Positions 1 through 64,000 of a stretch of DNA of 64,000 bases are shown piece after piece. A model generated the notes under the pieces. It was not told the origin of the DNA. It made no database searches and was given only the letters and a program-made list of their open reading frames with translations. A program made the position numbers and the translations under genes. The stretch is taken from positions 3,224,001 to 3,288,000 of the forward strand of contig NZ_CP021377.1 of NCBI RefSeq assembly GCF_002157895.1, read 5' to 3'. Source of the stretch: Oceanisphaera profunda (GTDB taxonomy: Bacteria > Pseudomonadota > Gammaproteobacteria > Enterobacterales > Aeromonadaceae). Position 1 is the first letter of the stretch. Each line of letters opens with the position of its first letter.

Positions 1-1
1 C

Positions 2-400
2 GTGATCGGGGTGGCGGGTTTTCTGCTGCCCGGCAATAGGGTCGATATCTTGTCTACCGATAACAGCATGACCCGCACCGTGCTTACCAACCTTAAAGTG
101 TTGGCGGTGGATCAAACCCAGCACACCGATGAAAACCGCCCCAAGCTGGTGCGCGCCGTTACTTTAGAAGTAGACCCCGAACAGGCCGAACGGCTGGTGA
201 ATGCCAGCGCCAACGGTCAAATTCAATTGGCATTGCGCAACCCTAACGATAAACCAGAGTCGGCAGAAATTACTGCCGCCTTGCCGCCGCAAAGTGCTCC
301 CCAAAAACCGGTTAAATCTGTGCCTCGTGCTGCACCCCGACCTGCGTCGGTGGATGTTATCAAAGGCAGTAGCCTGCAGCAGATACCGGTAAAAAGCTGA
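2..400 (+). CDS. rcpC: Flp pilus assembly protein RcpC/CpaB, C-terminal part
   Basis: The gene begins before the window; only its last 132 residues are seen. The visible part has the late SAF/RcpC-type domain (GFLLPGNRVDIL, then VRAVTLEVDPEQAERLVNA and IQLALRNPND), which in CpaB/RcpC proteins lies in the periplasm and is thought to help the secretin assemble or gate. A Pro/Ala-rich tail follows. The gene ends 32 bp before the rcpA start, as expected for the Tad operon. The first codon shown is only the edge of the window, not a start. Confidence 0.88.
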   Translation: MIGVAGFLLPGNRVDILSTDNSMTRTVLTNLKVLAVDQTQHTDENRPKLVRAVTLEVDPEQAERLVNASANGQIQLALRNPNDKPESAEITAALPPQSAPQKPVKSVPRAAPRPASVDVIKGSSLQQIPVKS

Positions 401-432
401 ACAATCATTCTATATGTCGCACGGAGGTGGCT

Positions 433-1866
433 ATGAACAAGAAACAAACCCCAATTTTGGGTGCATTAGCACTGGTACTCGGGTTGTTACCCGGCCTGCT
501 ATCCGGCGTAGTTTGGGCTGGAGGCAGCCTGCAGCAAGCAGGCAATGAGATTCAGTTGCCAATCCATAAATCTCGCTCTTTATTACTAGACAGACCCGTT
601 AGCCGAGTGTCGGTGGGTAACCCGGCTATTGCCGATGTATTGGTATTGAAGGATCGGGAGTTATATTTGGTGGGTAAGGCGCTCGGCCATACCAACATCA
701 TGGTCTGGGACACCAACGATGCGCTACTGCAGGTGTATGACATTGAAGTTAGCCACGATCTGCAGGGGCTTAAAGAGCGCCTCTATCGTTTTTTACCCCA
801 AGAGCCAATCCAAGTGCATACCACTCAGGGGCAGCTGGTGATGAGCGGCGAAGTGTCGGATCTCGCCAAGCTGAATGCCGCCTATGAGCTCGGTAAGGGC
901 TATGTAGTGGCCGCCGAAGGGGGCGTGGCACGCTCTGAAGTGATGAACATGATGAGTGTGGGCGGCGGCCAGCAGGTCATGCTGGAAGTCACCGTGGCTG
1001 AGGTGTCGCGAGATACCACCCGCAACTGGGAGTCGGCCTTTGAGCTGATTACCAATACTGGTAACTGGGGCGTGGCTTTATTGCGCGACAATGTGGGACA
1101 GCTGGCTAACTTTGGTACTAACACCGCCATTGGCGGCTTTGGCAGTTCCAGTACCATGTTTCGTACCGCACTCGATTTGGCCAAAACCCGTGGCCTAGCC
1201 CGGGTACTGGCCGAGCCGCGCATTACTGCCATTAGTGGCCAGTCGGCGGAGTTTTTGTCTGGTGGTGAGTTTCCAATTCCTGTGCCAAGTGACGATGGTA
1301 TTGCCATCGAATACAAGGAGTTTGGCGTTGGGCTCAAATTTACGCCCGTAGTGCTGAGCAGCGGTAAAATCAACTTGAACCTGAATATTGTAGTCAGTGA
1401 GCCCACCACGGTTAACTCGACTGAAATCCCAATTTTCGGCAATGTTATCGCCCTTAATAAGCGCAGCGCCGGTACCACGGTGGAGCTGGGCGATGGTCAA
1501 ACCATTAGCATCGCCGGCCTGTTAAGCGAAAACACCCGGGAGTCGGTTAGCCAATTACCCTTTGCCGGTGATATCCCTATTTTGGGCAATCTCTTTACTA
1601 GCCGCAGCTACGTAAAGGGCGAGTCTGAGCTGGTAATTATGGTGACCCCACGACTGGTGCGACCGTTCGATAAACAGCAAGTCACCCTCCCTACCGATAA
1701 CTTCATCGAGCCTAATGACGTCGAGTTTTATCTGCTGGGGCGTATGTCCGATCGTCATCAAGTAACGGATAGAGCTGCCTCTCCTGCTGCGGCGAATAGT
1801 TATGGCTCTTCGGCGAGTGTAGGGGCCGAAGGTGGCACCGAGCAGACCTATGGTCAGTCCTTATAA
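433..1866 (+). CDS. rcpA: Tad/Flp pilus secretin RcpA/CpaC
   Basis: Outer-membrane secretin of the Tad type IVc pilus (477 residues). After a signal peptide (hydrophobic LGALALVLGLLPGLLSGVVWA) comes a pilus/BON-type N-terminal region (QLPIHKSRSLLLDRPVSRVSVGNPAIADV) and then a secretin domain (QQVMLEVTVAEV, VLAEPRITAISGQSAEFLSG, LPFAGDIPILGNLF, ELVIMVTPRLVRP). A GTG at 427 is in frame, but the Shine-Dalgarno ACGGAGG at 421-427 places initiation at the ATG at 433. Length is close to CpaC/RcpA homologues. A small lipoprotein gene follows 12 bp after the stop. Confidence 0.93.
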   Translation: MNKKQTPILGALALVLGLLPGLLSGVVWAGGSLQQAGNEIQLPIHKSRSLLLDRPVSRVSVGNPAIADVLVLKDRELYLVGKALGHTNIMVWDTNDALLQVYDIEVSHDLQGLKERLYRFLPQEPIQVHTTQGQLVMSGEVSDLAKLNAAYELGKGYVVAAEGGVARSEVMNMMSVGGGQQVMLEVTVAEVSRDTTRNWESAFELITNTGNWGVALLRDNVGQLANFGTNTAIGGFGSSSTMFRTALDLAKTRGLARVLAEPRITAISGQSAEFLSGGEFPIPVPSDDGIAIEYKEFGVGLKFTPVVLSSGKINLNLNIVVSEPTTVNSTEIPIFGNVIALNKRSAGTTVELGDGQTISIAGLLSENTRESVSQLPFAGDIPILGNLFTSRSYVKGESELVIMVTPRLVRPFDKQQVTLPTDNFIEPNDVEFYLLGRMSDRHQVTDRAASPAAANSYGSSASVGAEGGTEQTYGQSL

Positions 1867-1878
1867 GGAGACGGCGAT

Positions 1879-2148
1879 ATGAAACAGCTTTTATTATTGA
1901 CCTTTACAGCAGCATTGCTCAGCGCCTGTGCTGGAGAGCGCCACTACCCCTTTGCCCTGGGGCAGACGGTAAAGGACCTAGACGAAATTCAGATTATGGA
2001 CCCTGAAGCCGCCAGCAGAAATGACGGGAAAATCTCGGCGCTCGCCCTAAATGGTGAATATGGCGTATCGCTGCACGATAAATACGTAAAAAGCGCCGAA
2101 CCCCCGAGCAAAGGGAAAACTCAAGTCACGCTTAACTTTGCTGACTAA
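1879..2148 (+). CDS. Small lipoprotein in the rcpB position of the Tad operon
   Basis: An 89-residue protein with a clear lipoprotein signal: hydrophobic stretch then LLSACAGERHY, where the Cys would be lipidated. It has a GGAG-type ribosome site (aaggagacggcgat) and sits 12 bp after rcpA and 86 bp before tadZ. In Aggregatibacter-type tad loci this slot is occupied by rcpB, a longer outer-membrane-associated protein; this product is about half that size and I cannot show homology. A role as secretin pilotin or stabiliser is inferred from position only. Confidence 0.75.
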   Translation: MKQLLLLTFTAALLSACAGERHYPFALGQTVKDLDEIQIMDPEAASRNDGKISALALNGEYGVSLHDKYVKSAEPPSKGKTQVTLNFAD

Positions 2149-2234
2149 TGCAATGATATAAAGAGGTCGGTTCGGGGGTGAAAAAGGTACAACGCCCGGG
2201 TTGGTAAAGACCGTTTTTTAATGTTGGGGGCGCC

Positions 2235-3452
2235 ATGACAGACGCTAAAGTAATCAATCTTGAATCAGGATATGTCGATATTCCCTTGCGCCTAGCATGT
2301 CCGTTAACACTGAATGTCATCGATTATGATGGGCAATTATGGCGACAGCTAGAGCGGCAATGGCAGGAGCACACCCTGAAACTGCAACGACTCGCAGAAG
2401 GTGCCACCATACCCAAGGGCGGCCGCCAAGTGTTACTGCTGGTCGATCATCCTCAAGCAAAATCGATTTATGACCAGCTTGAGCAAGAAGCACCGCGTAG
2501 CCATGTGGTAATAGTAGTGGGCGACACCGCCAACACCGAGCTAATGCGCCGCTCGATGCGCATGGGCGCGGTGGACTTTTTGCCGATGGATTATAACCCT
2601 CCCGAGCTGTGGGCTGCCTTAGCGCGCATTGCCGAACAACAGGCGGCCATGGTCAGCTTGGCTCCCGTTACTGTATTGCTCAATGGCAAACCCGGCAGTG
2701 GCGTTAGCTTTATCAGTGCCAATTTGGCTCATGCCTTAGCGGCCAGTGCTACGGATGAAAAGGTGTTGCTGGTGGATGCTTGCCTGCAGTATGGGTCGTT
2801 AAGCGATTATTTCAATGTCGGCAATAAACAGGGCAGCTTGATGGGGGCGCTGTTGCATGATCACAACCTAGACGGCATGGCGCTGGAGGGCATGATGTCC
2901 AAGGCGCGAGAACGCATTGACTTGCTGCCTTCCCAAACGCCCTCCTTGGTGTCTCCGGTTAATATCACTGCTAAAAGCTGCGCTCAGTTACTGTATCTGA
3001 TGCGTTATCAATATCAGCAGCTGGTGGTGGATATGTCGAGAGGGGTCGAGCATTGGAGTGTGCCAATACTGGAGCAGGCCGAGCATATATTGGTGGTTAC
3101 CCAACAGTCGTTATCGGCGCTGCGTGAAACACGCCGAGTGGTAAGGCGCTTGCAGCAAGAGTGTGGTATCGACAAAGACAAAATCATCTTGCTGGTAAAC
3201 CGTTACGAAAAAAATAAAACGCTTACCGTGAAAGAAATCGAACAGGCCACCGAGGTGAGCCGCATACTGGTCTTGCCCAACGATTTTAAAATGGTGGAAG
3301 ACTGTACCGATCTGGGCAAGCTGGTGATAGAAGTGGAACGCAAGCACAAGCTGGTGAGGGCGTTTGCTGATATCGCCAGCCACATAGCGCCGCAGACAGA
3401 CGAAGCGGTCAGCGGATCCAGCTGGTTAAAAAAGCTGTTTGGCCAGCACTAG
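2235..3452 (+). CDS. tadZ: Tad pilus localisation protein TadZ/CpaE
   Basis: MinD/ParA-superfamily protein that places the Tad machine at the pole (405 residues). The N-terminal ~130 residues resemble a receiver-like domain (VLLLVDHPQAKSIYDQL, RRSMRMGAVDFLPMDY). The ATPase part starts near residue 148 with a P-loop-like NGKPGSGVSFISANLA: the leading signature Lys is present, but the second P-loop Lys is replaced by Val (GSGVS instead of G.GK[ST]). The Walker A' VLLVDACLQYGSL and later VVDMSRGVEHW are recognisable. A non-canonical P-loop is known in TadZ proteins, so the protein is probably functional. tadA follows 27 bp downstream. Confidence 0.9.
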   Translation: MTDAKVINLESGYVDIPLRLACPLTLNVIDYDGQLWRQLERQWQEHTLKLQRLAEGATIPKGGRQVLLLVDHPQAKSIYDQLEQEAPRSHVVIVVGDTANTELMRRSMRMGAVDFLPMDYNPPELWAALARIAEQQAAMVSLAPVTVLLNGKPGSGVSFISANLAHALAASATDEKVLLVDACLQYGSLSDYFNVGNKQGSLMGALLHDHNLDGMALEGMMSKARERIDLLPSQTPSLVSPVNITAKSCAQLLYLMRYQYQQLVVDMSRGVEHWSVPILEQAEHILVVTQQSLSALRETRRVVRRLQQECGIDKDKIILLVNRYEKNKTLTVKEIEQATEVSRILVLPNDFKMVEDCTDLGKLVIEVERKHKLVRAFADIASHIAPQTDEAVSGSSWLKKLFGQH

Positions 3453-3479
3453 GGTGCTAGATAACCAAGGGGATCAAGG

Positions 3480-4787
3480 ATGAACCTAGAAGACTATATT
3501 CTCACCACGGAAGAACAAAGCCATAAGCATAGAGTGCATGACCAGTTAATGGACATACTGGACTTACCCATGTTGCAGACCATTTCTCGCGAGCAGGCCG
3601 GCGCTCAAATAGAGCCGCTGTGTTTTCAGATCATGCAGGACTCGCCCACGCCCTTGTCATTGGAATCGCGCAAGAAAATCGTGCGCCAAATTCTCGACGA
3701 AGTCTTGGGTCATGGTCCGCTAGAGCCTTTACTTTCCGACCCCAGCATTGCCGATATCATGGTGAACGGCGCTAAAAATATTTATGTAGAACGCCGGGGC
3801 CGCATAGAGCGGGTGCCGCTTACGTTTAATGACGACGACCATTTAATGGGAGTTATCGAGCGAATCGTGTCGGGTGTGGGGCGGCGTATCGACGAACTCT
3901 CCCCCATGGTGGATGCGCGGCTGAAAGACGGCTCCCGCGTGAACGCCATTATACCGCCGCTGGCCTTGAATGGACCTACCTTGTCTATTCGGCGTTTTAC
4001 CGTAGAAAAACTGAACATCAACAGCCTGATTGAGTTTGGCAGCATCACACCGGCCATTGGTCAGGTGATGGAAGCGGTAGTGAAGGGTAAGCTCAATATT
4101 TTGATCTCCGGCGGTACCGGTACCGGTAAAACCACCTTTCTTAGTGTACTGTCCGGTTTTATTCCGGCGGATCAACGCATTATTACCGTAGAAGACTCCG
4201 CCGAGCTGCAGTTACAGCAGCCCCATGTGGTGCAACTCGAAAGCCGGCCCGCCAATATTGAGGGGCGGGGAGAAGTGTCTATGCGCGACCTAATGAAAAA
4301 TACCCTGCGAATGCGCCCCGACCGTATCGTGGTGGGGGAGGTGCGCGGCGCTGAGGCCTTTGACATGCTCACCGCCATGAACACAGGTCACGAAGGATCC
4401 CTCACTACCGTGCATGCCAACACCCCGCGTGATGCGCTGGGGCGAATTGAGAACATGGTGTCCATGGCCGGCTTTGATATGCCGGTGAAAAACATTCGCA
4501 CTCAGGTGGCTTCGGCGTTGGATGTAATTATTCAACTTGAGCGCCAAGAAGACGGCACCCGGCGTATGGTGAGCTTGCAAGAAGTACACGGCATGGAAGG
4601 AGAGATCATTACCATGTCGGAAATTTTCACTTTTGAGCGCACCGGTGTCAGTGCCGAGGGCAAAGTGCTGGGCCGCCACAAGGCTACTGGGGTAATGCCT
4701 AATTTTTATGATCGCTTGGCGCGACGGGGCATGGAATTGCCCCGCAGTTTGTTTGGTGATGATGACGTGCACCGGGACATTTTTTAG
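3480..4787 (+). CDS. tadA: Tad pilus assembly/secretion ATPase TadA/CpaF
   Basis: Hexameric cytoplasmic ATPase of the type II/IV secretion (GspE) superfamily that drives Flp pilin polymerisation (435 residues). Seen: N-terminal coupling region with [22 protein letters not shown], Walker [20 protein letters not shown], Asp box [11 protein letters not shown], Walker [20 protein letters not shown], and His box [16 protein letters not shown]. All catalytic motifs are intact and the length is typical. The stop is 11 bp before the tadB start, supporting one transcript. Confidence 0.96.
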
Positions 4788-4798
4788 CGGGAGGCTTT

Positions 4799-5773
4799 AT
4801 GACCACTAATACGCTGATATTTATTGCACTGGTGGCGCTAGCAGTACTGTGTTTAAGCTTGGCCATGTTTGTGCCGATTACACAGCCGCGACTAAACCGC
4901 TCAGCTCTGCTTAAGCGGCGGCTGGCGACATTGTCGGCCGAGAACCGGGAGCAGCAGCAGGCTTCTATCTTTCGGACTCGTCGGCTAGATGGGTTGTCGC
5001 CTTTGCTGCGCCGCTTAGAAAGCTCACGACTACTGGAGCGGGTGGCCTTTGAACTGGAGCTGGCCGGCTCTGGCCTTTACGCCTATCAGCTGTTGTTTCG
5101 GGTAGGCTTGTTAAGTCTGCTACTGGCGGGGGCTTGTTGGTGGCTGTGGCACAGCGGGTTGATGGTACTGATGGCCTTGGTGCTGCCAGCGGTGTTGGTC
5201 TATTTTAAGCTGCGGCGTAATTATGCCCAGCGGCTGGCGATGTATGAGCAACAGCTGCCCGAGGCGCTGGATATCATGAAGCGGGGCTTACAGGCAGGCT
5301 ATTCCTTCTCCGATACCATCAAGATTATTAGCGAGCAGATGCCTAATCCGTTAGGGCGAGAATTTGCACTGGTGTTTGCCGACATTAGCTATCGCAAAGA
5401 CATTCGTAAGGCGATGGCGGGGCTGCTGGAGCGGGTGCCCAGTGTGTCTAATATGGCGCTGATTAGCGCGGTGCAAGTGCAGCGCGAAACTGGCGGTAAT
5501 CTAGTGGAAAACATCACCAAGCTGACCATTATTATTCGCGACCGTTTTAAGTTTAATCGCCAGTTAAAAACCTTATCTGCCGAGGGGCGGATGTCGGGCT
5601 GGGTGTTGGTATTAACGCCCTTTATCCTGTTTGCGGCGATGTTTGTTACTACTCCTACCTACGTGACCGAGCTGTTTATTACGGAGGAAGGTCGTAAGTT
5701 AATGATGGTGGGTGGCTTTACCATGGCGCTGGGTACGTGGTGGATCAGCCGCATTATTAAGATCGAGGTGTAA
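4799..5773 (+). CDS. tadB: Tad pilus inner-membrane platform protein TadB
   Basis: Polytopic inner-membrane protein with a GspF/T2SSF domain (324 residues). Hydrophobic segments lie at residues ~5-25, ~98-118 (FRVGLLSLLLAGACWWLW), ~120-140, and two near the C terminus (VLVLTPFILFAAMFVTT and MMVGGFTMALGTWWI). The cytosolic T2SSF core is seen in LPEALDIMKRGLQAGYSFSD and VQVQRETGGNLVENITKLT. With TadC it forms the platform on which TadA acts. The stop is followed one base later by the tadC ATG. Confidence 0.93.
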   Translation: MTTNTLIFIALVALAVLCLSLAMFVPITQPRLNRSALLKRRLATLSAENREQQQASIFRTRRLDGLSPLLRRLESSRLLERVAFELELAGSGLYAYQLLFRVGLLSLLLAGACWWLWHSGLMVLMALVLPAVLVYFKLRRNYAQRLAMYEQQLPEALDIMKRGLQAGYSFSDTIKIISEQMPNPLGREFALVFADISYRKDIRKAMAGLLERVPSVSNMALISAVQVQRETGGNLVENITKLTIIIRDRFKFNRQLKTLSAEGRMSGWVLVLTPFILFAAMFVTTPTYVTELFITEEGRKLMMVGGFTMALGTWWISRIIKIEV

Positions 5774-5774
5774 T

Positions 5775-6749
5775 ATGAACCAGCCAACAGAACTATTGCA
5801 GGCGAACATGGCGGATCCTTGGTTGAGCCAGTGGCTGCTGAAAAGCTGGGTGGCGCTGCCGACCATGACTTTATTTTGGGCGCTGTCGGCCATGGCTATG
5901 TTTTGGGCGCTAACTCTGATATTCGCAAGTTTCACTAACCCCTATCGCCAGCGTTTAAATCAGATGCAGCAGGTTGACGCAGAGCATGACAGTCTAGAGC
6001 AGCAGCTGGTAACGGCGAGAAACGCCGGTGCTCGCATGGGGGTGTTTAGTGGCCACCGTATTCGTACTTTGCTGGTACACGCGGGTTTTCATAAGCACTT
6101 AGCTTATCAGGTGTTTAACGGCATTCGGCTGTTGTGTGTGCTGTGCTTTGTGCTGGGCGGGCTGGTCTTGATGCTGCTGCTCACCTCCTTACCTTTTATC
6201 ATCATCTTGTTGCTGCTGATGGTGTTGGCTTATGTGGCCTATATGTTGCCGGTATTTGTGCTGGAGCGGCTGGCTAATAAACGCATGACCCGCATGAAAC
6301 TGGCCATGCCGGATGCGCTCGATTTACTGGTGGTGTGTACCGAGGCTGGCATGGGCTTTAAAGCAGCCCTGCAGCGGGTGGCCAAAGAAATTGGTCTCAA
6401 TCATTTTGCGCTGTCTGAAGAGCTAGATTTGATTTCCGCCAAGATACGCACAGGACTTAGTATAAAACAGGCCTTCGACGAATTTATTTTGCGCACCGGC
6501 CTAGAGGATTTTCGCAACCTAAGTGTGGCCATTAACCAGTCGATGCAACTGGGTACCAGTATTGCCGAAACCTTGCGTACCTATGCAGATGAATACCGCA
6601 TTAAGCGCAAGCAAGAGGCGGAAGAAATGGCCGCAAAAATCGGCACCAAGATGATATTCCCATTGGTGCTGTGCATTTGGCCGTCTTTTTTTATTGTGGC
6701 CATAGGACCGGCGCTGATCAAAGTGTTCCAAACCTTTGGCGGAGGCTAG
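5775..6749 (+). CDS. tadC: Tad pilus inner-membrane platform protein TadC
   Basis: Second GspF-like platform protein (324 residues), partner of TadB. The frame is open from 5712, but the ATG at 5775 directly follows the tadB stop and gives the usual size. Seen: hydrophobic segments at ~35-55, ~115-165 and at the C terminus (FPLVLCIWPSFFIVAIGPALI); T2SSF core MPDALDLLVVCTEAGMGFKAAL and FRNLSVAINQSMQLGTSIAETL, then a basic cytosolic stretch YRIKRKQEAEEMAAKIGTKM typical of TadC. Confidence 0.93.
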   Translation: MNQPTELLQANMADPWLSQWLLKSWVALPTMTLFWALSAMAMFWALTLIFASFTNPYRQRLNQMQQVDAEHDSLEQQLVTARNAGARMGVFSGHRIRTLLVHAGFHKHLAYQVFNGIRLLCVLCFVLGGLVLMLLLTSLPFIIILLLLMVLAYVAYMLPVFVLERLANKRMTRMKLAMPDALDLLVVCTEAGMGFKAALQRVAKEIGLNHFALSEELDLISAKIRTGLSIKQAFDEFILRTGLEDFRNLSVAINQSMQLGTSIAETLRTYADEYRIKRKQEAEEMAAKIGTKMIFPLVLCIWPSFFIVAIGPALIKVFQTFGGG

Positions 6750-6845
6750 GGCTAGGTGGTTGTGTTAAGTATCACACCGTTGACAATAATAATGATCGCT
6801 TACTGGCTGAAGCATATGAGTCCTGATAGCGTTAAGGAGACATTA

Positions 6846-6926
6846 TCTAGCTACAAAAAGTTAGCTACATAAAAAAGTTGGCTGCGAAAAGTTAGCTATG
6901 ACAAGTCGGCTAAGGAAAGTTGGCCA
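6846..6926 (+). repeat. Degenerate short tandem repeats between tadC and tadD
   Basis: Five or six imperfect copies of a 13-17 bp unit built on AAAGTTAGCTA or AAAGTTGGC run up to about 20 bp before tadD. They have no open frame and no stable hairpin that I can see. The gap between tadC and tadD is 198 bp, the longest in this operon. Confidence 0.6.
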
Positions 6927-6947
6927 TGGACGCTTTAAGGATAAACG

Positions 6948-7901
6948 ATGAATTATAAAATACTTGCGCTGGTAACTGTGATGATGCTGACAGGTTGTGC
7001 CACGAGTAATGAGTTAGAGGGGCACAAGGGAGTCTTTGGCAGCAAGGCCGCAGGTGCGGGGGTGATTAAGCCCACCACGGCGGCCGAGGCGGGCATGCTG
7101 GTGACCCAGTCACAAGCCTCTGGCGACACGGATGCCATGATCTATGCCTATACCCAAGCACTAGCCTTTAGCGATTTTGATAAAGCTGAGGTGTATCTGA
7201 ATATTGCGGGGCTAGAGCAGCAACGTAACAATAATAGCCAGGCTGAGCAGGCTTACCGCCAAGCCATGAGTGAGGCGCCAAAACGACAGGATATCAAAGA
7301 ATCCTTGGCGCTATTGATGGTGGATATGAAGCGCCATCAAGAAGCGGAAACACTGCTGCAAGAGGTGGTGATGAATGATCAGACTCGGCTTAAGGCTACG
7401 CCAGCCGGTGCTGATGTGTGCACCATAGACCCGCAGTCACCTTGGCGCAGTTACAACGGGCTCGGTTTGTTGGCAGATATACAGGAGCAGGGTGAGCTGG
7501 CACGAAAGTATTACCTGTGCGCGCTTAAGATACATTCCGGCCTAGCTATGCTGCATACCAATCTGGGTTTTTCTTACTATCTTAACGATCAATATGCGCA
7601 GGCTGAGCAGGCGCTAACTCGGGCGGTTAATTTGGATCCGCAATACCAACGTGCCTGGAGCAATTTAGGCTTGTTGTATTATCGTTGGGATCGCAAGTCT
7701 GATGCCCTAATGGCACTGCGAAAAAATGGTTCTCAGGCCGAAGCCCTCAACGACTTAGGCTACATCGCCATGATGGACGGAGCCTATGAAGAGGCCTCGT
7801 CTTTGTTTCAGCGAGCCATAGATGCCTCTCCCCGCTATTACCCCAAAGCCGTCGCCAACCTCAACCAGGTTAAAACCATGGCGGTGGTAAGCAACCGCTA
7901 A
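6948..7901 (+). CDS. tadD: Tad pilus lipoprotein TadD with TPR repeats
   Basis: Periplasmic TPR lipoprotein (317 residues) needed for Tad pilus assembly. A lipoprotein signal is visible (ILALVTVMMLTGCATSNE, lipidated Cys at residue 17). TPR-like helices follow: AEVYLNIAGLEQQRNNNSQA, QAYRQAMSEAPKRQDIKESL, AMLHTNLGFSYYLNDQYAQA, RAVNLDPQYQRAWSNLGLLY and SLFQRAIDASPRYYPKAVAN. It is the last tad gene in the window; no tadE, tadF or tadG-like gene follows, so minor pilin genes must be elsewhere or absent. Confidence 0.9.
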   Translation: MNYKILALVTVMMLTGCATSNELEGHKGVFGSKAAGAGVIKPTTAAEAGMLVTQSQASGDTDAMIYAYTQALAFSDFDKAEVYLNIAGLEQQRNNNSQAEQAYRQAMSEAPKRQDIKESLALLMVDMKRHQEAETLLQEVVMNDQTRLKATPAGADVCTIDPQSPWRSYNGLGLLADIQEQGELARKYYLCALKIHSGLAMLHTNLGFSYYLNDQYAQAEQALTRAVNLDPQYQRAWSNLGLLYYRWDRKSDALMALRKNGSQAEALNDLGYIAMMDGAYEEASSLFQRAIDASPRYYPKAVANLNQVKTMAVVSNR

Positions 7902-7917
7902 ATAGGCACCGTGCCTA

Positions 7918-8097
7918 AGCCGAGATCCTGACACCCTTAGCCGTCTTCCTGACGCGCGTCAGGATCTTGTTTTGGGTATTAGAAACAAAAACGAGATACC
8001 TCGGCCGTCATGCTGAATTTGATTCAGTATCGGTATGACGGATGAGGAGGAGCGGTGTTTGTTGTGTGCCGTCATCCTGACGCACGTCAGGATCTCG
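7918..8097. repeat. Cluster of REP-like hairpins after tadD
   Basis: Three palindromes lie between the converging ends of tadD and bioA. 7946-7963 is a perfect 18-bp palindrome (TCCTGACGCGCGTCAGGA). 8005-8041 is a longer hairpin with outer arms CCGTCAT/ATGACGG and inner arms CTGAAT/ATTCAG. 8068-8097 is a GCCGTCATCCTGA...TCAGGATCTCG copy of the family found through the window. They may also act as terminators for the two convergent genes. Confidence 0.75.
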
Positions 8098-8157
8098 CTC
8101 TTTGTCCGCATTTGTTCCTGTATTCCGTGGTAAAAAAGTGTTGGGCTTAGATTTTAC

Positions 8158-8189
8158 TCACCTCTCACTCTTTACGCTTTCACACACCA
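8158..8189 (-). repeat. Purine-rich 3'-end repeat overlapping the bioA stop
   Basis: Read on the - strand this is a run of GTGAAAGCG, TAAAGAGTGAG, AGGTGAG. It encodes the last residues of BioA (SVKSER) and its stop codon. The same repeat lies over the bioF stop. Confidence 0.65.
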
Positions 8190-9501
8190 CCAGCATGGCT
8201 TTTGTTAATTGGCTCAGCTGTTTCGGGGTAATAATATAGGGCGGCATAATATACAGCAGCTTACCGAAAGGGCGGATCCACACGCCTAATTCCACCAATT
8301 GCGCTTGCACCTTAGCCACACTTAAGGGTTCGCGCAGCTCTATCACGCCAATGCCGCCCAATACCCGTACATCCGCCACCGCCGCTAACTCTTTTGCCGG
8401 TGCCAGCTCCGTTTTTAGCTGGGCTTCAATGGCGCCAATGCGTGCCTGCCAGGTTGAGCTTAACAGTAATTCAAGGCTGGCCAAGGCCACGGCACAGGCC
8501 AGCGGATTGGCCATAAAAGTGGGACCGTGCATCAACACGCCTGCAGGACCATTACAAATGGTCTCGGCTACCTGTTGAGTGGTAATAGTGGCGGCCATCG
8601 TCATATAGCCGCCGGTCAGCGCCTTACCAATACACAGTATATCTGGCGTAATGTCCGCCCATTCACAAGCGAATAGTCTTCCGGTGCGACCAAAGCCGGT
8701 GGCTATTTCATCCACTATGAGCAGCACGTCATATTGGCTGCATAAGTGGCGCGCGCCTTTTAAAAACTCCGGGTGATAAAAGCACATGCCACCGGCGCCT
8801 TGCACTATGGGCTCTAACACCAGTGCTGCTAATTCATGATGGCGCTCAGTCAATAACTGCTGCAAGGGTACTAAGTCTTGAGGATCCCATTCGCCATCAA
8901 AGCGGCTGTTAGGGCTTTCGATAAACACATGCTCGGGCAAAAATCCTTTGTACAAACTGTGCATGCCGCCATTAGGATCGCACACGCTCATGGCGCCAAA
9001 GGTATCCCCGTGATAGCCCTTGTTCAGTGCGGCGAACAGGGTTTTGGGCGTGCCTTTACCGTGCCAGTATTGAATGGCCATCTTGAGCGCCACTTCTACC
9101 GACACCGATCCTGAGTCTGCTAAGAAGAAGCGATCCAGTCCGCTGGGTAATATCTCGCTTAAAGCGCGGCACAGCTCTATCGCTGGCTCATGGGTTAAAC
9201 CGCCAAACATCACATGAGACATCTTGGCTAATTGTGCGGTGGCGGCGGCATTCAGCTCGGGCACATTATAACCGTGCAAACAGGCCCACCAAGACGACAT
9301 GCCATCAATCAAACGCCGGCCATCGCTGAGTTGCAAATGCACACCTTCGGCGCTCGCCACTTCATAACAGGGCAGCGGGCGGGTGAGCGAGGTATAGGGG
9401 TGCCAGATATGTTGGCGGTCAAAATCTGCATTGCTCATCTTAGAGATTGAGTCAGAGAGGGAGGCGGGGGTGAGCGGATTATCAAAAACTGGGTTGTTCA
9501 T
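8158..9501 (-). CDS. bioA: Adenosylmethionine-8-amino-7-oxononanoate aminotransferase (DAPA synthase)
   Basis: PLP-dependent class III aminotransferase that converts KAPA to DAPA using S-adenosylmethionine as amino donor, the third step of late biotin synthesis. Diagnostic stretches are [13 protein letters not shown], the [13 protein letters not shown] region, [12 protein letters not shown] and the PLP-lysine motif [11 protein letters not shown]. The frame is open to a TTG at 9528; I place the start at the ATG at 9501 (447 residues). An ATG at 9438 ([14 protein letters not shown]) would give 426 residues, closer to E. coli BioA, and is equally plausible. Divergent from bioB, with a BirA-like operator between them. 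The C-terminal tail is encoded by a dispersed repeat. Confidence 0.93.
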
Positions 9502-9512
9502 AAAGTAGCCAA

Positions 9513-9545
9513 ACGTCAACTTGTTCAAGTGTTTATGATTGACAG
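9513..9545. promoter_or_regulatory. Putative BirA operator between bioA and bioB
   Basis: Inverted half-sites ACGTCAACT (9513-9521) and GATTGACAG (9537-9545) are separated by 15 bp. They resemble the BirA box (TTGTAAACC, spacer of about 16, GGTTTACAA) with the G/C-containing variant GTCAAC/GTTGAC. Its place in the bioA/bioB divergent promoter region matches the known biotin operator. The match is imperfect, and the site overlaps the upstream TTG of the open bioA frame, which argues for a start downstream of it. Confidence 0.5.
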
Positions 9546-9631
9546 GCTAACATTGGCGCTTACACTAGCCAACCAAAATACCGCTGAGTAAAGCGGTAAG
9601 CCCTCATTTTGAACAGATAAGGAACCCGGCC

Positions 9632-10675
9632 ATGAGCCAACCCCAACTGAGCCGTGAGCAAGTTAGCCGTGAGCAGGTGCTTGCCTTGTTTGAGCGTCCG
9701 CTGTTTGATCTCTTGTTTGAAGCTCAGCAAGTGCACCGGGCGAACTTTGATGCCAATGAAGTACAAGTCAGCACACTGTTATCCATTAAAACCGGCGCCT
9801 GCCCAGAAGACTGCAAATACTGCCCGCAAAGTGCCCGCTATAACACCGGCCTAGAAGTAGAGCGGCTAATGGAAATGGAAAACGTGTTAGAGCGTGCCAA
9901 AGAAGCCAAAGTCAATGGCTCTAGCCGTTTTTGCATGGGTGCGGCGTGGCGCAATCCCAAAGAACGCGATATGCCGTATTTGGTGAAAATGGTACAAGAG
10001 GTGAAATCGTTAGGCCTAGAAACTTGCATGACGCTGGGTATGTTAGATGACAGCCAGGCGGGTCGCTTAGCTGATGCAGGCTTGGATTATTACAACCATA
10101 ACCTAGACACCAGTCCCGAATTCTACGGCGATATTATTACCACCCGCACCTATGCGGACCGCTTAGATACGCTGGAAAATGTGCGCAACTCCGGCATGAA
10201 AGTCTGCTCCGGCGGCATAGTGGGTTTAGGCGAAAGTGCGGAAGACCGCGCCGGCCTGTTACAAGCCTTGGCTAACCTGCCGCGTCAGCCAGAAAGTGTA
10301 CCCATTAATATGCTGGTCAAAGTGAAAGGCACGCCGATGGAAAACCAAGCGGATTTAGACGACTTTGATTTTATTCGCACCATCGCCGTAGCCCGTATCT
10401 TAATGCCCCAAAGCCATGTGCGCTTATCTGCTGGCCGAGAAAAAATGAACGATCAAATGCAAGCCATGTGCTTTATGGCCGGCGCTAACTCGATTTTTTA
10501 CGGCTGTAAACTGCTGACTACGCCCAACCCCGATGAAAACAGCGATATGCAGTTATTCAAACGCTTAGGCATTCGCCCCAGCGGTGTGAGCCAAAAGCCA
10601 GACGAGATGACCGAAATCGAGCTACACGAACAACTCGCCGCCCAAGCCGAACCCGCTTTGTATTACGAAGCATAA
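9632..10675 (+). CDS. bioB: Biotin synthase BioB
   Basis: Radical SAM enzyme that inserts sulfur into dethiobiotin to make biotin (347 residues). The [4Fe-4S]-SAM cluster motif Cx3Cx2C is at C57, C61 and C64 ([16 protein letters not shown]). Other family marks are [43 protein letters not shown]-like [11 protein letters not shown] and [18 protein letters not shown]. Start is the ATG at 9632 with AAGGAA upstream. The N terminus carries a small internal duplication ([11 protein letters not shown]), probably neutral. First gene of the rightward bio cluster. Confidence 0.97.
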
Positions 10676-10677
10676 GG

Positions 10678-10803
10678 GCTGCGCCCAGCGCCCAGCTAAA
10701 AACAAACACCGATTGGTTTTGGTTTTTGCCGTCATCCTGATGACCATCAGGATCTCGGGTTGGTGTTTTAACGCTTTAACTTGGTGCTGGGCGCAGGGCG
10801 CTA
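10678..10803. repeat. Composite palindromic element with a REP hairpin at its centre (bioB-bioF gap)
   Basis: Outer arms GCGCCCAGC...AGCTAA and TTGGTGCTGGGCGCAGGGCGC are inverted copies of each other; the centre (10728-10757) is a GCCGTCATCCTGATGACCATCAGGATCTCG-type REP hairpin, given here in pieces: GCCGTCATCCTGAT, then GACCATCAGGATCTCG. Related arms recur at 15060-15112, 32737-32785 and 33888-33928. The element fills nearly the whole bioB-bioF gap. Confidence 0.7.
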
Positions 10804-10823
10804 TCAGTAAATAAGGTTCAAAC

Positions 10824-11987
10824 ATGCCCTTTAATCTTTGTCTGGCTGAGCGGGAAGCGTTGGGCTTGCGGCGCCGATTACCGGCTATCGATAAGGTAAC
10901 GGGCCGCCAGCTATTTAGTGCCGATAAGTGCTATTTAAACTTTGCCGGTAACGATTATTTAGGTTTTAGCCTAGCGCCTGAACTGATTAAGGCGGCCGAT
11001 GCGGCGGCCCGTGAATTTGGCGTAGGTGCCGTGGCGTCACCCTTAGTGGTGGGCTATCAGGCCATTCACCGCCAATTAGAAAGCGAGTTGGCTGATTGGT
11101 TGGGGCTAGAGGCGGTTATGCTGTTTAGCTCGGGTTTTTCCGCCAATCAAGCGGTGATCAAAGCCTTGCTCACTAAAGAGCACCTGCTTTGGCAAGACCG
11201 GCTTAATCATGCGTCATTGCAAGAGGCCGGCATGCTGAGCCCGGCGCGCATGCGCCGCTTTGCCCATAACGACATGGCGCAGCTGGCCAAGCAGCTTAAA
11301 CCCAAAGCGGGGCTGATTGTCTCCGAGGGCGTGTTTAGCATGGACGGCGACCAAGGTGATTGGCAGGGCTTAAGCGCGCTTAGCGATCAAACCAATAACT
11401 GGCTGATGATAGATGACGCTCATGGCTTGGGTGTGTTGGGTAAACAAGGGCGCGGCACTTTAAGCGAGCAGGGCGTAGCAGCCGATAAAGTGCACATTCA
11501 CATGGGCACTTTTGGTAAGGCGTTGGGCGTGAGTGGCGCCTTTATTGGTGGTAGTCAGCTGTTAATTGATTATTTACATAATCATGCGCGTAGCTATGTG
11601 TACAGCACCCATCTGCCGCCACCCCAAGCGGCGGCCATTTTGGCGGCAGTGCGCTTAGCTCAAACGGCCGATGAGCAGCGAGAACAATTACAGGCGCGCA
11701 TCCAGCAATTTCGCGCCGGAGCGGCAAATCTACCGCTACAGCTGTTGCTCTCTAACACCGCCATTCAGCCCTTATTACTAGGTAAAGAGTTGGTGGGTGA
11801 TGAGCAAGCGACTTTGAATTTGTCCAACCGCTTGCGCGAGCAGGGCTTTTGGGTTGGCGCCATACGCCCACCCACAGTACCCAAAGGCTCATCACGACTG
11901 CGTATTACCCTCAGCGCCGCCCACAGCCAAACGGACATCGCGGCCTTGCTGCAAGCCTTGCAAGAGAGTGTGAGGAGTGAAGCGTAA
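10824..11987 (+). CDS. bioF: 8-amino-7-oxononanoate synthase (KAPA synthase)
   Basis: PLP enzyme of the alpha-oxoamine synthase family that condenses pimeloyl-ACP/CoA with L-alanine to KAPA (387 residues). Seen: CYLNFAGNDYLGFS near the N terminus, LFSSGFSANQAVIKAL, VSEGVFSMDGD, IDDAHGLGVLG and the PLP-lysine region HMGTFGKALGVSGAF. Start ATG at 10824 with AAGG 9 bp upstream. The C-terminal tail QESVRSEA and stop lie inside the purine-rich repeat, as in BioA. Confidence 0.96.
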   Translation: MPFNLCLAEREALGLRRRLPAIDKVTGRQLFSADKCYLNFAGNDYLGFSLAPELIKAADAAAREFGVGAVASPLVVGYQAIHRQLESELADWLGLEAVMLFSSGFSANQAVIKALLTKEHLLWQDRLNHASLQEAGMLSPARMRRFAHNDMAQLAKQLKPKAGLIVSEGVFSMDGDQGDWQGLSALSDQTNNWLMIDDAHGLGVLGKQGRGTLSEQGVAADKVHIHMGTFGKALGVSGAFIGGSQLLIDYLHNHARSYVYSTHLPPPQAAAILAAVRLAQTADEQREQLQARIQQFRAGAANLPLQLLLSNTAIQPLLLGKELVGDEQATLNLSNRLREQGFWVGAIRPPTVPKGSSRLRITLSAAHSQTDIAALLQALQESVRSEA

Positions 11988-12000
11988 AGAGTGAGGGGAA
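11965..12000 (+). repeat. Purine-rich 3'-end repeat over the bioF stop
   Basis: GAGAGTGTGAGGAGTGAAGC followed by GTAAAGAGTGAGGGG; the bioF stop TAA is inside the GCGTAAAGAGTGAGG core. The purine-rich strand is the sense strand of bioF. Confidence 0.7.
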
Positions 12001-12017
12001 AACCCACTTGTTAAGGT

Positions 12018-12211
12018 CACCGTAGAGGCCGCTTTGAGCGCCGGTGCTGCTTTAGTTCTGAGTCTTTTGTAGGCGTAAATTTATTCGCGCATTACGCCGC
12101 AGGCGGAAATCACTTTCCGTTCGCACCGTAGAGGCCGCTTTGAGCGCGCCGGTGCTGCGCAGCAGAACTTGAGCTCTTATTCGCGCATTACAACCTAGGC
12201 GGAAATCTCTT
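12018..12211. repeat. Two tandem copies of a ~106-bp repeat between bioF and bioC
   Basis: Unit 1 (12018-12112) and unit 2 (12124-12211) both start with CACCGTAGAGGCCGCTTTGA and end with (A)GGCGGAAATC. Each includes CGGTGCTGC and TTATTCGCGCATTA. A diverged relative of the first part is at about 14951-14985 (CGCGTAGAAGCCGCTTTAGC). No frame is conserved across the copies. Confidence 0.7.
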
Positions 12212-12247
12212 TGCCACTGAGTCCACATTAATTATGCGATATTACCT

Positions 12248-13042
12248 ATGACCACCCATTTGATGTTGAAAAGTGACCCAATCGTAGACAAGCAAAAAGT
12301 CGCCAGCGCCTTTGGCCGTGCTGCGCACTGCTATGAACAACACAACGAGCTGCAGCGGCGCTCGGGTAATGCTTTGCTGGCATTATTAAACGCCGAACGG
12401 CCACAGCAGGCCAAGGTAGGGCTGGATCTCGGCTGTGGCAGTGGTTGGTTTGTGCCTGCACTTAAGGCTAAAACCGAAGAGCTGTTAGCGCTGGATTTAT
12501 CACCGGCCATGTTGCAACAAGCGCGCCTTAAGGCCGATATAACGGCGCTGTGTGCGGACATGGACACGCAGCCGCTGGCCGCACATAGCCTCGATTTTAT
12601 TTTTGCTAATCTGTGCCTGCAATGGAGCAGTAATTCCGCCGCCTGGCTAGCGGGCTGGAGCCAACGGCTAAAACCCGGTGGCGTGCTGGTGTTCTCCACT
12701 TTAATTGAGGGTAGCCTGCAAGCGTTAGCCGACTGTTGGCAGCAACAAAGCCAGCCCAGTCCTATCAATGGCTTTATCAATCCCGCCGAATTAGAGCAGC
12801 ACTTAGCGCATACAGGCCAGCGCTGGCGGTGTGCTTACACCACCGAGCAGCTGGAGTTTGCGGATTTAAAGTCGTTATTGTTATCGCTAAAGGGCATAGG
12901 CGCCAATCGCGTTAATGCAGAGCGCCGAGCCGGCCTAATGGGCAAACACACTTGGCAGCAGCTTAATCTTACCTATCCTATTAATACTCAAGGTCACAGC
13001 GTGGCCACCTATCAGCTGGCATACGGAGTAATTTATGGCTAA
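12248..13042 (+). CDS. bioC: Malonyl-ACP O-methyltransferase BioC
   Basis: SAM-dependent methyltransferase that masks malonyl-ACP as its methyl ester so that fatty acid synthesis can build the pimeloyl chain (264 residues). The SAM motif I is LDLGCGSGWFVPAL, with ALDLSPAMLQQARL (motif II) and FIFANLCLQWSSN (post-II motif typical of BioC). N-terminal FGRAAHCYEQHNELQRR is a BioC hallmark. It starts 260 bp after bioF, across a repeat block, so it may have its own promoter. It overlaps bioD by 8 bp. Confidence 0.94.
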   Translation: MTTHLMLKSDPIVDKQKVASAFGRAAHCYEQHNELQRRSGNALLALLNAERPQQAKVGLDLGCGSGWFVPALKAKTEELLALDLSPAMLQQARLKADITALCADMDTQPLAAHSLDFIFANLCLQWSSNSAAWLAGWSQRLKPGGVLVFSTLIEGSLQALADCWQQQSQPSPINGFINPAELEQHLAHTGQRWRCAYTTEQLEFADLKSLLLSLKGIGANRVNAERRAGLMGKHTWQQLNLTYPINTQGHSVATYQLAYGVIYG

Positions 13043-13718
13043 CACCTTTTTTGTCACCGGCACCGATACCGAAGTCGGAAAAACCTTTGTCACGCGCGCC
13101 TTGATGCAAGCTGCTATTGAGTCTGGTCGAAAAGTGCTGGGCTATAAACCCGTGGCCTCGGGCTGTGAACTGCAAGACGGTGAGCTAAAAAACAGTGACG
13201 CGCTCACGCTGCAGGCCTGTTCTTCCATTACCTTGCCCTATGCCATGCATAACCCGTATGCCTTTGCGCCGGCCATAGCGCCGCATATTGCCGCGGCTCA
13301 AGCTAATGAGTCCATTAACGTGGCACGCTTAAGTGAGGGCTTGGCACGACTCAAAGCCACCGCCGCCGATGTGATTTTTGTAGAAGGAGCAGGGGGCTGG
13401 CGCTTACCCATTAATGACCGCCAGTATTTATCTGATTGGGTAAAGTCTGAGCATTTGCCGGTGATCTTGGTGGTGGGCGCGCGTTTGGGTTGCATTAACC
13501 ATGCGCTGCTTACCTTAGAGGCGATTCGCCACGACGGTTTAGTGGTGGCGGGCTGGGTGCTGAATCAAATAGATCCCACCATGAGCCAGTATCAAGCCAA
13601 TGTCGATACCCTTAAACAACGCATTAAAGCGCCGTTTTTAGGGGAGATCCCTTGGCTGGGTGAGCAAGCCAATGACAGCGTGCATAACTTTATTGATATT
13701 GCGGCGTTACTTAAATAA
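13035..13718 (+). CDS. bioD: Dethiobiotin synthetase BioD
   Basis: ATP-dependent carboxylase closing the ureido ring of DAPA to dethiobiotin (227 residues). The P-loop is FVTGTDTEVGKTFVTRAL; further marks are KPVASGCE, VEGAGGWRLPIN (normally EGAGG) and GWVLNQID. The ATG at 13035 lies inside the last codons of bioC, which points to translational coupling. Last gene of the bio cluster. Confidence 0.96.
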   Translation: MANTFFVTGTDTEVGKTFVTRALMQAAIESGRKVLGYKPVASGCELQDGELKNSDALTLQACSSITLPYAMHNPYAFAPAIAPHIAAAQANESINVARLSEGLARLKATAADVIFVEGAGGWRLPINDRQYLSDWVKSEHLPVILVVGARLGCINHALLTLEAIRHDGLVVAGWVLNQIDPTMSQYQANVDTLKQRIKAPFLGEIPWLGEQANDSVHNFIDIAALLK

Positions 13719-13775
13719 GTAAAATAATACATAATCAATGACTTGAATTTGGCGTAATCAGCCCGATTATATTGG

Positions 13776-13812
13776 GAGTAGGTGAAGGGTGAGGCGTAAA
13801 GAGTGAAGGGTA
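13776..13812 (+). repeat. Purine-rich repeat downstream of bioD
   Basis: AGTAGGTGAAGGGTGAGGCG then TAAAGAGTGAAGGGTAG, beginning 57 bp after the bioD stop, sense orientation to bioD. Confidence 0.65.
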
Positions 13813-13922
13813 GCCTGATACTTTGTGCTGACCTTGTTTTATAGCATAGGTTTTGTAGCCTAGCAGGTACGCAACACCACTTTTATCGTAATTATTTAAG
13901 TACACTTTTAACAAGGGAACGT

Positions 13923-14792
13923 ATGAAACGCATTATATTGTTTATCGCTACCAACTTGGCCGTGGTATTGGTGTTGGGCGTGGTGCTAAACATAGTGTTT
14001 TCTATGCTGGGTATCGACCGCAGCAGCATTACTGGCTTGTTGGTATTCTGTGCCGTGTTCGGTTTTGGCGGTGCATTTATTTCACTGCTGATTTCAAAGT
14101 GGATGGCTAAGCGCGCCTATAACGTGCAAATCATCGAGCAGCCACGTAACGAACTGGAGCACTGGTTGCTAAGCACTGTTACCCGCCAAGCACAACAAGC
14201 GGGCATCGGCATGCCAGAAGTGGGCATTTATGATTCACCGGATATGAACGCCTTTGCCACCGGTGCCAGTCGCAACAGCTCTTTGGTAGCCGTATCCACC
14301 GGGCTAATGCGCAGCATGAGCCGCGACGAAGCCGAAGCCGTACTGGCCCACGAAGTTAGCCACATCGCCAACGGCGACATGGTAACCATGACCTTATTGC
14401 AAGGCGTGGTGAATACCTTCGTGATGTTCTTTGCGCGCATAGTGGCGAACCTTATCAGCAGCGCCATGAACAAAGACAACGAAGAAGGCGGCGGCTTAGG
14501 CGGTATTGCTTACTTTGGTGTGGTGATGGTACTGGAATTAGTGTTTGGCATGCTGGCTTCCATTATCGTGATGTGGTTTAGCCGCTACCGCGAATACCGT
14601 GCCGACGAAGGCTCGGCACGCTTAGTTGGCAAAGACAAAATGATTGCCGCCTTGCAGCGTTTAGGCCAAGGCTCACAAGCCGAATTAGACGGCTCACTGG
14701 CCGCCTTTGGTATTAACGGTCAAGGCAAGAGCGAACTGTTTATGAGCCATCCACCGCTCGAAAAGCGCATCCAAAGCCTGCGTAATCTGTAA
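13923..14792 (+). CDS. htpX: Membrane zinc metalloprotease HtpX
   Basis: Inner-membrane M48 protease for quality control of membrane proteins (289 residues). Two N-terminal transmembrane segments ([20 protein letters not shown] and [20 protein letters not shown]), the zinc motif HEVSH in [16 protein letters not shown], two more hydrophobic segments after it, and the third zinc ligand in [15 protein letters not shown]. Length and order match E. coli HtpX (293 residues). Single gene with a strong terminator about 65 bp downstream. Confidence 0.97.
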
Positions 14793-14815
14793 AAGTGTGA
14801 AGGGTGAGGGGAGGA
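14793..14815 (+). repeat. Purine-rich repeat directly after the htpX stop
   Basis: AAAGTGTGAAGGGTGAGGGG begins on the base after the htpX stop codon, in sense orientation. Confidence 0.65.
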
Positions 14816-14856
14816 AGAGCAAACCTACCTTAGCGCCAAGCTGTACATTCACATAA

Positions 14857-14886
14857 AAAAACACCGCCTACCAAGGCGGTGTTTTT
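14857..14886. terminator. Bidirectional rho-independent terminator after htpX
   Basis: A 13-bp perfect stem AAAAACACCGCCT / AGGCGGTGTTTTT with loop ACCA. It has A and T tracts on both sides, so it would work for htpX and for the chemoreceptor gene arriving from the right, though that gene ends more than 200 bp away. Confidence 0.9.
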
Positions 14887-14950
14887 GTTGGTGCTTACAA
14901 AAACATTAAAATATCTCAAAAGGTCCAATGAATTGGCCCCTACAAAACAC

Positions 14951-15112
14951 TCGCGTAGAAGCCGCTTTAGCCGGCTGGTTTAGCGTAGCTAAACGTCTCT
15001 GCTTCGTAGCGCCGCACTTTAGCCGTCTTCATGACGCACGTCAGGATCTCGCTTTGCCTTTAATCTTGCTACTTTCCCTAAGCTAGCCGCTTGGTACTGG
15101 GCGCTCGGCGCT
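14951..15112. repeat. Mosaic of dispersed repeats between htpX and the chemoreceptor
   Basis: Holds a diverged copy of the bioF-bioC tandem unit (about 14951-14985), a small hairpin around GGTTTAGCGTAGCTAAACG, a REP-like hairpin (15022-15051, GCCGTCTTCATGACGCACG then TCAGGATCTCG) and an arm GCCGCTTGGTACTGGGCGCT matching the composite element after bioB. No gene is seen between 14793 and 15119. Confidence 0.6.
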
Positions 15113-15119
15113 GCTTTAC

Positions 15120-16208
15120 TTAGGCATTAATCAACCGGCGCAGTTTGGTCATTACATCCAGGTTATTGTCTTCCATGGCGGAGAGGGCGGTTAAGGCATC
15201 TTGATCTCGTTGCTCATGGTGCGCCTGCACGGCCTCTTTGGCATATACATGCACTAAGCGATGGGGCGCCTCTATGGCGGAAAAGTCTAAGCGACCCGCA
15301 TAATGCTTAACGCCACTGCCTTTGTAGTACCACTGACCCAATTGGCATTGAGTCTCGTCGGGCAGCGCATCGGCTTTAACATCTGATAAGCCGGATAAAA
15401 TCTGATACACCGTCAGCTTAATCTCTAGCTCTTCCAGATTGGCTAACTCAATTTCTGACAAAATTGCCGCATCGCCCAAGGCGCTGGATGAGGTATTAGC
15501 CAGCTCAATTAAGCTCAATAAACGTAACCGTGCCGACTCCGCCTCTTGCGCTAATTGCTCCATTTCCACGCTGTTATCGCGACTCACGCCCGCCACCGCT
15601 ATGGTTTGATTACGAATGCGCCCAATCACAGTATCTATCTCTTTAGTGGCTTCACCGGTGCGCGAGGCTAAACTGCGCACTTCGGTGGCCACCACACTAA
15701 AGCCACGGCCATGCTCACCGGCGCGCGCCGCCTCTATGCTGGCGTTTAAGGCCAACAAAGAGGTTTGATCCGACACCCCATCAATCACATGCACCAGTTT
15801 GGTAATGCCGTTTGTTTCTGACTCTAAGGCATTCATTTGCTGAGCCGAGTCCATGGCGTGAGTTCTGGCCGCGTTAAGCTGATCCACCAAAGTGCGCATG
15901 CCATCGCGCATCTGGGCTGACTCATCACGGGTGGTTAGCGCCTCATCGCGCCGCGCGCCTAACATGCCAGATAAATCAGCAAAGGAGCCCTTAAGCTCAG
16001 ATAACGACTGACCAAACTGGCCCAAGCCCGACATTAACTTATGGCCTAAATAAAGTTGGTTTTTGGTCGCTTGTAACTCGCTTTCTTGCACGCTGAGCAT
16101 CTGCTCTAGCTGGGCATTATCTTGTTGTAGCGCTAATAGCTCTTGCTGCGTGTTGAGCAGCTGGGCACTGAGCTGAGCTGCTTTTTTCTTACTCGCATTA
16201 AAAAACAT
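15120..16208 (-). CDS. Soluble methyl-accepting chemotaxis protein with C-terminal CZB domain
   Basis: A 362-residue chemoreceptor without transmembrane segments. Residues ~1-50 form a coiled coil ([20 protein letters not shown]), followed by an MCP signalling domain whose tip [20 protein letters not shown] and [20 protein letters not shown] is well conserved. The C-terminal ~100 residues carry the CZB zinc-binding pattern: Cys in [14 protein letters not shown], then [19 protein letters not shown] with the spaced His residues. CZB chemoreceptors sense cytosolic zinc or, through zinc-bound Cys, oxidants such as hypochlorite; which applies here is not known. Confidence 0.92.
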
Positions 16209-16413
16209 GTATCGCCTCTTTTATTACCATCTTGTAAAACTTGGCCATTGCGCAAATATCGCACCTTAATGGCACATAATATGGCCATATACTACACCCA
16301 AATGAGACGACCTTCTGCAGCTAAATCAGCCATTAAAAATAAATATAACGGCATCGCACAGCCAAAATAGCCACTGTGCTTGCCTTTATCTGACGTGCAC
16401 GGCATTAGCCTAA

Positions 16414-16428
16414 AAACTTAATAAGTTT
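16414..16428. promoter_or_regulatory. Palindrome upstream of the WYL regulator
   Basis: AAACTT-AAT-AAGTTT, perfect 6-bp arms with a 3-bp centre, 59 bp before the regulator start. Autoregulatory operator is an inference. The rest of 16209-16487 is AT-rich promoter-like DNA without a clear gene. Confidence 0.35.
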
Positions 16429-17070
16429 GAACCTAAGAGATATTTTGCTTTAAATGGTGCTAATCAATAAAAATAAAGCAGAGCTCCATGATGAAAACCA
16501 CACCAGAACGTCGATTTTGGCTAATTGAATTATTAACAAATTGGGAAGGCCGTATTACCTGCGGTCATTTACAATACTATTTTAATTTAGGTCGACAACA
16601 AGCCAGTAAAGTGATTAACCAATATTTGGAAGCAAACCCTGGTCACTTAATTTATTGCACCTCTGCCAAAAGCTATTTACCGGCCACTGACTTTAAACCC
16701 ACATATATCAGCCATGATGTGGCTGAATATCTTAATTGGATAAGCGGCCAAAGCCCGCAACTGCCATTGTCAGATGATAAATACCAGTTGGCGCATACTA
16801 TTCTCAGCCCACCGGCGCGTAATGTTAGCCCCCATATTATGCGGCCACTAGTGCATGCAATACGCCAAGGTGAACGGCTAGAAGTCGACTACGGCGCTGT
16901 TACTCATCCGGATAGAAGTGGCCGCATTATCGTGCCCATTCGCTTTGTTAACACCGGCCGCCGCTGGCATCTGCGTGCTTGGTGCGAAAAAGCTCAAGGT
17001 TATCGTGACTTAGTACTGAGTCGCCTGCACGGCACCCCCAATCCCGAAGGAAAAGTCTTGAGTGACTTGC

Positions 17071-17080
17071 CTCCCGATAC
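17071..17080. repeat. Target site duplication, left copy
   Basis: CTCCCGATAC, identical to 18398-18407 on the other side of the element. A 10-bp duplication fits the ISAs1 family (8-10 bp). Confidence 0.93.
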
Positions 17081-18397
17081 CAGGGCAAGATCTCGAACGT
17101 TTTTTAGCCAACTCAGCTATATTTGACCTGCTCGCCTCAGTGTGATCTTATACTCTCTTTTGGGAGAGCCTAGATGAACACGGATGCTTTTACACAGTAT
17201 TTTGGTGAGATAGACGACCCTCGCCAACCAGCCAAAATTATCTATCCGCTATTCGATGTATTGTTCCTCACTATTTGTGCTGTCATCGCTGGTGCTGAGG
17301 GTTGGGAAGACATCGAAGACTTTGGGAGTGCCCACCTGAATTGGTTTCAAAAAAAGGGCTTATTTCCAGAGGGAGTGCCAGTTCACGACACTATCGCTAG
17401 GGTGATTTCCCGCCTCGATCCCGTTCAGTTTCAGCAATGCTTTATTCGCTGGGTTCAGTCGATAACACACCGTACTGATGGTGAGCTTATCGCCATTGAT
17501 GGCAAGGTACTACGCGGCTCTTACGATAGAGAGAATAGACAATCGACCATCCATATGGTCAGCGCTTTTTCCTCCGCTAATGGCGTGGTCATGGGCCAAT
17601 TAAAAACCAATGCCAAGTCGAACGAAATTACCGCTATTCCAGCGCTGCTCAAGTTGTTGGATATCAAGGGATGCTTGATTTCTATTGATGCCATGGGCTG
17701 TCAGACCAACATTGCCAAGACTATTATCAACCAAGGTGGCGACTATTTACTGGCAGTAAAAGGTAATCAAGAGTTGTTGTTTAAAGCGGTGCGAACAGCC
17801 CTATCAGCTAGCATAGCTGTCTCCACAAACTCCGATAAGATCAACATTGAGCAGGGGCACGGTCGTACTGAGATCCGAGAATATCATGTATTGCCAGCAG
17901 GCGATTTAGCGCACCAGTTTCCTGACTGGAAAGGCCTAAAAACTATCGGGGTGGCTATTGGCTATCGTCGTGAAAAATCAGGTAAATCCTCGCTTGAGTA
18001 TCGTTACTATATCAGTTCAGCAGAGCTCGATAGTATCCGTTTCGGCAAGGCAGTCCGTGGGCATTGGGGTATCGAAAATAGCCTGCATTGGGTGTTGGAT
18101 GTGTCAATGAAAGAAGATGCCTGCCCCATTTACCGTGAGAATGGGGCTGAAGTGCTGGCGAGCATCCGTCACTTAGCACTCAACATGATACGCTCTGAGA
18201 CATCAAGGAAAGCCAGTGTTCGTCGAAAGCAAAAAATGGCGAGTATGAGTTGTGCTTACTTGGATAAAATATTAGTTGCTGGATTTACTGTGTTGGGCAA
18301 AAAATAAACAAAGATGATCTCACTATACAAAATTGATTATTTTTTATGCACGACTAACTTAGTATGCTAAGAACAATATGTTCACGCTCTCACCCTG
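17081..18397 (+). mobile_element. ISAs1-family insertion sequence, complete (1317 bp)
   Basis: Left end CAGGGCAAGATCTCGAAC and right end, read inward on the other strand, CAGGGTGAGAGCGTGAAC: about 12 of 18 positions agree, beginning with CAGGG as is usual for the family. The element is bounded by identical 10-bp duplications and contains one intact transposase gene. A second, subterminal inverted repeat (AGTGTGATC near 17137 and GATCTCACT near 18315) lies inside. Intact ends, duplications and transposase suggest a recent insertion that could excise precisely. Confidence 0.93.
17174..18307 (+). CDS. ISAs1-family transposase
   Basis: A 377-residue DDE transposase. The N-terminal DDE_Tnp_1-associated domain is seen in FGEIDDPRQPAKIIYPLFDV and GAEGWEDIEDFG. 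Catalytic residues are expected at LIAIDGKVLRGSYD (first Asp), LISIDAMGCQTNIA (second Asp) and HWGIENSLHWVLDV (Glu region), followed by HLALNMIRSE. Full length with no frameshift, so probably active. It lies in the same direction as the interrupted regulator and the cas genes, so readthrough from the element toward cas1 is possible. Confidence 0.96.
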   Translation: MNTDAFTQYFGEIDDPRQPAKIIYPLFDVLFLTICAVIAGAEGWEDIEDFGSAHLNWFQKKGLFPEGVPVHDTIARVISRLDPVQFQQCFIRWVQSITHRTDGELIAIDGKVLRGSYDRENRQSTIHMVSAFSSANGVVMGQLKTNAKSNEITAIPALLKLLDIKGCLISIDAMGCQTNIAKTIINQGGDYLLAVKGNQELLFKAVRTALSASIAVSTNSDKINIEQGHGRTEIREYHVLPAGDLAHQFPDWKGLKTIGVAIGYRREKSGKSSLEYRYYISSAELDSIRFGKAVRGHWGIENSLHWVLDVSMKEDACPIYRENGAEVLASIRHLALNMIRSETSRKASVRRKQKMASMSCAYLDKILVAGFTVLGKK

Positions 18398-18407
18398 CTC
18401 CCGATAC
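18398..18407. repeat. Target site duplication, right copy
   Basis: CTCCCGATAC, partner of 17071-17080. The regulator frame resumes directly after it. Confidence 0.93.
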
Positions 18408-18662
18408 TGCGTGGAACACTAACATCGTACTGCGTATTAAACCGGATCCCCGTTTAAACGAGGCACAACAAGCCGCGATTATTCATGACTACGGCATGCA
18501 CAACGGCGAATTATCGCTCACTGTCCGCGCCGCGCTAGCCCATTATTTATTACAAGAAATGCAGATAAATATAAAAATGCTCGATGGTAATCCCGTCGCC
18601 CAGCAATTAATTTTGGTCAATGTTGATGCAATAAAGCCCTGGCTGTTTACTTGATCCTCGAT

Positions 18663-18687
18663 AACATGTCGCTTCAGGCGACATGTT
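18663..18687. promoter_or_regulatory. Perfect inverted repeat between the regulator and cas1
   Basis: AACATGTCGC and GCGACATGTT with loop TTCAG. It starts 9 bp after the regulator stop and is followed by TATATAACC. It could be a weak terminator (the T tract is short) or an operator for the cas1-cas2-3 promoter. Neither is proven. Confidence 0.6.
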
Positions 18688-18761
18688 TATATAACCAGTA
18701 TTGGCGCAAGCGGTAGAAAAAGGGAGAGTAGGGCAATGCATAAAAATGAGGGGGACGCCAA

Positions 18762-19769
18762 ATGGATGATTTTTCACCATCTGACTTGAAAGCTATTTTG
18801 CACTCTAAACGTGCTAATCTCTTTTACCTAGAATATTGTCGGGTGATGCAAAAAGACGGCCGCGTGCTGTATCTGACCGATGCAGAAAAAGAAAACCTCT
18901 ATTACAACATTCCCATCGCCAACACTACCGTCTTGTTGTTGGGCAATGGCACCTCTATTACTCAAGCGGCGATACGCATGCTCGCTCAAGCAGGTGTGTT
19001 AGTGGGGTTTTGCGGTGGCGGCGGCACGCCACTGTATATGGGCAGCGAGGTGGAATGGCTCACGCCTCAAGGGGAATATCGACCCACCGAATATCTGCAG
19101 GGCTGGCTGGGTTTTTGGTTCGATGATAAACAACGCCTCACAGCTGGCCAGCAAGTTCAGCAGGCGCGTATCGACTTTTTGCGGCAAGTCTGGCAAAAAG
19201 ACCGAGACCTAAAACAAGAAGGCTTTGACTTTAATGACAGCTTGATCCAAAAGGCCTTGGATACTTTTTATACTCGCACCGCCGCCGCCACTAAACCCGC
19301 CGATCTACTGCTGACCGAAGCCCAGTTAACCAAAACGCTTTATAAATATGCCGCTCAAACTACAGGGCAGAGTGGCTTTACTCGCAAACATCAGTCGATA
19401 GATAAAGCCAATGACTTTCTTAATCACGGTAACTATTTAGCATATGGTTTAGCGGCCTGTTGTTTGTGGGTACTGGGTATTCCTCATGGCTTTGCGGTGA
19501 TGCACGGTAAAACCCGTCGCGGTGCGCTGGTGTTTGATGTGGCGGACTTGATTAAAGATGCACTGGTGCTGCCTTGGGCCTTTGTCTGTGCCAAAGAAAA
19601 CGCCACCGAGCAAGAGTTTCGCCAACAAGTCTTACAAGCCTTTACCGATCATAAGGCGCTGGATTTTATGTTCGATACCGTTAAAGCCATCGCTCTACAG
19701 GGCAAATCTATACCAGACATATCTAGGCCAGAAACAGCTACGCCAGACACAGAGGGACCAACGCTATGA
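18762..19769 (+). CDS. cas1: CRISPR-associated endonuclease Cas1, type I-F
   Basis: Integrase subunit for spacer acquisition (335 residues). The I-F-type N terminus is clear (DLKAILHSKRANLFYLEYCR, VLLLGNGTSITQAAIRMLAQ, VLVGFCGGGGTPLY). The metal site residues by alignment with known I-F Cas1 are E186 (LLTEAQLTK), H248 (MHGKTRRG) and D262 (FDVADLIKD). The stop overlaps the cas2-3 start (ATGA), so the two are translated together, fitting their physical Cas1-Cas2/3 complex. Confidence 0.97.
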   Translation: MDDFSPSDLKAILHSKRANLFYLEYCRVMQKDGRVLYLTDAEKENLYYNIPIANTTVLLLGNGTSITQAAIRMLAQAGVLVGFCGGGGTPLYMGSEVEWLTPQGEYRPTEYLQGWLGFWFDDKQRLTAGQQVQQARIDFLRQVWQKDRDLKQEGFDFNDSLIQKALDTFYTRTAAATKPADLLLTEAQLTKTLYKYAAQTTGQSGFTRKHQSIDKANDFLNHGNYLAYGLAACCLWVLGIPHGFAVMHGKTRRGALVFDVADLIKDALVLPWAFVCAKENATEQEFRQQVLQAFTDHKALDFMFDTVKAIALQGKSIPDISRPETATPDTEGPTL

Positions 19770-22700
19770 TGGTGATCTTTGTGTCCCAGTGCGAAAAGAA
19801 AGCCCTGCCCAGAACGCGTCGCGTGCTTGACGCCTTTGCTAATCGCATTGGTGATAATACTTGGCAAACCCTGATCACCGAAGACGGCTTGCTTACCGTG
19901 CAAAAAATGCTGCGCCAAACTGCCAGTAAAAGCTCGGCTATTAGCTGTCATCAATTGCGCTCCCGCTCGCGTAGCCAGTTGTTATGGATTGTGGGTAATA
20001 AAAAGAAGTTTAATAGCGAGGGCATAGTGGCGGTAAACAGCACCGAACAAGATTTATTGAACAACGACGCCGAGCAGAACTGGAAATACCTGCCGCTGAT
20101 CACCGCTTTTACCGGATTGGCGGCGTTATTACATGATTGGGGAAAATCCACCAAATTATTTCAGGATAAGCTTAAGCCTCAATCAAAAAACAGTTTCAAA
20201 GGCGATCCGTTGCGCCATGAGTGGATCTCTAGCCTGTTGTTAATGGCGTTGATCCAATCCGGCAAAGCACCTGACCAAGATAGCAGCTGGCTTGAACCGT
20301 TCTTGGAACAATCCATCGATGAAACACAATTAACGGCGGCCATTCCCGTATTATCGCAAGCGCATGCCCCGTTCAGTAATTTGCCCGATGCCGCCGCCAT
20401 TTTATTATGGCTGGTGCTGTCTCATCATCGGCTGCCAAAACCCGCCAATAAAGATAATTTTGGCGATAAAACCAATCAGACTCCGCAGCAGTTATTACAA
20501 CGACTTAGCCAACAGTGGGGCTATGAAAACCGCCCCCGTGACGATGTGGAGCAGGCGGAATTTAAGCAGCGACTAGCCGACTGTTTTGTTTTTCCCCAAG
20601 GCTTGTTATCCGACTCCGCTCGTTGGATGCAGGCGCTTAGTCACCGAGCCCGACAATTGCACGCGCATTTGCCACTGGTCGCCGAAGCTATACAAGATGG
20701 CAGCTGGCGCACCATCGCTCATCACGCTCGGCTCTGCCTAATGGTGGGCGATCACTATTACTCATCACAAGCTCAGGCGACTAATTGGCCAAATACCGTC
20801 AACTTATTCGCTAACACGCACAGTGAAGGCCCAGAACGAGGCCAGCTTAAACAACAGTTAGACGAGCACTTGGTTAATGTGGCCAAGGTTGCGGTGAATA
20901 CCTGTCGCATGTTGCCAAGTTTTGAGCGAGACACGCCTAAAGCAGAAGATATTCAACAGCTAAAACCCTCGAAAAATTTATCTGCCGCCCTCAAGAAACA
21001 ATTTGGCTGGCAAGATAAGGCGGTGACGGCCATTAAAGAATACCGACTAGAAAATGACGATAACATCGGCGGCTACTTTATTGTCAATATGGCCAGCACT
21101 GGGCGGGGTAAAACCTTGGCCAACGCCAAAATAATGCAGGCCTTATCGGGTGATCAACAAAGTTTGCGCTTTATTCTGGCGCTAGGATTAAGAACCCTGA
21201 CCCTGCAAACTGGCGATGAGTATCGAGATCGGATTGGTCTCGCCGATGATGAGTTGGCGGTATTAATTGGCTCTAAAGCGATTCTAGAACTGCATCAAGA
21301 CTCCAAGAGTGCGCTTGAAAAAGACGAGCAGTCGCTTCCCGAGGAAGATTTTGGTTCAGAGTCTTGTGAGCCCTTGCTGGGTGAACAAGAAGAGGTAGTG
21401 GGTGCCAGTGGTCACATCAGCCATAACACCAGCAATGATATGAGCAATGATGATGAGCCTTGGCAAAACCTACTGCCAGAAGAAGAATTAACCACGGTAC
21501 TTACCGGTCGCAAAGAGCGTGCCTTGCTCTATGCGCCCGTGCTTGCCTGCACCATCGACCATATTATGGCGGCCACCGAAACCACACGAGGTGGCCGCTA
21601 TATTTTGCCCAGTTTGCGTTTGATGTCATCCGATTTAGTGATCGACGAAATTGATGATTTTACCGGAGAAGATTTAGTGGCCATTGGCCGACTGATTTAT
21701 TTGGCAGGCATGTTAGGGCGCAAGGTCATGATTTCGTCGGCGACGATCCCACCGGATTTAGCTCTCGGTTACTTTAGCGCCTATCAAAAAGGCTGGGCGC
21801 TGTTTGCTGCCAGCCGCCATCAACGCAGCCAAGTGGCTTGTGGCTGGACCGATGAATTTAAAAGTCAATTAGTGACCATTAATCAGGGCGAAGCCGCGAC
21901 CGCTAACTATCAAGCGGCTCATCAGGCTTTCATAGAAAAGCGCGTAATCAAGCTGCGCGCCGAGCCGGTTAAGCGCCGTGCCGAGATCATCCCTTTGCCC
22001 GAGCCTGTGGCAGGCGAGCCTCATGAGTCGAGCTACTTCTCCACCATTCAGCAAGCAATACTGACCAAGCATTATCAGCACCACCAACAGGATGCTAAGA
22101 CCGGCCGTCAGGTTTCTTTTGGCGTGGTGCGCTGTGCCAATATTTTACCGTGTGTGACCTTAACGGAATATCTGTTGGATGCCTCATGGCCCGATGATGT
22201 AACGGTGCGAGTGATGGCTTATCACAGCCAACAAGTGCTCTTGTTGCGTCACGCTCAAGAGCAGCATTTGGATCAGGTGTTAAAACGTAAAGTTCCCGTC
22301 AACGATACGGACGGCGTGTTTCAGCATCCCGTTATCCGCCAGCACTTGGATAATGATGACAGCAAACAGCTGATCTTTATCTTGGTGGCCACGCCGGTAG
22401 AAGAAGTAGGGCGCGACCATGACTTCGATTGGGCGGTAGTCGAGCCGTCTTCATTTCGCTCAATTATTCAATTAGCGGGTCGAGTACGCCGTCATCGCGA
22501 CGCTGACCCAGATAATGAAGTCCCCAATATGGGGTTGTTACAATTCAATATAAAAGGTTATCGGGGCGAGAAAAAAGACGTCTTTAGCCACCCAGGTTAT
22601 GAGCAAGGCGATTTGCAGCTGTTTTCTCGCAACCTATCGGATTTAGTTGATGAACCTGCCCTCAAGCGCTGCGTGGATGCGACGCCGCGAATGTTTAAAG

Positions 22701-23200
22701 ACTCCAAGGTACAACTTGCCGCACTGGAGCACCACGCCATTGGTCGGACATTGGGTTGTCATTATCTGAAAGGCGAACAAAAGCCTAAGGATGATCCGGC
22801 TCAAAGCCCGAAAAGTCTGTGGGGTTACACCGATGATTACTGGTGGATGACGGCACTACCGCAACAGTTTAACCAATTTCGTCGTAGTGACCCTGGGATC
22901 AACCTTTACTGTGTCATTAATGAACAAGGCCTATCGCGCTTTCAGATTTACGACCGAAAAAGTGGCTGGGTTGATGTTGAAAAATTACTCGGCATTACTC
23001 ATCAATCGTTAAGTGAGCACAGGATGACGCGGCTGTGGTTGGTGCGTGACTATGCCGCATTAATTGCAGCACAAAGTGCATTAAAAGACCAAGACACAGA
23101 GCACACCTCGCGGCGGCTAGGGGAAATCAGCCTGCAGTATTACAAAGAAGGCCATCGCTATCGGTACAACGAGCAGCTGGGATTGGTGAGGGTTAAATAA
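19766..23200 (+). CDS. cas3: Cas2-Cas3 fusion nuclease/helicase, type I-F
   Basis: A 1144-residue fusion diagnostic of type I-F. Residues ~1-95 are Cas2-like (MMVIFVSQCEKKALPRTRRV). The HD nuclease follows with H123-D124 (LLHDWGKSTKLF) and further His residues (LVLSHHRLPKP). The SF2 helicase has Walker A around K449 (MASTGRGKTLANAK), a DEID box at D627 (LVIDEIDDF), motif III-like ISSATIPPD, and motif VI QLAGRVRRHR near residue 902. An acidic, low-complexity linker (about residues 510-570) separates helicase motifs and makes it a little longer than the P. aeruginosa protein (about 1076). It degrades targeted DNA and joins Cas1 in adaptation. Confidence 0.97.
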   Translation: MMVIFVSQCEKKALPRTRRVLDAFANRIGDNTWQTLITEDGLLTVQKMLRQTASKSSAISCHQLRSRSRSQLLWIVGNKKKFNSEGIVAVNSTEQDLLNNDAEQNWKYLPLITAFTGLAALLHDWGKSTKLFQDKLKPQSKNSFKGDPLRHEWISSLLLMALIQSGKAPDQDSSWLEPFLEQSIDETQLTAAIPVLSQAHAPFSNLPDAAAILLWLVLSHHRLPKPANKDNFGDKTNQTPQQLLQRLSQQWGYENRPRDDVEQAEFKQRLADCFVFPQGLLSDSARWMQALSHRARQLHAHLPLVAEAIQDGSWRTIAHHARLCLMVGDHYYSSQAQATNWPNTVNLFANTHSEGPERGQLKQQLDEHLVNVAKVAVNTCRMLPSFERDTPKAEDIQQLKPSKNLSAALKKQFGWQDKAVTAIKEYRLENDDNIGGYFIVNMASTGRGKTLANAKIMQALSGDQQSLRFILALGLRTLTLQTGDEYRDRIGLADDELAVLIGSKAILELHQDSKSALEKDEQSLPEEDFGSESCEPLLGEQEEVVGASGHISHNTSNDMSNDDEPWQNLLPEEELTTVLTGRKERALLYAPVLACTIDHIMAATETTRGGRYILPSLRLMSSDLVIDEIDDFTGEDLVAIGRLIYLAGMLGRKVMISSATIPPDLALGYFSAYQKGWALFAASRHQRSQVACGWTDEFKSQLVTINQGEAATANYQAAHQAFIEKRVIKLRAEPVKRRAEIIPLPEPVAGEPHESSYFSTIQQAILTKHYQHHQQDAKTGRQVSFGVVRCANILPCVTLTEYLLDASWPDDVTVRVMAYHSQQVLLLRHAQEQHLDQVLKRKVPVNDTDGVFQHPVIRQHLDNDDSKQLIFILVATPVEEVGRDHDFDWAVVEPSSFRSIIQLAGRVRRHRDADPDNEVPNMGLLQFNIKGYRGEKKDVFSHPGYEQGDLQLFSRNLSDLVDEPALKRCVDATPRMFKDSKVQLAALEHHAIGRTLGCHYLKGEQKPKDDPAQSPKSLWGYTDDYWWMTALPQQFNQFRRSDPGINLYCVINEQGLSRFQIYDRKSGWVDVEKLLGITHQSLSEHRMTRLWLVRDYAALIAAQSALKDQDTEHTSRRLGEISLQYYKEGHRYRYNEQLGLVRVK

Positions 23201-23203
23201 TGG

Positions 23204-23224
23204 AGTCGCTCCTAAGGAGCGACT
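23204..23224 (+). terminator. Hairpin after cas2-3
   Basis: AGTCGCTCC-TAA-GGAGCGACT, a perfect 9-bp stem beginning 4 bp after the cas2-3 stop, with only a weak T tract (TATGGG). A second smaller stem-loop (CTGCC...GGCAG) follows near 23230-23243. With the 260-bp gap to csy1 it suggests that adaptation and interference genes are separate transcripts. Confidence 0.55.
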
Positions 23225-23460
23225 TATGGGCTGCCTGTATGGCAGTAAAGTAAATAAAGAGTACATAGTCTTCTAAGCTGCCTGCTTGGCAGGAGGGCAA
23301 TGTTATCAGGCGTAAGTGAGATCGCCAACTTTCAACAACCCATTTGTACACCACTTATCCTAGCTATATTGGTTTTTATAATAATGAGTATATAGTGGTT
23401 ATTAATGTTGTTGGGGTGCTCTATTCTCATCTCATCGTTTAGTGATAGGGAAACATAAAC

Positions 23461-24726
23461 ATGCTTGATGCAGCGATTGAGGCCTTCTTTACCGAGCGCA
23501 AAGACGCTTGGTTAAAGAAGAACCTCAAGGCCACCATGGAAGAACATGAAGTACGAGAGCAAGAACTGGCTTGTGAAGACATTTTTTCCCTCAAAAATTG
23601 GCTGCCCAATGCGGCCAAGCGAGCGGGTCAAATCTCGCTGGCCAGCCATCCTTGCACTTTTAGTCACCCCAGTGCGCGTAAAAATAAAAATGGCTATGTA
23701 AGCTCAATTATTGCCAGAGCTGACCGGGCTGCGGATGGTTTTTTACGCAGTGGTAACCTGCAAGTTGAAATTGATGCGCTGGGCAATGCGGCGGCATTGG
23801 ATGTGTATAAATTTCTGACTTTGGTGATGGAGGATGGAGATACCTTGCTTGAGCATTTACAGCAAGACAGTGAGCTGGCTAATCATTTATTGACCTGCGG
23901 TGAAGGTCATATAGATGAGCTGAAAAGTGGCTTTTTAGAAATGGTGGCCGTTAAAGACGAAGCCATTACCAGTTCTAAAATCAAGCAGGTTTATTTTCCT
24001 GTTACCGCAGAAGAGCAGGGCTATCACTTGCTGTCTATCTTGAGCCACTCGGGCCATATCTTTGAAATGCGCCAGCGCCTAGATAAATTGCGCTTTTCTG
24101 ACGACACCAAGGCGACCAGAGAGCTAAGAAGAAATAACCAATTTTCTTCCGTGGGCTATCAAGAAATTTATAACCTAACCACCATCGGCTATGGCGGTAC
24201 CAAACCACAAAATATCAGCGTGCTGAATAACCAGAATGCGGGCAAAGCTCATCTGTTGTTGTCCATGCCTCCCGAACTTGCTCCTCGAAGCGTACGCTTG
24301 CCTACTGGTAATTTTTTTGGCGACGTCTTATACCCAAGGCAGCTACAACAGACCTTTGAAGCCTTTCATCGGTTGTTAACAGCCGACTACAACAACGCCA
24401 ACATCCGCAACGCGCGGGATTATCGTATTCAAGAATATCTCGATCAATTGATCTTAAAAATGTGGCAGGTGCGCCGTGCCTTTGGCGATCAGCCCCATGC
24501 TCGGCCAGCGCACTTAGAGCCTTACCAAAAGCAGTGGTTATTTCCTGAATACCAAGCCGAACGTACCCCAGATGCCCCTTGGTTAAGCACTTTAGTTGAG
24601 GATGCCGCTCGACATTTTATTTTTAGTTATCAAAGAGTAGCGGGTAAGTCGGCAATTCAGCTTGGTGATACCGAGCTGGCGGCATTTGCTCGCATTATTG
24701 AACAAAACAAGGAGGCGCTGCTATGA
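23461..24726 (+). CDS. csy1: Cascade subunit Cas8f (Csy1)
   Basis: Large subunit of the I-F surveillance complex that reads the PAM and holds the 5' end of the crRNA with Csy2 (421 residues; P. aeruginosa Csy1 is 434). Family stretches seen include ISLASHPCTFSHPSARKNKN near residue 60, TIGYGGTKPQNISVLNNQNA and RSVRLPTGNFFGDV. The ATG at 23461 has AGGGAAA upstream. An AT-rich gap before it is probably the promoter of the interference operon. It overlaps csy2 by 4 bp. Confidence 0.95.
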   Translation: MLDAAIEAFFTERKDAWLKKNLKATMEEHEVREQELACEDIFSLKNWLPNAAKRAGQISLASHPCTFSHPSARKNKNGYVSSIIARADRAADGFLRSGNLQVEIDALGNAAALDVYKFLTLVMEDGDTLLEHLQQDSELANHLLTCGEGHIDELKSGFLEMVAVKDEAITSSKIKQVYFPVTAEEQGYHLLSILSHSGHIFEMRQRLDKLRFSDDTKATRELRRNNQFSSVGYQEIYNLTTIGYGGTKPQNISVLNNQNAGKAHLLLSMPPELAPRSVRLPTGNFFGDVLYPRQLQQTFEAFHRLLTADYNNANIRNARDYRIQEYLDQLILKMWQVRRAFGDQPHARPAHLEPYQKQWLFPEYQAERTPDAPWLSTLVEDAARHFIFSYQRVAGKSAIQLGDTELAAFARIIEQNKEALL

Positions 24727-25670
24727 GTACCCGTCGACTGCTGGAGCTTGCGCACCTTAATATTCATAACGCCAATGCGCTGTCTAGTCCTTACACCATT
24801 GGCTTTCCTGCCATGACCGCTTGGCTGGGCTTTGTGCACGCATTGCAGCGTAAATTAAATGCCGCTGGCTACCCAACGTTGGAGTTGGTGGCCACGGGAG
24901 TATTCAGCCACCGCTGTGATCTACAAACTCATCAAGGGCCCGGGGATTTTGTGCACTCCATTATTGGCACCGCCAACCCCTTAGATAAAGACGGCAAACG
25001 CTCGGCTTTTATTGAAGAGGCGCGCTGCCACCTAGATGTGAGTCTGCTTATTGAATACCAAGCACAAGAAAGTGATGAAGAGCGCATGCAACGGCCCGAG
25101 TTCATGGCGCTATTAGAGCAACTGTTAACACGCATGAAAGTGGCGGGTGGCGATCTACTTAGTTTTAATACTCCGCAGCTGCACGTGTTAGATGACAGTG
25201 AACCACAAGCCGTGCGTCGCTTATTACTAAATCTAATGCCGGGTTTTGCGCTAATTGAGCGTCGCGAACTGATGCAGCAAGCGATGGAAGAGGGCGCCGA
25301 TGCACTGGATGCACTGCTTGAATACCTCACCATCCATCACAGCTGTGAGCAAAATGACACCGGCGAAGTGACTTGGCGTAGTCAGCGAAAAGCCGGCATT
25401 GAAGGTGAGAAGCCGGGCTGGATAGTGCCTATTGCCACGGGTTTTCACGGCATTAGCCCGCTTGGTCTCGCGAAAAATCAGCGCGACCCCGATACCCCCC
25501 ATCGTTTTGCCGAGAGCATAGTCACCTTAGGCGAATTTAGGATGGCGCATCGGATACACAGTTTAGATGAGGTGCTGTGGCACTACCACACCGACCTTAA
25601 TCGAGATCTTTATTTGTGCCAGCAGGCACAGCCCGAAATAACGGACACCATTAACGACGGTCGTTACTAA
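24723..25670 (+). CDS. csy2: Cascade subunit Cas5f (Csy2)
   Basis: Cas5-type RAMP that binds the 5' handle of the crRNA with Csy1 (315 residues). The N terminus LAHLNIHNANALSSPYTIGF and PAMTAWLGFVHALQRKL is strongly diagnostic. Later stretches include GFHGISPLGLAKNQRDPDTP and RFAESIVTLGEFRMAHRI. Starts within the last codons of csy1 (ATGA overlap). Confidence 0.96.
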   Translation: MSTRRLLELAHLNIHNANALSSPYTIGFPAMTAWLGFVHALQRKLNAAGYPTLELVATGVFSHRCDLQTHQGPGDFVHSIIGTANPLDKDGKRSAFIEEARCHLDVSLLIEYQAQESDEERMQRPEFMALLEQLLTRMKVAGGDLLSFNTPQLHVLDDSEPQAVRRLLLNLMPGFALIERRELMQQAMEEGADALDALLEYLTIHHSCEQNDTGEVTWRSQRKAGIEGEKPGWIVPIATGFHGISPLGLAKNQRDPDTPHRFAESIVTLGEFRMAHRIHSLDEVLWHYHTDLNRDLYLCQQAQPEITDTINDGRY

Positions 25671-25699
25671 CTTAACTTAATGAATAACTGGAGCATCAC

Positions 25700-26725
25700 A
25701 TGGCTAAAGTAAAAGATATTGCATCGGTACTGGCATTTGAAAAGAAGCTGGTTCCGTCTGATGGTTTTTTTTATGGCACCACTTGGGATAATAAAGACCA
25801 GGTCACGCCGCTGGCATTACAAGAAAAGTCGGTACGCGGCACTATCTCAAACCGCTTAAAGGCGGCGGTAAAAAATGACCCGGCCAAGCTGGATGCGGAA
25901 GTTGAAAAACCCAACCTGCAAACCGTAGATGCCTGCGCCTTGGGTACCGAGCAAGACACGTTAAAACATTACTTCACCTTAAAGATACTGGGTGGTGTTG
26001 AAACTCCTTCGGCCTGTAATAGCGCCGGCTTTAAAGCCAGTTACCAGCAGGCGGCCAAAGCTTATATTGAAAAAGAAGGCTTTACCGAACTAGCTCGCCG
26101 TTATGCTATCAATATCGCCAATGCGCGCTTCTTGTGGCGCAACCGAGTCGGTGTTGAACAGATTGAAGTACAGGTAAAGGTGCTAAATAAAGATCAAACC
26201 CAGAGCTGGATCTTTGATGCTACCCAATACAGCACCCGTCACTTTGATTATGCCGACAAACAACTGACAGAGTTGACTGATAAAATTGCCCAAGCTCTGG
26301 CAGGTGGCGACACCAGTTTACTGCTGGAAATTGCGACCTTCGCCCAACTGGGTAAGGCGCAAGAAGTGTATCCATCTGAAGAGCTGGTACTAGACAAAGG
26401 CAAAAGCAAAAAGAGCAAGGTGTTGTATCAAGTACAAGGTCACGCTGCCATGCACTCACAAAAAATTGGCAACGCTCTGCGCTCCATCGATACCTGGTAT
26501 CCGGCCTTTGCAGATCAAGAAAAGACCGCAGGCCCGATTGCCATTGAACCGTACGGCGCCGTCACTAACTTGGGCACCGCCTTTCGCACGCCAAAAGAGA
26601 AGCAGGATTTCTATAGTCACTTCGATAAATGGGCTCGGGGCGAGGCATTGTCACGGGTAGAAGACGAGCACTACGTGATGGCAATTTTGGTACGCGGCGG
26701 CGTGTTTGGCGAGAGCGATAAATAG
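25700..26725 (+). CDS. csy3: Cascade backbone subunit Cas7f (Csy3)
   Basis: Backbone protein that coats the spacer part of the crRNA in six copies (341 residues; P. aeruginosa Csy3 is 342). Highly conserved blocks: ASVLAFEKKLVPSDG, EKSVRGTISNRLKAAVKNDP, LARRYAINIANARFLWRNRV, MHSQKIGNALRSIDTWYPAF and the C-terminal VRGGVFGES. Ribosome site CTGGAG about 9 bp upstream of the ATG. cas6f follows after 9 bp. Confidence 0.97.
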   Translation: MAKVKDIASVLAFEKKLVPSDGFFYGTTWDNKDQVTPLALQEKSVRGTISNRLKAAVKNDPAKLDAEVEKPNLQTVDACALGTEQDTLKHYFTLKILGGVETPSACNSAGFKASYQQAAKAYIEKEGFTELARRYAINIANARFLWRNRVGVEQIEVQVKVLNKDQTQSWIFDATQYSTRHFDYADKQLTELTDKIAQALAGGDTSLLLEIATFAQLGKAQEVYPSEELVLDKGKSKKSKVLYQVQGHAAMHSQKIGNALRSIDTWYPAFADQEKTAGPIAIEPYGAVTNLGTAFRTPKEKQDFYSHFDKWARGEALSRVEDEHYVMAILVRGGVFGESDK

Positions 26726-26734
26726 AGGTAACCC

Positions 26735-27367
26735 ATGAATTACTACCAAGACATCACCTTGCTGCCGGATGCGGACATTGCGCTGGGTTTTCTCTGGCAG
26801 AAAATCTACCAGCAGGTGCACATTGCACTGGTCGAACAAAAGGTCGACGAACAGCACAGTGCTATTGCCGTGAGTTTTCCTAGCTTTGGCAGTAACGGCT
26901 TTCCACTGGGTAATAAACTGCGGGTGCTGGCTAAAGAGCAAGCACAGTTGGAGAAATTGAATTTGGCGGGGTTTCTCAGTCGGTTTGAGGATTACACCCA
27001 TTTGAAATCGATTCAGCTGGTGCCTGAATCGGTCTCTCATGTTGCGTTTGTTCGCCATCGGGTAAAAGGCCAGGCTCGCATCGAAAAAGACATGCTCAGT
27101 AAAGCTCAGATCTGGTCTACAAAGTCAGGCCAAAGCCTTGAGCTGTGCTTGCAGCAACTGGAGAAAAGCAAACCCGCAGCGGACTCGAAATTGCCTTTTA
27201 TCTGGATGGAAAGCTTGGAGACCAAAGCGAAAAACCTCACCGGTTCGGCTAAGTTTCCATTGTTTATTGAACGGGTAGAAGTAGCAGGTGTAAGAGAAGG
27301 GCAGTTAAATTGCTATGGCTTAAGTGCAGTACGAGGCGAGCAAATAGCTTCAGTACCGCATTTTTAA
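26735..27367 (+). CDS. cas6f: crRNA endoribonuclease Cas6f (Csy4), variant with few arginines in the RNA-binding helix
   Basis: Processes pre-crRNA at the base of the repeat hairpin and stays bound to it (210 residues; P. aeruginosa Csy4 is 187). The N terminus MNYYQDITLLPDADI matches Csy4, and His29 (QQVHIALVEQ) falls exactly at the catalytic His29. The C-terminal CYGLSAV and final aromatic are present, though the usual PWF end is PHF. In well-studied Csy4 proteins the helix after residue ~105 is packed with Arg and enters the RNA groove; here that region reads ARIEKDMLSKAQIWSTKSGQ and is poor in Arg, and an extra ~20 residues follow. RNA recognition may therefore differ. Confidence 0.93.
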   Translation: MNYYQDITLLPDADIALGFLWQKIYQQVHIALVEQKVDEQHSAIAVSFPSFGSNGFPLGNKLRVLAKEQAQLEKLNLAGFLSRFEDYTHLKSIQLVPESVSHVAFVRHRVKGQARIEKDMLSKAQIWSTKSGQSLELCLQQLEKSKPAADSKLPFIWMESLETKAKNLTGSAKFPLFIERVEVAGVREGQLNCYGLSAVRGEQIASVPHF

Positions 27368-27495
27368 CCTCAAAATAAGCTCTTTAAAAATATACAATTA
27401 AAACAGATAGTTACAACAGCGCTGAAAATAAGGGTATTTTTTCATATTCTTAGCTAAGCCTTTGTTGTAACTATTTTTTGTGTTAAGTTTCTACT
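27368..27495 (+). promoter_or_regulatory. CRISPR leader
   Basis: A 128-bp, AT-rich stretch between cas6f and the first repeat, where the leader of I-F arrays lies. It contains a perfect 12-bp inverted repeat, ATAGTTACAACA (27407-27418) and TGTTGTAACTAT (27463-27474), with 44 bp between. A promoter for the array and sites for IHF-type bending are expected here but I cannot assign them with certainty. Confidence 0.8.
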
Positions 27496-29207
27496 CTTCA
27501 CCGCCGCACAGGCGGCTTAGAAATAACAGTTAGCAATTTAAACTGCTGATAAGTGCTTCACCGCCGCACAGGCGGCTTAGAAAAAACCGCGAGCTTACAA
27601 ACCGTGCCTGGTCAACTTCACCGCCGCACAGGCGGCTTAGAAAACCTTGCATTCGTGACGGTCACAACTATAATTCTTCACCGCCGCACAGGCGGCTTAG
27701 AAATAACGCGCATCTTATGGAACCGCCTTGGCATGCTTCACCGCCGCACAGGCGGCTTAGAAACGTAATAAAAGTAGTTAATAACACAATCCCCCCTTCA
27801 CCGCCGCACAGGCGGCTTAGAAAGCTTCACTGCGCCCCTTTCCGCTATTGGTTGCCTTCACCGCCGCACAGGCGGCTTAGAAAGCTACACGCCCAGCGCC
27901 AGCGAGTAACCATGCCTTCACCGCCGCACAGGCGGCTTAGAAAACTAAGGCGTTTCACTTAGCCAAGGCATACATCTTCACCGCCGCACAGGCGGCTTAG
28001 AAATTAACCTGCGTTAGGGCGCGGGCTTCAAATGCCTTCACCGCCGCACAGGCGGCTTAGAAAAAGCACGGAGTTTTTTAACATAATCAGAGATGCTTCA
28101 CCGCCGCACAGGCGGCTTAGAAATGTACCCTCTACACCCGTGCGTCGGCGGCGGACTTCACCGCCGCACAGGCGGCTTAGAAATCCGACACACTCGATGC
28201 CGTGGAGTGCTACGGCTTCACCGCCGCACAGGCGGCTTAGAAAACAAGGAGCGGTAGGCCGAACCTTACCCTTAGCTTCACCGCCGCACAGGCGGCTTAG
28301 AAATGAATTTGTAGGGTTGTTTCGGGGTTAAGGTTCTTCACCGCCGCACAGGCGGCTTAGAAAAAGTTCACAGCTAAGGGTATTAACTGGCTAGCCTTCA
28401 CCGCCGCACAGGCGGCTTAGAAAACATGGCCAAGCACACCGGCTTTGCAGAACGCCTTCACCGCCGCACAGGCGGCTTAGAAATCAATGAGCTGGGCGAT
28501 CACCGCTTCGTTGTCCTTCACCGCCGCACAGGCGGCTTAGAAAGTGCTGTGATCAACAAGGTCGATCCATGTTTGCTTCACCGCCGCACAGGCGGCTTAG
28601 AAATTGCCCCACGTTGGCCCAGCCCGATCGGATCTCTTCACCGCCGCACAGGCGGCTTAGAAAGTCCGCCGTTTCCGTGCCGTTTATGAATGCCGCTTCA
28701 CCGCCGCACAGGCGGCTTAGAAATGCTGTTCGCCGTGGCTCCGGTCGTCTTGCTCCTTCACCGCCGCACAGGCGGCTTAGAAACTCCACCTATTGCCATG
28801 CACATTTCTTTTTTACTTCACCGCCGCACAGGCGGCTTAGAAACGTGCACAATACGATCCGGTACTCCTCGGCGTCTTCACCGCCGCACAGGCGGCTTAG
28901 AAAAAACCAAGGAGGGTCAAATGTTTAAATATAACCTTCACCGCCGCACAGGCGGCTTAGAAAGCGAGTGTAAAGCGGATGCTGGTGGTGATGATCTTCA
29001 CCGCCGCACAGGCGGCTTAGAAAAATGGAAGGGAGCCGAAAGAGCCATCAGGGATAGGGATCTTCACTGCCGCACAGGCAGCTCAGAAAATGGACACCGG
29101 CCAGCATTACCCAGCGTAACGGTTCACTGCCGCACAGGCCGCTCAAAAAGTTACTACCAGTTTTGAGCGGTTTTGTAAACTTTACTGCCGAACAGGCAGT
29201 TTATAAA
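27496..29207 (+). CRISPR. Type I-F CRISPR array: 26 identical 28-nt repeats plus 3 degenerate trailer repeats
   Basis: Repeats start at 27496 and recur every 60 bp to 28996, all identical: CTTCACCGCCGCACAGGCGG then CTTAGAAA, with a CCGCC/GGCGG stem around GCACA. Spacers are 32 nt. Three further repeats at 29062-29089, 29122-29149 and 29180-29207 have the stem CTGCC/GGCAG or damaged forms of it, and lie at the end far from the leader. The spacer before the first of them is 38 nt and the last one is 30 nt. 28 spacers in total. Direction is set by the leader next to cas6f and the decayed distal end. Confidence 0.98.
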
Positions 29208-29702
29208 TAGCATCAGGGCAGGGTGTTAAGCCGGTTGGTTTTTGAGGCTGGTGGGTCGAACAGCCTGTAGGGGCTCTGTGAAACAGGACAGGCCTTAAGA
29301 GCTCTTCTCTGAATTCATGGGTTACACCAAAACCGTGCCGATACTCTTTACCTACCAACAAGGTGGGCACACTACAAAAACACCGAATCAACAGGTACGG
29401 TGTTACACGTATGCACTCCCCATCACCCACCGCATGTAGTCATTCCGAACTCCAAGCTCAAGACACACACTACGCCGTGCCAAACGGTTACGCCGGTGGC
29501 GTAATGTGAGCACAGGTATACGCCTGCTAAACACTGGCTGGTATTTGCCTCTTTTCATCCGCTAATTCATGTCAACCGGCTCACGAACTAATAGTCAGCG
29601 TACATACTGAAGGGCAGGTGGTGTTAAAAATAAATGTCACCGATTTTAATCTGCTGCGTCTAATAGGGTAGGCATCCAAAAACAGTGATGGAGAATCTCG
29701 GT
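29208..29702. other. Non-coding stretch between the CRISPR array and the sigma factor gene
   Basis: No convincing gene. It holds a fragment of a dispersed TGTAG-ended palindromic element at 29329-29380 (AAACCGTGCCGATACTC ... GGGCACACTACAAAA), the reverse complement of a piece at 36325-36381. The promoter of the sigma factor gene should be in the last 150 bp, but I see no clear -35/-10 pair. Confidence 0.6.
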
Positions 29703-30422
29703 ATGAGCCATTCCAAAGCCGAAGCACAAATTCCACTGGTCGATTTAACTGATATTCGTTTGCTAGCGCGAGCTCGCGTGGGTGATGGAGCGGCTTTTGA
29801 GCTGATAGTGCGCCGTCATAATCGGGCGTTATTTCGTGCCGCAATGGGGGTGCTTGATGATGAAGGCCGAGCGCAAGAAGCGGTGCAAGAAGCGTATTTC
29901 AGTGCCTTTAAGCACATGGACAATTATCAGGGCCGCGCATCACTCAAAACCTGGTTAACGCGCATTGTGGTTAATCAAGCGATCAGTATTAAGCGCCGAC
30001 AGCGCCCTGAGATCTCACTGGATGAAAAAGTCACTTTTCTTCACGCGCCCCAACTTGAGTGGGACCAGACGGTGACCTATATGGCTGATAAACATACTCC
30101 AGAAATGGCCGCCAGCACGCAAGAAATAAAGCGGCTGTTGGAAGCTGCTATCCGGCGCTTGCCCGAAACCTATCGCAGTGTGTTTATGTTGCGTGCGGTA
30201 GAGGGGATGTCAGTGATAGATAGTGCTTTTTGCTTAGGTTTGAGTGAAGCCGTGGTTAAAAAACGCCTTTCACGAGCGCGAGACATGCTGCGCAAGGATC
30301 TGGTGCAGCAGGCAGAGAGCCAGGCGTCTGATACGTTTGAATTTGCAGGTAGACGCTGTGATGCAGTGACCTCACATGTGATGGCTGAACTCATGCGTTG
30401 GCGAATAATTAAGTCGGATTGA
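29703..30422 (+). CDS. RNA polymerase sigma-70 family (ECF-like) factor
   Basis: Sigma factor with region 2 (AFELIVRRHNRALFRAAMGV, AQEAVQEAYFSAFKHMDNYQ, SLKTWLTRIVVNQAISIKRR) and region 4 (RRLPETYRSVFMLRAVEGMS, LGLSEAVVKKRLSRARDMLR), and no regions 1 or 3, as in ECF factors. The frame opens at 29685, but GGAG at 29690-29693 favours the ATG at 29703 (239 residues). A Cys-containing C-terminal tail (FAGRRCDAVTSHVMAELMRW) extends past region 4; no anti-sigma gene is adjacent. A secreted protein gene starts 45 bp after the stop and is likely co-transcribed. Confidence 0.9.
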   Translation: MSHSKAEAQIPLVDLTDIRLLARARVGDGAAFELIVRRHNRALFRAAMGVLDDEGRAQEAVQEAYFSAFKHMDNYQGRASLKTWLTRIVVNQAISIKRRQRPEISLDEKVTFLHAPQLEWDQTVTYMADKHTPEMAASTQEIKRLLEAAIRRLPETYRSVFMLRAVEGMSVIDSAFCLGLSEAVVKKRLSRARDMLRKDLVQQAESQASDTFEFAGRRCDAVTSHVMAELMRWRIIKSD

Positions 30423-30467
30423 TCTGACCATTATTTTGCTATTTATAACAGCCTAAGGAGAATACCC

Positions 30468-31100
30468 ATGAAAACTACCACTCTATTGTTAGCGGCTACT
30501 ATGGCGGCATTTACTGCCGGTCCTGTGTTGGCGGCGGATGCGAAACACTCAATGGATGTTCAACAACAGCAGTCTGCGATTAATATGTTTGGTGGCCCGG
30601 TTTACATGGGCGATCCGGCGTTGGAGGTGACGGCGGCCTTGGTTAAAGCGGGGGGCGGTGCTGAAAAGTTTAGCTTTGCTACGGCGTTGGTCGCCATGCT
30701 GGGTGAGGACACTGTGAATGCTGAGGTGGCCAAGCTGACCAAGCAATACGGTGAAGAGGAGGTAAACACATTTCTGAGTGGCATGGATGCAGCCATTGGC
30801 TTTGGTCTTAAGCGTGCAACGGAGGCAGGTATTAGCTTGCCTGAGCCTGCCGACCTTTCAGGAACTGAGCTTGCTAAGACACTGGTCAATGCTGGTACTG
30901 CGCCAGATAGTACTTTTTGGAGCGGTTACCTGTTTGATAAGGCACTTTCTAACAAGCAGCATAATCAAGTGATGGCCGATATTAATGCCAAAGCGAGTTA
31001 TGAGGCAGACAAAGTAACCCATAAGATCCTTAATCAGGCCATGTACGACGTGGCCCAAGCATTGGGCATGAAAGATGTAAAACTGGCTGATTTGCACTAA
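30468..31100 (+). CDS. Exported protein of unknown function, downstream of the sigma factor
   Basis: A 210-residue protein with a Sec signal peptide (TTTLLLAATMAAFTAGPVLA, cleavage after AA near residue 23). The mature part is predicted helical and Ala/Lys-rich, without Cys and without a domain I recognise; it contains GGPVYMGDPALEVTAALVKA and FWSGYLFDKALSNKQHNQVM. A good AAGGAG site precedes the ATG. Its place after a sigma factor suggests that it is a target or an effector of that factor, but this is an inference. Confidence 0.8.
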   Translation: MKTTTLLLAATMAAFTAGPVLAADAKHSMDVQQQQSAINMFGGPVYMGDPALEVTAALVKAGGGAEKFSFATALVAMLGEDTVNAEVAKLTKQYGEEEVNTFLSGMDAAIGFGLKRATEAGISLPEPADLSGTELAKTLVNAGTAPDSTFWSGYLFDKALSNKQHNQVMADINAKASYEADKVTHKILNQAMYDVAQALGMKDVKLADLH

Positions 31101-31171
31101 TAAAGTAGATTGCTCGGTATTTACAAGCTAAAGGGCTGCTTGGTTATTCAACGCTAGGCAGCCTTGATGTT

Positions 31172-31477
31172 TCCTGATTACCCACAAAGTTCAGTTATGT
31201 TTCAGTGAATTCAGCACCAATAAATTCAATAGGTTACACGGAGATGCCCACCTCTTCGGTAAAAATATCAGGCTCAGTTTGGTATTTTGACCTTGTAGGG
31301 GCCCGTCTCTTCGGCGAAGAGGACTTCGGCCCGGTTTGGTGTTTTGGTTTAAATCTAAACCTCAGTAACACCCAGCAGAGCTGGCCTGCCGAAGTCCTCT
31401 TTATTAAAGAGACGGGGCAGCTACAAAGAACAAACCGAAACAGGGTGCTTTTGGTTGAGGTTCATACGTAATCAGGA
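31172..31477. mobile_element. MITE-like element with perfect TIRs and 5-bp target duplication
   Basis: Ends are TCCTGATTAC (31172-31181) and GTAATCAGGA (31468-31477), perfect 10-bp inverted repeats. The flanks are ATGTT on both sides (31167-31171 and 31478-31482). There is no transposase. Inside, at 31293-31426, is a member of the TGTAG palindrome family with arms around GTCTCTTC..GAGGACTTC and GAAGTCCTC..GAGAC, so one repeat is nested in another. An open frame of 88 codons across it is fortuitous. A relative with a decayed left end lies at about 37205-37385. Confidence 0.8.
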
Positions 31478-31538
31478 ATGTTTAAGTCTTTCATTCAACA
31501 TTAAGCATTTAAAATTCAACATTAGCGCAGTAAGCGCT

Positions 31539-32588
31539 TTATACCGCTGGATTGGGCATGGCTTGGTGTAGCTCTTCGATGGCGGTGCGCAGCACTGGGC
31601 TTAGGGTGACGTTTACGCTGTCGATGTTTTCTTTCAGCTGTTCAAGGGTGGTGGCGCCAATTAAGTTGCTAGCCACAAACGGGCGGGTATTCACAAACGC
31701 TTGGGCCAGTTGTGCGGGGCTTAAGCCGTGCTCATGAGCCAAGTTGACGTAAGCGTCGCTGGCGCGTTGCGCTTGGGGATTTAAATAGCGTTGAAAGCGG
31801 TTGTATAGGCTTAAGCGTGCGCCGGCGGGGCGGGCACCATTTTGGTATTTTCCGGTGAGCATGCCAAACGCCAGCGGCGAGTAAGCCAGTAAGCCCACTT
31901 GCTCGCGTAGGCTAAATTCCGATAAGCCTACTTCAAAGCTGCGGTTAAGCAGGTTGTAGGGGTTTTGAATGCTGGCAATGCGCGGCAGGTTGGCTTGCTC
32001 GGCCAATTTTAAATATTGATGCAGGCCCCATGGGGTTTCGTTAGACACGCCAATGTGGCGTATTTTTCCGCTGGCCACTATTTCTGCCAGTGCCTGTAAG
32101 GTCTCAATAATGGGTACGGCTTCTTCTTCGGGGAGCTCGGTGAGGCCCAATTTACCAAAATAGTTGGCGCTGCGATCGGGCCAGTGCAGCTGATACAAGT
32201 CGATATAGTCGGTTTGTAAACGGCGCAAGCTGTCGTCTACTGCTTGTATTAGATTGGCGCGATCCAGCTTAGCGTGGCCGTTTCTAAAGTAAGAAGGGCG
32301 CACCGCATCGCGGGAAGGGCCAACGGCTTTGCTGGCAATAATCAGTTGCTCACGCTGGCCGCGCAATTTCAGCCAGCGGCCCAGCATGCGCTCGGTGTCG
32401 CCTTGAGTGTGCTCGCGGGGCGGAATCGGGTACATCTCGGCTGTATCCACCAAGTTAATGCCATGATCCACGGCCATATCCAGCTGTGCATGGGCATCCG
32501 CTTCGGTATTTTGTTCGCCCCAGGTCATGGTGCCTAAGCCAATCAGGCTGACCTTGAGGTCGGTTTGGCCCAGCGGTCGATATTGCAT
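31539..32588 (-). CDS. tas: Tas-like NADP(H)-dependent aldo/keto reductase
   Basis: Aldo/keto reductase of the Tas group (349 residues; E. coli Tas is 346). The ATG at 32588 starts MQYRPLGQTDLKVSLIGLGT, with AAGGA 7 bp upstream; the open frame upstream of it is not typical of the family. The catalytic tetrad region is seen in NLVDTAEMYPIPP (Asp, Tyr), the Lys in IIASKAVG and His in LYQLHWPDRS. The C-terminal NADPH site includes NLIGATTLEQLKENI. Substrate unknown. Confidence 0.93.
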   Translation of the reverse strand: MQYRPLGQTDLKVSLIGLGTMTWGEQNTEADAHAQLDMAVDHGINLVDTAEMYPIPPREHTQGDTERMLGRWLKLRGQREQLIIASKAVGPSRDAVRPSYFRNGHAKLDRANLIQAVDDSLRRLQTDYIDLYQLHWPDRSANYFGKLGLTELPEEEAVPIIETLQALAEIVASGKIRHIGVSNETPWGLHQYLKLAEQANLPRIASIQNPYNLLNRSFEVGLSEFSLREQVGLLAYSPLAFGMLTGKYQNGARPAGARLSLYNRFQRYLNPQAQRASDAYVNLAHEHGLSPAQLAQAFVNTRPFVASNLIGATTLEQLKENIDSVNVTLSPVLRTAIEELHQAMPNPAV

Positions 32589-32664
32589 AATGAGTCCTTG
32601 CGAGTAAGTTATATCGCATAGTTTATCTGAATTTCGTTGCAAGTTTACCCTTAGAGATTCAAGA

Positions 32665-33170
32665 CTTTTTGCCACGGAAGAACACAAAACCCACGGAAAA
32701 ATAGTGATCAGATCTGAAAGTTAAGGGCAGCGACGAGCGCCCGGCGCCCAGCACCAAGCTAAACAAAGAGCGGTGTTTATCTTTATGTCGTCATCCTGAC
32801 GCACGTCAGGATCTAGATTTAGGTCTTAGTAACTAAAACTCATTAGCAACGGAAGAACACGGAAAAATAGTGATCAGAACTGAAAGTGCAGGGCAGCGCC
32901 GAGCGCTAAGCACCAAGCTGAACAAAAGGCGGCGTTTATATGTTAGCTCGGCGCTTAGCGCTGTTATTGCTTGTCGCACGTGAACTGCGCCCGTGACTCT
33001 CGTAAACAAAGAGTGCTCTTTTCCGTGGCAAAAAAAGTTCTGTTCCACATCAGTTATACCGTTCTACTTAAGAGCTAATTGTATAGTGTATGCACCTCAC
33101 CCATTCCCCATTCCCTTTGCCTTATTGCTCAGCGTCCGGGTATTCCGTGGCAAAAATAGGTTTAGGTTAA
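32665..33170. repeat. Block of duplicated dispersed repeats between tas and the DUF5610-like gene
   Basis: Two diverged tandem copies, 32672-32789 and 32848-32963, share GGAAGAACAC, GGAAAAATAGTGATCAGA, CTGAAAGT, GGGCAGCG and GCACCAAGCT. Copy 1 ends in a REP hairpin (32787-32814). Inverted ends TTCCGTGGCAAAAA occur at about 33018-33040 and 33142-33160, the complement of TTTTTGCCACGGAA at 32667. No gene is seen in the 673-bp gap 32589-33261. Confidence 0.7.
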
Positions 33171-33261
33171 GAAGTTATGCTTGCTGCCGATACCTTAATA
33201 AGCGCAGCTTTAGGCTGCTCACACATTTTCATGACAGTTCACTTCAGATAGGAGTTGGATC

Positions 33262-33852
33262 ATGGCAGTACCCCCCATTACTGGTAGTCAGGCGTCGGCA
33301 GCGGTGCGTGTGGATGCAAAGCCGGTGCAGGCCAAAGACAAGCCAGAGCAAAAAGAGCAAAAAGCTGAGTTCACGGCGTCGCGTAGCGAGATGAAAGCGC
33401 AATCGAATAAAAACATAGTGGAAGCTATGTTTGGTGGCGGCAAGCAGGGCGATGATAAAGCCATGAATATTCTCTATAGCGAGATCATGAGCACCATTAA
33501 CGCCGAGTTAGGCGCAGATCATGCCATTACGCCTAATAAAGTTGCCGGTCAGAGTGATGATTATTGGTCACCGGAAAATACCGCAGGGCGAATTGTGGAC
33601 GGCGCCTTAGGCTTTTTTGAGACTTTTCAGCGACAGAACAGCAGCATGGGTGAGGAAGAGCAGGTAGAGAAGTTTTTATCTGTGATCACCAAGTCGATTG
33701 ATAAAGGTTACGGCGAAGCCACCAAGGTATTGGATGGCTTAAAGATTTTTGATGGCAGCATTAAAGATAATGCCGAGGCCACCCGCAGCTTAATTGATGA
33801 CAAGCTAGCGGCCTTTCGTGAAGCCAAGTTAGGTAAAGCAGAGGCTGAGTAA
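33262..33852 (+). CDS. DUF5610-like protein
   Basis: A 196-residue soluble protein with no signal peptide. A charged, disordered N terminus (QAKDKPEQKEQKAEF) leads into a helical domain with ENTAGRIVDGALGFFETFQR and FLSVITKSIDKGYGEATKVL, which resembles the DUF5610 family. The ATG has AGGAG 7 bp upstream. Function unknown; assignment to the family is from memory of its pattern. Confidence 0.72.
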   Translation: MAVPPITGSQASAAVRVDAKPVQAKDKPEQKEQKAEFTASRSEMKAQSNKNIVEAMFGGGKQGDDKAMNILYSEIMSTINAELGADHAITPNKVAGQSDDYWSPENTAGRIVDGALGFFETFQRQNSSMGEEEQVEKFLSVITKSIDKGYGEATKVLDGLKIFDGSIKDNAEATRSLIDDKLAAFREAKLGKAEAE

Positions 33853-33860
33853 GTAAGACA

Positions 33861-33885
33861 GGTGAAGAGAGAGGCGTAAAGAATA
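33861..33885 (+). repeat. Purine-rich repeat after the DUF5610-like gene
   Basis: GGTGAAGAGAGAGGCGTAAAG, 8 bp after the stop, sense orientation. Confidence 0.6.
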
Positions 33886-33887
33886 AT

Positions 33888-33960
33888 AGCGCTAAGCGCC
33901 CTGCGCCCAGCTAAAAGGAAACACCGAGACGGAGATCCTGATGTTCATCAGGAAGACGGC
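33888..33960. repeat. Composite arm plus REP hairpin
   Basis: GCGCTAAGCGCCCTGCGCCC, then AGCTAAAAGGAAACACCGAG, then the hairpin GAGATCCTGATGTTCATCAG with GAAGACGGC (33932-33960). Same arrangement as after bioB but with one arm only. Confidence 0.65.
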
Positions 33961-33990
33961 TTAAAAGCAGTGAAGGGTGGAAAATGGGTG

Positions 33991-34026
33991 TGGATTTATC
34001 TCTTCACCCTTCACTTTTAGCATCAG
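33991..34026 (-). repeat. Purine-rich repeat at the phoX stop
   Basis: On the - strand, TGATGCTAAAAGTGAAGGGT then GAAGAG begins at the phoX stop. A sense-oriented + strand copy (AGTGAAGGGTGG, 33968-33979) faces it, so the two could pair as a hairpin. Confidence 0.6.
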
Positions 34027-35939
34027 GTGCCGATGATGCCGCCGTCTTGGCGGGTGATCACCATTACGCTGGAGCGGGGGGTATGGCTGCCACCGAGCGG
34101 AAAGTGCGAGCCGGCTAAGTCTTCACCTGGGTGTTGTACGCCGACAAATAAGGTTTTTTGATCCGGGGTAAAGGCAAGGCCTGTGATCTCACAGGCAATG
34201 GGGCCGGTTAAAAAGCGCCGCACTTCGCCTGTGGTTGGGTCCGCACAGAGCATTTGGTTATTGCCTTGGCCGGCAAAATCCCCTTCATTAGAATAATTAC
34301 CGTCGGTCTGGATCCACAAGCGACCTGCCTTATCAAAGCCAATGCCATCAGGGCTATTGAACATATTGTCCGCGTTAATATTGGCGGAGCCCGCATACAA
34401 AGTATCTTGATGAATAGTCGGATTGCCGGCTAGCAAGAACAGATCCCAATTAAAAGTATCATCTGTATGTTCGCCTGAGGTTGGTTGCCAGCGCACAATT
34501 TGGCCATAGTGGTTTTCGGCTGTGGGGTTAGGCCCGTTGAGTGCTTGATTGTCGGCTACACCGCGATTTTTATTGTTGGTAAGGGTACAAAAAACCATGG
34601 GCTCGGTGGGATGCGCCGCCACCCATTCTGGTCGGTCCATGGTGGTTGCACCCACTTGGGTGGCCGCTAAACGGGCATGAATTAACACCTCGGCTTGGCT
34701 GGTAAAGCCGTTTTCGGGCGTAAGACCATGTTCGCCAAAAATAAGCGGTAGCCACTCGCCATCGCCTGCCAGCTCGCCATCTTTATTTTCGCCGCCGTTA
34801 AAGCGTGCTACGTATAAGGTGCCTTCATCCAGCAGGTGACGGTTAGCCGCTGCATCATCAGGACTGTATTTATCGCGGCTCACAAAGCGATAGATATGCT
34901 CACCGCGTTCGTCATCGCCTAAATACACCACTACATGACCACTTTTATCAATCACCAGCTCGGCGTTTTCGTGTTTGAAACGGCCCAAGGCGGTGCGCTT
35001 GATTGGCGTTGAAGTAGGGTCATTGGGGTCAATTTCGACCACCCAACCAAAGCGGTGGCACTCGTTAGGGTGTTTGGCTAAATCAAAACGCTCGTCAAAC
35101 TGATGCCATTGCCAGCCAGCATCTTTTAGGCCTATGCCATAGCGCGTTTGGGCGGGCGTGACAGTGGTGGATGCTGTGCTACCAAAATAGCCGTTAAAGT
35201 TTTCTTCACAGGTTAAATAGGTGCCCCAGGGAGTGAGGCCATTGGCGCAGTTATTAAAGGTGCCGAGCACGCGCTCGCCCTTAGGATCGGCGGCAGTTTT
35301 TAGCAGTGCATGACCTTTGGCGGGGCCACTAATCGCCATGGGGGTATTGGCATGAATGCGGCGATTATATTGGCCGTCTTTTTCAAACTGCCAGCCTTTA
35401 GCATTTTTCTTTAAGGTGAGCACAGAGACGCCTTGTGCCGCTTGGGCTTTTTGTACATCAAGGGCCGTCATCTGTTTGCCAAGGTGCTCAAACATCAATT
35501 CGTAATTGCAGTATTCGTTATTAACGGCGAGCAGAGCGGTATTTTCATCAATGGGGAAAAAGCTCATGCCGTCGTTATTATCGCCAAACTGACCCAGCTG
35601 ATCGGTGGCGCTATTGCCACCGCCATTAATAAATTCCGCCACGTTAGAAAACAAAGGATCGCCCCAAGAGATCAAACGCTCGGCTTGATAACCATTGGGC
35701 ACCACAAAGGTGTCGGCAGTGCTGGCCGCCACGGCGCTAAAGCCTAACAAGGGGCTGCTACTGGTCGCAGCGGCGATAGCACGAGACACAGGGGAAACAC
35801 TAAAGAAGGCGGCGGCACTTAAAGCTGCGGCTCCGCCTAAAAAGCGGCGGCGGCTGAGACTTTTCTCCACCATTTTGGTGAACTCAGGCACCTGTGGCCG
35901 AGGGTGGTTTTGTTCATCCTGATGCTCAAATTGACTCAT
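34023..35939 (-). CDS. phoX: PhoX-family alkaline phosphatase (DUF839), Tat-exported
   Basis: Calcium/iron-dependent phosphatase of the PhoX family, which frees phosphate from organic esters in the periplasm (638 residues). The twin-arginine signal SRRRFLGGAAALSAAAFF begins near residue 29. Family blocks: GNNDGMSFFPI-like GDNNDGMSFFPIDEN, LLAVNNEYCNYELMF, NNCANGLTPWGTYLTCEENF, HECHRFGWVVEIDPN-like NECHRFGWVVEID, and SPDGIGFDKAGRLWIQTDGN. A Pho-box-like site lies about 75 bp upstream. Confidence 0.95.
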   Translation of the reverse strand: MSQFEHQDEQNHPRPQVPEFTKMVEKSLSRRRFLGGAAALSAAAFFSVSPVSRAIAAATSSSPLLGFSAVAASTADTFVVPNGYQAERLISWGDPLFSNVAEFINGGGNSATDQLGQFGDNNDGMSFFPIDENTALLAVNNEYCNYELMFEHLGKQMTALDVQKAQAAQGVSVLTLKKNAKGWQFEKDGQYNRRIHANTPMAISGPAKGHALLKTAADPKGERVLGTFNNCANGLTPWGTYLTCEENFNGYFGSTASTTVTPAQTRYGIGLKDAGWQWHQFDERFDLAKHPNECHRFGWVVEIDPNDPTSTPIKRTALGRFKHENAELVIDKSGHVVVYLGDDERGEHIYRFVSRDKYSPDDAAANRHLLDEGTLYVARFNGGENKDGELAGDGEWLPLIFGEHGLTPENGFTSQAEVLIHARLAATQVGATTMDRPEWVAAHPTEPMVFCTLTNNKNRGVADNQALNGPNPTAENHYGQIVRWQPTSGEHTDDTFNWDLFLLAGNPTIHQDTLYAGSANINADNMFNSPDGIGFDKAGRLWIQTDGNYSNEGDFAGQGNNQMLCADPTTGEVRRFLTGPIACEITGLAFTPDQKTLFVGVQHPGEDLAGSHFPLGGSHTPRSSVMVITRQDGGIIGT

Positions 35940-36014
35940 GATTCATTATCCTTACTGTGCCAGTAAACAGCGTTGAAGTTGTGCACTAGGCTAGTAGGTC
36001 TTAATGGCGGTTTA

Positions 36015-36032
36015 ATCTCAATTTAATGACAG
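36015..36032 (-). promoter_or_regulatory. Putative Pho box upstream of phoX
   Basis: On the - strand CTGTCAT-TAAA-TTGAGAT: a perfect first 7-mer and a weaker second one with the canonical 4-bp AT spacer. It lies 76-93 bp upstream of the phoX start. PhoB control under phosphate starvation is expected for this gene family. Confidence 0.6.
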
Positions 36033-36093
36033 TTATTTGAAGGTGGCCGTCTTTTAGGTAAAGAGTATGAGGCAGGGTTTCATGTTTTTGGTG

Positions 36094-36381
36094 TTTTTGT
36101 AGTGTGCCCACTTGTTCGGCACGGTCTTGCTGTTGATTTTGATAATTTAAAACATATCCAGCTACGCTGGCCTACCGAATAAATTGGCAGCTACAGGGCG
36201 CGAGGTTTTGTAGTGTGCCAATTTATTCGGCACGGTTTTGGTGTTGATTTTGATAAATTTAAAACATCCTGCTTCGCAGGACCGGCGAACAAGTTGCCGG
36301 CTACAGAGACCATTTGGCCTTGAGTTTTGTAGTGTGGCCCTATTGTAGGTAAAGAGTATTCGGCACGGTTTTGATTTCGAG
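36094..36381. repeat. Two and a half tandem copies of the TGTAG palindromic element
   Basis: Copies at 36094-36195 and 36206-36305 and a left half at 36325-36381. Each has a left arm TTTTGTAGTGTGCC..TTCGGCACGG, a core GTTGATTTTGATAA, a small hairpin (CCAGCTACGCTGG or CCTGCTTCGCAGG) and a right arm (GGCGAACAAGTTGCCGGCTACA in pieces GGCGAACAAG and TTGCCGGCTACA) complementary to the left. Other copies: 29329-29380, 31293-31426, 41467-41570. Confidence 0.75.
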
Positions 36382-36404
36382 CTAAATACACTATAAAGCC
36401 GCCA

Positions 36405-36438
36405 TAAAAAAGCCCCCCCAAAAGTGTTGGGGTGGGCT
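36405..36438 (-). terminator. Terminator of the first glycine-zipper gene
   Basis: On the - strand AGCCCACCCCAA, loop, TTGGGGGGGCT followed by TTTTTTAT. It begins 24 bp after the stop of the gene ending at 36462. Confidence 0.85.
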
Positions 36439-36461
36439 GGTTAGCTTAAGCTACGAGGGGC

Positions 36462-36926
36462 TTAATCGTCCCAGTCGTGCTTGCGCCAATGTTTGTTTTT
36501 GTACTTTTTGTTGTGTTTTTTATCGTGGTAATAGTGATGCACTTCTTGTGGCTTACGGTGGCCGTCGCCCGTGCGTGCACCTATGGCAGAGCCCGCACCA
36601 CCACCTACGCCGGCACCAATTAACTGACCGGTTTGGCCGCCCACTTCTTTACCCAGAGCCGCGCCACCTAAGGCACCTACGGCACCGCCTATGGCGGATT
36701 CGTTTTTATTACCACGATTGGCAGTAGCAGCACCACCCGCAGCACCGCCTAAGGCAGCACCCACAAGAGCACCCGTATCGCCGCCCATTTGGCGACCAAT
36801 TAAGGTGCCGGCTGCACCGCCCACACCGCCACCTAAAATGGTGTTTAAATCTTCACCGGCAAATACTGGTGTAGTGGCCAATATAAACGGCAATAAGCCA
36901 AAACTGATAATTTTTTTGTTCAACAT
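36462..36926 (-). CDS. Glycine-zipper domain protein (paralogue 1)
   Basis: A 154-residue exported protein: Sec signal (ISFGLLPFILATTPVFAGED), then two Gly/Ala zipper blocks (GGGVGGAAGTLIGRQMGGDT, GALVGAALGGAAGGAATANR and AIGGAVGALGGAALGKEVGG) that pack as membrane-associated hairpins in the glycine-zipper-2TM families, then a basic His/Lys-rich tail (HHYYHDKKHNKKYKNKHWRK). The signal and zipper parts are nearly identical to those of the gene at 37711-38313. Function unknown; members of such families sit in the cell envelope. Confidence 0.85.
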   Translation of the reverse strand: MLNKKIISFGLLPFILATTPVFAGEDLNTILGGGVGGAAGTLIGRQMGGDTGALVGAALGGAAGGAATANRGNKNESAIGGAVGALGGAALGKEVGGQTGQLIGAGVGGGAGSAIGARTGDGHRKPQEVHHYYHDKKHNKKYKNKHWRKHDWDD

Positions 36927-37710
36927 AATTCAGTCACTCTCAGGCTGTTTAACTGCCACCACTATACAAACAGAGTGTGTACTAAAGGAAGCTAATTAGG
37001 TGTTCTAGATCACTCTTTAATGCGAGCGATCTCATGTTAAGTTATTGTTTTATAGGTTTTTATTGGTTGTTTTAACTGGTTTGGCCACTGTTTGCCCCCG
37101 TCAGAATCTGACCGCAGATCATCACTTAATCGCCGACTGCATATAGTATGAGCAAATAACGCGCGACAGGGCCGAGATCGGTACCTGAAGAGCAGCATCT
37201 TGGTTTATATGATGACCCACAAAGCTCAGCTATGTTTCAGTGATTTTGGTGTCAATAAATGCAATGAATTACAGAGCAGGTGGAGTTTTAACAACTCTAT
37301 GTTGAGGTAAAAACCAAGCTTGTTTTGGTTGCCCATCGCGTAGTCATTGGTCTGCATAATGGCTGAGGTTTATAAGTAATCAGGAAACCCTAAAACGAGA
37401 TCCTGACTTTCGTCAGGATGACGGCGTAAAGATAAACGCCAGCCCCGTCCTGACTATAAAAAAGTACTTTCAGATCTGATTACTATTTTTCCGTGGGTTT
37501 CGCGGGTTTCGTTGCAAAGGCCTTGATCAGTTAGTTTTCCAGATGAGTATAAGCAAAGCAGGAAATGTGGCACAGATTAGCAGCAAGGGCAGGAGAGGTA
37601 ATCGTAGAATCAATAGCCGTTAGCTTGAGTAAGGTGGGAGTAATAGCCGTGAACAAATTGAGCTGGGCTACAAGAGTCGTCCCTGACTCCTGCATGTGGG
37701 TGCGATTCGC
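36927..37710. other. Intergenic region between the paralogous glycine-zipper genes
   Basis: No gene seen in 784 bp. It holds a decayed relative of the 31172-31477 MITE (about 37205-37385; shared ACCCACAAAG, TATGTTTCAGTGA and the right end GTAATCAGGA at 37376-37385), a REP hairpin (37396-37425, CGAGATCCTGACTTTCGTCA then GGATGACGGC) and a CCACGGAA-family half (37468-37517, reverse orientation). Confidence 0.7.
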
Positions 37711-38313
37711 TTAATCATCCCAGCGGTCGTGGCGCTTTACCCAGTTTTGGCGGCGTTTGTGTTCTTGTTTGCGCAAGCGTTGTTGATGCTTCATTTCTTG
37801 TTTACGCATCTTACGATAGTGCTTGCGCTCTGCTTCTCTGCGCTTGCGGTCGTATTTGCTTTCGTAACGGTCGTTGTAATAACGATCGTCATAACGGTCA
37901 TTATAATCGCGGTCGTAATAACGATCATGATTTACGTTTTGGCGTTTATGGGTATCACCGGTTCTGGCACCTACGGCTGAACCTGCACCACCGCCCACAC
38001 CGGCGCCAATTAGCTGACCATTTTGGCCACCCACTTCTTTACCCAGTGCGGCACCACTGATAGCACCCACGGCACCGCCTAATGCGGCTTCATTTTTATT
38101 GCCGCGATTGGCTGTGGCACCGCCACCTGCAGCGCCGCCTATAGCAGCACCTACAAGAGCACCGGTATCACCGCCCATTTGGCGACCAATAAGCGCGCCC
38201 GCTGCACCGCCGGCACCGCCACCTAAAATGGTTTTAAGGTCTTCGCCAGCCATTACTGGAGTAGTGGCTAATAGAAAGGGCAATAATGCATAACCAATAA
38301 TACGTTTTTTCAT
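37711..38313 (-). CDS. Glycine-zipper domain protein (paralogue 2)
   Basis: A 200-residue paralogue of the 36462-36926 product. It shares the signal peptide (YALLPFLLATTPVMAGEDLK) and zipper blocks (TILGGGAGGAAGALIGRQMG, GGQNGQLIGAGVGGGAGSAV). It differs in the tail, which here is a long Asp/Tyr/Arg-rich repeat (DRYYDRDYNDRYDDRYYNDR) followed by a Lys/Arg/His-rich stretch. The tail looks disordered and expanded by slippage of GAYCGTTAT-type codons. Confidence 0.85.
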   Translation of the reverse strand: MKKRIIGYALLPFLLATTPVMAGEDLKTILGGGAGGAAGALIGRQMGGDTGALVGAAIGGAAGGGATANRGNKNEAALGGAVGAISGAALGKEVGGQNGQLIGAGVGGGAGSAVGARTGDTHKRQNVNHDRYYDRDYNDRYDDRYYNDRYESKYDRKRREAERKHYRKMRKQEMKHQQRLRKQEHKRRQNWVKRHDRWDD

Positions 38314-38583
38314 AATGACAGTCTCTCGGCTGTGTATCTTGAGTTCACTATACGAAATTTGAGAGGCAAAGGAAGGTAAGGCCAGCGGCGAAAACCGACC
38401 TGAGAAGTGTGAGTTTTTACTAAGTGCTTGATCTTTATAGAGCTGAGACTCTATTTGGGCTGTTTTTTATACGATTCAGCCCGACAGGTGCTGACCGTTG
38501 CGGTCATTTTTTGTAGTGAAGGGCGGCGAAAATCGTTAAAAAATTCTGGGCATTAAAGTCAGTAGTACCGAATAAACCCACGT

Positions 38584-39702
38584 TTAATCTTTAAACACCC
38601 ACACTAAGGCGCGCAATCCTTGGCGGCCATAACGGGCTAAACGGTCAAAACGGCTGCGCTCTATCGGCAAATATTGCTTATCGACCGCACTTTCACCGGT
38701 GGCTTCGTCAATATCCGGGTCGTGAATATAGACAAACTCTTTATCGATGGCGCACACCAATACCCAGTGGGGCGCTTTGCGGCCATCAAGGTGATAAGTA
38801 CTGATCAGCACCAAGGGTAGGCCACCTTGGTGCAAGCCCTGCTCCAGCTGCTTAAGCGTAAAGTGGTCATAGTTCAGTTCGATATCGGCGTTGGCTATTT
38901 GTGCCAAAAATTGCTGATGCACCCGTTCTAAAATCAGTTTCTTTTCGGGGGTGCGTACGCTGTCCACAAACAAGGGGCTGGTTTGATTGAGGATCAATCT
39001 TGCTTTAAAGCCCCGTCTAAATGCGGCCAGCGCCAAACCATGGGGGCCACAGCCACCGTGGCCACTGGTCATAAAGATAGTGGTGGCCTCGCGCCACAGC
39101 TGCAGCTCTTCGTCTATTTCTGGCTCATAGTCAGGATTGAGGGCACTAATGGCCATCATTAAGGAAGCGGGCCCACAGCTAAAATCGGTGGTTTGTCGGT
39201 AATAAGGGACGCCTTTAGTGCCACTCGCCGGATGATACAGGTGCACCCTTTTTTGATAACGCAGGGCCACTTGCAAGTCTTCGTAATAATTGTGATAAAC
39301 GCCAAACTGGCGATAGCCCAAGCGCTGATACAAATTTTGCGCCCAAATATTATCGGCTCGCACCTCTAGGCGCATAAACACCGCCCCTTGCTCTTGGGCC
39401 GCCAGCTCTGCGGCCTCTACCAGCGCTTGGCCTAAGCCTAAACCACGGGCGTGGGGCGACACGGCAATGGAATAAATGCGCGCTAAGCGGGTGTTACGCC
39501 GAAACAGCACTAAAATATAGCCGAGTAATTGCTGGTCTTGCTCGGCGACCAGTAGCTTGTCTTGGGGGTGCTCAATAAAGCGTTGAAAACTGCGTCGGCT
39601 CATGCGGTCGTGCTCAAAGCACAGCTCTTCGAGGGCCACGAGCTCATTGAGTTCGGTTTTTAGTGCGGGGCGGATCTGGGTTGCAGGCATAAGCGCAGAC
39701 AT
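38584..39702 (-). CDS. GNAT acetyltransferase fused to a C39-like peptidase domain
   Basis: A 372-residue two-domain protein. Residues ~10-155 are a RimI-like GNAT domain (YSIAVSPHARGLGLGQALVE carries the acetyl-CoA loop; RLEVRADNIWAQNLYQRLGY). Residues ~165-372 are C39-like (DUF3335): VPYYRQTTDFSCGPASLMMA contains the Cys nucleophile, and APHWVLVCAIDKEFVYIHDP supplies the His and Asp. Divergent from a RimK-like ligase gene 198 bp away. The three activities (acyl transfer, peptide cleavage, peptide ligation) suggest joint work on a peptide or protein substrate; no such substrate gene is visible next to them. Confidence 0.9.
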   Translation of the reverse strand: MSALMPATQIRPALKTELNELVALEELCFEHDRMSRRSFQRFIEHPQDKLLVAEQDQQLLGYILVLFRRNTRLARIYSIAVSPHARGLGLGQALVEAAELAAQEQGAVFMRLEVRADNIWAQNLYQRLGYRQFGVYHNYYEDLQVALRYQKRVHLYHPASGTKGVPYYRQTTDFSCGPASLMMAISALNPDYEPEIDEELQLWREATTIFMTSGHGGCGPHGLALAAFRRGFKARLILNQTSPLFVDSVRTPEKKLILERVHQQFLAQIANADIELNYDHFTLKQLEQGLHQGGLPLVLISTYHLDGRKAPHWVLVCAIDKEFVYIHDPDIDEATGESAVDKQYLPIERSRFDRLARYGRQGLRALVWVFKD

Positions 39703-39900
39703 AAGGCACTCAAAGCATGTGGCGAGTAATTTAAGGTACGATAATTTAGCCTTGTCCGCGAGAATATTTCACTGTGCGGGCAGATATTTATCTATAAAGT
39801 TAATTGTTGTTATCTGTGGCATGACGATCAGCCAGCGGCATAACCATTTTGTAATATGACCAGTGGCATAGCTTGTGCGGCATAACCAGCGGATGGAAAA

Positions 39901-41415
39901 ATGGCTCAACTTATTTTGGTGGTCGATGATGTTAGCGCCTGGGCGCCGTATTTCCCCAGCGAAAATCTGCTGGATTTTGAAAGCTATCTTACGCAAGCGC
40001 CCGTGAAAAATGCACCGCGCACTCGGGTCATTAATCTCTGTAAAAATAACAAATATTTATCTAATGGTTACTACTGTTCGCTGCTCGCCGAGGCGCGGGA
40101 TCAAACGGTGATCCCCTCGGTGGCCACTTTAAATAACCTGCGTAACAGCGCGCTGTTTGCCTTTGGTTTTGATGGCGTGAGTGAAGCGCTGTCGGCATTT
40201 ACCGCAGAGAATGGAAGTAAAAGTGAAGGTAAGAATAAAGGTGAGGGCGAAGGTAAGGGCGAGCTGAAAAAGCTGAAGTTTAAAAGCTACTTTGGCCGCA
40301 GTCCGTTGCCGGAGTTAGCAGCCTTATGCCGCGAGTTATTTGAGCGCCTGCCGTGCCCAGTACTAGAGCTGACCTTTAAAAAGCGCAGCCGTTGGGAGCT
40401 GACAGGGCTGGCGACCTTGTCACCCCGCGAGTTGACGGGCGAGGAGGAAGACCACTTTGCCGAGGCGTTAGAGGCCTATTCGCGCATTATGTGGCGCAAG
40501 CCTAAATCCGTGAAACGCTATCGCTACGACTTGGCCATGTTGGTTAACCCAGACGAGGCACTGCCGCCCTCAGATGCCAAAGCATTGGCGCGGTTTGTGA
40601 AAGCCGGCGAACGCGCAGACGTGAATGTGGAGCTGATTACCCGCAAAGATTATCAGCGCTTAGCCGAATACGATGGGCTGTTTATTCGCGAAACCACCGC
40701 CATTGATCATCATACTTTTCGTTTTGCCCAAAAGGCTGAGCATGAAGGCTTAGTGGTGATGGACTCGCCTGCCTCAATTCTGCGCTGTGCCAATAAAGTG
40801 TTTTTGGCCGAAAGCTTTACCAAACATGGGGTGCCCATCCCTAACACGCTGATGGTGAATCCTAAAAATAAAGAGACACCGGCCTTGCTGGAGCAAGAGT
40901 TGGGCTATCCGTTAGTGCTTAAAATACCGGACGGTGCTTTTTCGCGCGGCATTTATAAGGTGGCGGACCGAGCGGCACTCATTGATACCTTGGCTATCTT
41001 GCGCAATGCCTCGGCGTTAGTGTTGGCGCAAGAATTCTTTTTTACCGAGTTTGATTGGCGCATTGGCGTGCTTAACCATCAGGCCATTTTTGCTTGTAAG
41101 TATTTTATGGTGAAAGGCCACTGGCAGATTTATCGCCATCACGACAGTGGCAAACAAGCAGACTCGGGCGGCTTTGTGACCCTGCCCACCTATGAAGCAC
41201 CGAAGGCGGTATTGAACGCGGCGCTAAAGGCGGTGAAACCCATCGGCGACGGCTTATATGGCGTAGATATTAAAGAAGGTAATGGCCGGGTGGCGGTAAT
41301 AGAGGTGAACGATAACCCCAATATCGATCACGGTGTAGAAGACGTATTTTTAAAAGATAAGCTCTACGACATCGTTATCGCCGATTTTGTACGGCGTTTT
41401 GAAATGCAGCGGTGA
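39901..41415 (+). CDS. RimK-like ATP-grasp ligase with RimK-N domain
   Basis: A 504-residue protein. An N-terminal RimK-N-type region (QLILVVDDVSAWAPYFPSEN, LLAEARDQTVIPSVATLNNL) is followed by a Lys/Glu/Gly-rich linker (SKSEGKNKGEGEGKGELKK, ~residues 103-122) and a second alpha/beta part. The ATP-grasp fold covers about residues 265-500: KVFLAESFTKHGVPIPNTLM, LVLKIPDGAFSRGIYKV, FFFTEFDWRIGVLNHQAIF and the metal-binding end VAVIEVNDNPNIDHGVED. Family members ligate amino acids such as Glu to peptides or proteins; the substrate here is unknown. Its stop is in the purine-rich repeat. Confidence 0.9.
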   Translation: MAQLILVVDDVSAWAPYFPSENLLDFESYLTQAPVKNAPRTRVINLCKNNKYLSNGYYCSLLAEARDQTVIPSVATLNNLRNSALFAFGFDGVSEALSAFTAENGSKSEGKNKGEGEGKGELKKLKFKSYFGRSPLPELAALCRELFERLPCPVLELTFKKRSRWELTGLATLSPRELTGEEEDHFAEALEAYSRIMWRKPKSVKRYRYDLAMLVNPDEALPPSDAKALARFVKAGERADVNVELITRKDYQRLAEYDGLFIRETTAIDHHTFRFAQKAEHEGLVVMDSPASILRCANKVFLAESFTKHGVPIPNTLMVNPKNKETPALLEQELGYPLVLKIPDGAFSRGIYKVADRAALIDTLAILRNASALVLAQEFFFTEFDWRIGVLNHQAIFACKYFMVKGHWQIYRHHDSGKQADSGGFVTLPTYEAPKAVLNAALKAVKPIGDGLYGVDIKEGNGRVAVIEVNDNPNIDHGVEDVFLKDKLYDIVIADFVRRFEMQR

Positions 41416-41445
41416 GGCGTGAATGGTAAAGAGTGAGGGGAAAGA
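41411..41445 (+). repeat. Purine-rich repeat over the RimK-like gene stop
   Basis: GCGGTGAGGCGTGAATGGTA then AAGAGTGAGGGGAAAG; the TGA stop is within the first GGTGAGG. Confidence 0.7.
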
Positions 41446-41466
41446 AAAAGCGCCGTGGCTTTTGAA

Positions 41467-41570
41467 CTTGTAGTTGCCATGTTGTAGGCAAAGAGTCTGA
41501 GGCATGGTTTGGGTTTGAACTAAAACTCATTCTGCTGCGCAGAACCGCCGAATAAATTGGCGGCTACAAA
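41467..41570. repeat. TGTAG-ended palindromic element
   Basis: Left arm TTGTAGTTGCCATGTTGTAG, central hairpin TTCTGCTGCGCAGAA, right arm GCCGAATAAATTGGCGGCTA then CAA. Followed by CGAAGTCCTCTTTACCAAAG, which matches the inner arm of the 31293-31426 member. Confidence 0.7.
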
Positions 41571-41641
41571 GCTGGCGAAGTCCTCTTTACCAAAGAGACC
41601 GCCGGTGACAGGATTTGTTTCGTTGATACTCTGCATATAAA

Positions 41642-41671
41642 AAAGCGCCAGACCATCAGGTCCGGCGCTTT
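41642..41671. terminator. Terminator between the RimK-like gene and msrB
   Basis: AAAGCGCC-A-GACC, loop ATCA, GGTC-C-GGCGCTTT followed by GTTGTC; 12 pairs with one A/C mismatch. It can serve the two convergent genes. No gene is present in 41416-41831. Confidence 0.75.
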
Positions 41672-41805
41672 GTTGTCATTACGACTAAGTTTTGCATTAT
41701 TAAAGAGTTTCGCCTGCGGCAACATGCGAGAGCAAGCGTTTGCCTACAAAGTACAGAGCAGCTAGGTTCGCTTAGGGCTGGGCATTCAGCGCTTTTTTAT
41801 CTCGA

Positions 41806-41838
41806 CCTCTTCATCCTTCACGCCTCACTCTTTACAAG
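41806..41838 (-). repeat. Purine-rich repeat over the msrB stop
   Basis: On the - strand GTAAAGAGTGAGGCGTGAAG then GATGAAGAGG; the msrB stop TAA is the one inside GTAAAGAGTGAGG. Confidence 0.7.
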
Positions 41839-42302
41839 CATTCCCGCTCGCCCCTTTGTAGGGGGTCGGGTTTGGTGTCACCTAACTCACAAAAATCCAG
41901 CGAGGCGGAATTTAAGCAATAGCGCAGGCCGGTGGGGGCGGGTCCATCGGGGAACACGTGGCCCATGTGGCTGTTGCAGCGCTGGCAGCAAATTTCGACG
42001 CGGCGCATGCCGTGGGTCACATCCGTGTACTCGACGATGTGATCCGGGTGATAAGGCGCATAAAAGCTGGGCCAGCCGGTACCGGACTCAAACTTACAGG
42101 CCGAAGAAAACAGCGGCAAGGCGCATAATTTACACAGATAACTGCCGTCTTTTTCATTGTCGAGCAGGCCACCACAAAAGGGCGCTTCTGTGCCGTGCTG
42201 GCGCAAAATACGCTGCTCATCTGGGCTTAAGGCGGCAGTGAGTGTGGCAAGTTGCTCGTCGCTCGGTGGGCTTAAGTCATAAGGGCTTGGAATAATGGCC
42301 AT
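41832..42302 (-). CDS. msrB: Peptide methionine (R)-S-oxide reductase MsrB
   Basis: Reduces the R epimer of methionine sulfoxide (156 residues). Two zinc CxxC pairs are seen (YLCKLCALPL and ICCQRCNSHMGH), the motif TGWPSFY, and the catalytic Cys in LRYCLNSASLDF. It starts 2 bp after the msrA stop, so the two form an operon repairing both epimers. Confidence 0.96.
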   Translation of the reverse strand: MAIIPSPYDLSPPSDEQLATLTAALSPDEQRILRQHGTEAPFCGGLLDNEKDGSYLCKLCALPLFSSACKFESGTGWPSFYAPYHPDHIVEYTDVTHGMRRVEICCQRCNSHMGHVFPDGPAPTGLRYCLNSASLDFCELGDTKPDPLQRGERECL

Positions 42303-42304
42303 GA

Positions 42305-42919
42305 TTACAGATCCTTTTTCAGCCGATGTTTAAAATAATGCTGTACCTTGGCCACTTTTGGCTGGGCAACGGCGGCAATGTAGGGCTGATTTGGGTTTGC
42401 CGCGGCATAGTTTTGATGAATGTGCTCGGCCGGATAAAACGCAGATAAAGGCTCAAGGCAGGTCACGATAGAGGCACGCACCACGCCATTGTCTTCCAGC
42501 AATCGAATATAATCCGCAACTAACTGCTGCTCGGCACCACTTTGATAAAACACCGCCGAGCGATACTGGCGGCCCATATCATTGCCTTGACGATTAAGCT
42601 GGGTAGGGTCGTGGGCGATACCAAAAAAGACTTTTAATAAGGTGCCTGGGCCTATGATATTACTGTCGTATTTAATGCTGATGGCTTCAGCATGATCGGT
42701 CGCACCGCTGCATACCGCATCATAGTTGGCGGTATCTGGGCTGCCGCCTGCATAACCGGCGGTAACTTCAAGTACACCTTTGAGCTGGCGATATACGGCT
42801 TCGGTGCACCAAAAGCAGCCACCGGCTAACACTAAGGTTTGCGGGCCCAAGTTTAAAAATGCGCCATCTTCCGCATCCGGAAAATCATTAGGTAATAGGT
42901 TTAGTACCGGATCCGTCAT
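42305..42919 (-). CDS. msrA: Peptide methionine (S)-S-oxide reductase MsrA
   Basis: Reduces the S epimer of methionine sulfoxide (204 residues). Catalytic motif GGCFWCTEAVYRQLKGV; also SGATDHAEAISIKYD and QYRSAVFYQS. The frame opens at 42934, but GAGGAG just downstream of that codon places the ATG at 42919 at the right distance. C-terminal resolving Cys region is not obvious beyond TCLEPLSAFYPAEHIHQNY. Confidence 0.95.
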   Translation of the reverse strand: MTDPVLNLLPNDFPDAEDGAFLNLGPQTLVLAGGCFWCTEAVYRQLKGVLEVTAGYAGGSPDTANYDAVCSGATDHAEAISIKYDSNIIGPGTLLKVFFGIAHDPTQLNRQGNDMGRQYRSAVFYQSGAEQQLVADYIRLLEDNGVVRASIVTCLEPLSAFYPAEHIHQNYAAANPNQPYIAAVAQPKVAKVQHYFKHRLKKDL

Positions 42920-43219
42920 CACATTTCTCCTCATAAAAGTTTAACTACGTTAACATAGCCGCCGCTAGGTCTAAATGGCCTTAAGCCAGAAGCCGCCTCA
43001 TATTAATAAAGACCGCCTGCTGCGCCGCTAAGTTCAGCTTAAGATAAACCGCACTTTAAGTAGGCCGTGCCAAGACGCTATTTATAGACTGAAAATAGGG
43101 CTTTTAACTGTGGGGTTGTGCTTTTGTGAGGTGCATCGGCTGGCCGGTGGCAGTTTATCTGTTTCAAACGGCGCTCTGCTGCTAGGCTAGGCGCATTTTA
43201 TGCTAAGGATATAAACATC
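42920..43219. other. Intergenic gap between msrA and the TSUP gene
   Basis: 300 bp holding the divergent promoters of msrAB and the permease gene. I see no repeat, hairpin or small gene in it. Confidence 0.5.
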
Positions 43220-44002
43220 ATGGAACTGGAAATCACCACCTTAGCGCTGCTGGCGGTGGCGGCGCTGTTAGCGGGCTTTATTGATGCCATTGCCGGCGGC
43301 GGCGGCTTAATTACCGTACCTGCCTTATTGGCCACCGGTATGCCGCCCACCATGGCGCTGGCTACTAATAAACTGCAAAGCTGCTTTGGTTCGTTTTCCG
43401 CCACTTTTTATTACTTTCGACGCGGCTTGCTAGATTGGCGCACCATGAAATGGGCGATTGCTTGTACCTTTATTGGCAGCGTGCTGGGCACCATAGGGGT
43501 GCAATTGATTGATGCCTCCATTTTACAAAAAGTGCTGCCCTTTTTATTAGGGGCCTTTGCCTTGTACTTTTTGTGCTCACCACGAGTGGGTGATGAAGAC
43601 CGCCAGCAGCGCTTAAAGATGATCCCCTTTGCCTTGTTAATCGGCACCGGTATTGGTTTTTATGATGGCTTTTTTGGGCCAGGCACCGGCTCGTTTTTCG
43701 CGTTGGCCTTTATTGCCTTAGCCGGATTTAGTATGGCGAAGGCCACGGCGCACACCAAACTATTAAATTTCACCTCTAATATCGCCTCGTTATTGTTTTT
43801 TATCTTAGGCGGGCAAGTTGTGTGGGTGGCCGGTTTATCCATGGCCTTAGGGCAATTTATTGGTGCGCGTTTAGGCTCAAAGATGGTAGTCACCCAAGGT
43901 ACGCGCATTATTAAACCTATGCTGGTGACCGTGTCTTTGGTGATGTCGGTGCATTTGTTGTGGCAGCAATATCCCGCTTGGTTTAGCTGGATTAATTTTT
44001 AA
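43220..44002 (+). CDS. TSUP (TauE/SafE) family membrane permease
   Basis: A 260-residue inner-membrane protein with about eight hydrophobic segments. Family signatures are LLAGFIDAIAGGGGLITVPA near the N terminus and its echo in the second half, GIGFYDGFFGPGTGSFFALA, plus TNKLQSCFGSFSATFYYFRR. It resembles E. coli YfcA. TSUP proteins export sulfite, sulfonates or organic acids; the substrate is not shown by the sequence. Ribosome site AAGGAT upstream of the ATG. Confidence 0.92.
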   Translation: MELEITTLALLAVAALLAGFIDAIAGGGGLITVPALLATGMPPTMALATNKLQSCFGSFSATFYYFRRGLLDWRTMKWAIACTFIGSVLGTIGVQLIDASILQKVLPFLLGAFALYFLCSPRVGDEDRQQRLKMIPFALLIGTGIGFYDGFFGPGTGSFFALAFIALAGFSMAKATAHTKLLNFTSNIASLLFFILGGQVVWVAGLSMALGQFIGARLGSKMVVTQGTRIIKPMLVTVSLVMSVHLLWQQYPAWFSWINF

Positions 44003-44032
44003 GCACAGCCATCAGTTAAGAAGAAAAATCTT

Positions 44033-44187
44033 ATTTGCCACGAAATCCACAGAATTCACGGAAAAATAGTGATAACAACTAAAAGTGCCAAATGACTCAG
44101 GGTAAGGTTTTAACTATTTATAGTTCAATCACTTGTTATCCTTGAGCTTGCCCGTGCGTTCCGTAATAAAGAGTCGTGGCGAAAAGT
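44033..44187. repeat. CCACGGAA-family inverted repeat element before btuC
   Basis: Left end TTATTTGCCACGAAATCCAC with AATTCACGGAAAAATAGTGA, right end CCGTGCGTTCCGTAATAAAG and TCGTGGCGAAAAG, roughly inverted copies. A similar element is at 48098-48255. The right end lies close upstream of btuC and may carry its promoter. No cobalamin riboswitch is recognisable here. Confidence 0.6.
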
Positions 44188-44209
44188 CTTGAATGAATAA
44201 GGTAAACAC

Positions 44210-45217
44210 ATGCTGGCAGCATTAATTAAGCAGCAAAAACGTAAATACCATCTTTGGCTATTCGCGCTCACAACTGCGCTACTAGGCGCGATGTTACTGA
44301 GCCTGCAGCTGGGCGCGGTGGGGGTAGGCATAGACGCGCTATGGCGACCGGTGTCGGCATTGGAGCAACAAGTATTTTGGCAACTCAGATTACCGCGCAC
44401 CTTATTGGCGGTATTAGTGGGGGCCAGTTTGGCGCTGTGCGGTGCCGTGCTGCAGGTGTTGCTGCACAACCCATTGGCGGAGCCGGGCTTAATTGGTATC
44501 TCCAGTGGGGCCAGTCTGGCGGCGGTATTAACGTTGTCGTTGTCGGCCTCGCTGGGCGTTAGTTTGCCTTATTGGAGCCTATCGCTGGCGGCCTTTGTTG
44601 GTGCTTTAGTGGTGACCATGTTGCTAATGGCATTAGCGAGGCGGCGCTTAGGGCCGGGCGCCTTATTATTATTTGGCGTGGCGATTGGTATTTTGGCCAA
44701 TGCGATCCTGACTTGGCTGTTGTATTTGGCCGATGATGCTTCACTGCGCAGTTTTTTATTTTGGATGATGGGCAGCTTAGGCCATGGCCAGCCGTTATCT
44801 TGGTTGTGGTGGCTACCCGCCATCGGCACCTTATTGTGGTTAGTGCGCCAAGGTCGGCACTTAGACTTATTGGCGCTGGGTGAGCACAGGGCGCGCTTGT
44901 TAGGCTTAAATGTGCGCCGCTTGCAGCCTAAGTTGGTGTTGGCGGTGTGCTTGCTGACCGCCTTTAGCGTGGCTATGGCCGGGCCCATTGGCTTTGTGGG
45001 CTTAGTAGTGCCGCATTTATTGCGCCTCTTAGCGGGTGGCAAGCAAGACTTCTTGTTGCCGGCTTCCATGCTGGCGGGCGCGACCGTATTGACCTTGGCC
45101 GATGTATTGGCGCGCAATCTCTTGAGTGTGGGCGAGGTGCCCATAGGGGCGGTGACGGCGACCTTGGGTGCGCCGATTTTTATTTGGTTATTGGTGCGTC
45201 GTTATGCTGCTCATTGA
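44210..45217 (+). CDS. btuC: Vitamin B12 ABC transporter permease BtuC
   Basis: FecCD-type permease for cobalamin import (335 residues; E. coli BtuC 326) with about ten membrane segments. Diagnostic parts: FWQLRLPRTLLAVLVGASLA, LQVLLHNPLAEPGLIGISSG, LLFGVAIGILANAILTWLLY, FWMMGSLGHGQPLSW and the EAA-like GPIGFVGLVVPHLLRLLAG. btuD starts inside its last codons. The binding protein gene btuF is not in the window. Confidence 0.93.
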   Translation: MLAALIKQQKRKYHLWLFALTTALLGAMLLSLQLGAVGVGIDALWRPVSALEQQVFWQLRLPRTLLAVLVGASLALCGAVLQVLLHNPLAEPGLIGISSGASLAAVLTLSLSASLGVSLPYWSLSLAAFVGALVVTMLLMALARRRLGPGALLLFGVAIGILANAILTWLLYLADDASLRSFLFWMMGSLGHGQPLSWLWWLPAIGTLLWLVRQGRHLDLLALGEHRARLLGLNVRRLQPKLVLAVCLLTAFSVAMAGPIGFVGLVVPHLLRLLAGGKQDFLLPASMLAGATVLTLADVLARNLLSVGEVPIGAVTATLGAPIFIWLLVRRYAAH

Positions 45218-45953
45218 ACAATTTGCACTGTCCAATCGCGTTGGGCCCATTAGCGGAAAATTTAGCCCTGGGCGCCTAACGCTATTGATTGGCCCCAATG
45301 GCAGTGGTAAGTCGAGCTTGCTCGGCGCCATGGCCGGTTTATATCAAGGTGCGGGCGAGATAACACTGCAAGGTGAGCGCTTAAGTGACGTTAGCACTCA
45401 TGAATTGGCGCGCTATCGCGCCATGTTGGCCCAAGATACGGTATTACCCCACGGCTTGCTGGGGTATGAGTTATTAGCGCTGGGTGCTGAGCCGGTCGGG
45501 GGTGTGACCGAGGCGGTGTGCCTGACACTTTCGAAATTAGCCGAGCCACTGGGCTTAAACAGCTTGTATCAACGCCAACTAAATACGTTGTCTGGCGGTG
45601 AGCAACAGCGCTTATTGATTGCCAGCACCTTGTTGCAAGTAGACCCCAGCGTGAACCCTGAGGGCAAGTTGCTGTTATTGGATGAACCGCTCGCCGGATT
45701 AGACTGGCATCATCAGCTGGCGACCTTGCGCTTATTGCGTGAGTACGCGGAACTTGGGCTAACCGTGGTGGCCTCTATTCACGACATTAATCTCGCCTGC
45801 CAATATGCGGATGATATTTGGTGTTTGCATCAAGGAATATTAGCGGCACAGGGCCCGCCCGAGGTGATCACCCCAGAGCTGATTGCACAGGTTTTTGAGG
45901 TGAAAGTGCGCTTGATAGAGCAAGAGGGCTATCGGTTGCTGTTGGCGGAATAA
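45204..45953 (+). CDS. btuD: Vitamin B12 ABC transporter ATPase BtuD
   Basis: ABC ATPase partner of BtuC (249 residues). Walker A LIGPNGSGKSSLLGAMAGLY, signature LNTLSGGEQQRLLIASTLLQ, Walker B LLLLDEPLAGLDWHHQ, switch His in VVASIHDINLACQYAD. The frame is open from 45168, but the ATG at 45204 gives the usual BtuD N terminus MLLIEQFALSNRVGPISG and overlaps btuC by 14 bp. Confidence 0.93.
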   Translation: MLLIEQFALSNRVGPISGKFSPGRLTLLIGPNGSGKSSLLGAMAGLYQGAGEITLQGERLSDVSTHELARYRAMLAQDTVLPHGLLGYELLALGAEPVGGVTEAVCLTLSKLAEPLGLNSLYQRQLNTLSGGEQQRLLIASTLLQVDPSVNPEGKLLLLDEPLAGLDWHHQLATLRLLREYAELGLTVVASIHDINLACQYADDIWCLHQGILAAQGPPEVITPELIAQVFEVKVRLIEQEGYRLLLAE

Positions 45954-46026
45954 ACTCTCCGTATAATTCTCTGTTTAACAGCAGTGGCAGCTATCCAAGA
46001 CCAAGCTTTTGCAGTCTGCCGCTGTG

Positions 46027-47091
46027 CTATTCCATGGTGTCGTACAGTTTAGCTAGCAACAGCTCCGTATCAGACCAGCCGAGGCAGGCGTCGGTAATAC
46101 TTTGGCCAAACACCGGCGCTTTACCTTTAACTACGGCTTGTTGGCCGGCTTCGATAAAACTTTCCACCATGATACCGGCTATATGACGGCTACCCGCGCG
46201 CAATTGCTGACAAATATCGTCCACCACTAACAGCTGGCGTTGATGCTGCTTTAGGCTGTTACCATGGCTTACATCCACCACCAAGCGCGCCGGCTTATCA
46301 ATGTTGGTGAGCGCTTGGGCCGCGTGGGCTAAGCTTGCTGCATCATAGTTAGGCGTTTTTCCACCGCGTAAAATTACATGGCCAAAGGGGTTGCCGGCGG
46401 TTTGATAAATGGTCATTTGGCCGTTTTTATCGGGGGAATAAAAAATATGCCCGTGACTGGCGGCCCGCACCGCATCTAATGCAATTTGAATATTACCGTC
46501 GGTGCCGTTTTTAAATCCTACCGGACACGATAAAGCAGATGCCATTTCGCGGTGTATCTGAGATTCGGTGGTGCGTGCGCCAATGGCACCCCAGCTTATT
46601 AAGTCGGCAATATACTGGCCGGTCACCATATCTAAAAACTCGGTGGCAGCGGGCAGCCCCAGCGCGTTTATGTCGCACAATAGCTGGCGCGCCAGTTTAA
46701 GACCGGCATTAACATCGAAGCTGCCATTAAGATGTGGATCGTTGATCAGGCCTTTCCAGCCCACTATGGTGCGCGGCTTTTCAAAGTAGGTGCGCATCAC
46801 TATGCATAATTTATCGGCGTAGCGTTCGCGCAGGGGCGCTAATTTTTGGGCATAGGCGAGGCCGGCTGCTGGGTCGTGAATAGAGCAGGGGCCAATGATC
46901 ACCAGCAGCTTAGGGCTGTCACCGGTTAAAATGGCGGCGATTTCCGAGCGGGCATTGAGCACCGTCTGTGCCATTGCGTCGGTTAACGGACAAGCTTGAT
47001 TGAGCTGTTGCGGGGTGATGAGGGTCGCCAGTGCTTGGCTTCTTAGCTCATCGGTCAGGGAGGCATTAGGTAAAGGAGTAGGTAAGGACAT
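46027..47091 (-). CDS. 3-deoxy-7-phosphoheptulonate (DAHP) synthase, class I
   Basis: Condenses phosphoenolpyruvate and erythrose 4-phosphate, the entry step of the shikimate pathway (354 residues, the size of AroF/AroG/AroH). Active-site blocks: LLVIIGPCSIHDPAAGLAYA, MRTYFEKPRTIVGWKGL, ARTTESQIHREMASALSCPV, FKNGTDGNIQIALDAV, HVILRGGKTPNYDA and VDVSHGNSLKQHQRQ. Which aromatic amino acid inhibits it cannot be read safely. Two inverted repeats lie just upstream (47127-47141 and 47144-47176). Confidence 0.95.
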   Translation of the reverse strand: MSLPTPLPNASLTDELRSQALATLITPQQLNQACPLTDAMAQTVLNARSEIAAILTGDSPKLLVIIGPCSIHDPAAGLAYAQKLAPLRERYADKLCIVMRTYFEKPRTIVGWKGLINDPHLNGSFDVNAGLKLARQLLCDINALGLPAATEFLDMVTGQYIADLISWGAIGARTTESQIHREMASALSCPVGFKNGTDGNIQIALDAVRAASHGHIFYSPDKNGQMTIYQTAGNPFGHVILRGGKTPNYDAASLAHAAQALTNIDKPARLVVDVSHGNSLKQHQRQLLVVDDICQQLRAGSRHIAGIMVESFIEAGQQAVVKGKAPVFGQSITDACLGWSDTELLLAKLYDTME

Positions 47092-47126
47092 AGTCTGCTC
47101 TGCTGCAAAGTGGGGTGCGTAAGCAC

Positions 47127-47176
47127 TATGTTCTTAACATAACGCAAAGCCGCGGTGCGTGACACCACGGCTTTGC
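47127..47176. promoter_or_regulatory. Palindrome and adjacent hairpin upstream of the DAHP synthase gene
   Basis: 47127-47141 is TATGTT-CTT-AACATA, a perfect palindrome 36 bp before the start. 47144-47176 is a 14-bp stem GCAAAGCCGCGGTG / CACCACGGCTTTGC (one mismatch) with loop CGTGA. The hairpin lies after the stop of the VOC gene and could end its transcript, but no U tract follows on the - strand. An operator or attenuator role is possible. Confidence 0.5.
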
Positions 47177-47213
47177 AAAAATTAAGGTCTTATTGACCTC
47201 AATTCTCTAGCCC

Positions 47214-47621
47214 TTAAGGGTTAGTAAAGCGCTGGCCGGAAATATCGGGGTGATAAATCGGCTGTATTACGTTGCCCGCAGGATCCGTAATATGGAAGCT
47301 GCGCGCGCCATCACCGTGGTCGTGGGGGCGGTCTAGCATGGTCACGCCTTGGCTTTTTAAATACAAAAACCACTGCTCCAGCTGCTCTTTGGTATCCACG
47401 ATAAAGCCAAAATGATCCAAGCTCTGCACGCCACTGGCGGGCAGGTCTGAACGGCCTAAAGATAAGTTATCGTTACCACAGGTGAGGTATACCAAGTCTG
47501 CGTGGGCGCGGCGCAGCAGCTGCATGCCCATAATGTCGGTATAAAAACGCTCACACTCTTCGAGATTGGGCATGGTGAAAGCGATATGACGCATGCCGTT
47601 AAAAGGGTTGGGTCTTTCCAT
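47214..47621 (-). CDS. VOC superfamily (glyoxalase/extradiol dioxygenase fold) protein
   Basis: A 135-residue single-domain VOC protein. Metal-site pattern: MRHIAFTMPNLEECERFYTD (His), LDHFGFIVDTKEQLEQWFLY (His), and ARSFHITDPAGNVIQPIYH (Glu replaced in the usual DP.GN.[IF]E by Gln-containing VIQ). The change at the usual Glu may alter metal binding. Substrate unknown. The start is 101 bp from the divergent monooxygenase gene. Confidence 0.85.
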   Translation of the reverse strand: MERPNPFNGMRHIAFTMPNLEECERFYTDIMGMQLLRRAHADLVYLTCGNDNLSLGRSDLPASGVQSLDHFGFIVDTKEQLEQWFLYLKSQGVTMLDRPHDHGDGARSFHITDPAGNVIQPIYHPDISGQRFTNP

Positions 47622-47721
47622 GGCGGGGCTCCTTGTGAATCAGCTTATGGTGGCTGACTTGTCTATTACGGGAAGGTTTGTGTACTATTTGTTGAAATTA
47701 AATCACCGAACGGAGTTTACA

Positions 47722-48024
47722 ATGTATTCAATTATTGTCAAAACCAAGCTGAAACCTGGCAAAACCGATGAATTCTTAGCTGCCATGTTACCTAATGCCG
47801 CTGCCTCAGTGCGTGACGAGCCCGGCTGCCATATCTTTGATGTGCTGCAAGACCGAGAAGATCCTGAGCTGTTTTGGTTGTATGAAATCTATCAAGACGA
47901 AGCCGCACTCGCCGAGCACAAACTGACCCCGCATTACAAAGCCAGCCGCGCCGTGGTTACCGACCTCATTGCCGAGCAATCCGTGATCCGCGCCGATGTA
48001 TTAGCGGTAAATCCCGCTCGCTAG
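47722..48024 (+). CDS. ABM-domain (antibiotic biosynthesis/quinol monooxygenase-like) protein
   Basis: A 100-residue ferredoxin-like dimeric alpha+beta barrel protein: MYSIIVKTKLKPGKTDEFLA, EPGCHIFDVLQDREDPELFW, YEIYQDEAALAEHKLTPHYK. It resembles YgiN/YcnE-type monooxygenases. A longer frame is open to 47593, but CGGAG at 47710-47714 and the family length point to the ATG at 47722. Confidence 0.9.
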   Translation: MYSIIVKTKLKPGKTDEFLAAMLPNAAASVRDEPGCHIFDVLQDREDPELFWLYEIYQDEAALAEHKLTPHYKASRAVVTDLIAEQSVIRADVLAVNPAR

Positions 48025-48028
48025 CAAT

Positions 48029-48058
48029 GTGAGGAATGATGAGTAAAGGGTGAAGGGT
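48029..48058 (+). repeat. Purine-rich repeat after the ABM-domain gene
   Basis: GTGAGGAATGATGAGTAAAG then GGTGAAGGG, 4 bp after the stop, sense orientation. Confidence 0.65.
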
Positions 48059-48097
48059 TAAACATAGGACGAGATAACAAGACTAAAGATCTCTTCG

Positions 48098-48255
48098 CCA
48101 CGCTTGTTTGTAACAAGAGTCACGGAACCCACAGAAAATAAAACCCAACATAATTACTCATTGGTTAAGAGCGGAAGTCTTAAATAATAAGCTTTAGGCC
48201 TGTTGTTCTTGTCCGTGTTCTTCCGTGGATTCCGTGGCAAAAAAAGGTTTAATCT
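48098..48255. repeat. CCACGGAA-family inverted repeat element
   Basis: Left end TTCGCCACGCTTG...GTCACGGAACCCACAG and right end TCCGTGTTCTTCCGTGGATT then CCGTGGCAAAAAAAGG, inverted relative to each other, about 158 bp apart. Confidence 0.6.
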
Positions 48256-48273
48256 TTAGGTTATTTTGTACTA

Positions 48274-49356
48274 TTAACCCTTCGCCAGCTCAGCCAGCAG
48301 GCTTAGGCTGTGGTGGCGGGCGCTTTGCTCGTAGACATCCGTCACCACCATTAACTCGTTGGCACCGGTTTGGGCGAGCAGGGCATTGAGCTTAGCTTTT
48401 ACTTGCTTTGGCGCACCGATGGCGGCGGCGGATAAAAACTGCTCCACGCCTTGCTGCTCATGGGGTAACCAATGGCCGTCCATGCTGGTAACAGGAGGGT
48501 TCAAGCTTAAAGATTGACCTCTAAATAGCGCCAATATTTTTTGCTGACCGGAAGTGGCTAACAACTGAGCTTCTTGCTCGGTGTCGGCCACCACTACCGG
48601 TACGCCAATAATCACATACGGCTCGGCCAATGTAGCAGAAGGGCGGAAGTTATTTTTATACAAGTTCACAGCTTCAAGCATCATGCGCGGAGCAAAGTGG
48701 GAAGCAAAGGCATAGGGCAGGCCCATTTGTGCGGCCAGTTGGGCGCTAAATAAGCTTGAACCCAGTAGCCAAATTGGCACATTGGTGTCGGCACCGGGAA
48801 TGGCTTTGAGCTTTTGACCGTGCTGCATGGGGCCTAATAATTGCTGCAGTTGTTCCACTTGTTGTGGAAAGTCTTCTGCATCTTCGGGGCGGCGATGCAG
48901 TGCCCGCATGGTGGCTTGATCACTGCCCGGTGCGCGGCCTAAACCTAAGTCGATGCGATCTGGATACATAGTGGCCAAGGTGCCAAACTGTTCGGCCACC
49001 ACTAACGGCGGATGGTTGGGTAACATAATGCCGCCGGAGCCGACGCGAATGCGCTGGGTATGACCGGCAATATGGCCGATTAATACCGCAGTGGCAGAGC
49101 TGGCGATACCTTCAATATTATGATGTTCGGCCAGCCAAAAGCGCTCAAAACCCAGTTGCTCCACATGTTGCGCCACCGCCACCGATTCACGAATGGCGTC
49201 TGCGGTGCTGTACCCGGTGCGGGTGGGCACTAAATCCAACATGGATAGCCTGATATCAGAAAGTAAAGATGTACCAGAGAGTAAAGACGGGGTGGTTAAA
49301 GACTCAGTAGATGACATGCTAGCCTCGTGTTTGTGCTTATTGGTGATAGTCGACAT
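48274..49356 (-). CDS. LLM-class (luciferase-like) flavin-dependent monooxygenase
   Basis: A 360-residue protein of the bacterial luciferase-like group (YhbW-like): [76 protein letters not shown]. The first 13 residues are Lys/His-rich, and the ATG at 49317 is an alternative start (347 residues). Uses reduced FMN; substrate unknown. Divergent from the ProX-like gene. Confidence 0.9.
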
Positions 49357-49399
49357 TGAGATAACAACATGTTTGACTGCACTTGGCCAATATTGATTG

Positions 49400-49441
49400 T
49401 CTAATATACTATTTATCTAAAGTAAGGCGTATCTAATATAC
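49400..49441. promoter_or_regulatory. Direct repeat in the LLM/ProX divergent promoter region
   Basis: TCTAATATAC occurs at 49400-49409 and again at 49432-49441, 32 bp apart (about three helical turns), with a related TTATCTAA between. Possible regulator sites. Confidence 0.35.
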
Positions 49442-49472
49442 GGTCTTTCTGATTTTAAAGAGAATAAAAACT

Positions 49473-49970
49473 ATGGATATACTAGCGCAGCTAGCGAGTT
49501 GGCAGATAACGCCCCCCTTAATTGAACACCCACCTTTGTTTACCTGCGACGAAGCGGATAATTTATTACTGGAGCGCCCGGGTACTCGCCTTAAAAATCT
49601 ATTTTTACGCGATAATTACGGTCGTCGTCATGCGCTTTTATTAACCACACCGCATAAGCAAGTCGACTTAAAAGCGTTATCAAAGCAGTTGGGTTGGTCG
49701 CGCATTGGCTTTGCTTCCGCTGAACGTCTAGACAAGTATTTAGGCGTGGAGCCGGGCCATGTGTCTGTGCTGGCCTTAGTGAACGATGCGCTTAATCAAG
49801 ACGTAGAGCTGTGGTTAGATAATGACTTGGTTGAAGGTGATGATTTTCATTGTCATCCACTGCGCAACACCGCTACCGTCTTGCTCAGTAAAGCCGATCT
49901 TGCGCACTTTGCCGCACAAACCGGCCACAGGCCGCAGTGGATTGAGGTGCCAGAAAGAGACGAGCAGTAA
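49473..49970 (+). CDS. ProX/PrdX-type aminoacyl-tRNA deacylase (YbaK fold)
   Basis: A 165-residue protein related to the editing domain of prolyl-tRNA synthetase: IEHPPLFTCDEADNLLLERP, GTRLKNLFLRDNYGRRHALL, LGWSRIGFASAERLDKYLGV, GHVSVLALVNDALNQDVELW, DDFHCHPLRNTATVLLSKAD. Members free-standing from ProRS hydrolyse mischarged tRNA such as Ala-tRNAPro. The Lys and the late His block expected for the active site are present. Confidence 0.88.
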   Translation: MDILAQLASWQITPPLIEHPPLFTCDEADNLLLERPGTRLKNLFLRDNYGRRHALLLTTPHKQVDLKALSKQLGWSRIGFASAERLDKYLGVEPGHVSVLALVNDALNQDVELWLDNDLVEGDDFHCHPLRNTATVLLSKADLAHFAAQTGHRPQWIEVPERDEQ

Positions 49971-50069
49971 CGTTCAGCTCAACGAGAGTTCCCTCGCTCC
50001 CATATTCTGCTGGGAGCGTATTTAGCACCACACACTTACCCTAGCGACACGTATCTAGCAGGCACATAC

Positions 50070-50693
50070 CTACCAGACACAGGCTTCGCGTAACGGTTTA
50101 ATGGCTTCGTCTAATCCTGCAATGTTAAAAACGGCGGTAGAGGGTTTTTGATTAAAAGGCGTGATCTGAGCCACCATTTTATCCGTCGTCAACATGGCTT
50201 TTAGGGTATTGATGGGTGACTTGTTAAACGACTTTTGTCTATCAGAGGAGAGGGTCCACTTTGATTTTTTTGCATCGTCGTCGCCGATTCTAAGCGTTAC
50301 CTTGGCTTCGCTGCCTAGGTATATTTGCCAGTCGATGAACATTTCTGTTTTTTCTGAGTCGCAGCGTGCCACCAACATGATGGGCTTGCCAAATCGAGAA
50401 CTGCCAGAGTCTGCTATCAAAAATATATTGACCGTTTTTGTGTCGTCAATAGGGTCTGTTTTTTTCTCAACCGTCCATTGTCCTGTGCCGCCCAATTGAG
50501 CTTGATCTGTGTGCTGACCGCTAAGGTTGTGCGTCTTTGCTATCTGGTCATAGCACTCCAGTCGCGAGAAATCTTCCTCAATCACTGCGCACTGTTCAAT
50601 GGCGCTTGAGAGTATTTGCTGGGCCACTGTTGGTGCGGATATTACTGGCGCAGATATGGTGAGTGCTAGTGCGGTCAATATTAGTTTTTTCAC
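50070..50693 (-). CDS. TagO/VasI-like exported protein
   Basis: A 207-residue protein with a Sec signal (LILTALALTISAPVISAPTV). It shows the pattern of the type VI secretion-associated TagO/VasI family: CAVIEEDFSRLECYDQIAKT, WTVEKKTDPIDDTKTVNIFL, IMLVARCDSEKTEMFIDWQI, VTLRIGDDDAKKSKWTLSSD and the C-terminal LKPLREACVW-like IKPLREACVW. No other type VI secretion gene is in the window, so it is an orphan here. Confidence 0.75.
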   Translation of the reverse strand: MKKLILTALALTISAPVISAPTVAQQILSSAIEQCAVIEEDFSRLECYDQIAKTHNLSGQHTDQAQLGGTGQWTVEKKTDPIDDTKTVNIFLIADSGSSRFGKPIMLVARCDSEKTEMFIDWQIYLGSEAKVTLRIGDDDAKKSKWTLSSDRQKSFNKSPINTLKAMLTTDKMVAQITPFNQKPSTAVFNIAGLDEAIKPLREACVW

Positions 50694-50868
50694 TATTTGA
50701 CTCCTTCCCGTTAAAATTCAGCAGTTTAGAATTTAAGAGTATCACTTCTGTGTCAGCGTCACAGCATCGTACCTAACCTTAGTCATCCGAGGAGTGCAAC
50801 GACGCGGCGATTCACGGTTATGCAGTGCGCCGTAAAGCTAACGCAAATCTTGATGTGCAACAGTGTAT

Positions 50869-51636
50869 CTATACCAGCACCGGGTGGCCGTGGGGGCTGT
50901 GTAAGAGTTGAGCTTGATAGCCAAAATATTGCGCTATATTGGCCGTCGTTAGCACTTGTTCGGCAGTGCCTAGGCTAACAATCTGACCGGCATCGAGCAG
51001 CACCAGTTGATCGCCATAGCGGGCTGCTAAATTGAGGTCGTGCACTATGATAAGCACCGCACAGCTCTGGCTGGCCAGACGGCGCGCCTCACTCAATAAG
51101 CCATGTTGCTGGCCCAAGTCCAGCGCCGAGGTGGGTTCATCTAATAGCAAGATGCGCTGCGCAGTCGGCCCCGCTAACTGCGCCAATACTCGCGCAAAAT
51201 GCACCCGCTGCTTTTCACCGCCCGACAGTCTGGGATAAGGCGCATCGCGCAAGTGCCATACCTGAGCTTGGCGCATGCACTGCTCGATAATGGGCAAGTT
51301 TTCGCACTCACCCGTGGCATGGGGAATACGGCCTAAACTGACCACTTCCCGCGCCAGAAAAGGAAACTGCAAACTGGATTGCTGGGGCAACACGGCAAGT
51401 TGGCGAGCTAAGGCTTGGCGACACCACAAGTTACGGGCGCGGCCAAAAAAGCGCACTTCGCCGCTGGGCGCATGCTCGCCGGCTACACATTTAAACAAGC
51501 TACTTTTGCCGGCACCGTTGGCCCCAATTAAGGCGGTGACTTGGCCGGCATGCAGCTGCAAATTAATGTTGTGTAATAAGGTGCGCTTTTGCAGCGTTAA
51601 GCTAAGTTCGGTTATCTCGAGTAAAGGCGTATTCAT
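50869..51636 (-). CDS. hmuV: Haem ABC transporter ATPase HmuV
   Basis: ATPase of the haem importer (255 residues). Walker A LIGANGAGKSSLFKCVAGEH, signature RLSGGEKQRVHFARVLAQL, Walker B ILLLDEPTSALDLGQQ, switch VLIIVHDLNLAARYGD. The frame is open from 51675, but the ATG at 51636 overlaps the hmuU stop (ATGA) and gives the normal N terminus. Confidence 0.94.
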   Translation of the reverse strand: MNTPLLEITELSLTLQKRTLLHNINLQLHAGQVTALIGANGAGKSSLFKCVAGEHAPSGEVRFFGRARNLWCRQALARQLAVLPQQSSLQFPFLAREVVSLGRIPHATGECENLPIIEQCMRQAQVWHLRDAPYPRLSGGEKQRVHFARVLAQLAGPTAQRILLLDEPTSALDLGQQHGLLSEARRLASQSCAVLIIVHDLNLAARYGDQLVLLDAGQIVSLGTAEQVLTTANIAQYFGYQAQLLHSPHGHPVLV

Positions 51637-52649
51637 GCTAAGCCAAGGCCTCGTTTTTGTTTTAACAGTAACCATAAGAAGAAGGGCGCGCCGAGTAAGG
51701 CGGTGATGATGCCTACCGGCATTTCAGCCGGTGCGGCAATGGTACGCGCCAGCATATCCGCCAGTAATAATAACCAAGCCCCCAGTAGCGCAGATAAGGG
51801 CAGTAAACGACGATGATCGGGCCCCACCACCAAGCGCACCAGATGCGGTACCACTAAACCCACAAAGCCGATAATGCCCACGGCAGCCACAGTTACCCCC
51901 ACCGCAATGGCGGCCAATATGACCAAGCGCCGTTTCAGTGATTGCACCTCTATGCCTAGGTGGCTGGCTTCTGCTTCGCCTAAGGCTAAGGCGTTCAACG
52001 CATGGGCGTGGCGGCGTAATAACAGGGTTAATACCAAGGCCGTGATCAGCACTAATGCCAGCTGATAAGGATCACTTTGGGCCATGGATCCCATCTGCCA
52101 CAGGGTGAGGTCGCGCAGTGTTTGGTCGTCAGCCAAATAATTCAGTAAGCCTAAAACACCGCCACTTAGAGCACCAATGGCCACCCCGGCTAACAGCAAG
52201 ATACTGACCGAGGTTCCTTGAGTAGTACGGGCGAGGCGATACACCACTAAGGTGGTCACTAAGCCCCCGATAAAGGCCATAAAAGAGGTGACACTGGCGC
52301 CTAACCAAGCCGGCAATAGCGCGCTAAAAGGAGCCAATATCACCATGGATACTGCCGCCCCAAGGGCTGCACCGCCCGACACACCAATGATCCCAGGATC
52401 GGCCAGCGGGTTTCGAAACAGGCCCTGCATAATGGCACCACAAATGGCCAAAATGGCGCCCACCCCCAAACATAATAAAGTGCGAGGCAGGCGAATATGC
52501 ACCAGCACCAGCTGCTCGGTGGCGGTGAGGCGCCAAGGGTTCACCAAGTTGCTAATATCCAGCGCCATGGGGCCAGTGGCCAGCGAGCTAACGCCGGTGA
52601 GTGCCACTAAGCCCAGCAGCAGGGCGGGCCAAACCGTAGTGCGGTTCAT
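51633..52649 (-). CDS. hmuU: Haem ABC transporter permease HmuU
   Basis: FecCD-family permease (338 residues) with about ten membrane segments: HIRLPRTLLCLGVGAILAIC, GAIMQGLFRNPLADPGIIGV, LLAGVAIGALSGGVLGLLNY, GIIGFVGLVVPHLVRLVVGP and PAEMPVGIITALLGAPFFLW. It overlaps hmuT by 4 bp and hmuV by 4 bp, so the three are translationally coupled. Confidence 0.94.
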   Translation of the reverse strand: MNRTTVWPALLLGLVALTGVSSLATGPMALDISNLVNPWRLTATEQLVLVHIRLPRTLLCLGVGAILAICGAIMQGLFRNPLADPGIIGVSGGAALGAAVSMVILAPFSALLPAWLGASVTSFMAFIGGLVTTLVVYRLARTTQGTSVSILLLAGVAIGALSGGVLGLLNYLADDQTLRDLTLWQMGSMAQSDPYQLALVLITALVLTLLLRRHAHALNALALGEAEASHLGIEVQSLKRRLVILAAIAVGVTVAAVGIIGFVGLVVPHLVRLVVGPDHRRLLPLSALLGAWLLLLADMLARTIAAPAEMPVGIITALLGAPFFLWLLLKQKRGLGLA

Positions 52650-53542
52650 TCTGGTGTCTGCGCATGTGGGGTTAACGGGTCTTGTGTTAACGAATGCAGT
52701 GCCAAGTTATCAGGTGCTAGCCAATCCTGCTGCAAGCGCTCGGCCTCACTTAGGGTGCTCAAACCAAAACCGCCAATTAAGGCCTTACCGTTAATCGCCA
52801 CTATGGCCTTATGCTGCGCGGCGGGAGTGTGACTCAGTAGTGGAAACTGCTGAAAAATTTGCTCTGTATCCGCCCCTTGGGTGAGATGGCGCCGACTGAT
52901 CAAAATCACCTCCGGCGCCATTGCCACTAACGCTTCCATGGCCACCGGCTTATAGCCTTCCACTTGTGTGCTGGCCGGATTCATCCCCCCAGCCACTTGG
53001 ATCAAGCTGTCTGCCAACGTGTGCCGACCGGCAATTTGTACGCTATTGCCTTCCCCCAATAACAAGAAAATGGTGCGTTTAGGCGAGTCTATTGGCTGTG
53101 CGCGCAAGGCAATGGCCCTTTGCTGAACGGCTTCGTGTAAAGCTTGGGCTTGGGGCGCGCGGTCGAGTAATTCGCCTAAGTGGATAATATTAAGCTGTAA
53201 CTGGGCAATCGTCATGGCCTCGGGCAGGGCCTCTACTTGCACGCCAGCTTGGCGCACCAGTGACAACGCCGTTTGCGGGCCCATTTCCTCACTGCCAATC
53301 ACTAAGCTGGGTTGAGTTGAGAGCATACCTTCGGCGCTTAATTGACGGTGATAGCCTAAACGGGGCAGCTCACTGCCTGCGGGCAATTCACTGGTGCTGT
53401 CGACGGCGACTAACTGGTGTTGAGCCCCCAGCGCCACGACTAATTCGGTGATACTGCTGCCGGCACTTAATAAGCGGGCCGGCTCCGCTGCCATGCTTGG
53501 CGCACTGAGCAACATCAGCATTAACCAACCGCGTGTTTTCAT
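52646..53542 (-). CDS. hmuT: Periplasmic haem-binding protein HmuT
   Basis: Substrate-binding protein of the haem importer (298 residues) with a Sec signal (GWLMLMLLSAPSMAAEPARL). PBP class III features: RLLSAGSSITELVVALGAQH, LPRLGYHRQLSAEGMLSTQP, LVIGSEEMGPQTALSLVRQA, VQIAGRHTLADSLIQVAGGM and EGYKPVAMEALVAMAPEVIL. The likely haem-ligand Tyr is in the GYHRQLS or EGYKP region. First gene of hmuTUV. Confidence 0.93.
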   Translation of the reverse strand: MKTRGWLMLMLLSAPSMAAEPARLLSAGSSITELVVALGAQHQLVAVDSTSELPAGSELPRLGYHRQLSAEGMLSTQPSLVIGSEEMGPQTALSLVRQAGVQVEALPEAMTIAQLQLNIIHLGELLDRAPQAQALHEAVQQRAIALRAQPIDSPKRTIFLLLGEGNSVQIAGRHTLADSLIQVAGGMNPASTQVEGYKPVAMEALVAMAPEVILISRRHLTQGADTEQIFQQFPLLSHTPAAQHKAIVAINGKALIGGFGLSTLSEAERLQQDWLAPDNLALHSLTQDPLTPHAQTPE

Positions 53543-53723
53543 GATTCATCCTTTATTGAAATGGGGGTCACTTTATATGTGAGGGCCAAAAACTCGCGGT
53601 TATCTTTCCAAGGTATGCGCATCGCATCTAACCAAAAATGCGCATTCAAAAAAATAAGCGTGCTGACGATTTAGCAGCCTAAGAGTACGGATATTTCCAT
53701 TAATGTCTATTACTAATCTTAAT

Positions 53724-53742
53724 GATAATGAATTGCATTCAA
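53724..53742. promoter_or_regulatory. Putative Fur box in the hmuT/receptor intergenic region
   Basis: GATAATGAATTGCATTCAA resembles the 19-bp Fur box GATAATGATAATCATTATC, mostly in the left half. It lies 54 bp before the receptor start and 182 bp from hmuT. Iron-dependent repression of the receptor operon is expected. Confidence 0.55.
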
Positions 53743-53795
53743 TTTTAAGTTGTATTAGCCTGCAGCCTGTTAAATTTCAGGAACAAGGATAAATC

Positions 53796-55790
53796 GTGAG
53801 AAATAATAGGCAGTTAAGGGTGGGGATACGGCGCACGGCGTTAGCCATAGCGATAGGGAATAGTGTGTTTAACCCTGTGCTGGCAGCGCAACTGAGTGAG
53901 TTAGATGAAGTCTTAGTACAGTCCAGCCGAGATAGCAGCACGGCGGCGCAAAGCAAGCGCGCCACGGCGGTGATCACCCGCCAACAGCTGGACGAACAGC
54001 AGCCAGACTCGGTAGCCGAGGCGCTTAAATACCAGCCCAATATTGAGATCGGTGGCGGGCCACGGGCCAGCAATCAGCAGCCGGTGATCCGCGGCTTAAG
54101 TGGCGCTCGGGTCTTGCAGATCTCGGACGGGGCGCGGCAAAATTTTAACGCCGGGCATCGTGGTACCTACCAGATAGATCCTGAACTGCTTGAACAAATA
54201 GATGTGACTAAAGGCCCAGCAGGCAGTATGTGGGGCAGTGGTGCCATTGGCGGTGTGGTGGCGCAAACTACCCGTGATGCGCGAGATATGCTTAAGCCTG
54301 AGCAACGGCTTGGCGGATATGCCAAACAAGGCTTTAGTAGCGCGGCGGACCAAACTAAAACCAGCGGGGCTGTTTATGGGCGGCTCAACGAGCAAGTGGA
54401 TGTTTTAATCAACGGCTATTACAGCGATCAAAATAATATTCGCCTCGGTAACGGTGATGACCTTATGTACTCCAGCGAGCGTGATAGCGGTGGCATGGTG
54501 AAGCTGGGTTGGCAGCTAGATGATAATCAACGCCTCACCCTGAGCCACAGACGCAGTGAGAGCAGTGGTGCTGTGCCGAGTAATCCGGCGGCAAATGTGG
54601 TTGATAACAGCTCCGTTATCGATCGTGAGTCCACAGATAGCAACAGCATCTTGGAGTATGCCTTCAACCCGTCTTCAGCGCTGATCAATGTGGACGTGAG
54701 CCTGTTTCACAATCGTACTCAAATAGATGAATTTCAGATGGTGAAGGGCGAGCAAGACAGCACCGACTATCGCACTGTGGGCTTGAACTTGGTGAATCGC
54801 TCCACCTTAGACTGGGGCATGCTCACCTATGGTGTGGATGGCTTTGAAGATAAAAGCCAAGGTGAGCGTAGTGGACCTAATCGGCCAATACCCGCAGACG
54901 GTCGCACTCAAGTTATGGGTGGTTTTTTGCAAGCGGACTTGCCGCTGGCAGATGCCTGGACCTTAACGCCAGGGCTGCGTTATGACCACTTTAAAACAGA
55001 AGCTAACAATATCAGCGACTCTCAGCGTAGCGACGATGAGTGGTCTAAATCCTTGGCGCTTAGCTGGCAAGCCAATGACTGGCTGGAATTAATTGCCCGT
55101 TATGACGAAGCCTTTAGGGCGCCCACCAGTGAAGAGCTGTATACCACGGGCACTCATTTTATGGTCGGGCCTTTCAGTAATAGCTTCGTGCCTAACCCCG
55201 ATCTCAAGCCAGAAAAAGCGCAAAATAAAGAGCTAATAGCCCGTGCCCAGTTTGTCGATCTCTTAGCCAACGATGACAGCCTTACGCTGAATGCCAGTCT
55301 ATTTGAAAATAGGGTGACAGACTTTATTGAGACTCAAGTGATTATGGATTTCGCCAACCGCGTGTTTGAGTCGCGTTATCAAAACGTACAAAACGCTAAA
55401 CTACGAGGAGGCGAGCTGGCCGTTAACTATCGGTTACAAGACCTAGATCTTGGTTTGTCTTACGGGCGCACACTGGGCAAAGATGCAAACACAGGGCGTG
55501 CGCTAGAAGGCATACCCGCCGACAAATGGGTAGCCAGCGTGGGCTATTGGCTATGGGACCGCCAACTGAAGCTGGGCACCCAGCTGACGCACGCGGATTC
55601 AGTCAGTGCTGATAATGCACAATACGACGATTATACCTTGCTCGATGTGGGCGGCCATTGGTATGGCCTAGAGGGCATTGAGCTTGGTCTTACCGTGGAC
55701 AACCTCACCGACCAATACTATCAACGAGCCTTTAGCGAATTATATGAAGCGGGCCGTAACGTGAAAGTGAACGCCTTATATCGTTTTTAA
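53796..55790 (+). CDS. TonB-dependent haem/haemoglobin receptor
   Basis: Outer-membrane receptor (664 residues) starting at GTG after AAGGAT. Signal peptide (RTALAIAIGNSVFNPVLAAQ), then a TonB box-like region (DEVLVQSS), plug domain (QQPDSVAEALKYQPNIEIGG, PVIRGLSGARVLQISDGARQ, VTKGPAGSMWGSGAIGGVVA) and a 22-strand barrel ending in VNALYRF with the terminal Phe. The haem receptor motif is present as FRAPTSEELY followed by VPNPDLKPE (FRAP ... NPNL type). Co-transcribed with hutX and hutZ. Confidence 0.94.
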   Translation: MRNNRQLRVGIRRTALAIAIGNSVFNPVLAAQLSELDEVLVQSSRDSSTAAQSKRATAVITRQQLDEQQPDSVAEALKYQPNIEIGGGPRASNQQPVIRGLSGARVLQISDGARQNFNAGHRGTYQIDPELLEQIDVTKGPAGSMWGSGAIGGVVAQTTRDARDMLKPEQRLGGYAKQGFSSAADQTKTSGAVYGRLNEQVDVLINGYYSDQNNIRLGNGDDLMYSSERDSGGMVKLGWQLDDNQRLTLSHRRSESSGAVPSNPAANVVDNSSVIDRESTDSNSILEYAFNPSSALINVDVSLFHNRTQIDEFQMVKGEQDSTDYRTVGLNLVNRSTLDWGMLTYGVDGFEDKSQGERSGPNRPIPADGRTQVMGGFLQADLPLADAWTLTPGLRYDHFKTEANNISDSQRSDDEWSKSLALSWQANDWLELIARYDEAFRAPTSEELYTTGTHFMVGPFSNSFVPNPDLKPEKAQNKELIARAQFVDLLANDDSLTLNASLFENRVTDFIETQVIMDFANRVFESRYQNVQNAKLRGGELAVNYRLQDLDLGLSYGRTLGKDANTGRALEGIPADKWVASVGYWLWDRQLKLGTQLTHADSVSADNAQYDDYTLLDVGGHWYGLEGIELGLTVDNLTDQYYQRAFSELYEAGRNVKVNALYRF

Positions 55791-55808
55791 ATCGAGGATT
55801 AAAAAGCT

Positions 55809-56312
55809 ATGCCGGAATTAACCCGCCAAGTACGGGCACTATTGACAGCCGAGCCTAAGTTGCGCCCGGCTGATATGGCGCGCCGCTTAAGCATTTCTGA
55901 ATGGGAGCTGGTGAGTCGTTTGCCCAGTGAGCTGATTTTTACGCTGCCGGGGTCGGTGGCACAAACCGTACTAGAGCGAGTCAGCCAGTGGGGTCGAGTA
56001 ACCACCATAGTGGAAGTGGCGGGCTCTATCTTTGAAGTGAAAGCGCCCATACCAAGTGGTCGGACAGGGTACGGTTATTACAACTTGCAAGCTGAGTTTG
56101 GTGAATTAGACGGACACCTCAAGCTAGATGCAGTGGCGAATATCTCGTTGCAAAGCAAGCCCCATCGCGGCAAGGAAGCGTATGCCATTGTGTTTTACGA
56201 TGATCAGGGGCACACCATTTTTAAAATCTACTTGGGCCGGGATGAGCGGGTAGTGTTGTTTCCTGAGCAGGTCACACAATTTAATGAATTAAAGGAGCTA
56301 AAATATGTTTGA
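55809..56312 (+). CDS. hutX: Haem utilisation cystosolic carrier HutX
   Basis: ChuX/HutX-family protein (167 residues) that binds haem in the cytosol and passes it to HutZ. N-terminal helix-turn-like region RPADMARRLSISEWELVSRL, then GRVTTIVEVAGSIFEVKAPI, GYGYYNLQAEFGELDGHLKL and IVFYDDQGHTIFKIYLGRDE. Lies 18 bp after the receptor gene; overlaps hutZ by 8 bp. Confidence 0.93.
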   Translation: MPELTRQVRALLTAEPKLRPADMARRLSISEWELVSRLPSELIFTLPGSVAQTVLERVSQWGRVTTIVEVAGSIFEVKAPIPSGRTGYGYYNLQAEFGELDGHLKLDAVANISLQSKPHRGKEAYAIVFYDDQGHTIFKIYLGRDERVVLFPEQVTQFNELKELKYV

Positions 56313-56832
56313 TAAACAGGAACGTTTGCAGGGTCGTTTAGCACCGGAAATTCGCGAATTTCGTGATGCGACTCGTACTCTGGTTTTGGCCACTGTGGAT
56401 GCCAATGGCACGCCTAACGTAAGCTATGCGCCTTTTGCGCTGTTGGAAGATGGCTATTATATCTTGATCAGTGAGATGGCACGCCACACTAAAAACTTGC
56501 TGGAGAATCCCAAAATATCCTTGATGATGGTGGAAGATGAGCAAGACAGCCGCACCTTGTTTGCCCGAAAACGGCTAACCTTTGAAGCCACCCCTGAACT
56601 AGTACAACGCGATACTCCCGCTTGGCAAGCAGGGATTGAGGCCTTGCATGAACGTTTTCAGGAAACCGTATTGGGCTTGAGCCAGTTAGAGGATTTTCAT
56701 CTCTATCGCTTAGTGCCCATTAAAGGTTTATTTGTCAAAGGTTTTGGGCAGGCGTTTGCGGTGAGCGGAGATGATTTGGTTGATGTCTTGCACTTAACCG
56801 ATGGCCACAGGCCCGTCGCTACAGCCCCTTAA
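56305..56832 (+). CDS. hutZ: Haem-degrading enzyme HutZ (HugZ family)
   Basis: FMN-binding split-barrel protein of the HugZ/HutZ group that opens the haem ring to release iron (175 residues). Seen: LRAP-like GRLAPEIREFRDATRTLVLA, NVSYAPFALLEDGYYILISE, MARHTKNLLENPKISLMMVE, ARKRLTFEATPELVQRDTPA, and the C-terminal haem-ligand His region LVDVLHLTDGHRP. Last gene of the receptor operon; a hairpin terminator lies about 85 bp downstream. Confidence 0.92.
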   Translation: MFDKQERLQGRLAPEIREFRDATRTLVLATVDANGTPNVSYAPFALLEDGYYILISEMARHTKNLLENPKISLMMVEDEQDSRTLFARKRLTFEATPELVQRDTPAWQAGIEALHERFQETVLGLSQLEDFHLYRLVPIKGLFVKGFGQAFAVSGDDLVDVLHLTDGHRPVATAP

Positions 56833-56880
56833 GCGGCTAGTTAAAGACCGCGACCTTTCTTCGCCTTTATGTACGAAAAT

Positions 56881-56957
56881 CGAGATCCTGACGTGCGTCA
56901 GGAAGACGGCATAATGAAAACACCGAGCAGAATTTAAACCATAGTGCTCGGTGTTTT
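56881..56957 (+). terminator. REP hairpin followed by a rho-independent terminator after hutZ
   Basis: 56881-56910 is a REP-family hairpin (CGAGATCCTGACGTGCGTCA then GGAAGACGGC). 56917-56957 has a 13-bp perfect stem AAAACACCGAGCA / TGCTCGGTGTTTT with a 15-nt loop, followed by GTTTTCTG, a good terminator for the haem operon. Confidence 0.85.
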
Positions 56958-57010
56958 GTTTTCTGTTGTATTTAAAAGCTAGGCGCTTGGTTGATCAGTT
57001 TATGTTTTGT

Positions 57011-57042
57011 TCACCTCACGCCTCACGCCTCGCTTCTCACGC
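57011..57042 (-). repeat. Purine-rich repeat after ttrA
   Basis: On the - strand GCGTGAGAAGCGAGGCGTGA then GGCGTGAGGTG, 4 bp after the ttrA stop. Confidence 0.65.
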
Positions 57043-57046
57043 AGAA

Positions 57047-60000
57047 TTATATCGCCTCAATCCGCCCGGGCAGGCCTTGGCGCACGGCAGCGCCGCTGGT
57101 CCAGTCCAGCCAGACGTTGGCCACGTCTTTGCGAGTAGGGTCCATCAGCCCCAGCAAATTTTGGTTTACCCCTGCTCCTAAACGCGGATTAGCGGCCATG
57201 GGCTGACCGTCAATCTCGTGAGCGCGCGCACCTAGCTCGGTGTGGCCATAGCCGTGTTCAATGGCGATGGCGCCTTCCACTATGCCATCGCGCACCAGCG
57301 CTATGCCTTCCACTTGGCCGCCGGGGGTAATTAAGCGCACCCCTTGGCCGTGAATGATACCGGCGCGCTCGGCGTCTTTACGGTTGATGCTGATGGGGTT
57401 TTCTGGATGGATCATGCGCAGCCGCTCGGCACCGATACTCGATGAACTCATGATGTGCGACTTATAAGAGGTCACTAATAACGGCCAGTCTTGCTCGGAA
57501 TAATGGTCACGCATGGCACTGCCATCTGCAAAGCGAGGGCCAAACTCAGTGGCGCATCCGGGAAGCTTTTCACCGGTCATGGAATGAATGGTGCGGCCGA
57601 TAGTCGGGTTCCAAATACACAAAGTATTGGTGGTGCGATTTTTCATTAGCTCGCCTTCCCAGCCACTCTCAAAAGGCGCAAAGCGACCGCCACGGCTGAG
57701 CACAAAGCCGACCTTGCGTTGTTCATCCTTGGCCAAGGTTTCGCTAATCAGTGGCATTAGGCGTGCCGCATTTGTCAGCATTAAGTCGTCGGCACTGGCG
57801 TCCGGTACCGGATCATTATTGGCAAAGGCCAAGTTAGCCGCCGCGCGCAAATAGAAGTCCGACGCCGTATGCAGGCCGTGCTGGTTGCTTTTATGATCGG
57901 TAATGGCGTTATCACCGTAACCGGGCAAGTCCATCTTTTTGGCCACCGCGATAATAAATGACTCTAAACCCACATGATCGCCGTTGGGCAATTTAGGGGT
58001 GGCGGGCGTGACCACGGGCCAGCGGGCGGTGGTGGTTTTTTGCGGCACGCCACTCCAAGGCTTAGTGAAGCCCCAGCTCTCGTAGGTGAGGGTGTCTGGC
58101 ACTATATAATCCGCCAAGGCGGTGGTTTCGTTAATAAAGCCATCGATGGCGATAAATAGCGGCAACTGCTTAGGATCTTTTAGCTTGTCACCCAAAAAGG
58201 TCTGAGCGCCGCCAATGCCATACAAAGGATTGGTCATGTGACTTATCCAGGCTTTTAAGCGGTACGGGTAACCGGCGAAGGCCGCCGCCAAATGCTCGGT
58301 AAGCAAAGGCGAAGAAAAGGAAAACCAAGGGGCCCGTGCCGGATAGGGCGAGATGCCAGCGGCCACTTTGCGCTTATATTCGCTGCTGTTTTCGTAAGGG
58401 AAACGGTTGCGGGATAAGAACACCCCTTTAGGGCCAATTTTACCGGCAAAGTTTTCTAAGTCGTAACGGGGCCCGCCATCCACACCCGCGACGCCACCGG
58501 CACCGGGAGCCAGTCCGCCTTTGGCATTAATGTTGCCCAGCAAGGTGTTTAAGGTGAGTACCGCAAACGCGGTATAAAAAGCGTTGCCGCTCATCATGCC
58601 GCCGTGGGCGTCTACCGACGCCTTGGTGCCGTGGCGCTTTAGCGTTTCGCCCAGTCCCGCAATAATGTGCTCGGGCACGCCGCAATGTGCACTGTATTGA
58701 GCAAGGGTTTTGCGGGTGGCCGACTCTTTTAAGCACAGTAATGAAGATTTTACCTGCACCGGCACTCCGTTGATGGTCACGGTACGGTTCACCCACAGCT
58801 CGGCAGGTCTGGCTTCGGTATGAGCCATCAGTTCGCCATTGGCTGCATCCACCACCATATTTGTTTCGTTATCACCTATGCCTAGCTTTTTGCCTAAATC
58901 TGCCGCCGTTAAAAAACGGCCGGCTTCTGGGTGCGGAGCCTGCAGCACCAAGTAGGTAGCATTGGCATGGCTGGGTTGTTTGGCAGCGGCTTGAGCAGCT
59001 GGGCCGGGCTGAGCTAAATAATCGAGATTAATGCCGTCGTTTTCCATTAACCAGCGAATAATACCCATGGCTAAGGCGTCATCGGTGGCGGGTTTAATCG
59101 GCACCCAGCGTCCGCGCTGTTCATTAAGGCGGCTAATGCTGTTGGGCAAAGTAGGCGCGACCACTACGTAATCTAATCTTCCCTCACTGCGCGCCTCGGC
59201 CAATTGACGACCTTGGCGTTTAAAGGGGTTACCAGCCTGAGCCGGTGAGGTACCGATGCACAGTACAAATTCTGCATGATCCCAGTCCGGTTTACCGTGG
59301 CTGAATTTTTGTAAGTCGTTAAAGACCGCCCCGGCACCGGCGCGATAACCAAAGCCGCAATAGCCGCCGTGGTGACCAAAGTTACGGGTGCCGTAGCTGT
59401 TAAAAATAAAGCGCTTTAAGAAGCTATCGCGTCCCTCGTCACCGGCATTGGTGACCATCAGCTGATTAGCCTTGGGGCCAAACTCGGGGTTATTGGCATC
59501 CACTGGGGTGTCTAGATCGCGAATGGCGCGCAAGCCCTCTACGTGGCCTTCACCAAATAAGTCGCCGCCTTCTACCACTTCGCTAATCAATTGCTCGAAG
59601 CTAATAGTCTGCCACTTACCTTCACCGCGCTGGCCGGTGCGCTTCATGATCTTGGTTAAGCGATAGGGGCTTTGTAATTGCTCACTTAATGCAGCGCCTC
59701 GCGCACAGGCGGTGGATCTATGCTCAAGGCCTGACTCACCTGCCAGTTGTTTAAACACCTCGCGCACCGGTGTTTCTTGGGCGGGCGCATGGGTATTAGA
59801 TAGCGGATGATAAGGATTACCAGCAATGCGCAGTACCTTGTTTTGCTTGGTGTCGACTCGGGCGCGCAGGCCACATAAGGTCCAGCAGCCAAAACATTGT
59901 ACTGGGCTCACCACTTGGTTTTCGCCCATGACTAACTCGTTATCAGCGGTCAGCATAAACTCGGGCTGCAGCGCATTACCGGCAATACGGTGATTGGTGG

Positions 60001-60130
60001 GCACGCCACTGGTGCCATTGATCAGGCCTTTGACCGCTTTTTTGACCGGGTCTGCATAACCCACGGCAAAGGCTCCGGTGCCACCGACTATCATGCCAGC
60101 TTGTAATAAGGCGCGACGTTTCTTATCCAT
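57047..60130 (-). CDS. ttrA: Tetrathionate reductase molybdopterin subunit TtrA
   Basis: Catalytic subunit of periplasmic tetrathionate reductase (1027 residues; Salmonella TtrA is about 1020), which reduces tetrathionate to thiosulfate in anaerobic respiration. A Tat signal is present (DKKRRALLQAGMIVGGTGAF). The N-terminal [4Fe-4S] ligands are in VQCFGCWTLCGLRARV and a later Cys in RSTACARGAAL; the Mo-ligand Cys is probably in GHHGGYCGFGYRAGAG. Further molybdopterin motifs run to the C terminus. The frame is open upstream, but the ATG at 60130 overlaps ttrC by 8 bp and gives the Tat signal. Confidence 0.95.
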   Translation of the reverse strand: MDKKRRALLQAGMIVGGTGAFAVGYADPVKKAVKGLINGTSGVPTNHRIAGNALQPEFMLTADNELVMGENQVVSPVQCFGCWTLCGLRARVDTKQNKVLRIAGNPYHPLSNTHAPAQETPVREVFKQLAGESGLEHRSTACARGAALSEQLQSPYRLTKIMKRTGQRGEGKWQTISFEQLISEVVEGGDLFGEGHVEGLRAIRDLDTPVDANNPEFGPKANQLMVTNAGDEGRDSFLKRFIFNSYGTRNFGHHGGYCGFGYRAGAGAVFNDLQKFSHGKPDWDHAEFVLCIGTSPAQAGNPFKRQGRQLAEARSEGRLDYVVVAPTLPNSISRLNEQRGRWVPIKPATDDALAMGIIRWLMENDGINLDYLAQPGPAAQAAAKQPSHANATYLVLQAPHPEAGRFLTAADLGKKLGIGDNETNMVVDAANGELMAHTEARPAELWVNRTVTINGVPVQVKSSLLCLKESATRKTLAQYSAHCGVPEHIIAGLGETLKRHGTKASVDAHGGMMSGNAFYTAFAVLTLNTLLGNINAKGGLAPGAGGVAGVDGGPRYDLENFAGKIGPKGVFLSRNRFPYENSSEYKRKVAAGISPYPARAPWFSFSSPLLTEHLAAAFAGYPYRLKAWISHMTNPLYGIGGAQTFLGDKLKDPKQLPLFIAIDGFINETTALADYIVPDTLTYESWGFTKPWSGVPQKTTTARWPVVTPATPKLPNGDHVGLESFIIAVAKKMDLPGYGDNAITDHKSNQHGLHTASDFYLRAAANLAFANNDPVPDASADDLMLTNAARLMPLISETLAKDEQRKVGFVLSRGGRFAPFESGWEGELMKNRTTNTLCIWNPTIGRTIHSMTGEKLPGCATEFGPRFADGSAMRDHYSEQDWPLLVTSYKSHIMSSSSIGAERLRMIHPENPISINRKDAERAGIIHGQGVRLITPGGQVEGIALVRDGIVEGAIAIEHGYGHTELGARAHEIDGQPMAANPRLGAGVNQNLLGLMDPTRKDVANVWLDWTSGAAVRQGLPGRIEAI

Positions 60131-61187
60131 GACGGACTCCCATATTATCCAGTAAGGCCCACACCACAGCGGCCATGGCCAGCCATAAACCAATGGTGCC
60201 AGCGACGATAATGCCAGCTGAGCCCAGTAAATCTGCGCTTAAGTGATACAAGCCGGCGCCGTATTTAGGCACGGTTTGTACGTTCATTAACACCACCCAT
60301 CTAAATCCCCAAGCACACAAGATGGCGAGCAGGGCGGGGATAACATCCAAGCGATTAACAATACTGCGGCGCCGAGCCCAGCACAGTACCCAGAGCAAAA
60401 TGCCGCCGGCTAATGACACCAATAACAGGTCTCGCCAGAAGCTGAAGTTTAGAAAAATACGCGTAGCCTCAGTCCAAGAAGGCGAGCCTAACATCACGCC
60501 AGTCAGTGCCCACAACAGCATGGCCGCCGTGAGTGCGCCCAATGTGAGCAACATGTTGCGACGTAAGGGCAAGATTTGAGCCGAGACACGCGGGAATAAA
60601 ATATCCAGCAGCAACAACAGGCCAAACAAGGCAAGGAACGCGGTGAGTAAGAAGTTCACCGGCAGCCAAGCGGTATCCCATAGCGCTCGGGAGCGCACTA
60701 CCATCACTTCCATGCCCGTATAGATCAAGATGCCGACAGCCGACAAGGCGGTAAGCCAAGCCAGCCCGTGCAGTACCTTGCCTGTGGGCCACAGCGGTAA
60801 TTCACACCACCACTTTAGCCACGCCTGCTTGGGTGCCAGCAAGGTGACTAACATACTTAATGACACCACTAGGGCTAATGTCACAAATATTGGCAAGATC
60901 AGCGCGCCTATCCACATCCAAGAGCTGGGGGTGAGCTGGGTATAAAAGTGCCAAAAGCGTAACGGTTGATGTAGGTCTGCCAATAAGGCCACCGGCCCGC
61001 TCACGGCACTGATGCCCATAATAAAGGCCAAACGCCAGCGCCAAGGGTGCAATGACGAGCCCTCTATTAAGGCAAGCGGCAATAACAAGGCGGCGGTGGC
61101 AGCCAACCCAATCAAAAAGAAATATTGCACCGCCCAGGGCAGCCAAGGTGCGTCCGCATGGGTGGTCAGCAGTTCAATAACAGGCAT
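60123..61187 (-). CDS. ttrC: Tetrathionate reductase membrane subunit TtrC (NrfD-like)
   Basis: Polytopic quinol-oxidising anchor of the reductase (354 residues) with eight or nine hydrophobic segments (FFLIGLAATAALLLPLALIE, IGALILPIFVTLALVVSLSM, FLLTAFLALFGLLLLLDILF and others). NrfD-type. The order ttrB-ttrC-ttrA, with 8 bp between ttrB and ttrC and an 8-bp overlap into ttrA, matches the Salmonella ttrBCA operon. Confidence 0.93.
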   Translation of the reverse strand: MPVIELLTTHADAPWLPWAVQYFFLIGLAATAALLLPLALIEGSSLHPWRWRLAFIMGISAVSGPVALLADLHQPLRFWHFYTQLTPSSWMWIGALILPIFVTLALVVSLSMLVTLLAPKQAWLKWWCELPLWPTGKVLHGLAWLTALSAVGILIYTGMEVMVVRSRALWDTAWLPVNFLLTAFLALFGLLLLLDILFPRVSAQILPLRRNMLLTLGALTAAMLLWALTGVMLGSPSWTEATRIFLNFSFWRDLLLVSLAGGILLWVLCWARRRSIVNRLDVIPALLAILCAWGFRWVVLMNVQTVPKYGAGLYHLSADLLGSAGIIVAGTIGLWLAMAAVVWALLDNMGVRHG

Positions 61188-61195
61188 ATAACCTC

Positions 61196-61936
61196 CTAAT
61201 TATGCTCTGGAAACCAAAGTCCGGGTTGGCCATCGATGCGATCTACAAACTCATCACCCAGGCCGATGTAATAGACTTGCGGCGCCGTGCCTTGTTCAGG
61301 CTTGAGCACTTTGATGTCGTCGCTATGCGCGTGCAGCAGTCGGCTAATAGTGCTATTCGGATCTTTCATATCGCCAATGACTCGCGCGCCGCCCACGCAG
61401 GACTCCACGCAAGCAGGCAGTAAGCCCACTTCTAAGCGGTGTACGCAAAAGGTGCATTTGTCGGCAGTTTGCGTCTCGTGGTTAATAAAGCGCGCATCAT
61501 AGGGGCAGGCTTGTACGCAATAAGCGCAGCCCACGCATTGCTCGTTATCCACTACCACTATGCCGTCGGCTCTTTGGTAGGTCGCCTGAGTGGGGCACAC
61601 AGGTACACAAGGGGGATTGGCGCAGTGGTTGCACAATCTGGGCAGCATTACTTGGCTCACCTGCTCGGTCTCGGCCACTTGTACTTCATACTGTTGGACT
61701 GTGGTGCGAAATTGACCGATGGGCGGTAAGTTTTCCATGCTGCAACTCACGGTGCAGGCTTGGCAGCCAATGCATTTACGCAAGTCGATGATCATGCCAT
61801 AGCGTTTATTGCCATCACCTTCACGCGCATCAAGTGTGTTGAGCGGTGCCGCTTGTAGTTCGGTTACCGGGATCAGGCTGGCGCCGGCAGTGAGCCCGGT
61901 CAAATTTCTAAGAAATTGTCGTTTGCTGATGTCCAT
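61196..61936 (-). CDS. ttrB: Tetrathionate reductase iron-sulfur subunit TtrB
   Basis: Periplasmic electron-transfer subunit (246 residues) with a Tat signal (DISKRQFLRNLTGLTAGASL) and four [4Fe-4S] clusters: CIGCQACTVSC, CNHCANPPCVPVCP, CVGCAYCVQACP and CTFCVHRLEVGLLPACVESC. The ATG at 61936 has GAGGAG upstream; the longer open frame lacks support. First gene of ttrBCA. Confidence 0.95.
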   Translation of the reverse strand: MDISKRQFLRNLTGLTAGASLIPVTELQAAPLNTLDAREGDGNKRYGMIIDLRKCIGCQACTVSCSMENLPPIGQFRTTVQQYEVQVAETEQVSQVMLPRLCNHCANPPCVPVCPTQATYQRADGIVVVDNEQCVGCAYCVQACPYDARFINHETQTADKCTFCVHRLEVGLLPACVESCVGGARVIGDMKDPNSTISRLLHAHSDDIKVLKPEQGTAPQVYYIGLGDEFVDRIDGQPGLWFPEHN

Positions 61937-61953
61937 ACATGGCTCCTCAGGAG

Positions 61954-62009
61954 TAATGAGTGCTATTGTCTCGGGCTTGCACTCATTAGCTCTATTGTGG
62001 TTTACCACA
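61954..62009. promoter_or_regulatory. Two perfect inverted repeats between ttrB and ttrS
   Basis: TAATGAGTGC (61954-61963) and GCACTCATTA (61979-61988) are perfect 10-bp inverted arms 15 bp apart. TGTGGT-TT-ACCACA (61996-62009) is a second perfect palindrome. They fill most of the 87 bp between the ttrB and ttrS starts. TtrR operator sites are the obvious candidates, but this is an inference. Confidence 0.6.
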
Positions 62010-62023
62010 TAAGGCACTTTGTA

Positions 62024-63766
62024 TTGATCTGGAACAGGTTTATATACCGGTTATTAGGTGTTTACCCACTATTATTACTAAGTTTTTCTGCCCTCAGCCA
62101 GCCATATCAGGTGGGCTTTTTAGCGGTGCGCGGTGCAACGCACGCCCAAGCACAGTGGGCGCCCACTTTAGCGCTGCTTAATGCCCAAGTGCCCGACCAT
62201 GAGTTTATTGGCCACTATCTTAGCCAAGAGCAGCTAGACGCAGCACTTGCCGAGCAAAGCTTGGATTTTGTGGTAACTAATCCGGCGCACTTTATGCTTA
62301 GTCATCATCAACCTCTTAACTGGCTGGCGTCCTATCTAGACCCACACTACGGCCAGGCGCGGGCCAGTGTGGCGGCGACCCTGTGGGTGCGGGCCGACAG
62401 TGAGCTCACCCAGCCCGAGCAATTGCGCGGGCAGCGGGTGGGTGCGGTGCACAAAACTGCCTTTGGCGGCTACTTGTTAGTGGCTGAACAATTACGCAAG
62501 CGCAACATTTCGCCTCAAGAATTAGCACTAACTTTTAGTGGTTATCCGCTGGATGCGCTCGCCTATGGACTGCGCGATGGTGTGGTTGCTGCCGCTATTT
62601 TGCCCAGTTGCTTGCTGGAAGACATGGCGCAAGACGGCTTAATCGAGTTGGCGAATTTTCGCGCACTTATGGTGCAGCCAGACTCGCGCTGCGTACGCTC
62701 CACACCGCTTTATCCGGGTTGGAGTTTTGCCAGTGTCGGTAATCTTGATGAGTCGGTACTCAGAGCTATCACCCAAGCATTATTGCAGTTTGAGATAGCC
62801 GGCCAGCCTCAATGGGGGGCTGCAGTGCGTCTGGATGAAGTGGCGAGCTTATTAATGGACTGGCAACTGGGGCCAGAGCCCAGCCCTATCGCCCACGAGC
62901 GTTTGTTACGCCAATTTATGCTGCAGCACTGGCCTTGGTTGGCGTCTTTTGTCGCGCTCTTGCTCGGCCATTTATTGTATCACTGGCGGGTAACGGTATT
63001 GCTGCGCCGGCGCAGTAAAGAATGCGCACAGCTGCATAGCCAAGTGCAGCAAAAAGAACAGACCTTGTCTCACGCCCGCCAACGCATTTTAATGGGTGAA
63101 ATGGCCACCGGCTTGGCCCATGAGCTGAATCAGCCGTTATCTGCGATTCAGGCTTACGCTCAAGCGGGTGAATTAATGCAAGATACGGCGCAACATAAAA
63201 CGGCGTTTAGTCAGATAGTGGCGGAAACCGAGCGCGGGGCGGCCATTATTCGTCGTTTTCGCCAATGGGCCACCCAACCGTTACCCAGTGCCGAACCGGT
63301 GGATCTCAATGAGCTGTGTCAAGAGTTAGTGACGCGCTTAAGCCCACGAGCCGAGGCTTTGGGAGTGAAATTCAAAGCGGAGTTAAAAGCGCAGCTGGCG
63401 CAGTCCACTCTTAACCCCGCTATGTTAGTTACGGTGCGCCCAGCGGTGGAGCAAGTGCTAAATAACTTATTAAACAATGCCCTCGAAGCCCAAGTACGGC
63501 GGTTAAGCCAAGAGCCGGCACATCAGGCTTGGATAAGCCTGAATGTAAGTCCTGTGCAAACTGGCTGGCTGCTATTGATAGAAGACAATGCGGGTGGCAT
63601 AGATGAAGATATTATCCGCACCTTACAGCACAATTTACCCGCCAGTCATTATCATGGCATGGGCATTGGGCTGTTAGTCAGTCATCGTTTGGTGTTGCGT
63701 TTACAAGGGCAATTAATCGTGAGTAATACCGAGCAGGGCACGCAAGTGCGATTATTGTTTAAATAA
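62024..63766 (+). CDS. ttrS: Tetrathionate sensor histidine kinase TtrS
   Basis: Sensor kinase of the tetrathionate system. A PhnD-like periplasmic binding domain spans about residues 30-280 (VGFLAVRGATHAQAQWAPTL, LDFVVTNPAHFMLSHH, RGQRVGAVHKTAFGGYLLVA). A transmembrane helix WPWLASFVALLLGHLLYHW follows, then a HisKA domain with GEMATGLAHELNQPLSAIQA (phospho-His) and a HATPase (NLLNNALEAQ N-box, IEDNAGGIDED G1, YHGMGIGLLVSHRL G2). The open frame starts at 61916 inside ttrB; TTG at 62024 with AAGG ten bases before it gives a proper signal peptide and 580 residues, so I prefer it. Confidence 0.88.
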   Translation: MIWNRFIYRLLGVYPLLLLSFSALSQPYQVGFLAVRGATHAQAQWAPTLALLNAQVPDHEFIGHYLSQEQLDAALAEQSLDFVVTNPAHFMLSHHQPLNWLASYLDPHYGQARASVAATLWVRADSELTQPEQLRGQRVGAVHKTAFGGYLLVAEQLRKRNISPQELALTFSGYPLDALAYGLRDGVVAAAILPSCLLEDMAQDGLIELANFRALMVQPDSRCVRSTPLYPGWSFASVGNLDESVLRAITQALLQFEIAGQPQWGAAVRLDEVASLLMDWQLGPEPSPIAHERLLRQFMLQHWPWLASFVALLLGHLLYHWRVTVLLRRRSKECAQLHSQVQQKEQTLSHARQRILMGEMATGLAHELNQPLSAIQAYAQAGELMQDTAQHKTAFSQIVAETERGAAIIRRFRQWATQPLPSAEPVDLNELCQELVTRLSPRAEALGVKFKAELKAQLAQSTLNPAMLVTVRPAVEQVLNNLLNNALEAQVRRLSQEPAHQAWISLNVSPVQTGWLLLIEDNAGGIDEDIIRTLQHNLPASHYHGMGIGLLVSHRLVLRLQGQLIVSNTEQGTQVRLLFK

Positions 63767-63811
63767 TGTGTTAGCTAATGATTTAACGGTTTTTTTAATT
63801 AAGGAGCAAGG

Positions 63812-64000
63812 GTGCAGGTTTATATTGTTGATGATGACAGTCAAGTATTGGCGGCCAATCAGTTTTTATTACAGGCCTTGGGTTATTCAAGCCTGGGTTG
63901 GCAGGATCCCGAGCAATTCTTGGCCGAAGTGGATACTCAAGTGCCTGCCATTTTATTGCTGGACTTAGCCATGCCCAAACTCGACGGCTTACAGGTGCAA
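63812..64000 (+). CDS. ttrR: Tetrathionate response regulator TtrR, N-terminal part (cut by window end)
   Basis: The first 63 codons of a response regulator, starting at GTG after AAGGAG (63801-63806). The receiver domain is clear: QVYIVDDDSQVLAANQFLLQ with the acidic pocket DDD, and the phospho-acceptor Asp in AILLLDLAMPKLDGLQVQ. Placed 45 bp after ttrS, its cognate kinase. The output domain is outside the window; TtrR homologues are FixJ/LuxR type. Confidence 0.88.
   Translation, partial: MQVYIVDDDSQVLAANQFLLQALGYSSLGWQDPEQFLAEVDTQVPAILLLDLAMPKLDGLQVQ

Follow-up and report, generated by a model that had tools for sequence, protein, structure and literature searches.

What does a split regulator gene in front of a CRISPR-Cas operon control, and what has its loss done to the genes behind it? 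The question is raised by the window, i.e. the whole 64-kb stretch of DNA analysed here, in which a WYL-domain gene upstream of type I-F cas genes is interrupted by an insertion sequence. How CRISPR-Cas operons are turned on and how acquired systems join host control are open questions in the field. In the open-access PMC literature, covered by titles and the starts of abstracts, we found no description of one WYL regulator standing before several CRISPR subtypes, or of exchange behind such a regulator. We consider it probable that a CRISPR-dedicated relative of BrxR and CapW makes up a control unit together with its operator, and that type I operons are exchanged behind this unit.

The split regulator gene and the operon behind it

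The features of the locus are listed below.

16224..29623: 13.4-kb stretch with regulator, cas operon and array; about 280 bp stand in its place in genome G168 (L176)
16488..17080, + strand: WYL regulator, 5' part, wHTH and WYL, codons 1-197 and part of 198; the ORF continues into the element to 17126
17071..17080: target duplication, left copy, CTCCCGATAC
17081..18397, + strand: ISAs1-family insertion sequence, 1317 bp, present four times in identical form in the genome
17174..18307, + strand: transposase, intact, 377 aa, DDE_Tnp_1 and DDE_Tnp_1_assoc
18398..18407: target duplication, right copy
18408..18654, + strand: WYL regulator, 3' part, WCX region, with an in-frame ATG at 18364 inside the element
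18762..19769, + strand: cas1 (I-F)
19766..23200, + strand: cas2-3 fusion (I-F)
23461..24726, + strand: csy1 (cas8f)
24723..25670, + strand: csy2 (cas5f)
25700..26725, + strand: csy3 (cas7f)
26735..27367, + strand: csy4 (cas6f)
27496..29207, + strand: CRISPR array, 28 repeats at the Rfam gathering score (CRISPR-DR4)

The operon is intact; cas1, cas2-3, csy1, csy2, csy3 and csy4 all match their families. With its cas1, cas2-3 fusion, csy1-csy4 and CRISPR array it is of type I-F1. In G168, the flanking genes adjoin with about 280 bp between them, compared to 13.4 kb in the window.

The interrupted gene codes for a 279-residue wHTH-WYL-WCX protein, and its stop codon (18654) is separated from cas1 (18762) by 107 bp. 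Both flanks of the element (17071-17080 and 18398-18407) read CTCCCGATAC, and the 1317 bp between them carry CAGGG at each outer end. We take CAGGG ends, a DDE transposase with DDE_Tnp_1_assoc and a duplication of about 10 bp to be the traits of the ISAs1 family, and the window element has all of them, its duplication being 10 bp long. The duplications, the ends and the intact transposase confirm the ISAs1 insertion in a WYL gene upstream of a I-F cas operon that the initial annotation had described. Its claim that the intact protein can be rebuilt also holds: a scripted removal of the element and one duplication gives a single open frame, joined at codon 198. This frame is not a product of chance, because genome G402 of the same genus has an uninterrupted homologue with 84% identity to the rebuilt protein over the whole length.

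The source genome, a single contig of 3.5 Mb, contains the element in four copies. The other three agree with that of the window at 1317 of 1317 bases, and an exact 10-bp duplication accompanies each. We conclude that the insertion is recent, as had been proposed. It lies C-terminal of the WYL domain and cuts off the WCX region. The 3' fragment is in frame with an ATG within the element, giving a 96-aa ORF (18364-18654); thus, two separate fragments could in principle form. An outward promoter of the insertion was considered and rejected: a scan of 16200-18800 gave one promoter-like site, inside the insertion, and the shuffles a mean of 5.4.

The regulator belongs to the BrxR/CapW type

The WYL domain (PF13280) is found with 44 bits at residues 117-181 of the rebuilt protein. 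Its best solved relative is BrxR of Acinetobacter (7t8k, E 2.3e-47, residues 9-268), and the CapW structures 7tb5, 7tb6 and 9c5g are further ones. A Foldseek search with the AlphaFold model of a homologue, a modest model (pLDDT 68.6) used only for domain order and family, also ranks BrxR and CapW first, with BrxR 7t8l at the top (E 7e-21). The wHTH-WYL-WCX order comes from the near full-length alignment and the fold matches, the WCX region being assigned by homology only. PafBC, DriD and SiwR are WYL regulators that act as activators; the first two are weak fold matches here, with 13-16% identity over full-length matches, and their promoters and targets differ. The best sequence and fold matches support the earlier assignment to the CapW/BrxR type, and the protein is probably a CRISPR-dedicated BrxR/CapW relative and likely a dimer.

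Papers given by PMC number are cited from excerpts. Like BrxR of Acinetobacter (7t8k, 7t8l), the window protein has the wHTH-WYL-WCX architecture, and it retains the RQQ of the DNA-contact motif reported for BrxR (PMC9122589). CapW (7tb5, 7tb6, 9c5g) shares the architecture and is likewise dedicated to one kind of immune operon (PMC9122588). However, BrxR has its binding site at the BREX promoter, in front of its own gene, and CapW heads CBASS, with a site that overlaps the -10 and its own gene controlled from the shared promoter region; in the window the candidate site lies between regulator and cas genes. Genes of this family head defence operons, and ours stands upstream of cas operons.

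WYL proteins have been predicted as regulators of CRISPR-Cas loci, with a I-D example (PMC4012209). In Synechocystis, sll7009 is a WYL protein controlling a CRISPR-Cas locus (as cited in PMC4012209), although there the subtype is I-D and the host a cyanobacterium. In Marinomonas mediterranea, a WYL gene upstream of I-F cas genes was included in an RNA-seq analysis, but the excerpt of that paper assigns it no regulatory role (PMC8523701). Both likenesses are by description and not by sequence.

One regulator in front of four kinds of type I operon

Intact homologues beside I-F cas1 do occur in relatives, where they stand directly upstream. Some homologue is present in 160 of 394 genomes of the order, and joining the coordinates places one directly upstream of I-F cas1 in at least 17 of the 63 cas1 places above the family cut-off, counted over homologue matches down to about E 2e-20. 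Other close homologues head I-E, I-C or I-F2 operons. The regulator is not specific to I-F: at this chromosomal site, I-E and I-C operons also stand behind its close relatives. Distant homologues adjoin other genes, and a few of ten neighbouring proteins scanned look defence-like, e.g. a type IV restriction enzyme. Among plasmid records, 682 have a match and none reaches 60% identity, and a class-wide search gave matches in 2 of 368 other genomes at E 1e-55.

Subtypes were assigned by single-linkage clusters, PADLOC (ten proteins, three loci) and tblastn. Three loci (L041, L047, L121) are called I-E from a cas3 truncated by the contig end, and two (L048, L090) are called I-E-like, as their cas3 has 31% identity with the I-E reference; in L090 a cas2 frame was not found. 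In L045, two other frames lie between the regulator and cas3. A locus is termed non-CRISPR if the stretch fetched contains no such cas gene, and this stretch has less than 5 kb downstream in L098, L106, L113 and L117, the last having two homologues of which one was scored.

In the genus of the window, 23 genomes were searched and 15 type I operons were found by cas1, leaving out of this count the second cas1 of the source genome (L178). The regulator is upstream of the first cas gene in 14 of these 15 operons, including the split copy of the window and an internally deleted copy. Among the 15 genus genomes carrying it, 13 have it no more than 3 kb from htpX; in the remaining two it is 11 kb from htpX in one and on another contig in the other. 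At least five operon lineages occur at this site: two I-E, one I-C and two I-F. The cas3 of the I-E lineages is either 76-82% or 47% identical to the I-E reference, which itself comes from the site. The Shewanella loci L047 and L049 have their upstream genes in common, as have L044, L046 and L048 in Microbulbifer, where L043 is without them.

The regulator tree contains 77 proteins, i.e. 84 loci minus seven: L170, L167, L162 and L040, whose genomes are already represented, L166 with a deleted gene, and L134 and L121 on short contigs. One clade (99/91) has 36 rows, every one upstream of CRISPR-Cas: 19 I-E, 9 I-F1, 6 I-C and 2 I-F2. Another six CRISPR rows fall outside it.

The regulator phylogeny is discordant with the cas subtype. 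Over the whole tree, I-F1 changes 12 times for 13 rows (shuffled mean 12.2) and I-C 6 times for 7 rows (shuffled mean 6.8). I-E is somewhat clustered, with 14 changes for 19 rows versus 17.1 when shuffled and 14 of 500 shuffles as low. All labels taken together are more clustered than the shuffles (20 changes versus a mean of 36.9), mainly because CRISPR and non-CRISPR rows separate, the 35 non-CRISPR rows requiring 2 changes. Five supported sister pairs join different subtypes: the window (I-F1) with L161 (I-E), L165 (I-E) with L042 (I-F1), L080 (I-F1) with L081 (I-E), L047 (I-E) with L049 (I-C) in Shewanella, and L046 (I-C) with L048 (I-E-like) in Microbulbifer. The presence of a WYL gene next to one CRISPR subtype does not by itself mean that the two coevolved.

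A conserved operator-like element between regulator and cas genes

Four features lie in the gap between the regulator stop codon and cas1 of the window.

18663..18687: perfect inverted repeat, 10-bp arms and 5-bp spacer, candidate regulator site
18667..18705, + strand: 39-bp element common to I-E, I-F1, I-F2 and I-C operons headed by the regulator
18701..18706, + strand: predicted -35 hexamer TTGGCG of the cas promoter
18724..18729, + strand: predicted -10 hexamer GAGAGT, 17-bp spacer

The repeat reads AACATGTCGC-TTCAG-GCGACATGTT and overlaps the element, which places a BrxR-like inverted repeat upstream of a sigma-70-like promoter. The repeat had been named as a candidate site in the initial annotation, and it turns out to be part of this conserved operator-like element. 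A second candidate, the palindrome at 16414-16428, was given up; the element was found in none of the 45 regions upstream of the regulator, where a different, unrelated site may still lie. This departs from the family, in which the site lies upstream of the regulator's own gene or in a shared promoter.

The element model was trained on the 15 genus loci, with a threshold at the 99.9th percentile of Markov-shuffled gaps, and the whole set comprises 45 loci, i.e. 49 CRISPR loci minus L170, L167, L162 and L040. The element is found in 19 of 30 held-out loci (5 I-F1, 2 I-F2, 8 I-E and 4 I-C), a test that is not fully blind because the seed of the model was chosen by eye from all loci. The 11 held-out loci below the threshold are L045, L049, L089, L094, L109, L121, L129, L130, L131, L133 and L134, five of which belong to the main clade. 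Within that clade, the gap contains the element in 17 of 22 members outside the genus, in addition to the 14 genus members used for training. Beside the non-CRISPR homologues it was found in 0 of 35 downstream and 0 of 35 upstream regions, and upstream of I-F cas1 genes without the regulator in 0 of 18.

A clean case is provided by G547, a genome outside the order that was examined only afterwards. Here the element stands right after the regulator with a score of 40.4 (next best on the same strand -15.0), and weak cas3 matches follow downstream of it. In a second late genome, G564, neither the element nor a cas match was found in the stretch examined. The element is unique in the 64-kb window (41.9, next -1.0, with a model that includes the window itself). 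In the whole source genome, no place but this one lies within 3 mismatches of the window's own sequence, more diverged sites being possible, and no viral contig contains the strict exact element pattern.

A -10-like hexamer (xAxxxT), in a region that lay outside the element model, follows the terminal TTG of the element at a fixed distance. Over 38 loci the spacer is 17 in 63% and 16 in 21%, each other spacer from 12 to 23 accounting for at most 5%; in the 5 of 38 loci without the TTG the model position was taken. One alternative is that the 39-bp element acts as RNA, attenuating or terminating the regulator transcript, and not as a protein-binding operator. The arms in the window can indeed pair as a 10-bp stem just past the stop codon. 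However, the conservation reaches beyond the stem, the -10 hexamer keeps its fixed distance, the arms match at six or fewer of 10 positions in 16 of 38 copies, and a terminator scan reports nothing at the inverted repeat. We consider an attenuator highly improbable.

The WYL gene could also be a general defence-island regulator that is near CRISPR by chance, in which case the insertion would have no effect. BrxR homologues are associated with many defence systems and are common near them (PMC9122601), and the distant homologues in 35 rows of the tree adjoin other genes. Against such a bystander, all 36 members of the main clade stand upstream of CRISPR operons, and the specific element is present in the gap of most non-genus members of the clade and beside no non-CRISPR homologue; a bystander is very unlikely. 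As the conserved operator-like element sits between the two, the regulator very probably controls the cas operon; it is predicted to bind DNA there and may respond to a ligand. The control of the cas genes that had been proposed for the window is thus strengthened, but not its specificity for I-F.

Probable exchange of operons behind the regulator

Alignments across the gap show where the homology between related loci ends. In the last 300 nt of the regulator gene the window matches its sister L161 (I-E) at 251/300 positions and L042 (I-F) at 195/300, and up to the middle of the operator it matches L161 at 35/38 and L042 at 31/40. Of the two, L161 is the copy of G402 and L042 comes from Oceanisphaera arctica. 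Right of this crossover the values are 66/76 for L042 versus 43/75 for L161, and farther right 250/301 versus 102/364. Because the best partner switches from L161 to L042 inside the operator, the window operator looks like a chimera at an exchange point. In the Shewanella pair L047 (I-E) and L049 (I-C), the regulators match at 715/822 and the leaders at 123/140, and from the cas start codon the match is 171/453. For L083 (I-F1) and L085 (I-E) it is 510/600, then 64/65, then 97/372. In L090, the start of I-F cas1 and cas2-3 is retained between the regulator and the I-E-like operon.

It can be argued that the regulator and the cas genes are always transferred together, and that the mixed subtypes reflect repeated entry of whole cassettes into a hotspot. 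A fragment of the htpX 3' end just upstream of the cassette in G402 is expected of such an import. Further, the window and G402, its nearest relative, are 84% identical in the regulator and 99% in htpX, and since the regulator is the more diverged, whole-cassette transfer probably also occurs. However, several observations speak against obligatory co-transfer: homology that spans regulator and leader and ends at or near the cas start in L047/L049 and L083/L085, a window operator whose left side matches one relative and whose right side matches another, and the I-F remnants of L090. As the only mode of exchange, co-transfer is unlikely.

We suggest instead that the regulator, a wHTH-WYL-WCX protein and probable dimer, would act on an operator between its own gene and the first cas gene. 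The operator would lie directly upstream of the cas promoter, and regulator, operator and promoter would form a control unit at a fixed chromosomal site. Whole type I operons (I-E, I-C, I-F1, I-F2) have probably been swapped behind this unit, in some cases through a crossover within the operator or leader and in others by entry of the entire cassette, regulator included. The recent ISAs1 insertion in the window has destroyed the regulator while sparing the operator, the promoter and the cas genes. The larger result is then, in our judgement probably, a branch of BrxR/CapW that is dedicated to CRISPR and whose conserved operator-like element precedes type I operons that can be exchanged. With the same regulator and operator in front of four kinds of type I operon, both questions of the field become testable, with several interchangeable outputs.

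More tentatively, it can be speculated that the site is a chromosomal socket, into which type I operons of any subtype recombine at the operator or leader, the operator being the preferred recombination tract. If so, incoming operons would at once gain one infection- or damage-responsive control, and a lineage could switch its CRISPR subtype without losing regulation. The window would then be a socket with a newly lost regulator.

Sign of control and natural mutants

The centre of the repeat lies about 61 bp upstream of the predicted start, which was set 7 bp after the -10, near 18736. An operator centred there is typical for activators and not for a blocking repressor. Because of this position we lean slightly to activation, with the balance close to even, and if the regulator activates, the insertion would silence the operon. 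Weak promoters behind the regulator, as a test for activation, were not found: the scores are 6.14 behind the regulator (12 loci) versus 6.11 for I-F without it (18 loci), p 0.98. Relative to shuffles, promoters behind the regulator score slightly higher (p 0.09). Since they are not weaker, it is the position only that argues for activation.

The initial annotation had favoured derepression, i.e. a repressor like CapW and BrxR whose loss has freed the I-F operon. The closest solved relatives are indeed BrxR of Acinetobacter (7t8k, E 2e-47) and CapW, CapW and BrxR of E. fergusonii are reported as repressors (PMC9122588, PMC9122601), and the 10-bp arms and 5-bp spacer of the window repeat are the geometry described for the site of Acinetobacter BrxR (PMC9122589). 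A second, independent loss of the regulator in genome G250, with all I-E genes still open, would also fit. However, the reported BrxR and CapW sites overlap the -35 and -10 (PMC9122589, PMC9122588), upstream of their own gene or in a shared promoter, while the window site has its centre about 61 bp ahead of the predicted start and is not found in front of the regulator. Repression is slightly less expected than activation, and derepression as the consequence of the insertion is not established.

Three loci are natural mutants that can be used as controls. In the window the regulator is split, and the operator, promoter and cas genes are intact. G394 (L171) has a I-F operon at the same site, 81-96% identical to that of the window, but it lacks both the regulator and the element, and a short-chain dehydrogenase gene is found in their place. 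In G250 (L166), most of regulator residues 70-278 are missing as judged by eye, tblastn finding residues 1-69, and an operator arm and the -35 deviate from the consensus.

Loss and replacement of the regulator in relatives

At two loci of the genus, the regulator gene is damaged or absent. In G250 (locus L166, at about 14187-14612), it carries internal deletions, so that residues 1-69 and some short later pieces are all that remain of it, and this is a second case of regulator loss, independent of the ISAs1 insertion in the window. Both an arm of the operator and the -35 are altered at this locus, while the I-E operon is still open. In G394 (L171, 13260-14132), the position of the regulator is instead occupied by a short-chain dehydrogenase gene, located ahead of an I-F operon that is a close relative of the one in the window.

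Remnants at other loci

Locus L177 of G402 carries, upstream of the WYL gene (13303-13407), a 35-residue piece of the htpX 3' end (91%), about 11 kb away from the intact htpX; this piece is possibly a scar left by the import of a cassette. Remnants of I-F cas1 and cas2-3 are present in L090 of G171 (3964-4402), flanked by the regulator and an I-E-like operon.

Additional cas and WYL genes

The genome of the window contains an additional cas1 (11528-12505 of L178, which spans G000:C1 2944000-2962000), close to a gene that weakly matches CARF (Card1-like), and it may belong to a type III locus. Neither the regulator of the window nor the 39-bp operator-like element was matched when L178 was scanned for them.

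A WYL gene is also located upstream of I-F2-like operons in three loci, assigned by PADLOC in L104, where Cas3fv, Cas7fv and Cas5fv were identified, and by cluster in L094 and L139. G227 has two CRISPR loci, I-F1 and I-C (L131 and L133), each headed by a separate WYL gene, and these two genes are sisters in the regulator tree.
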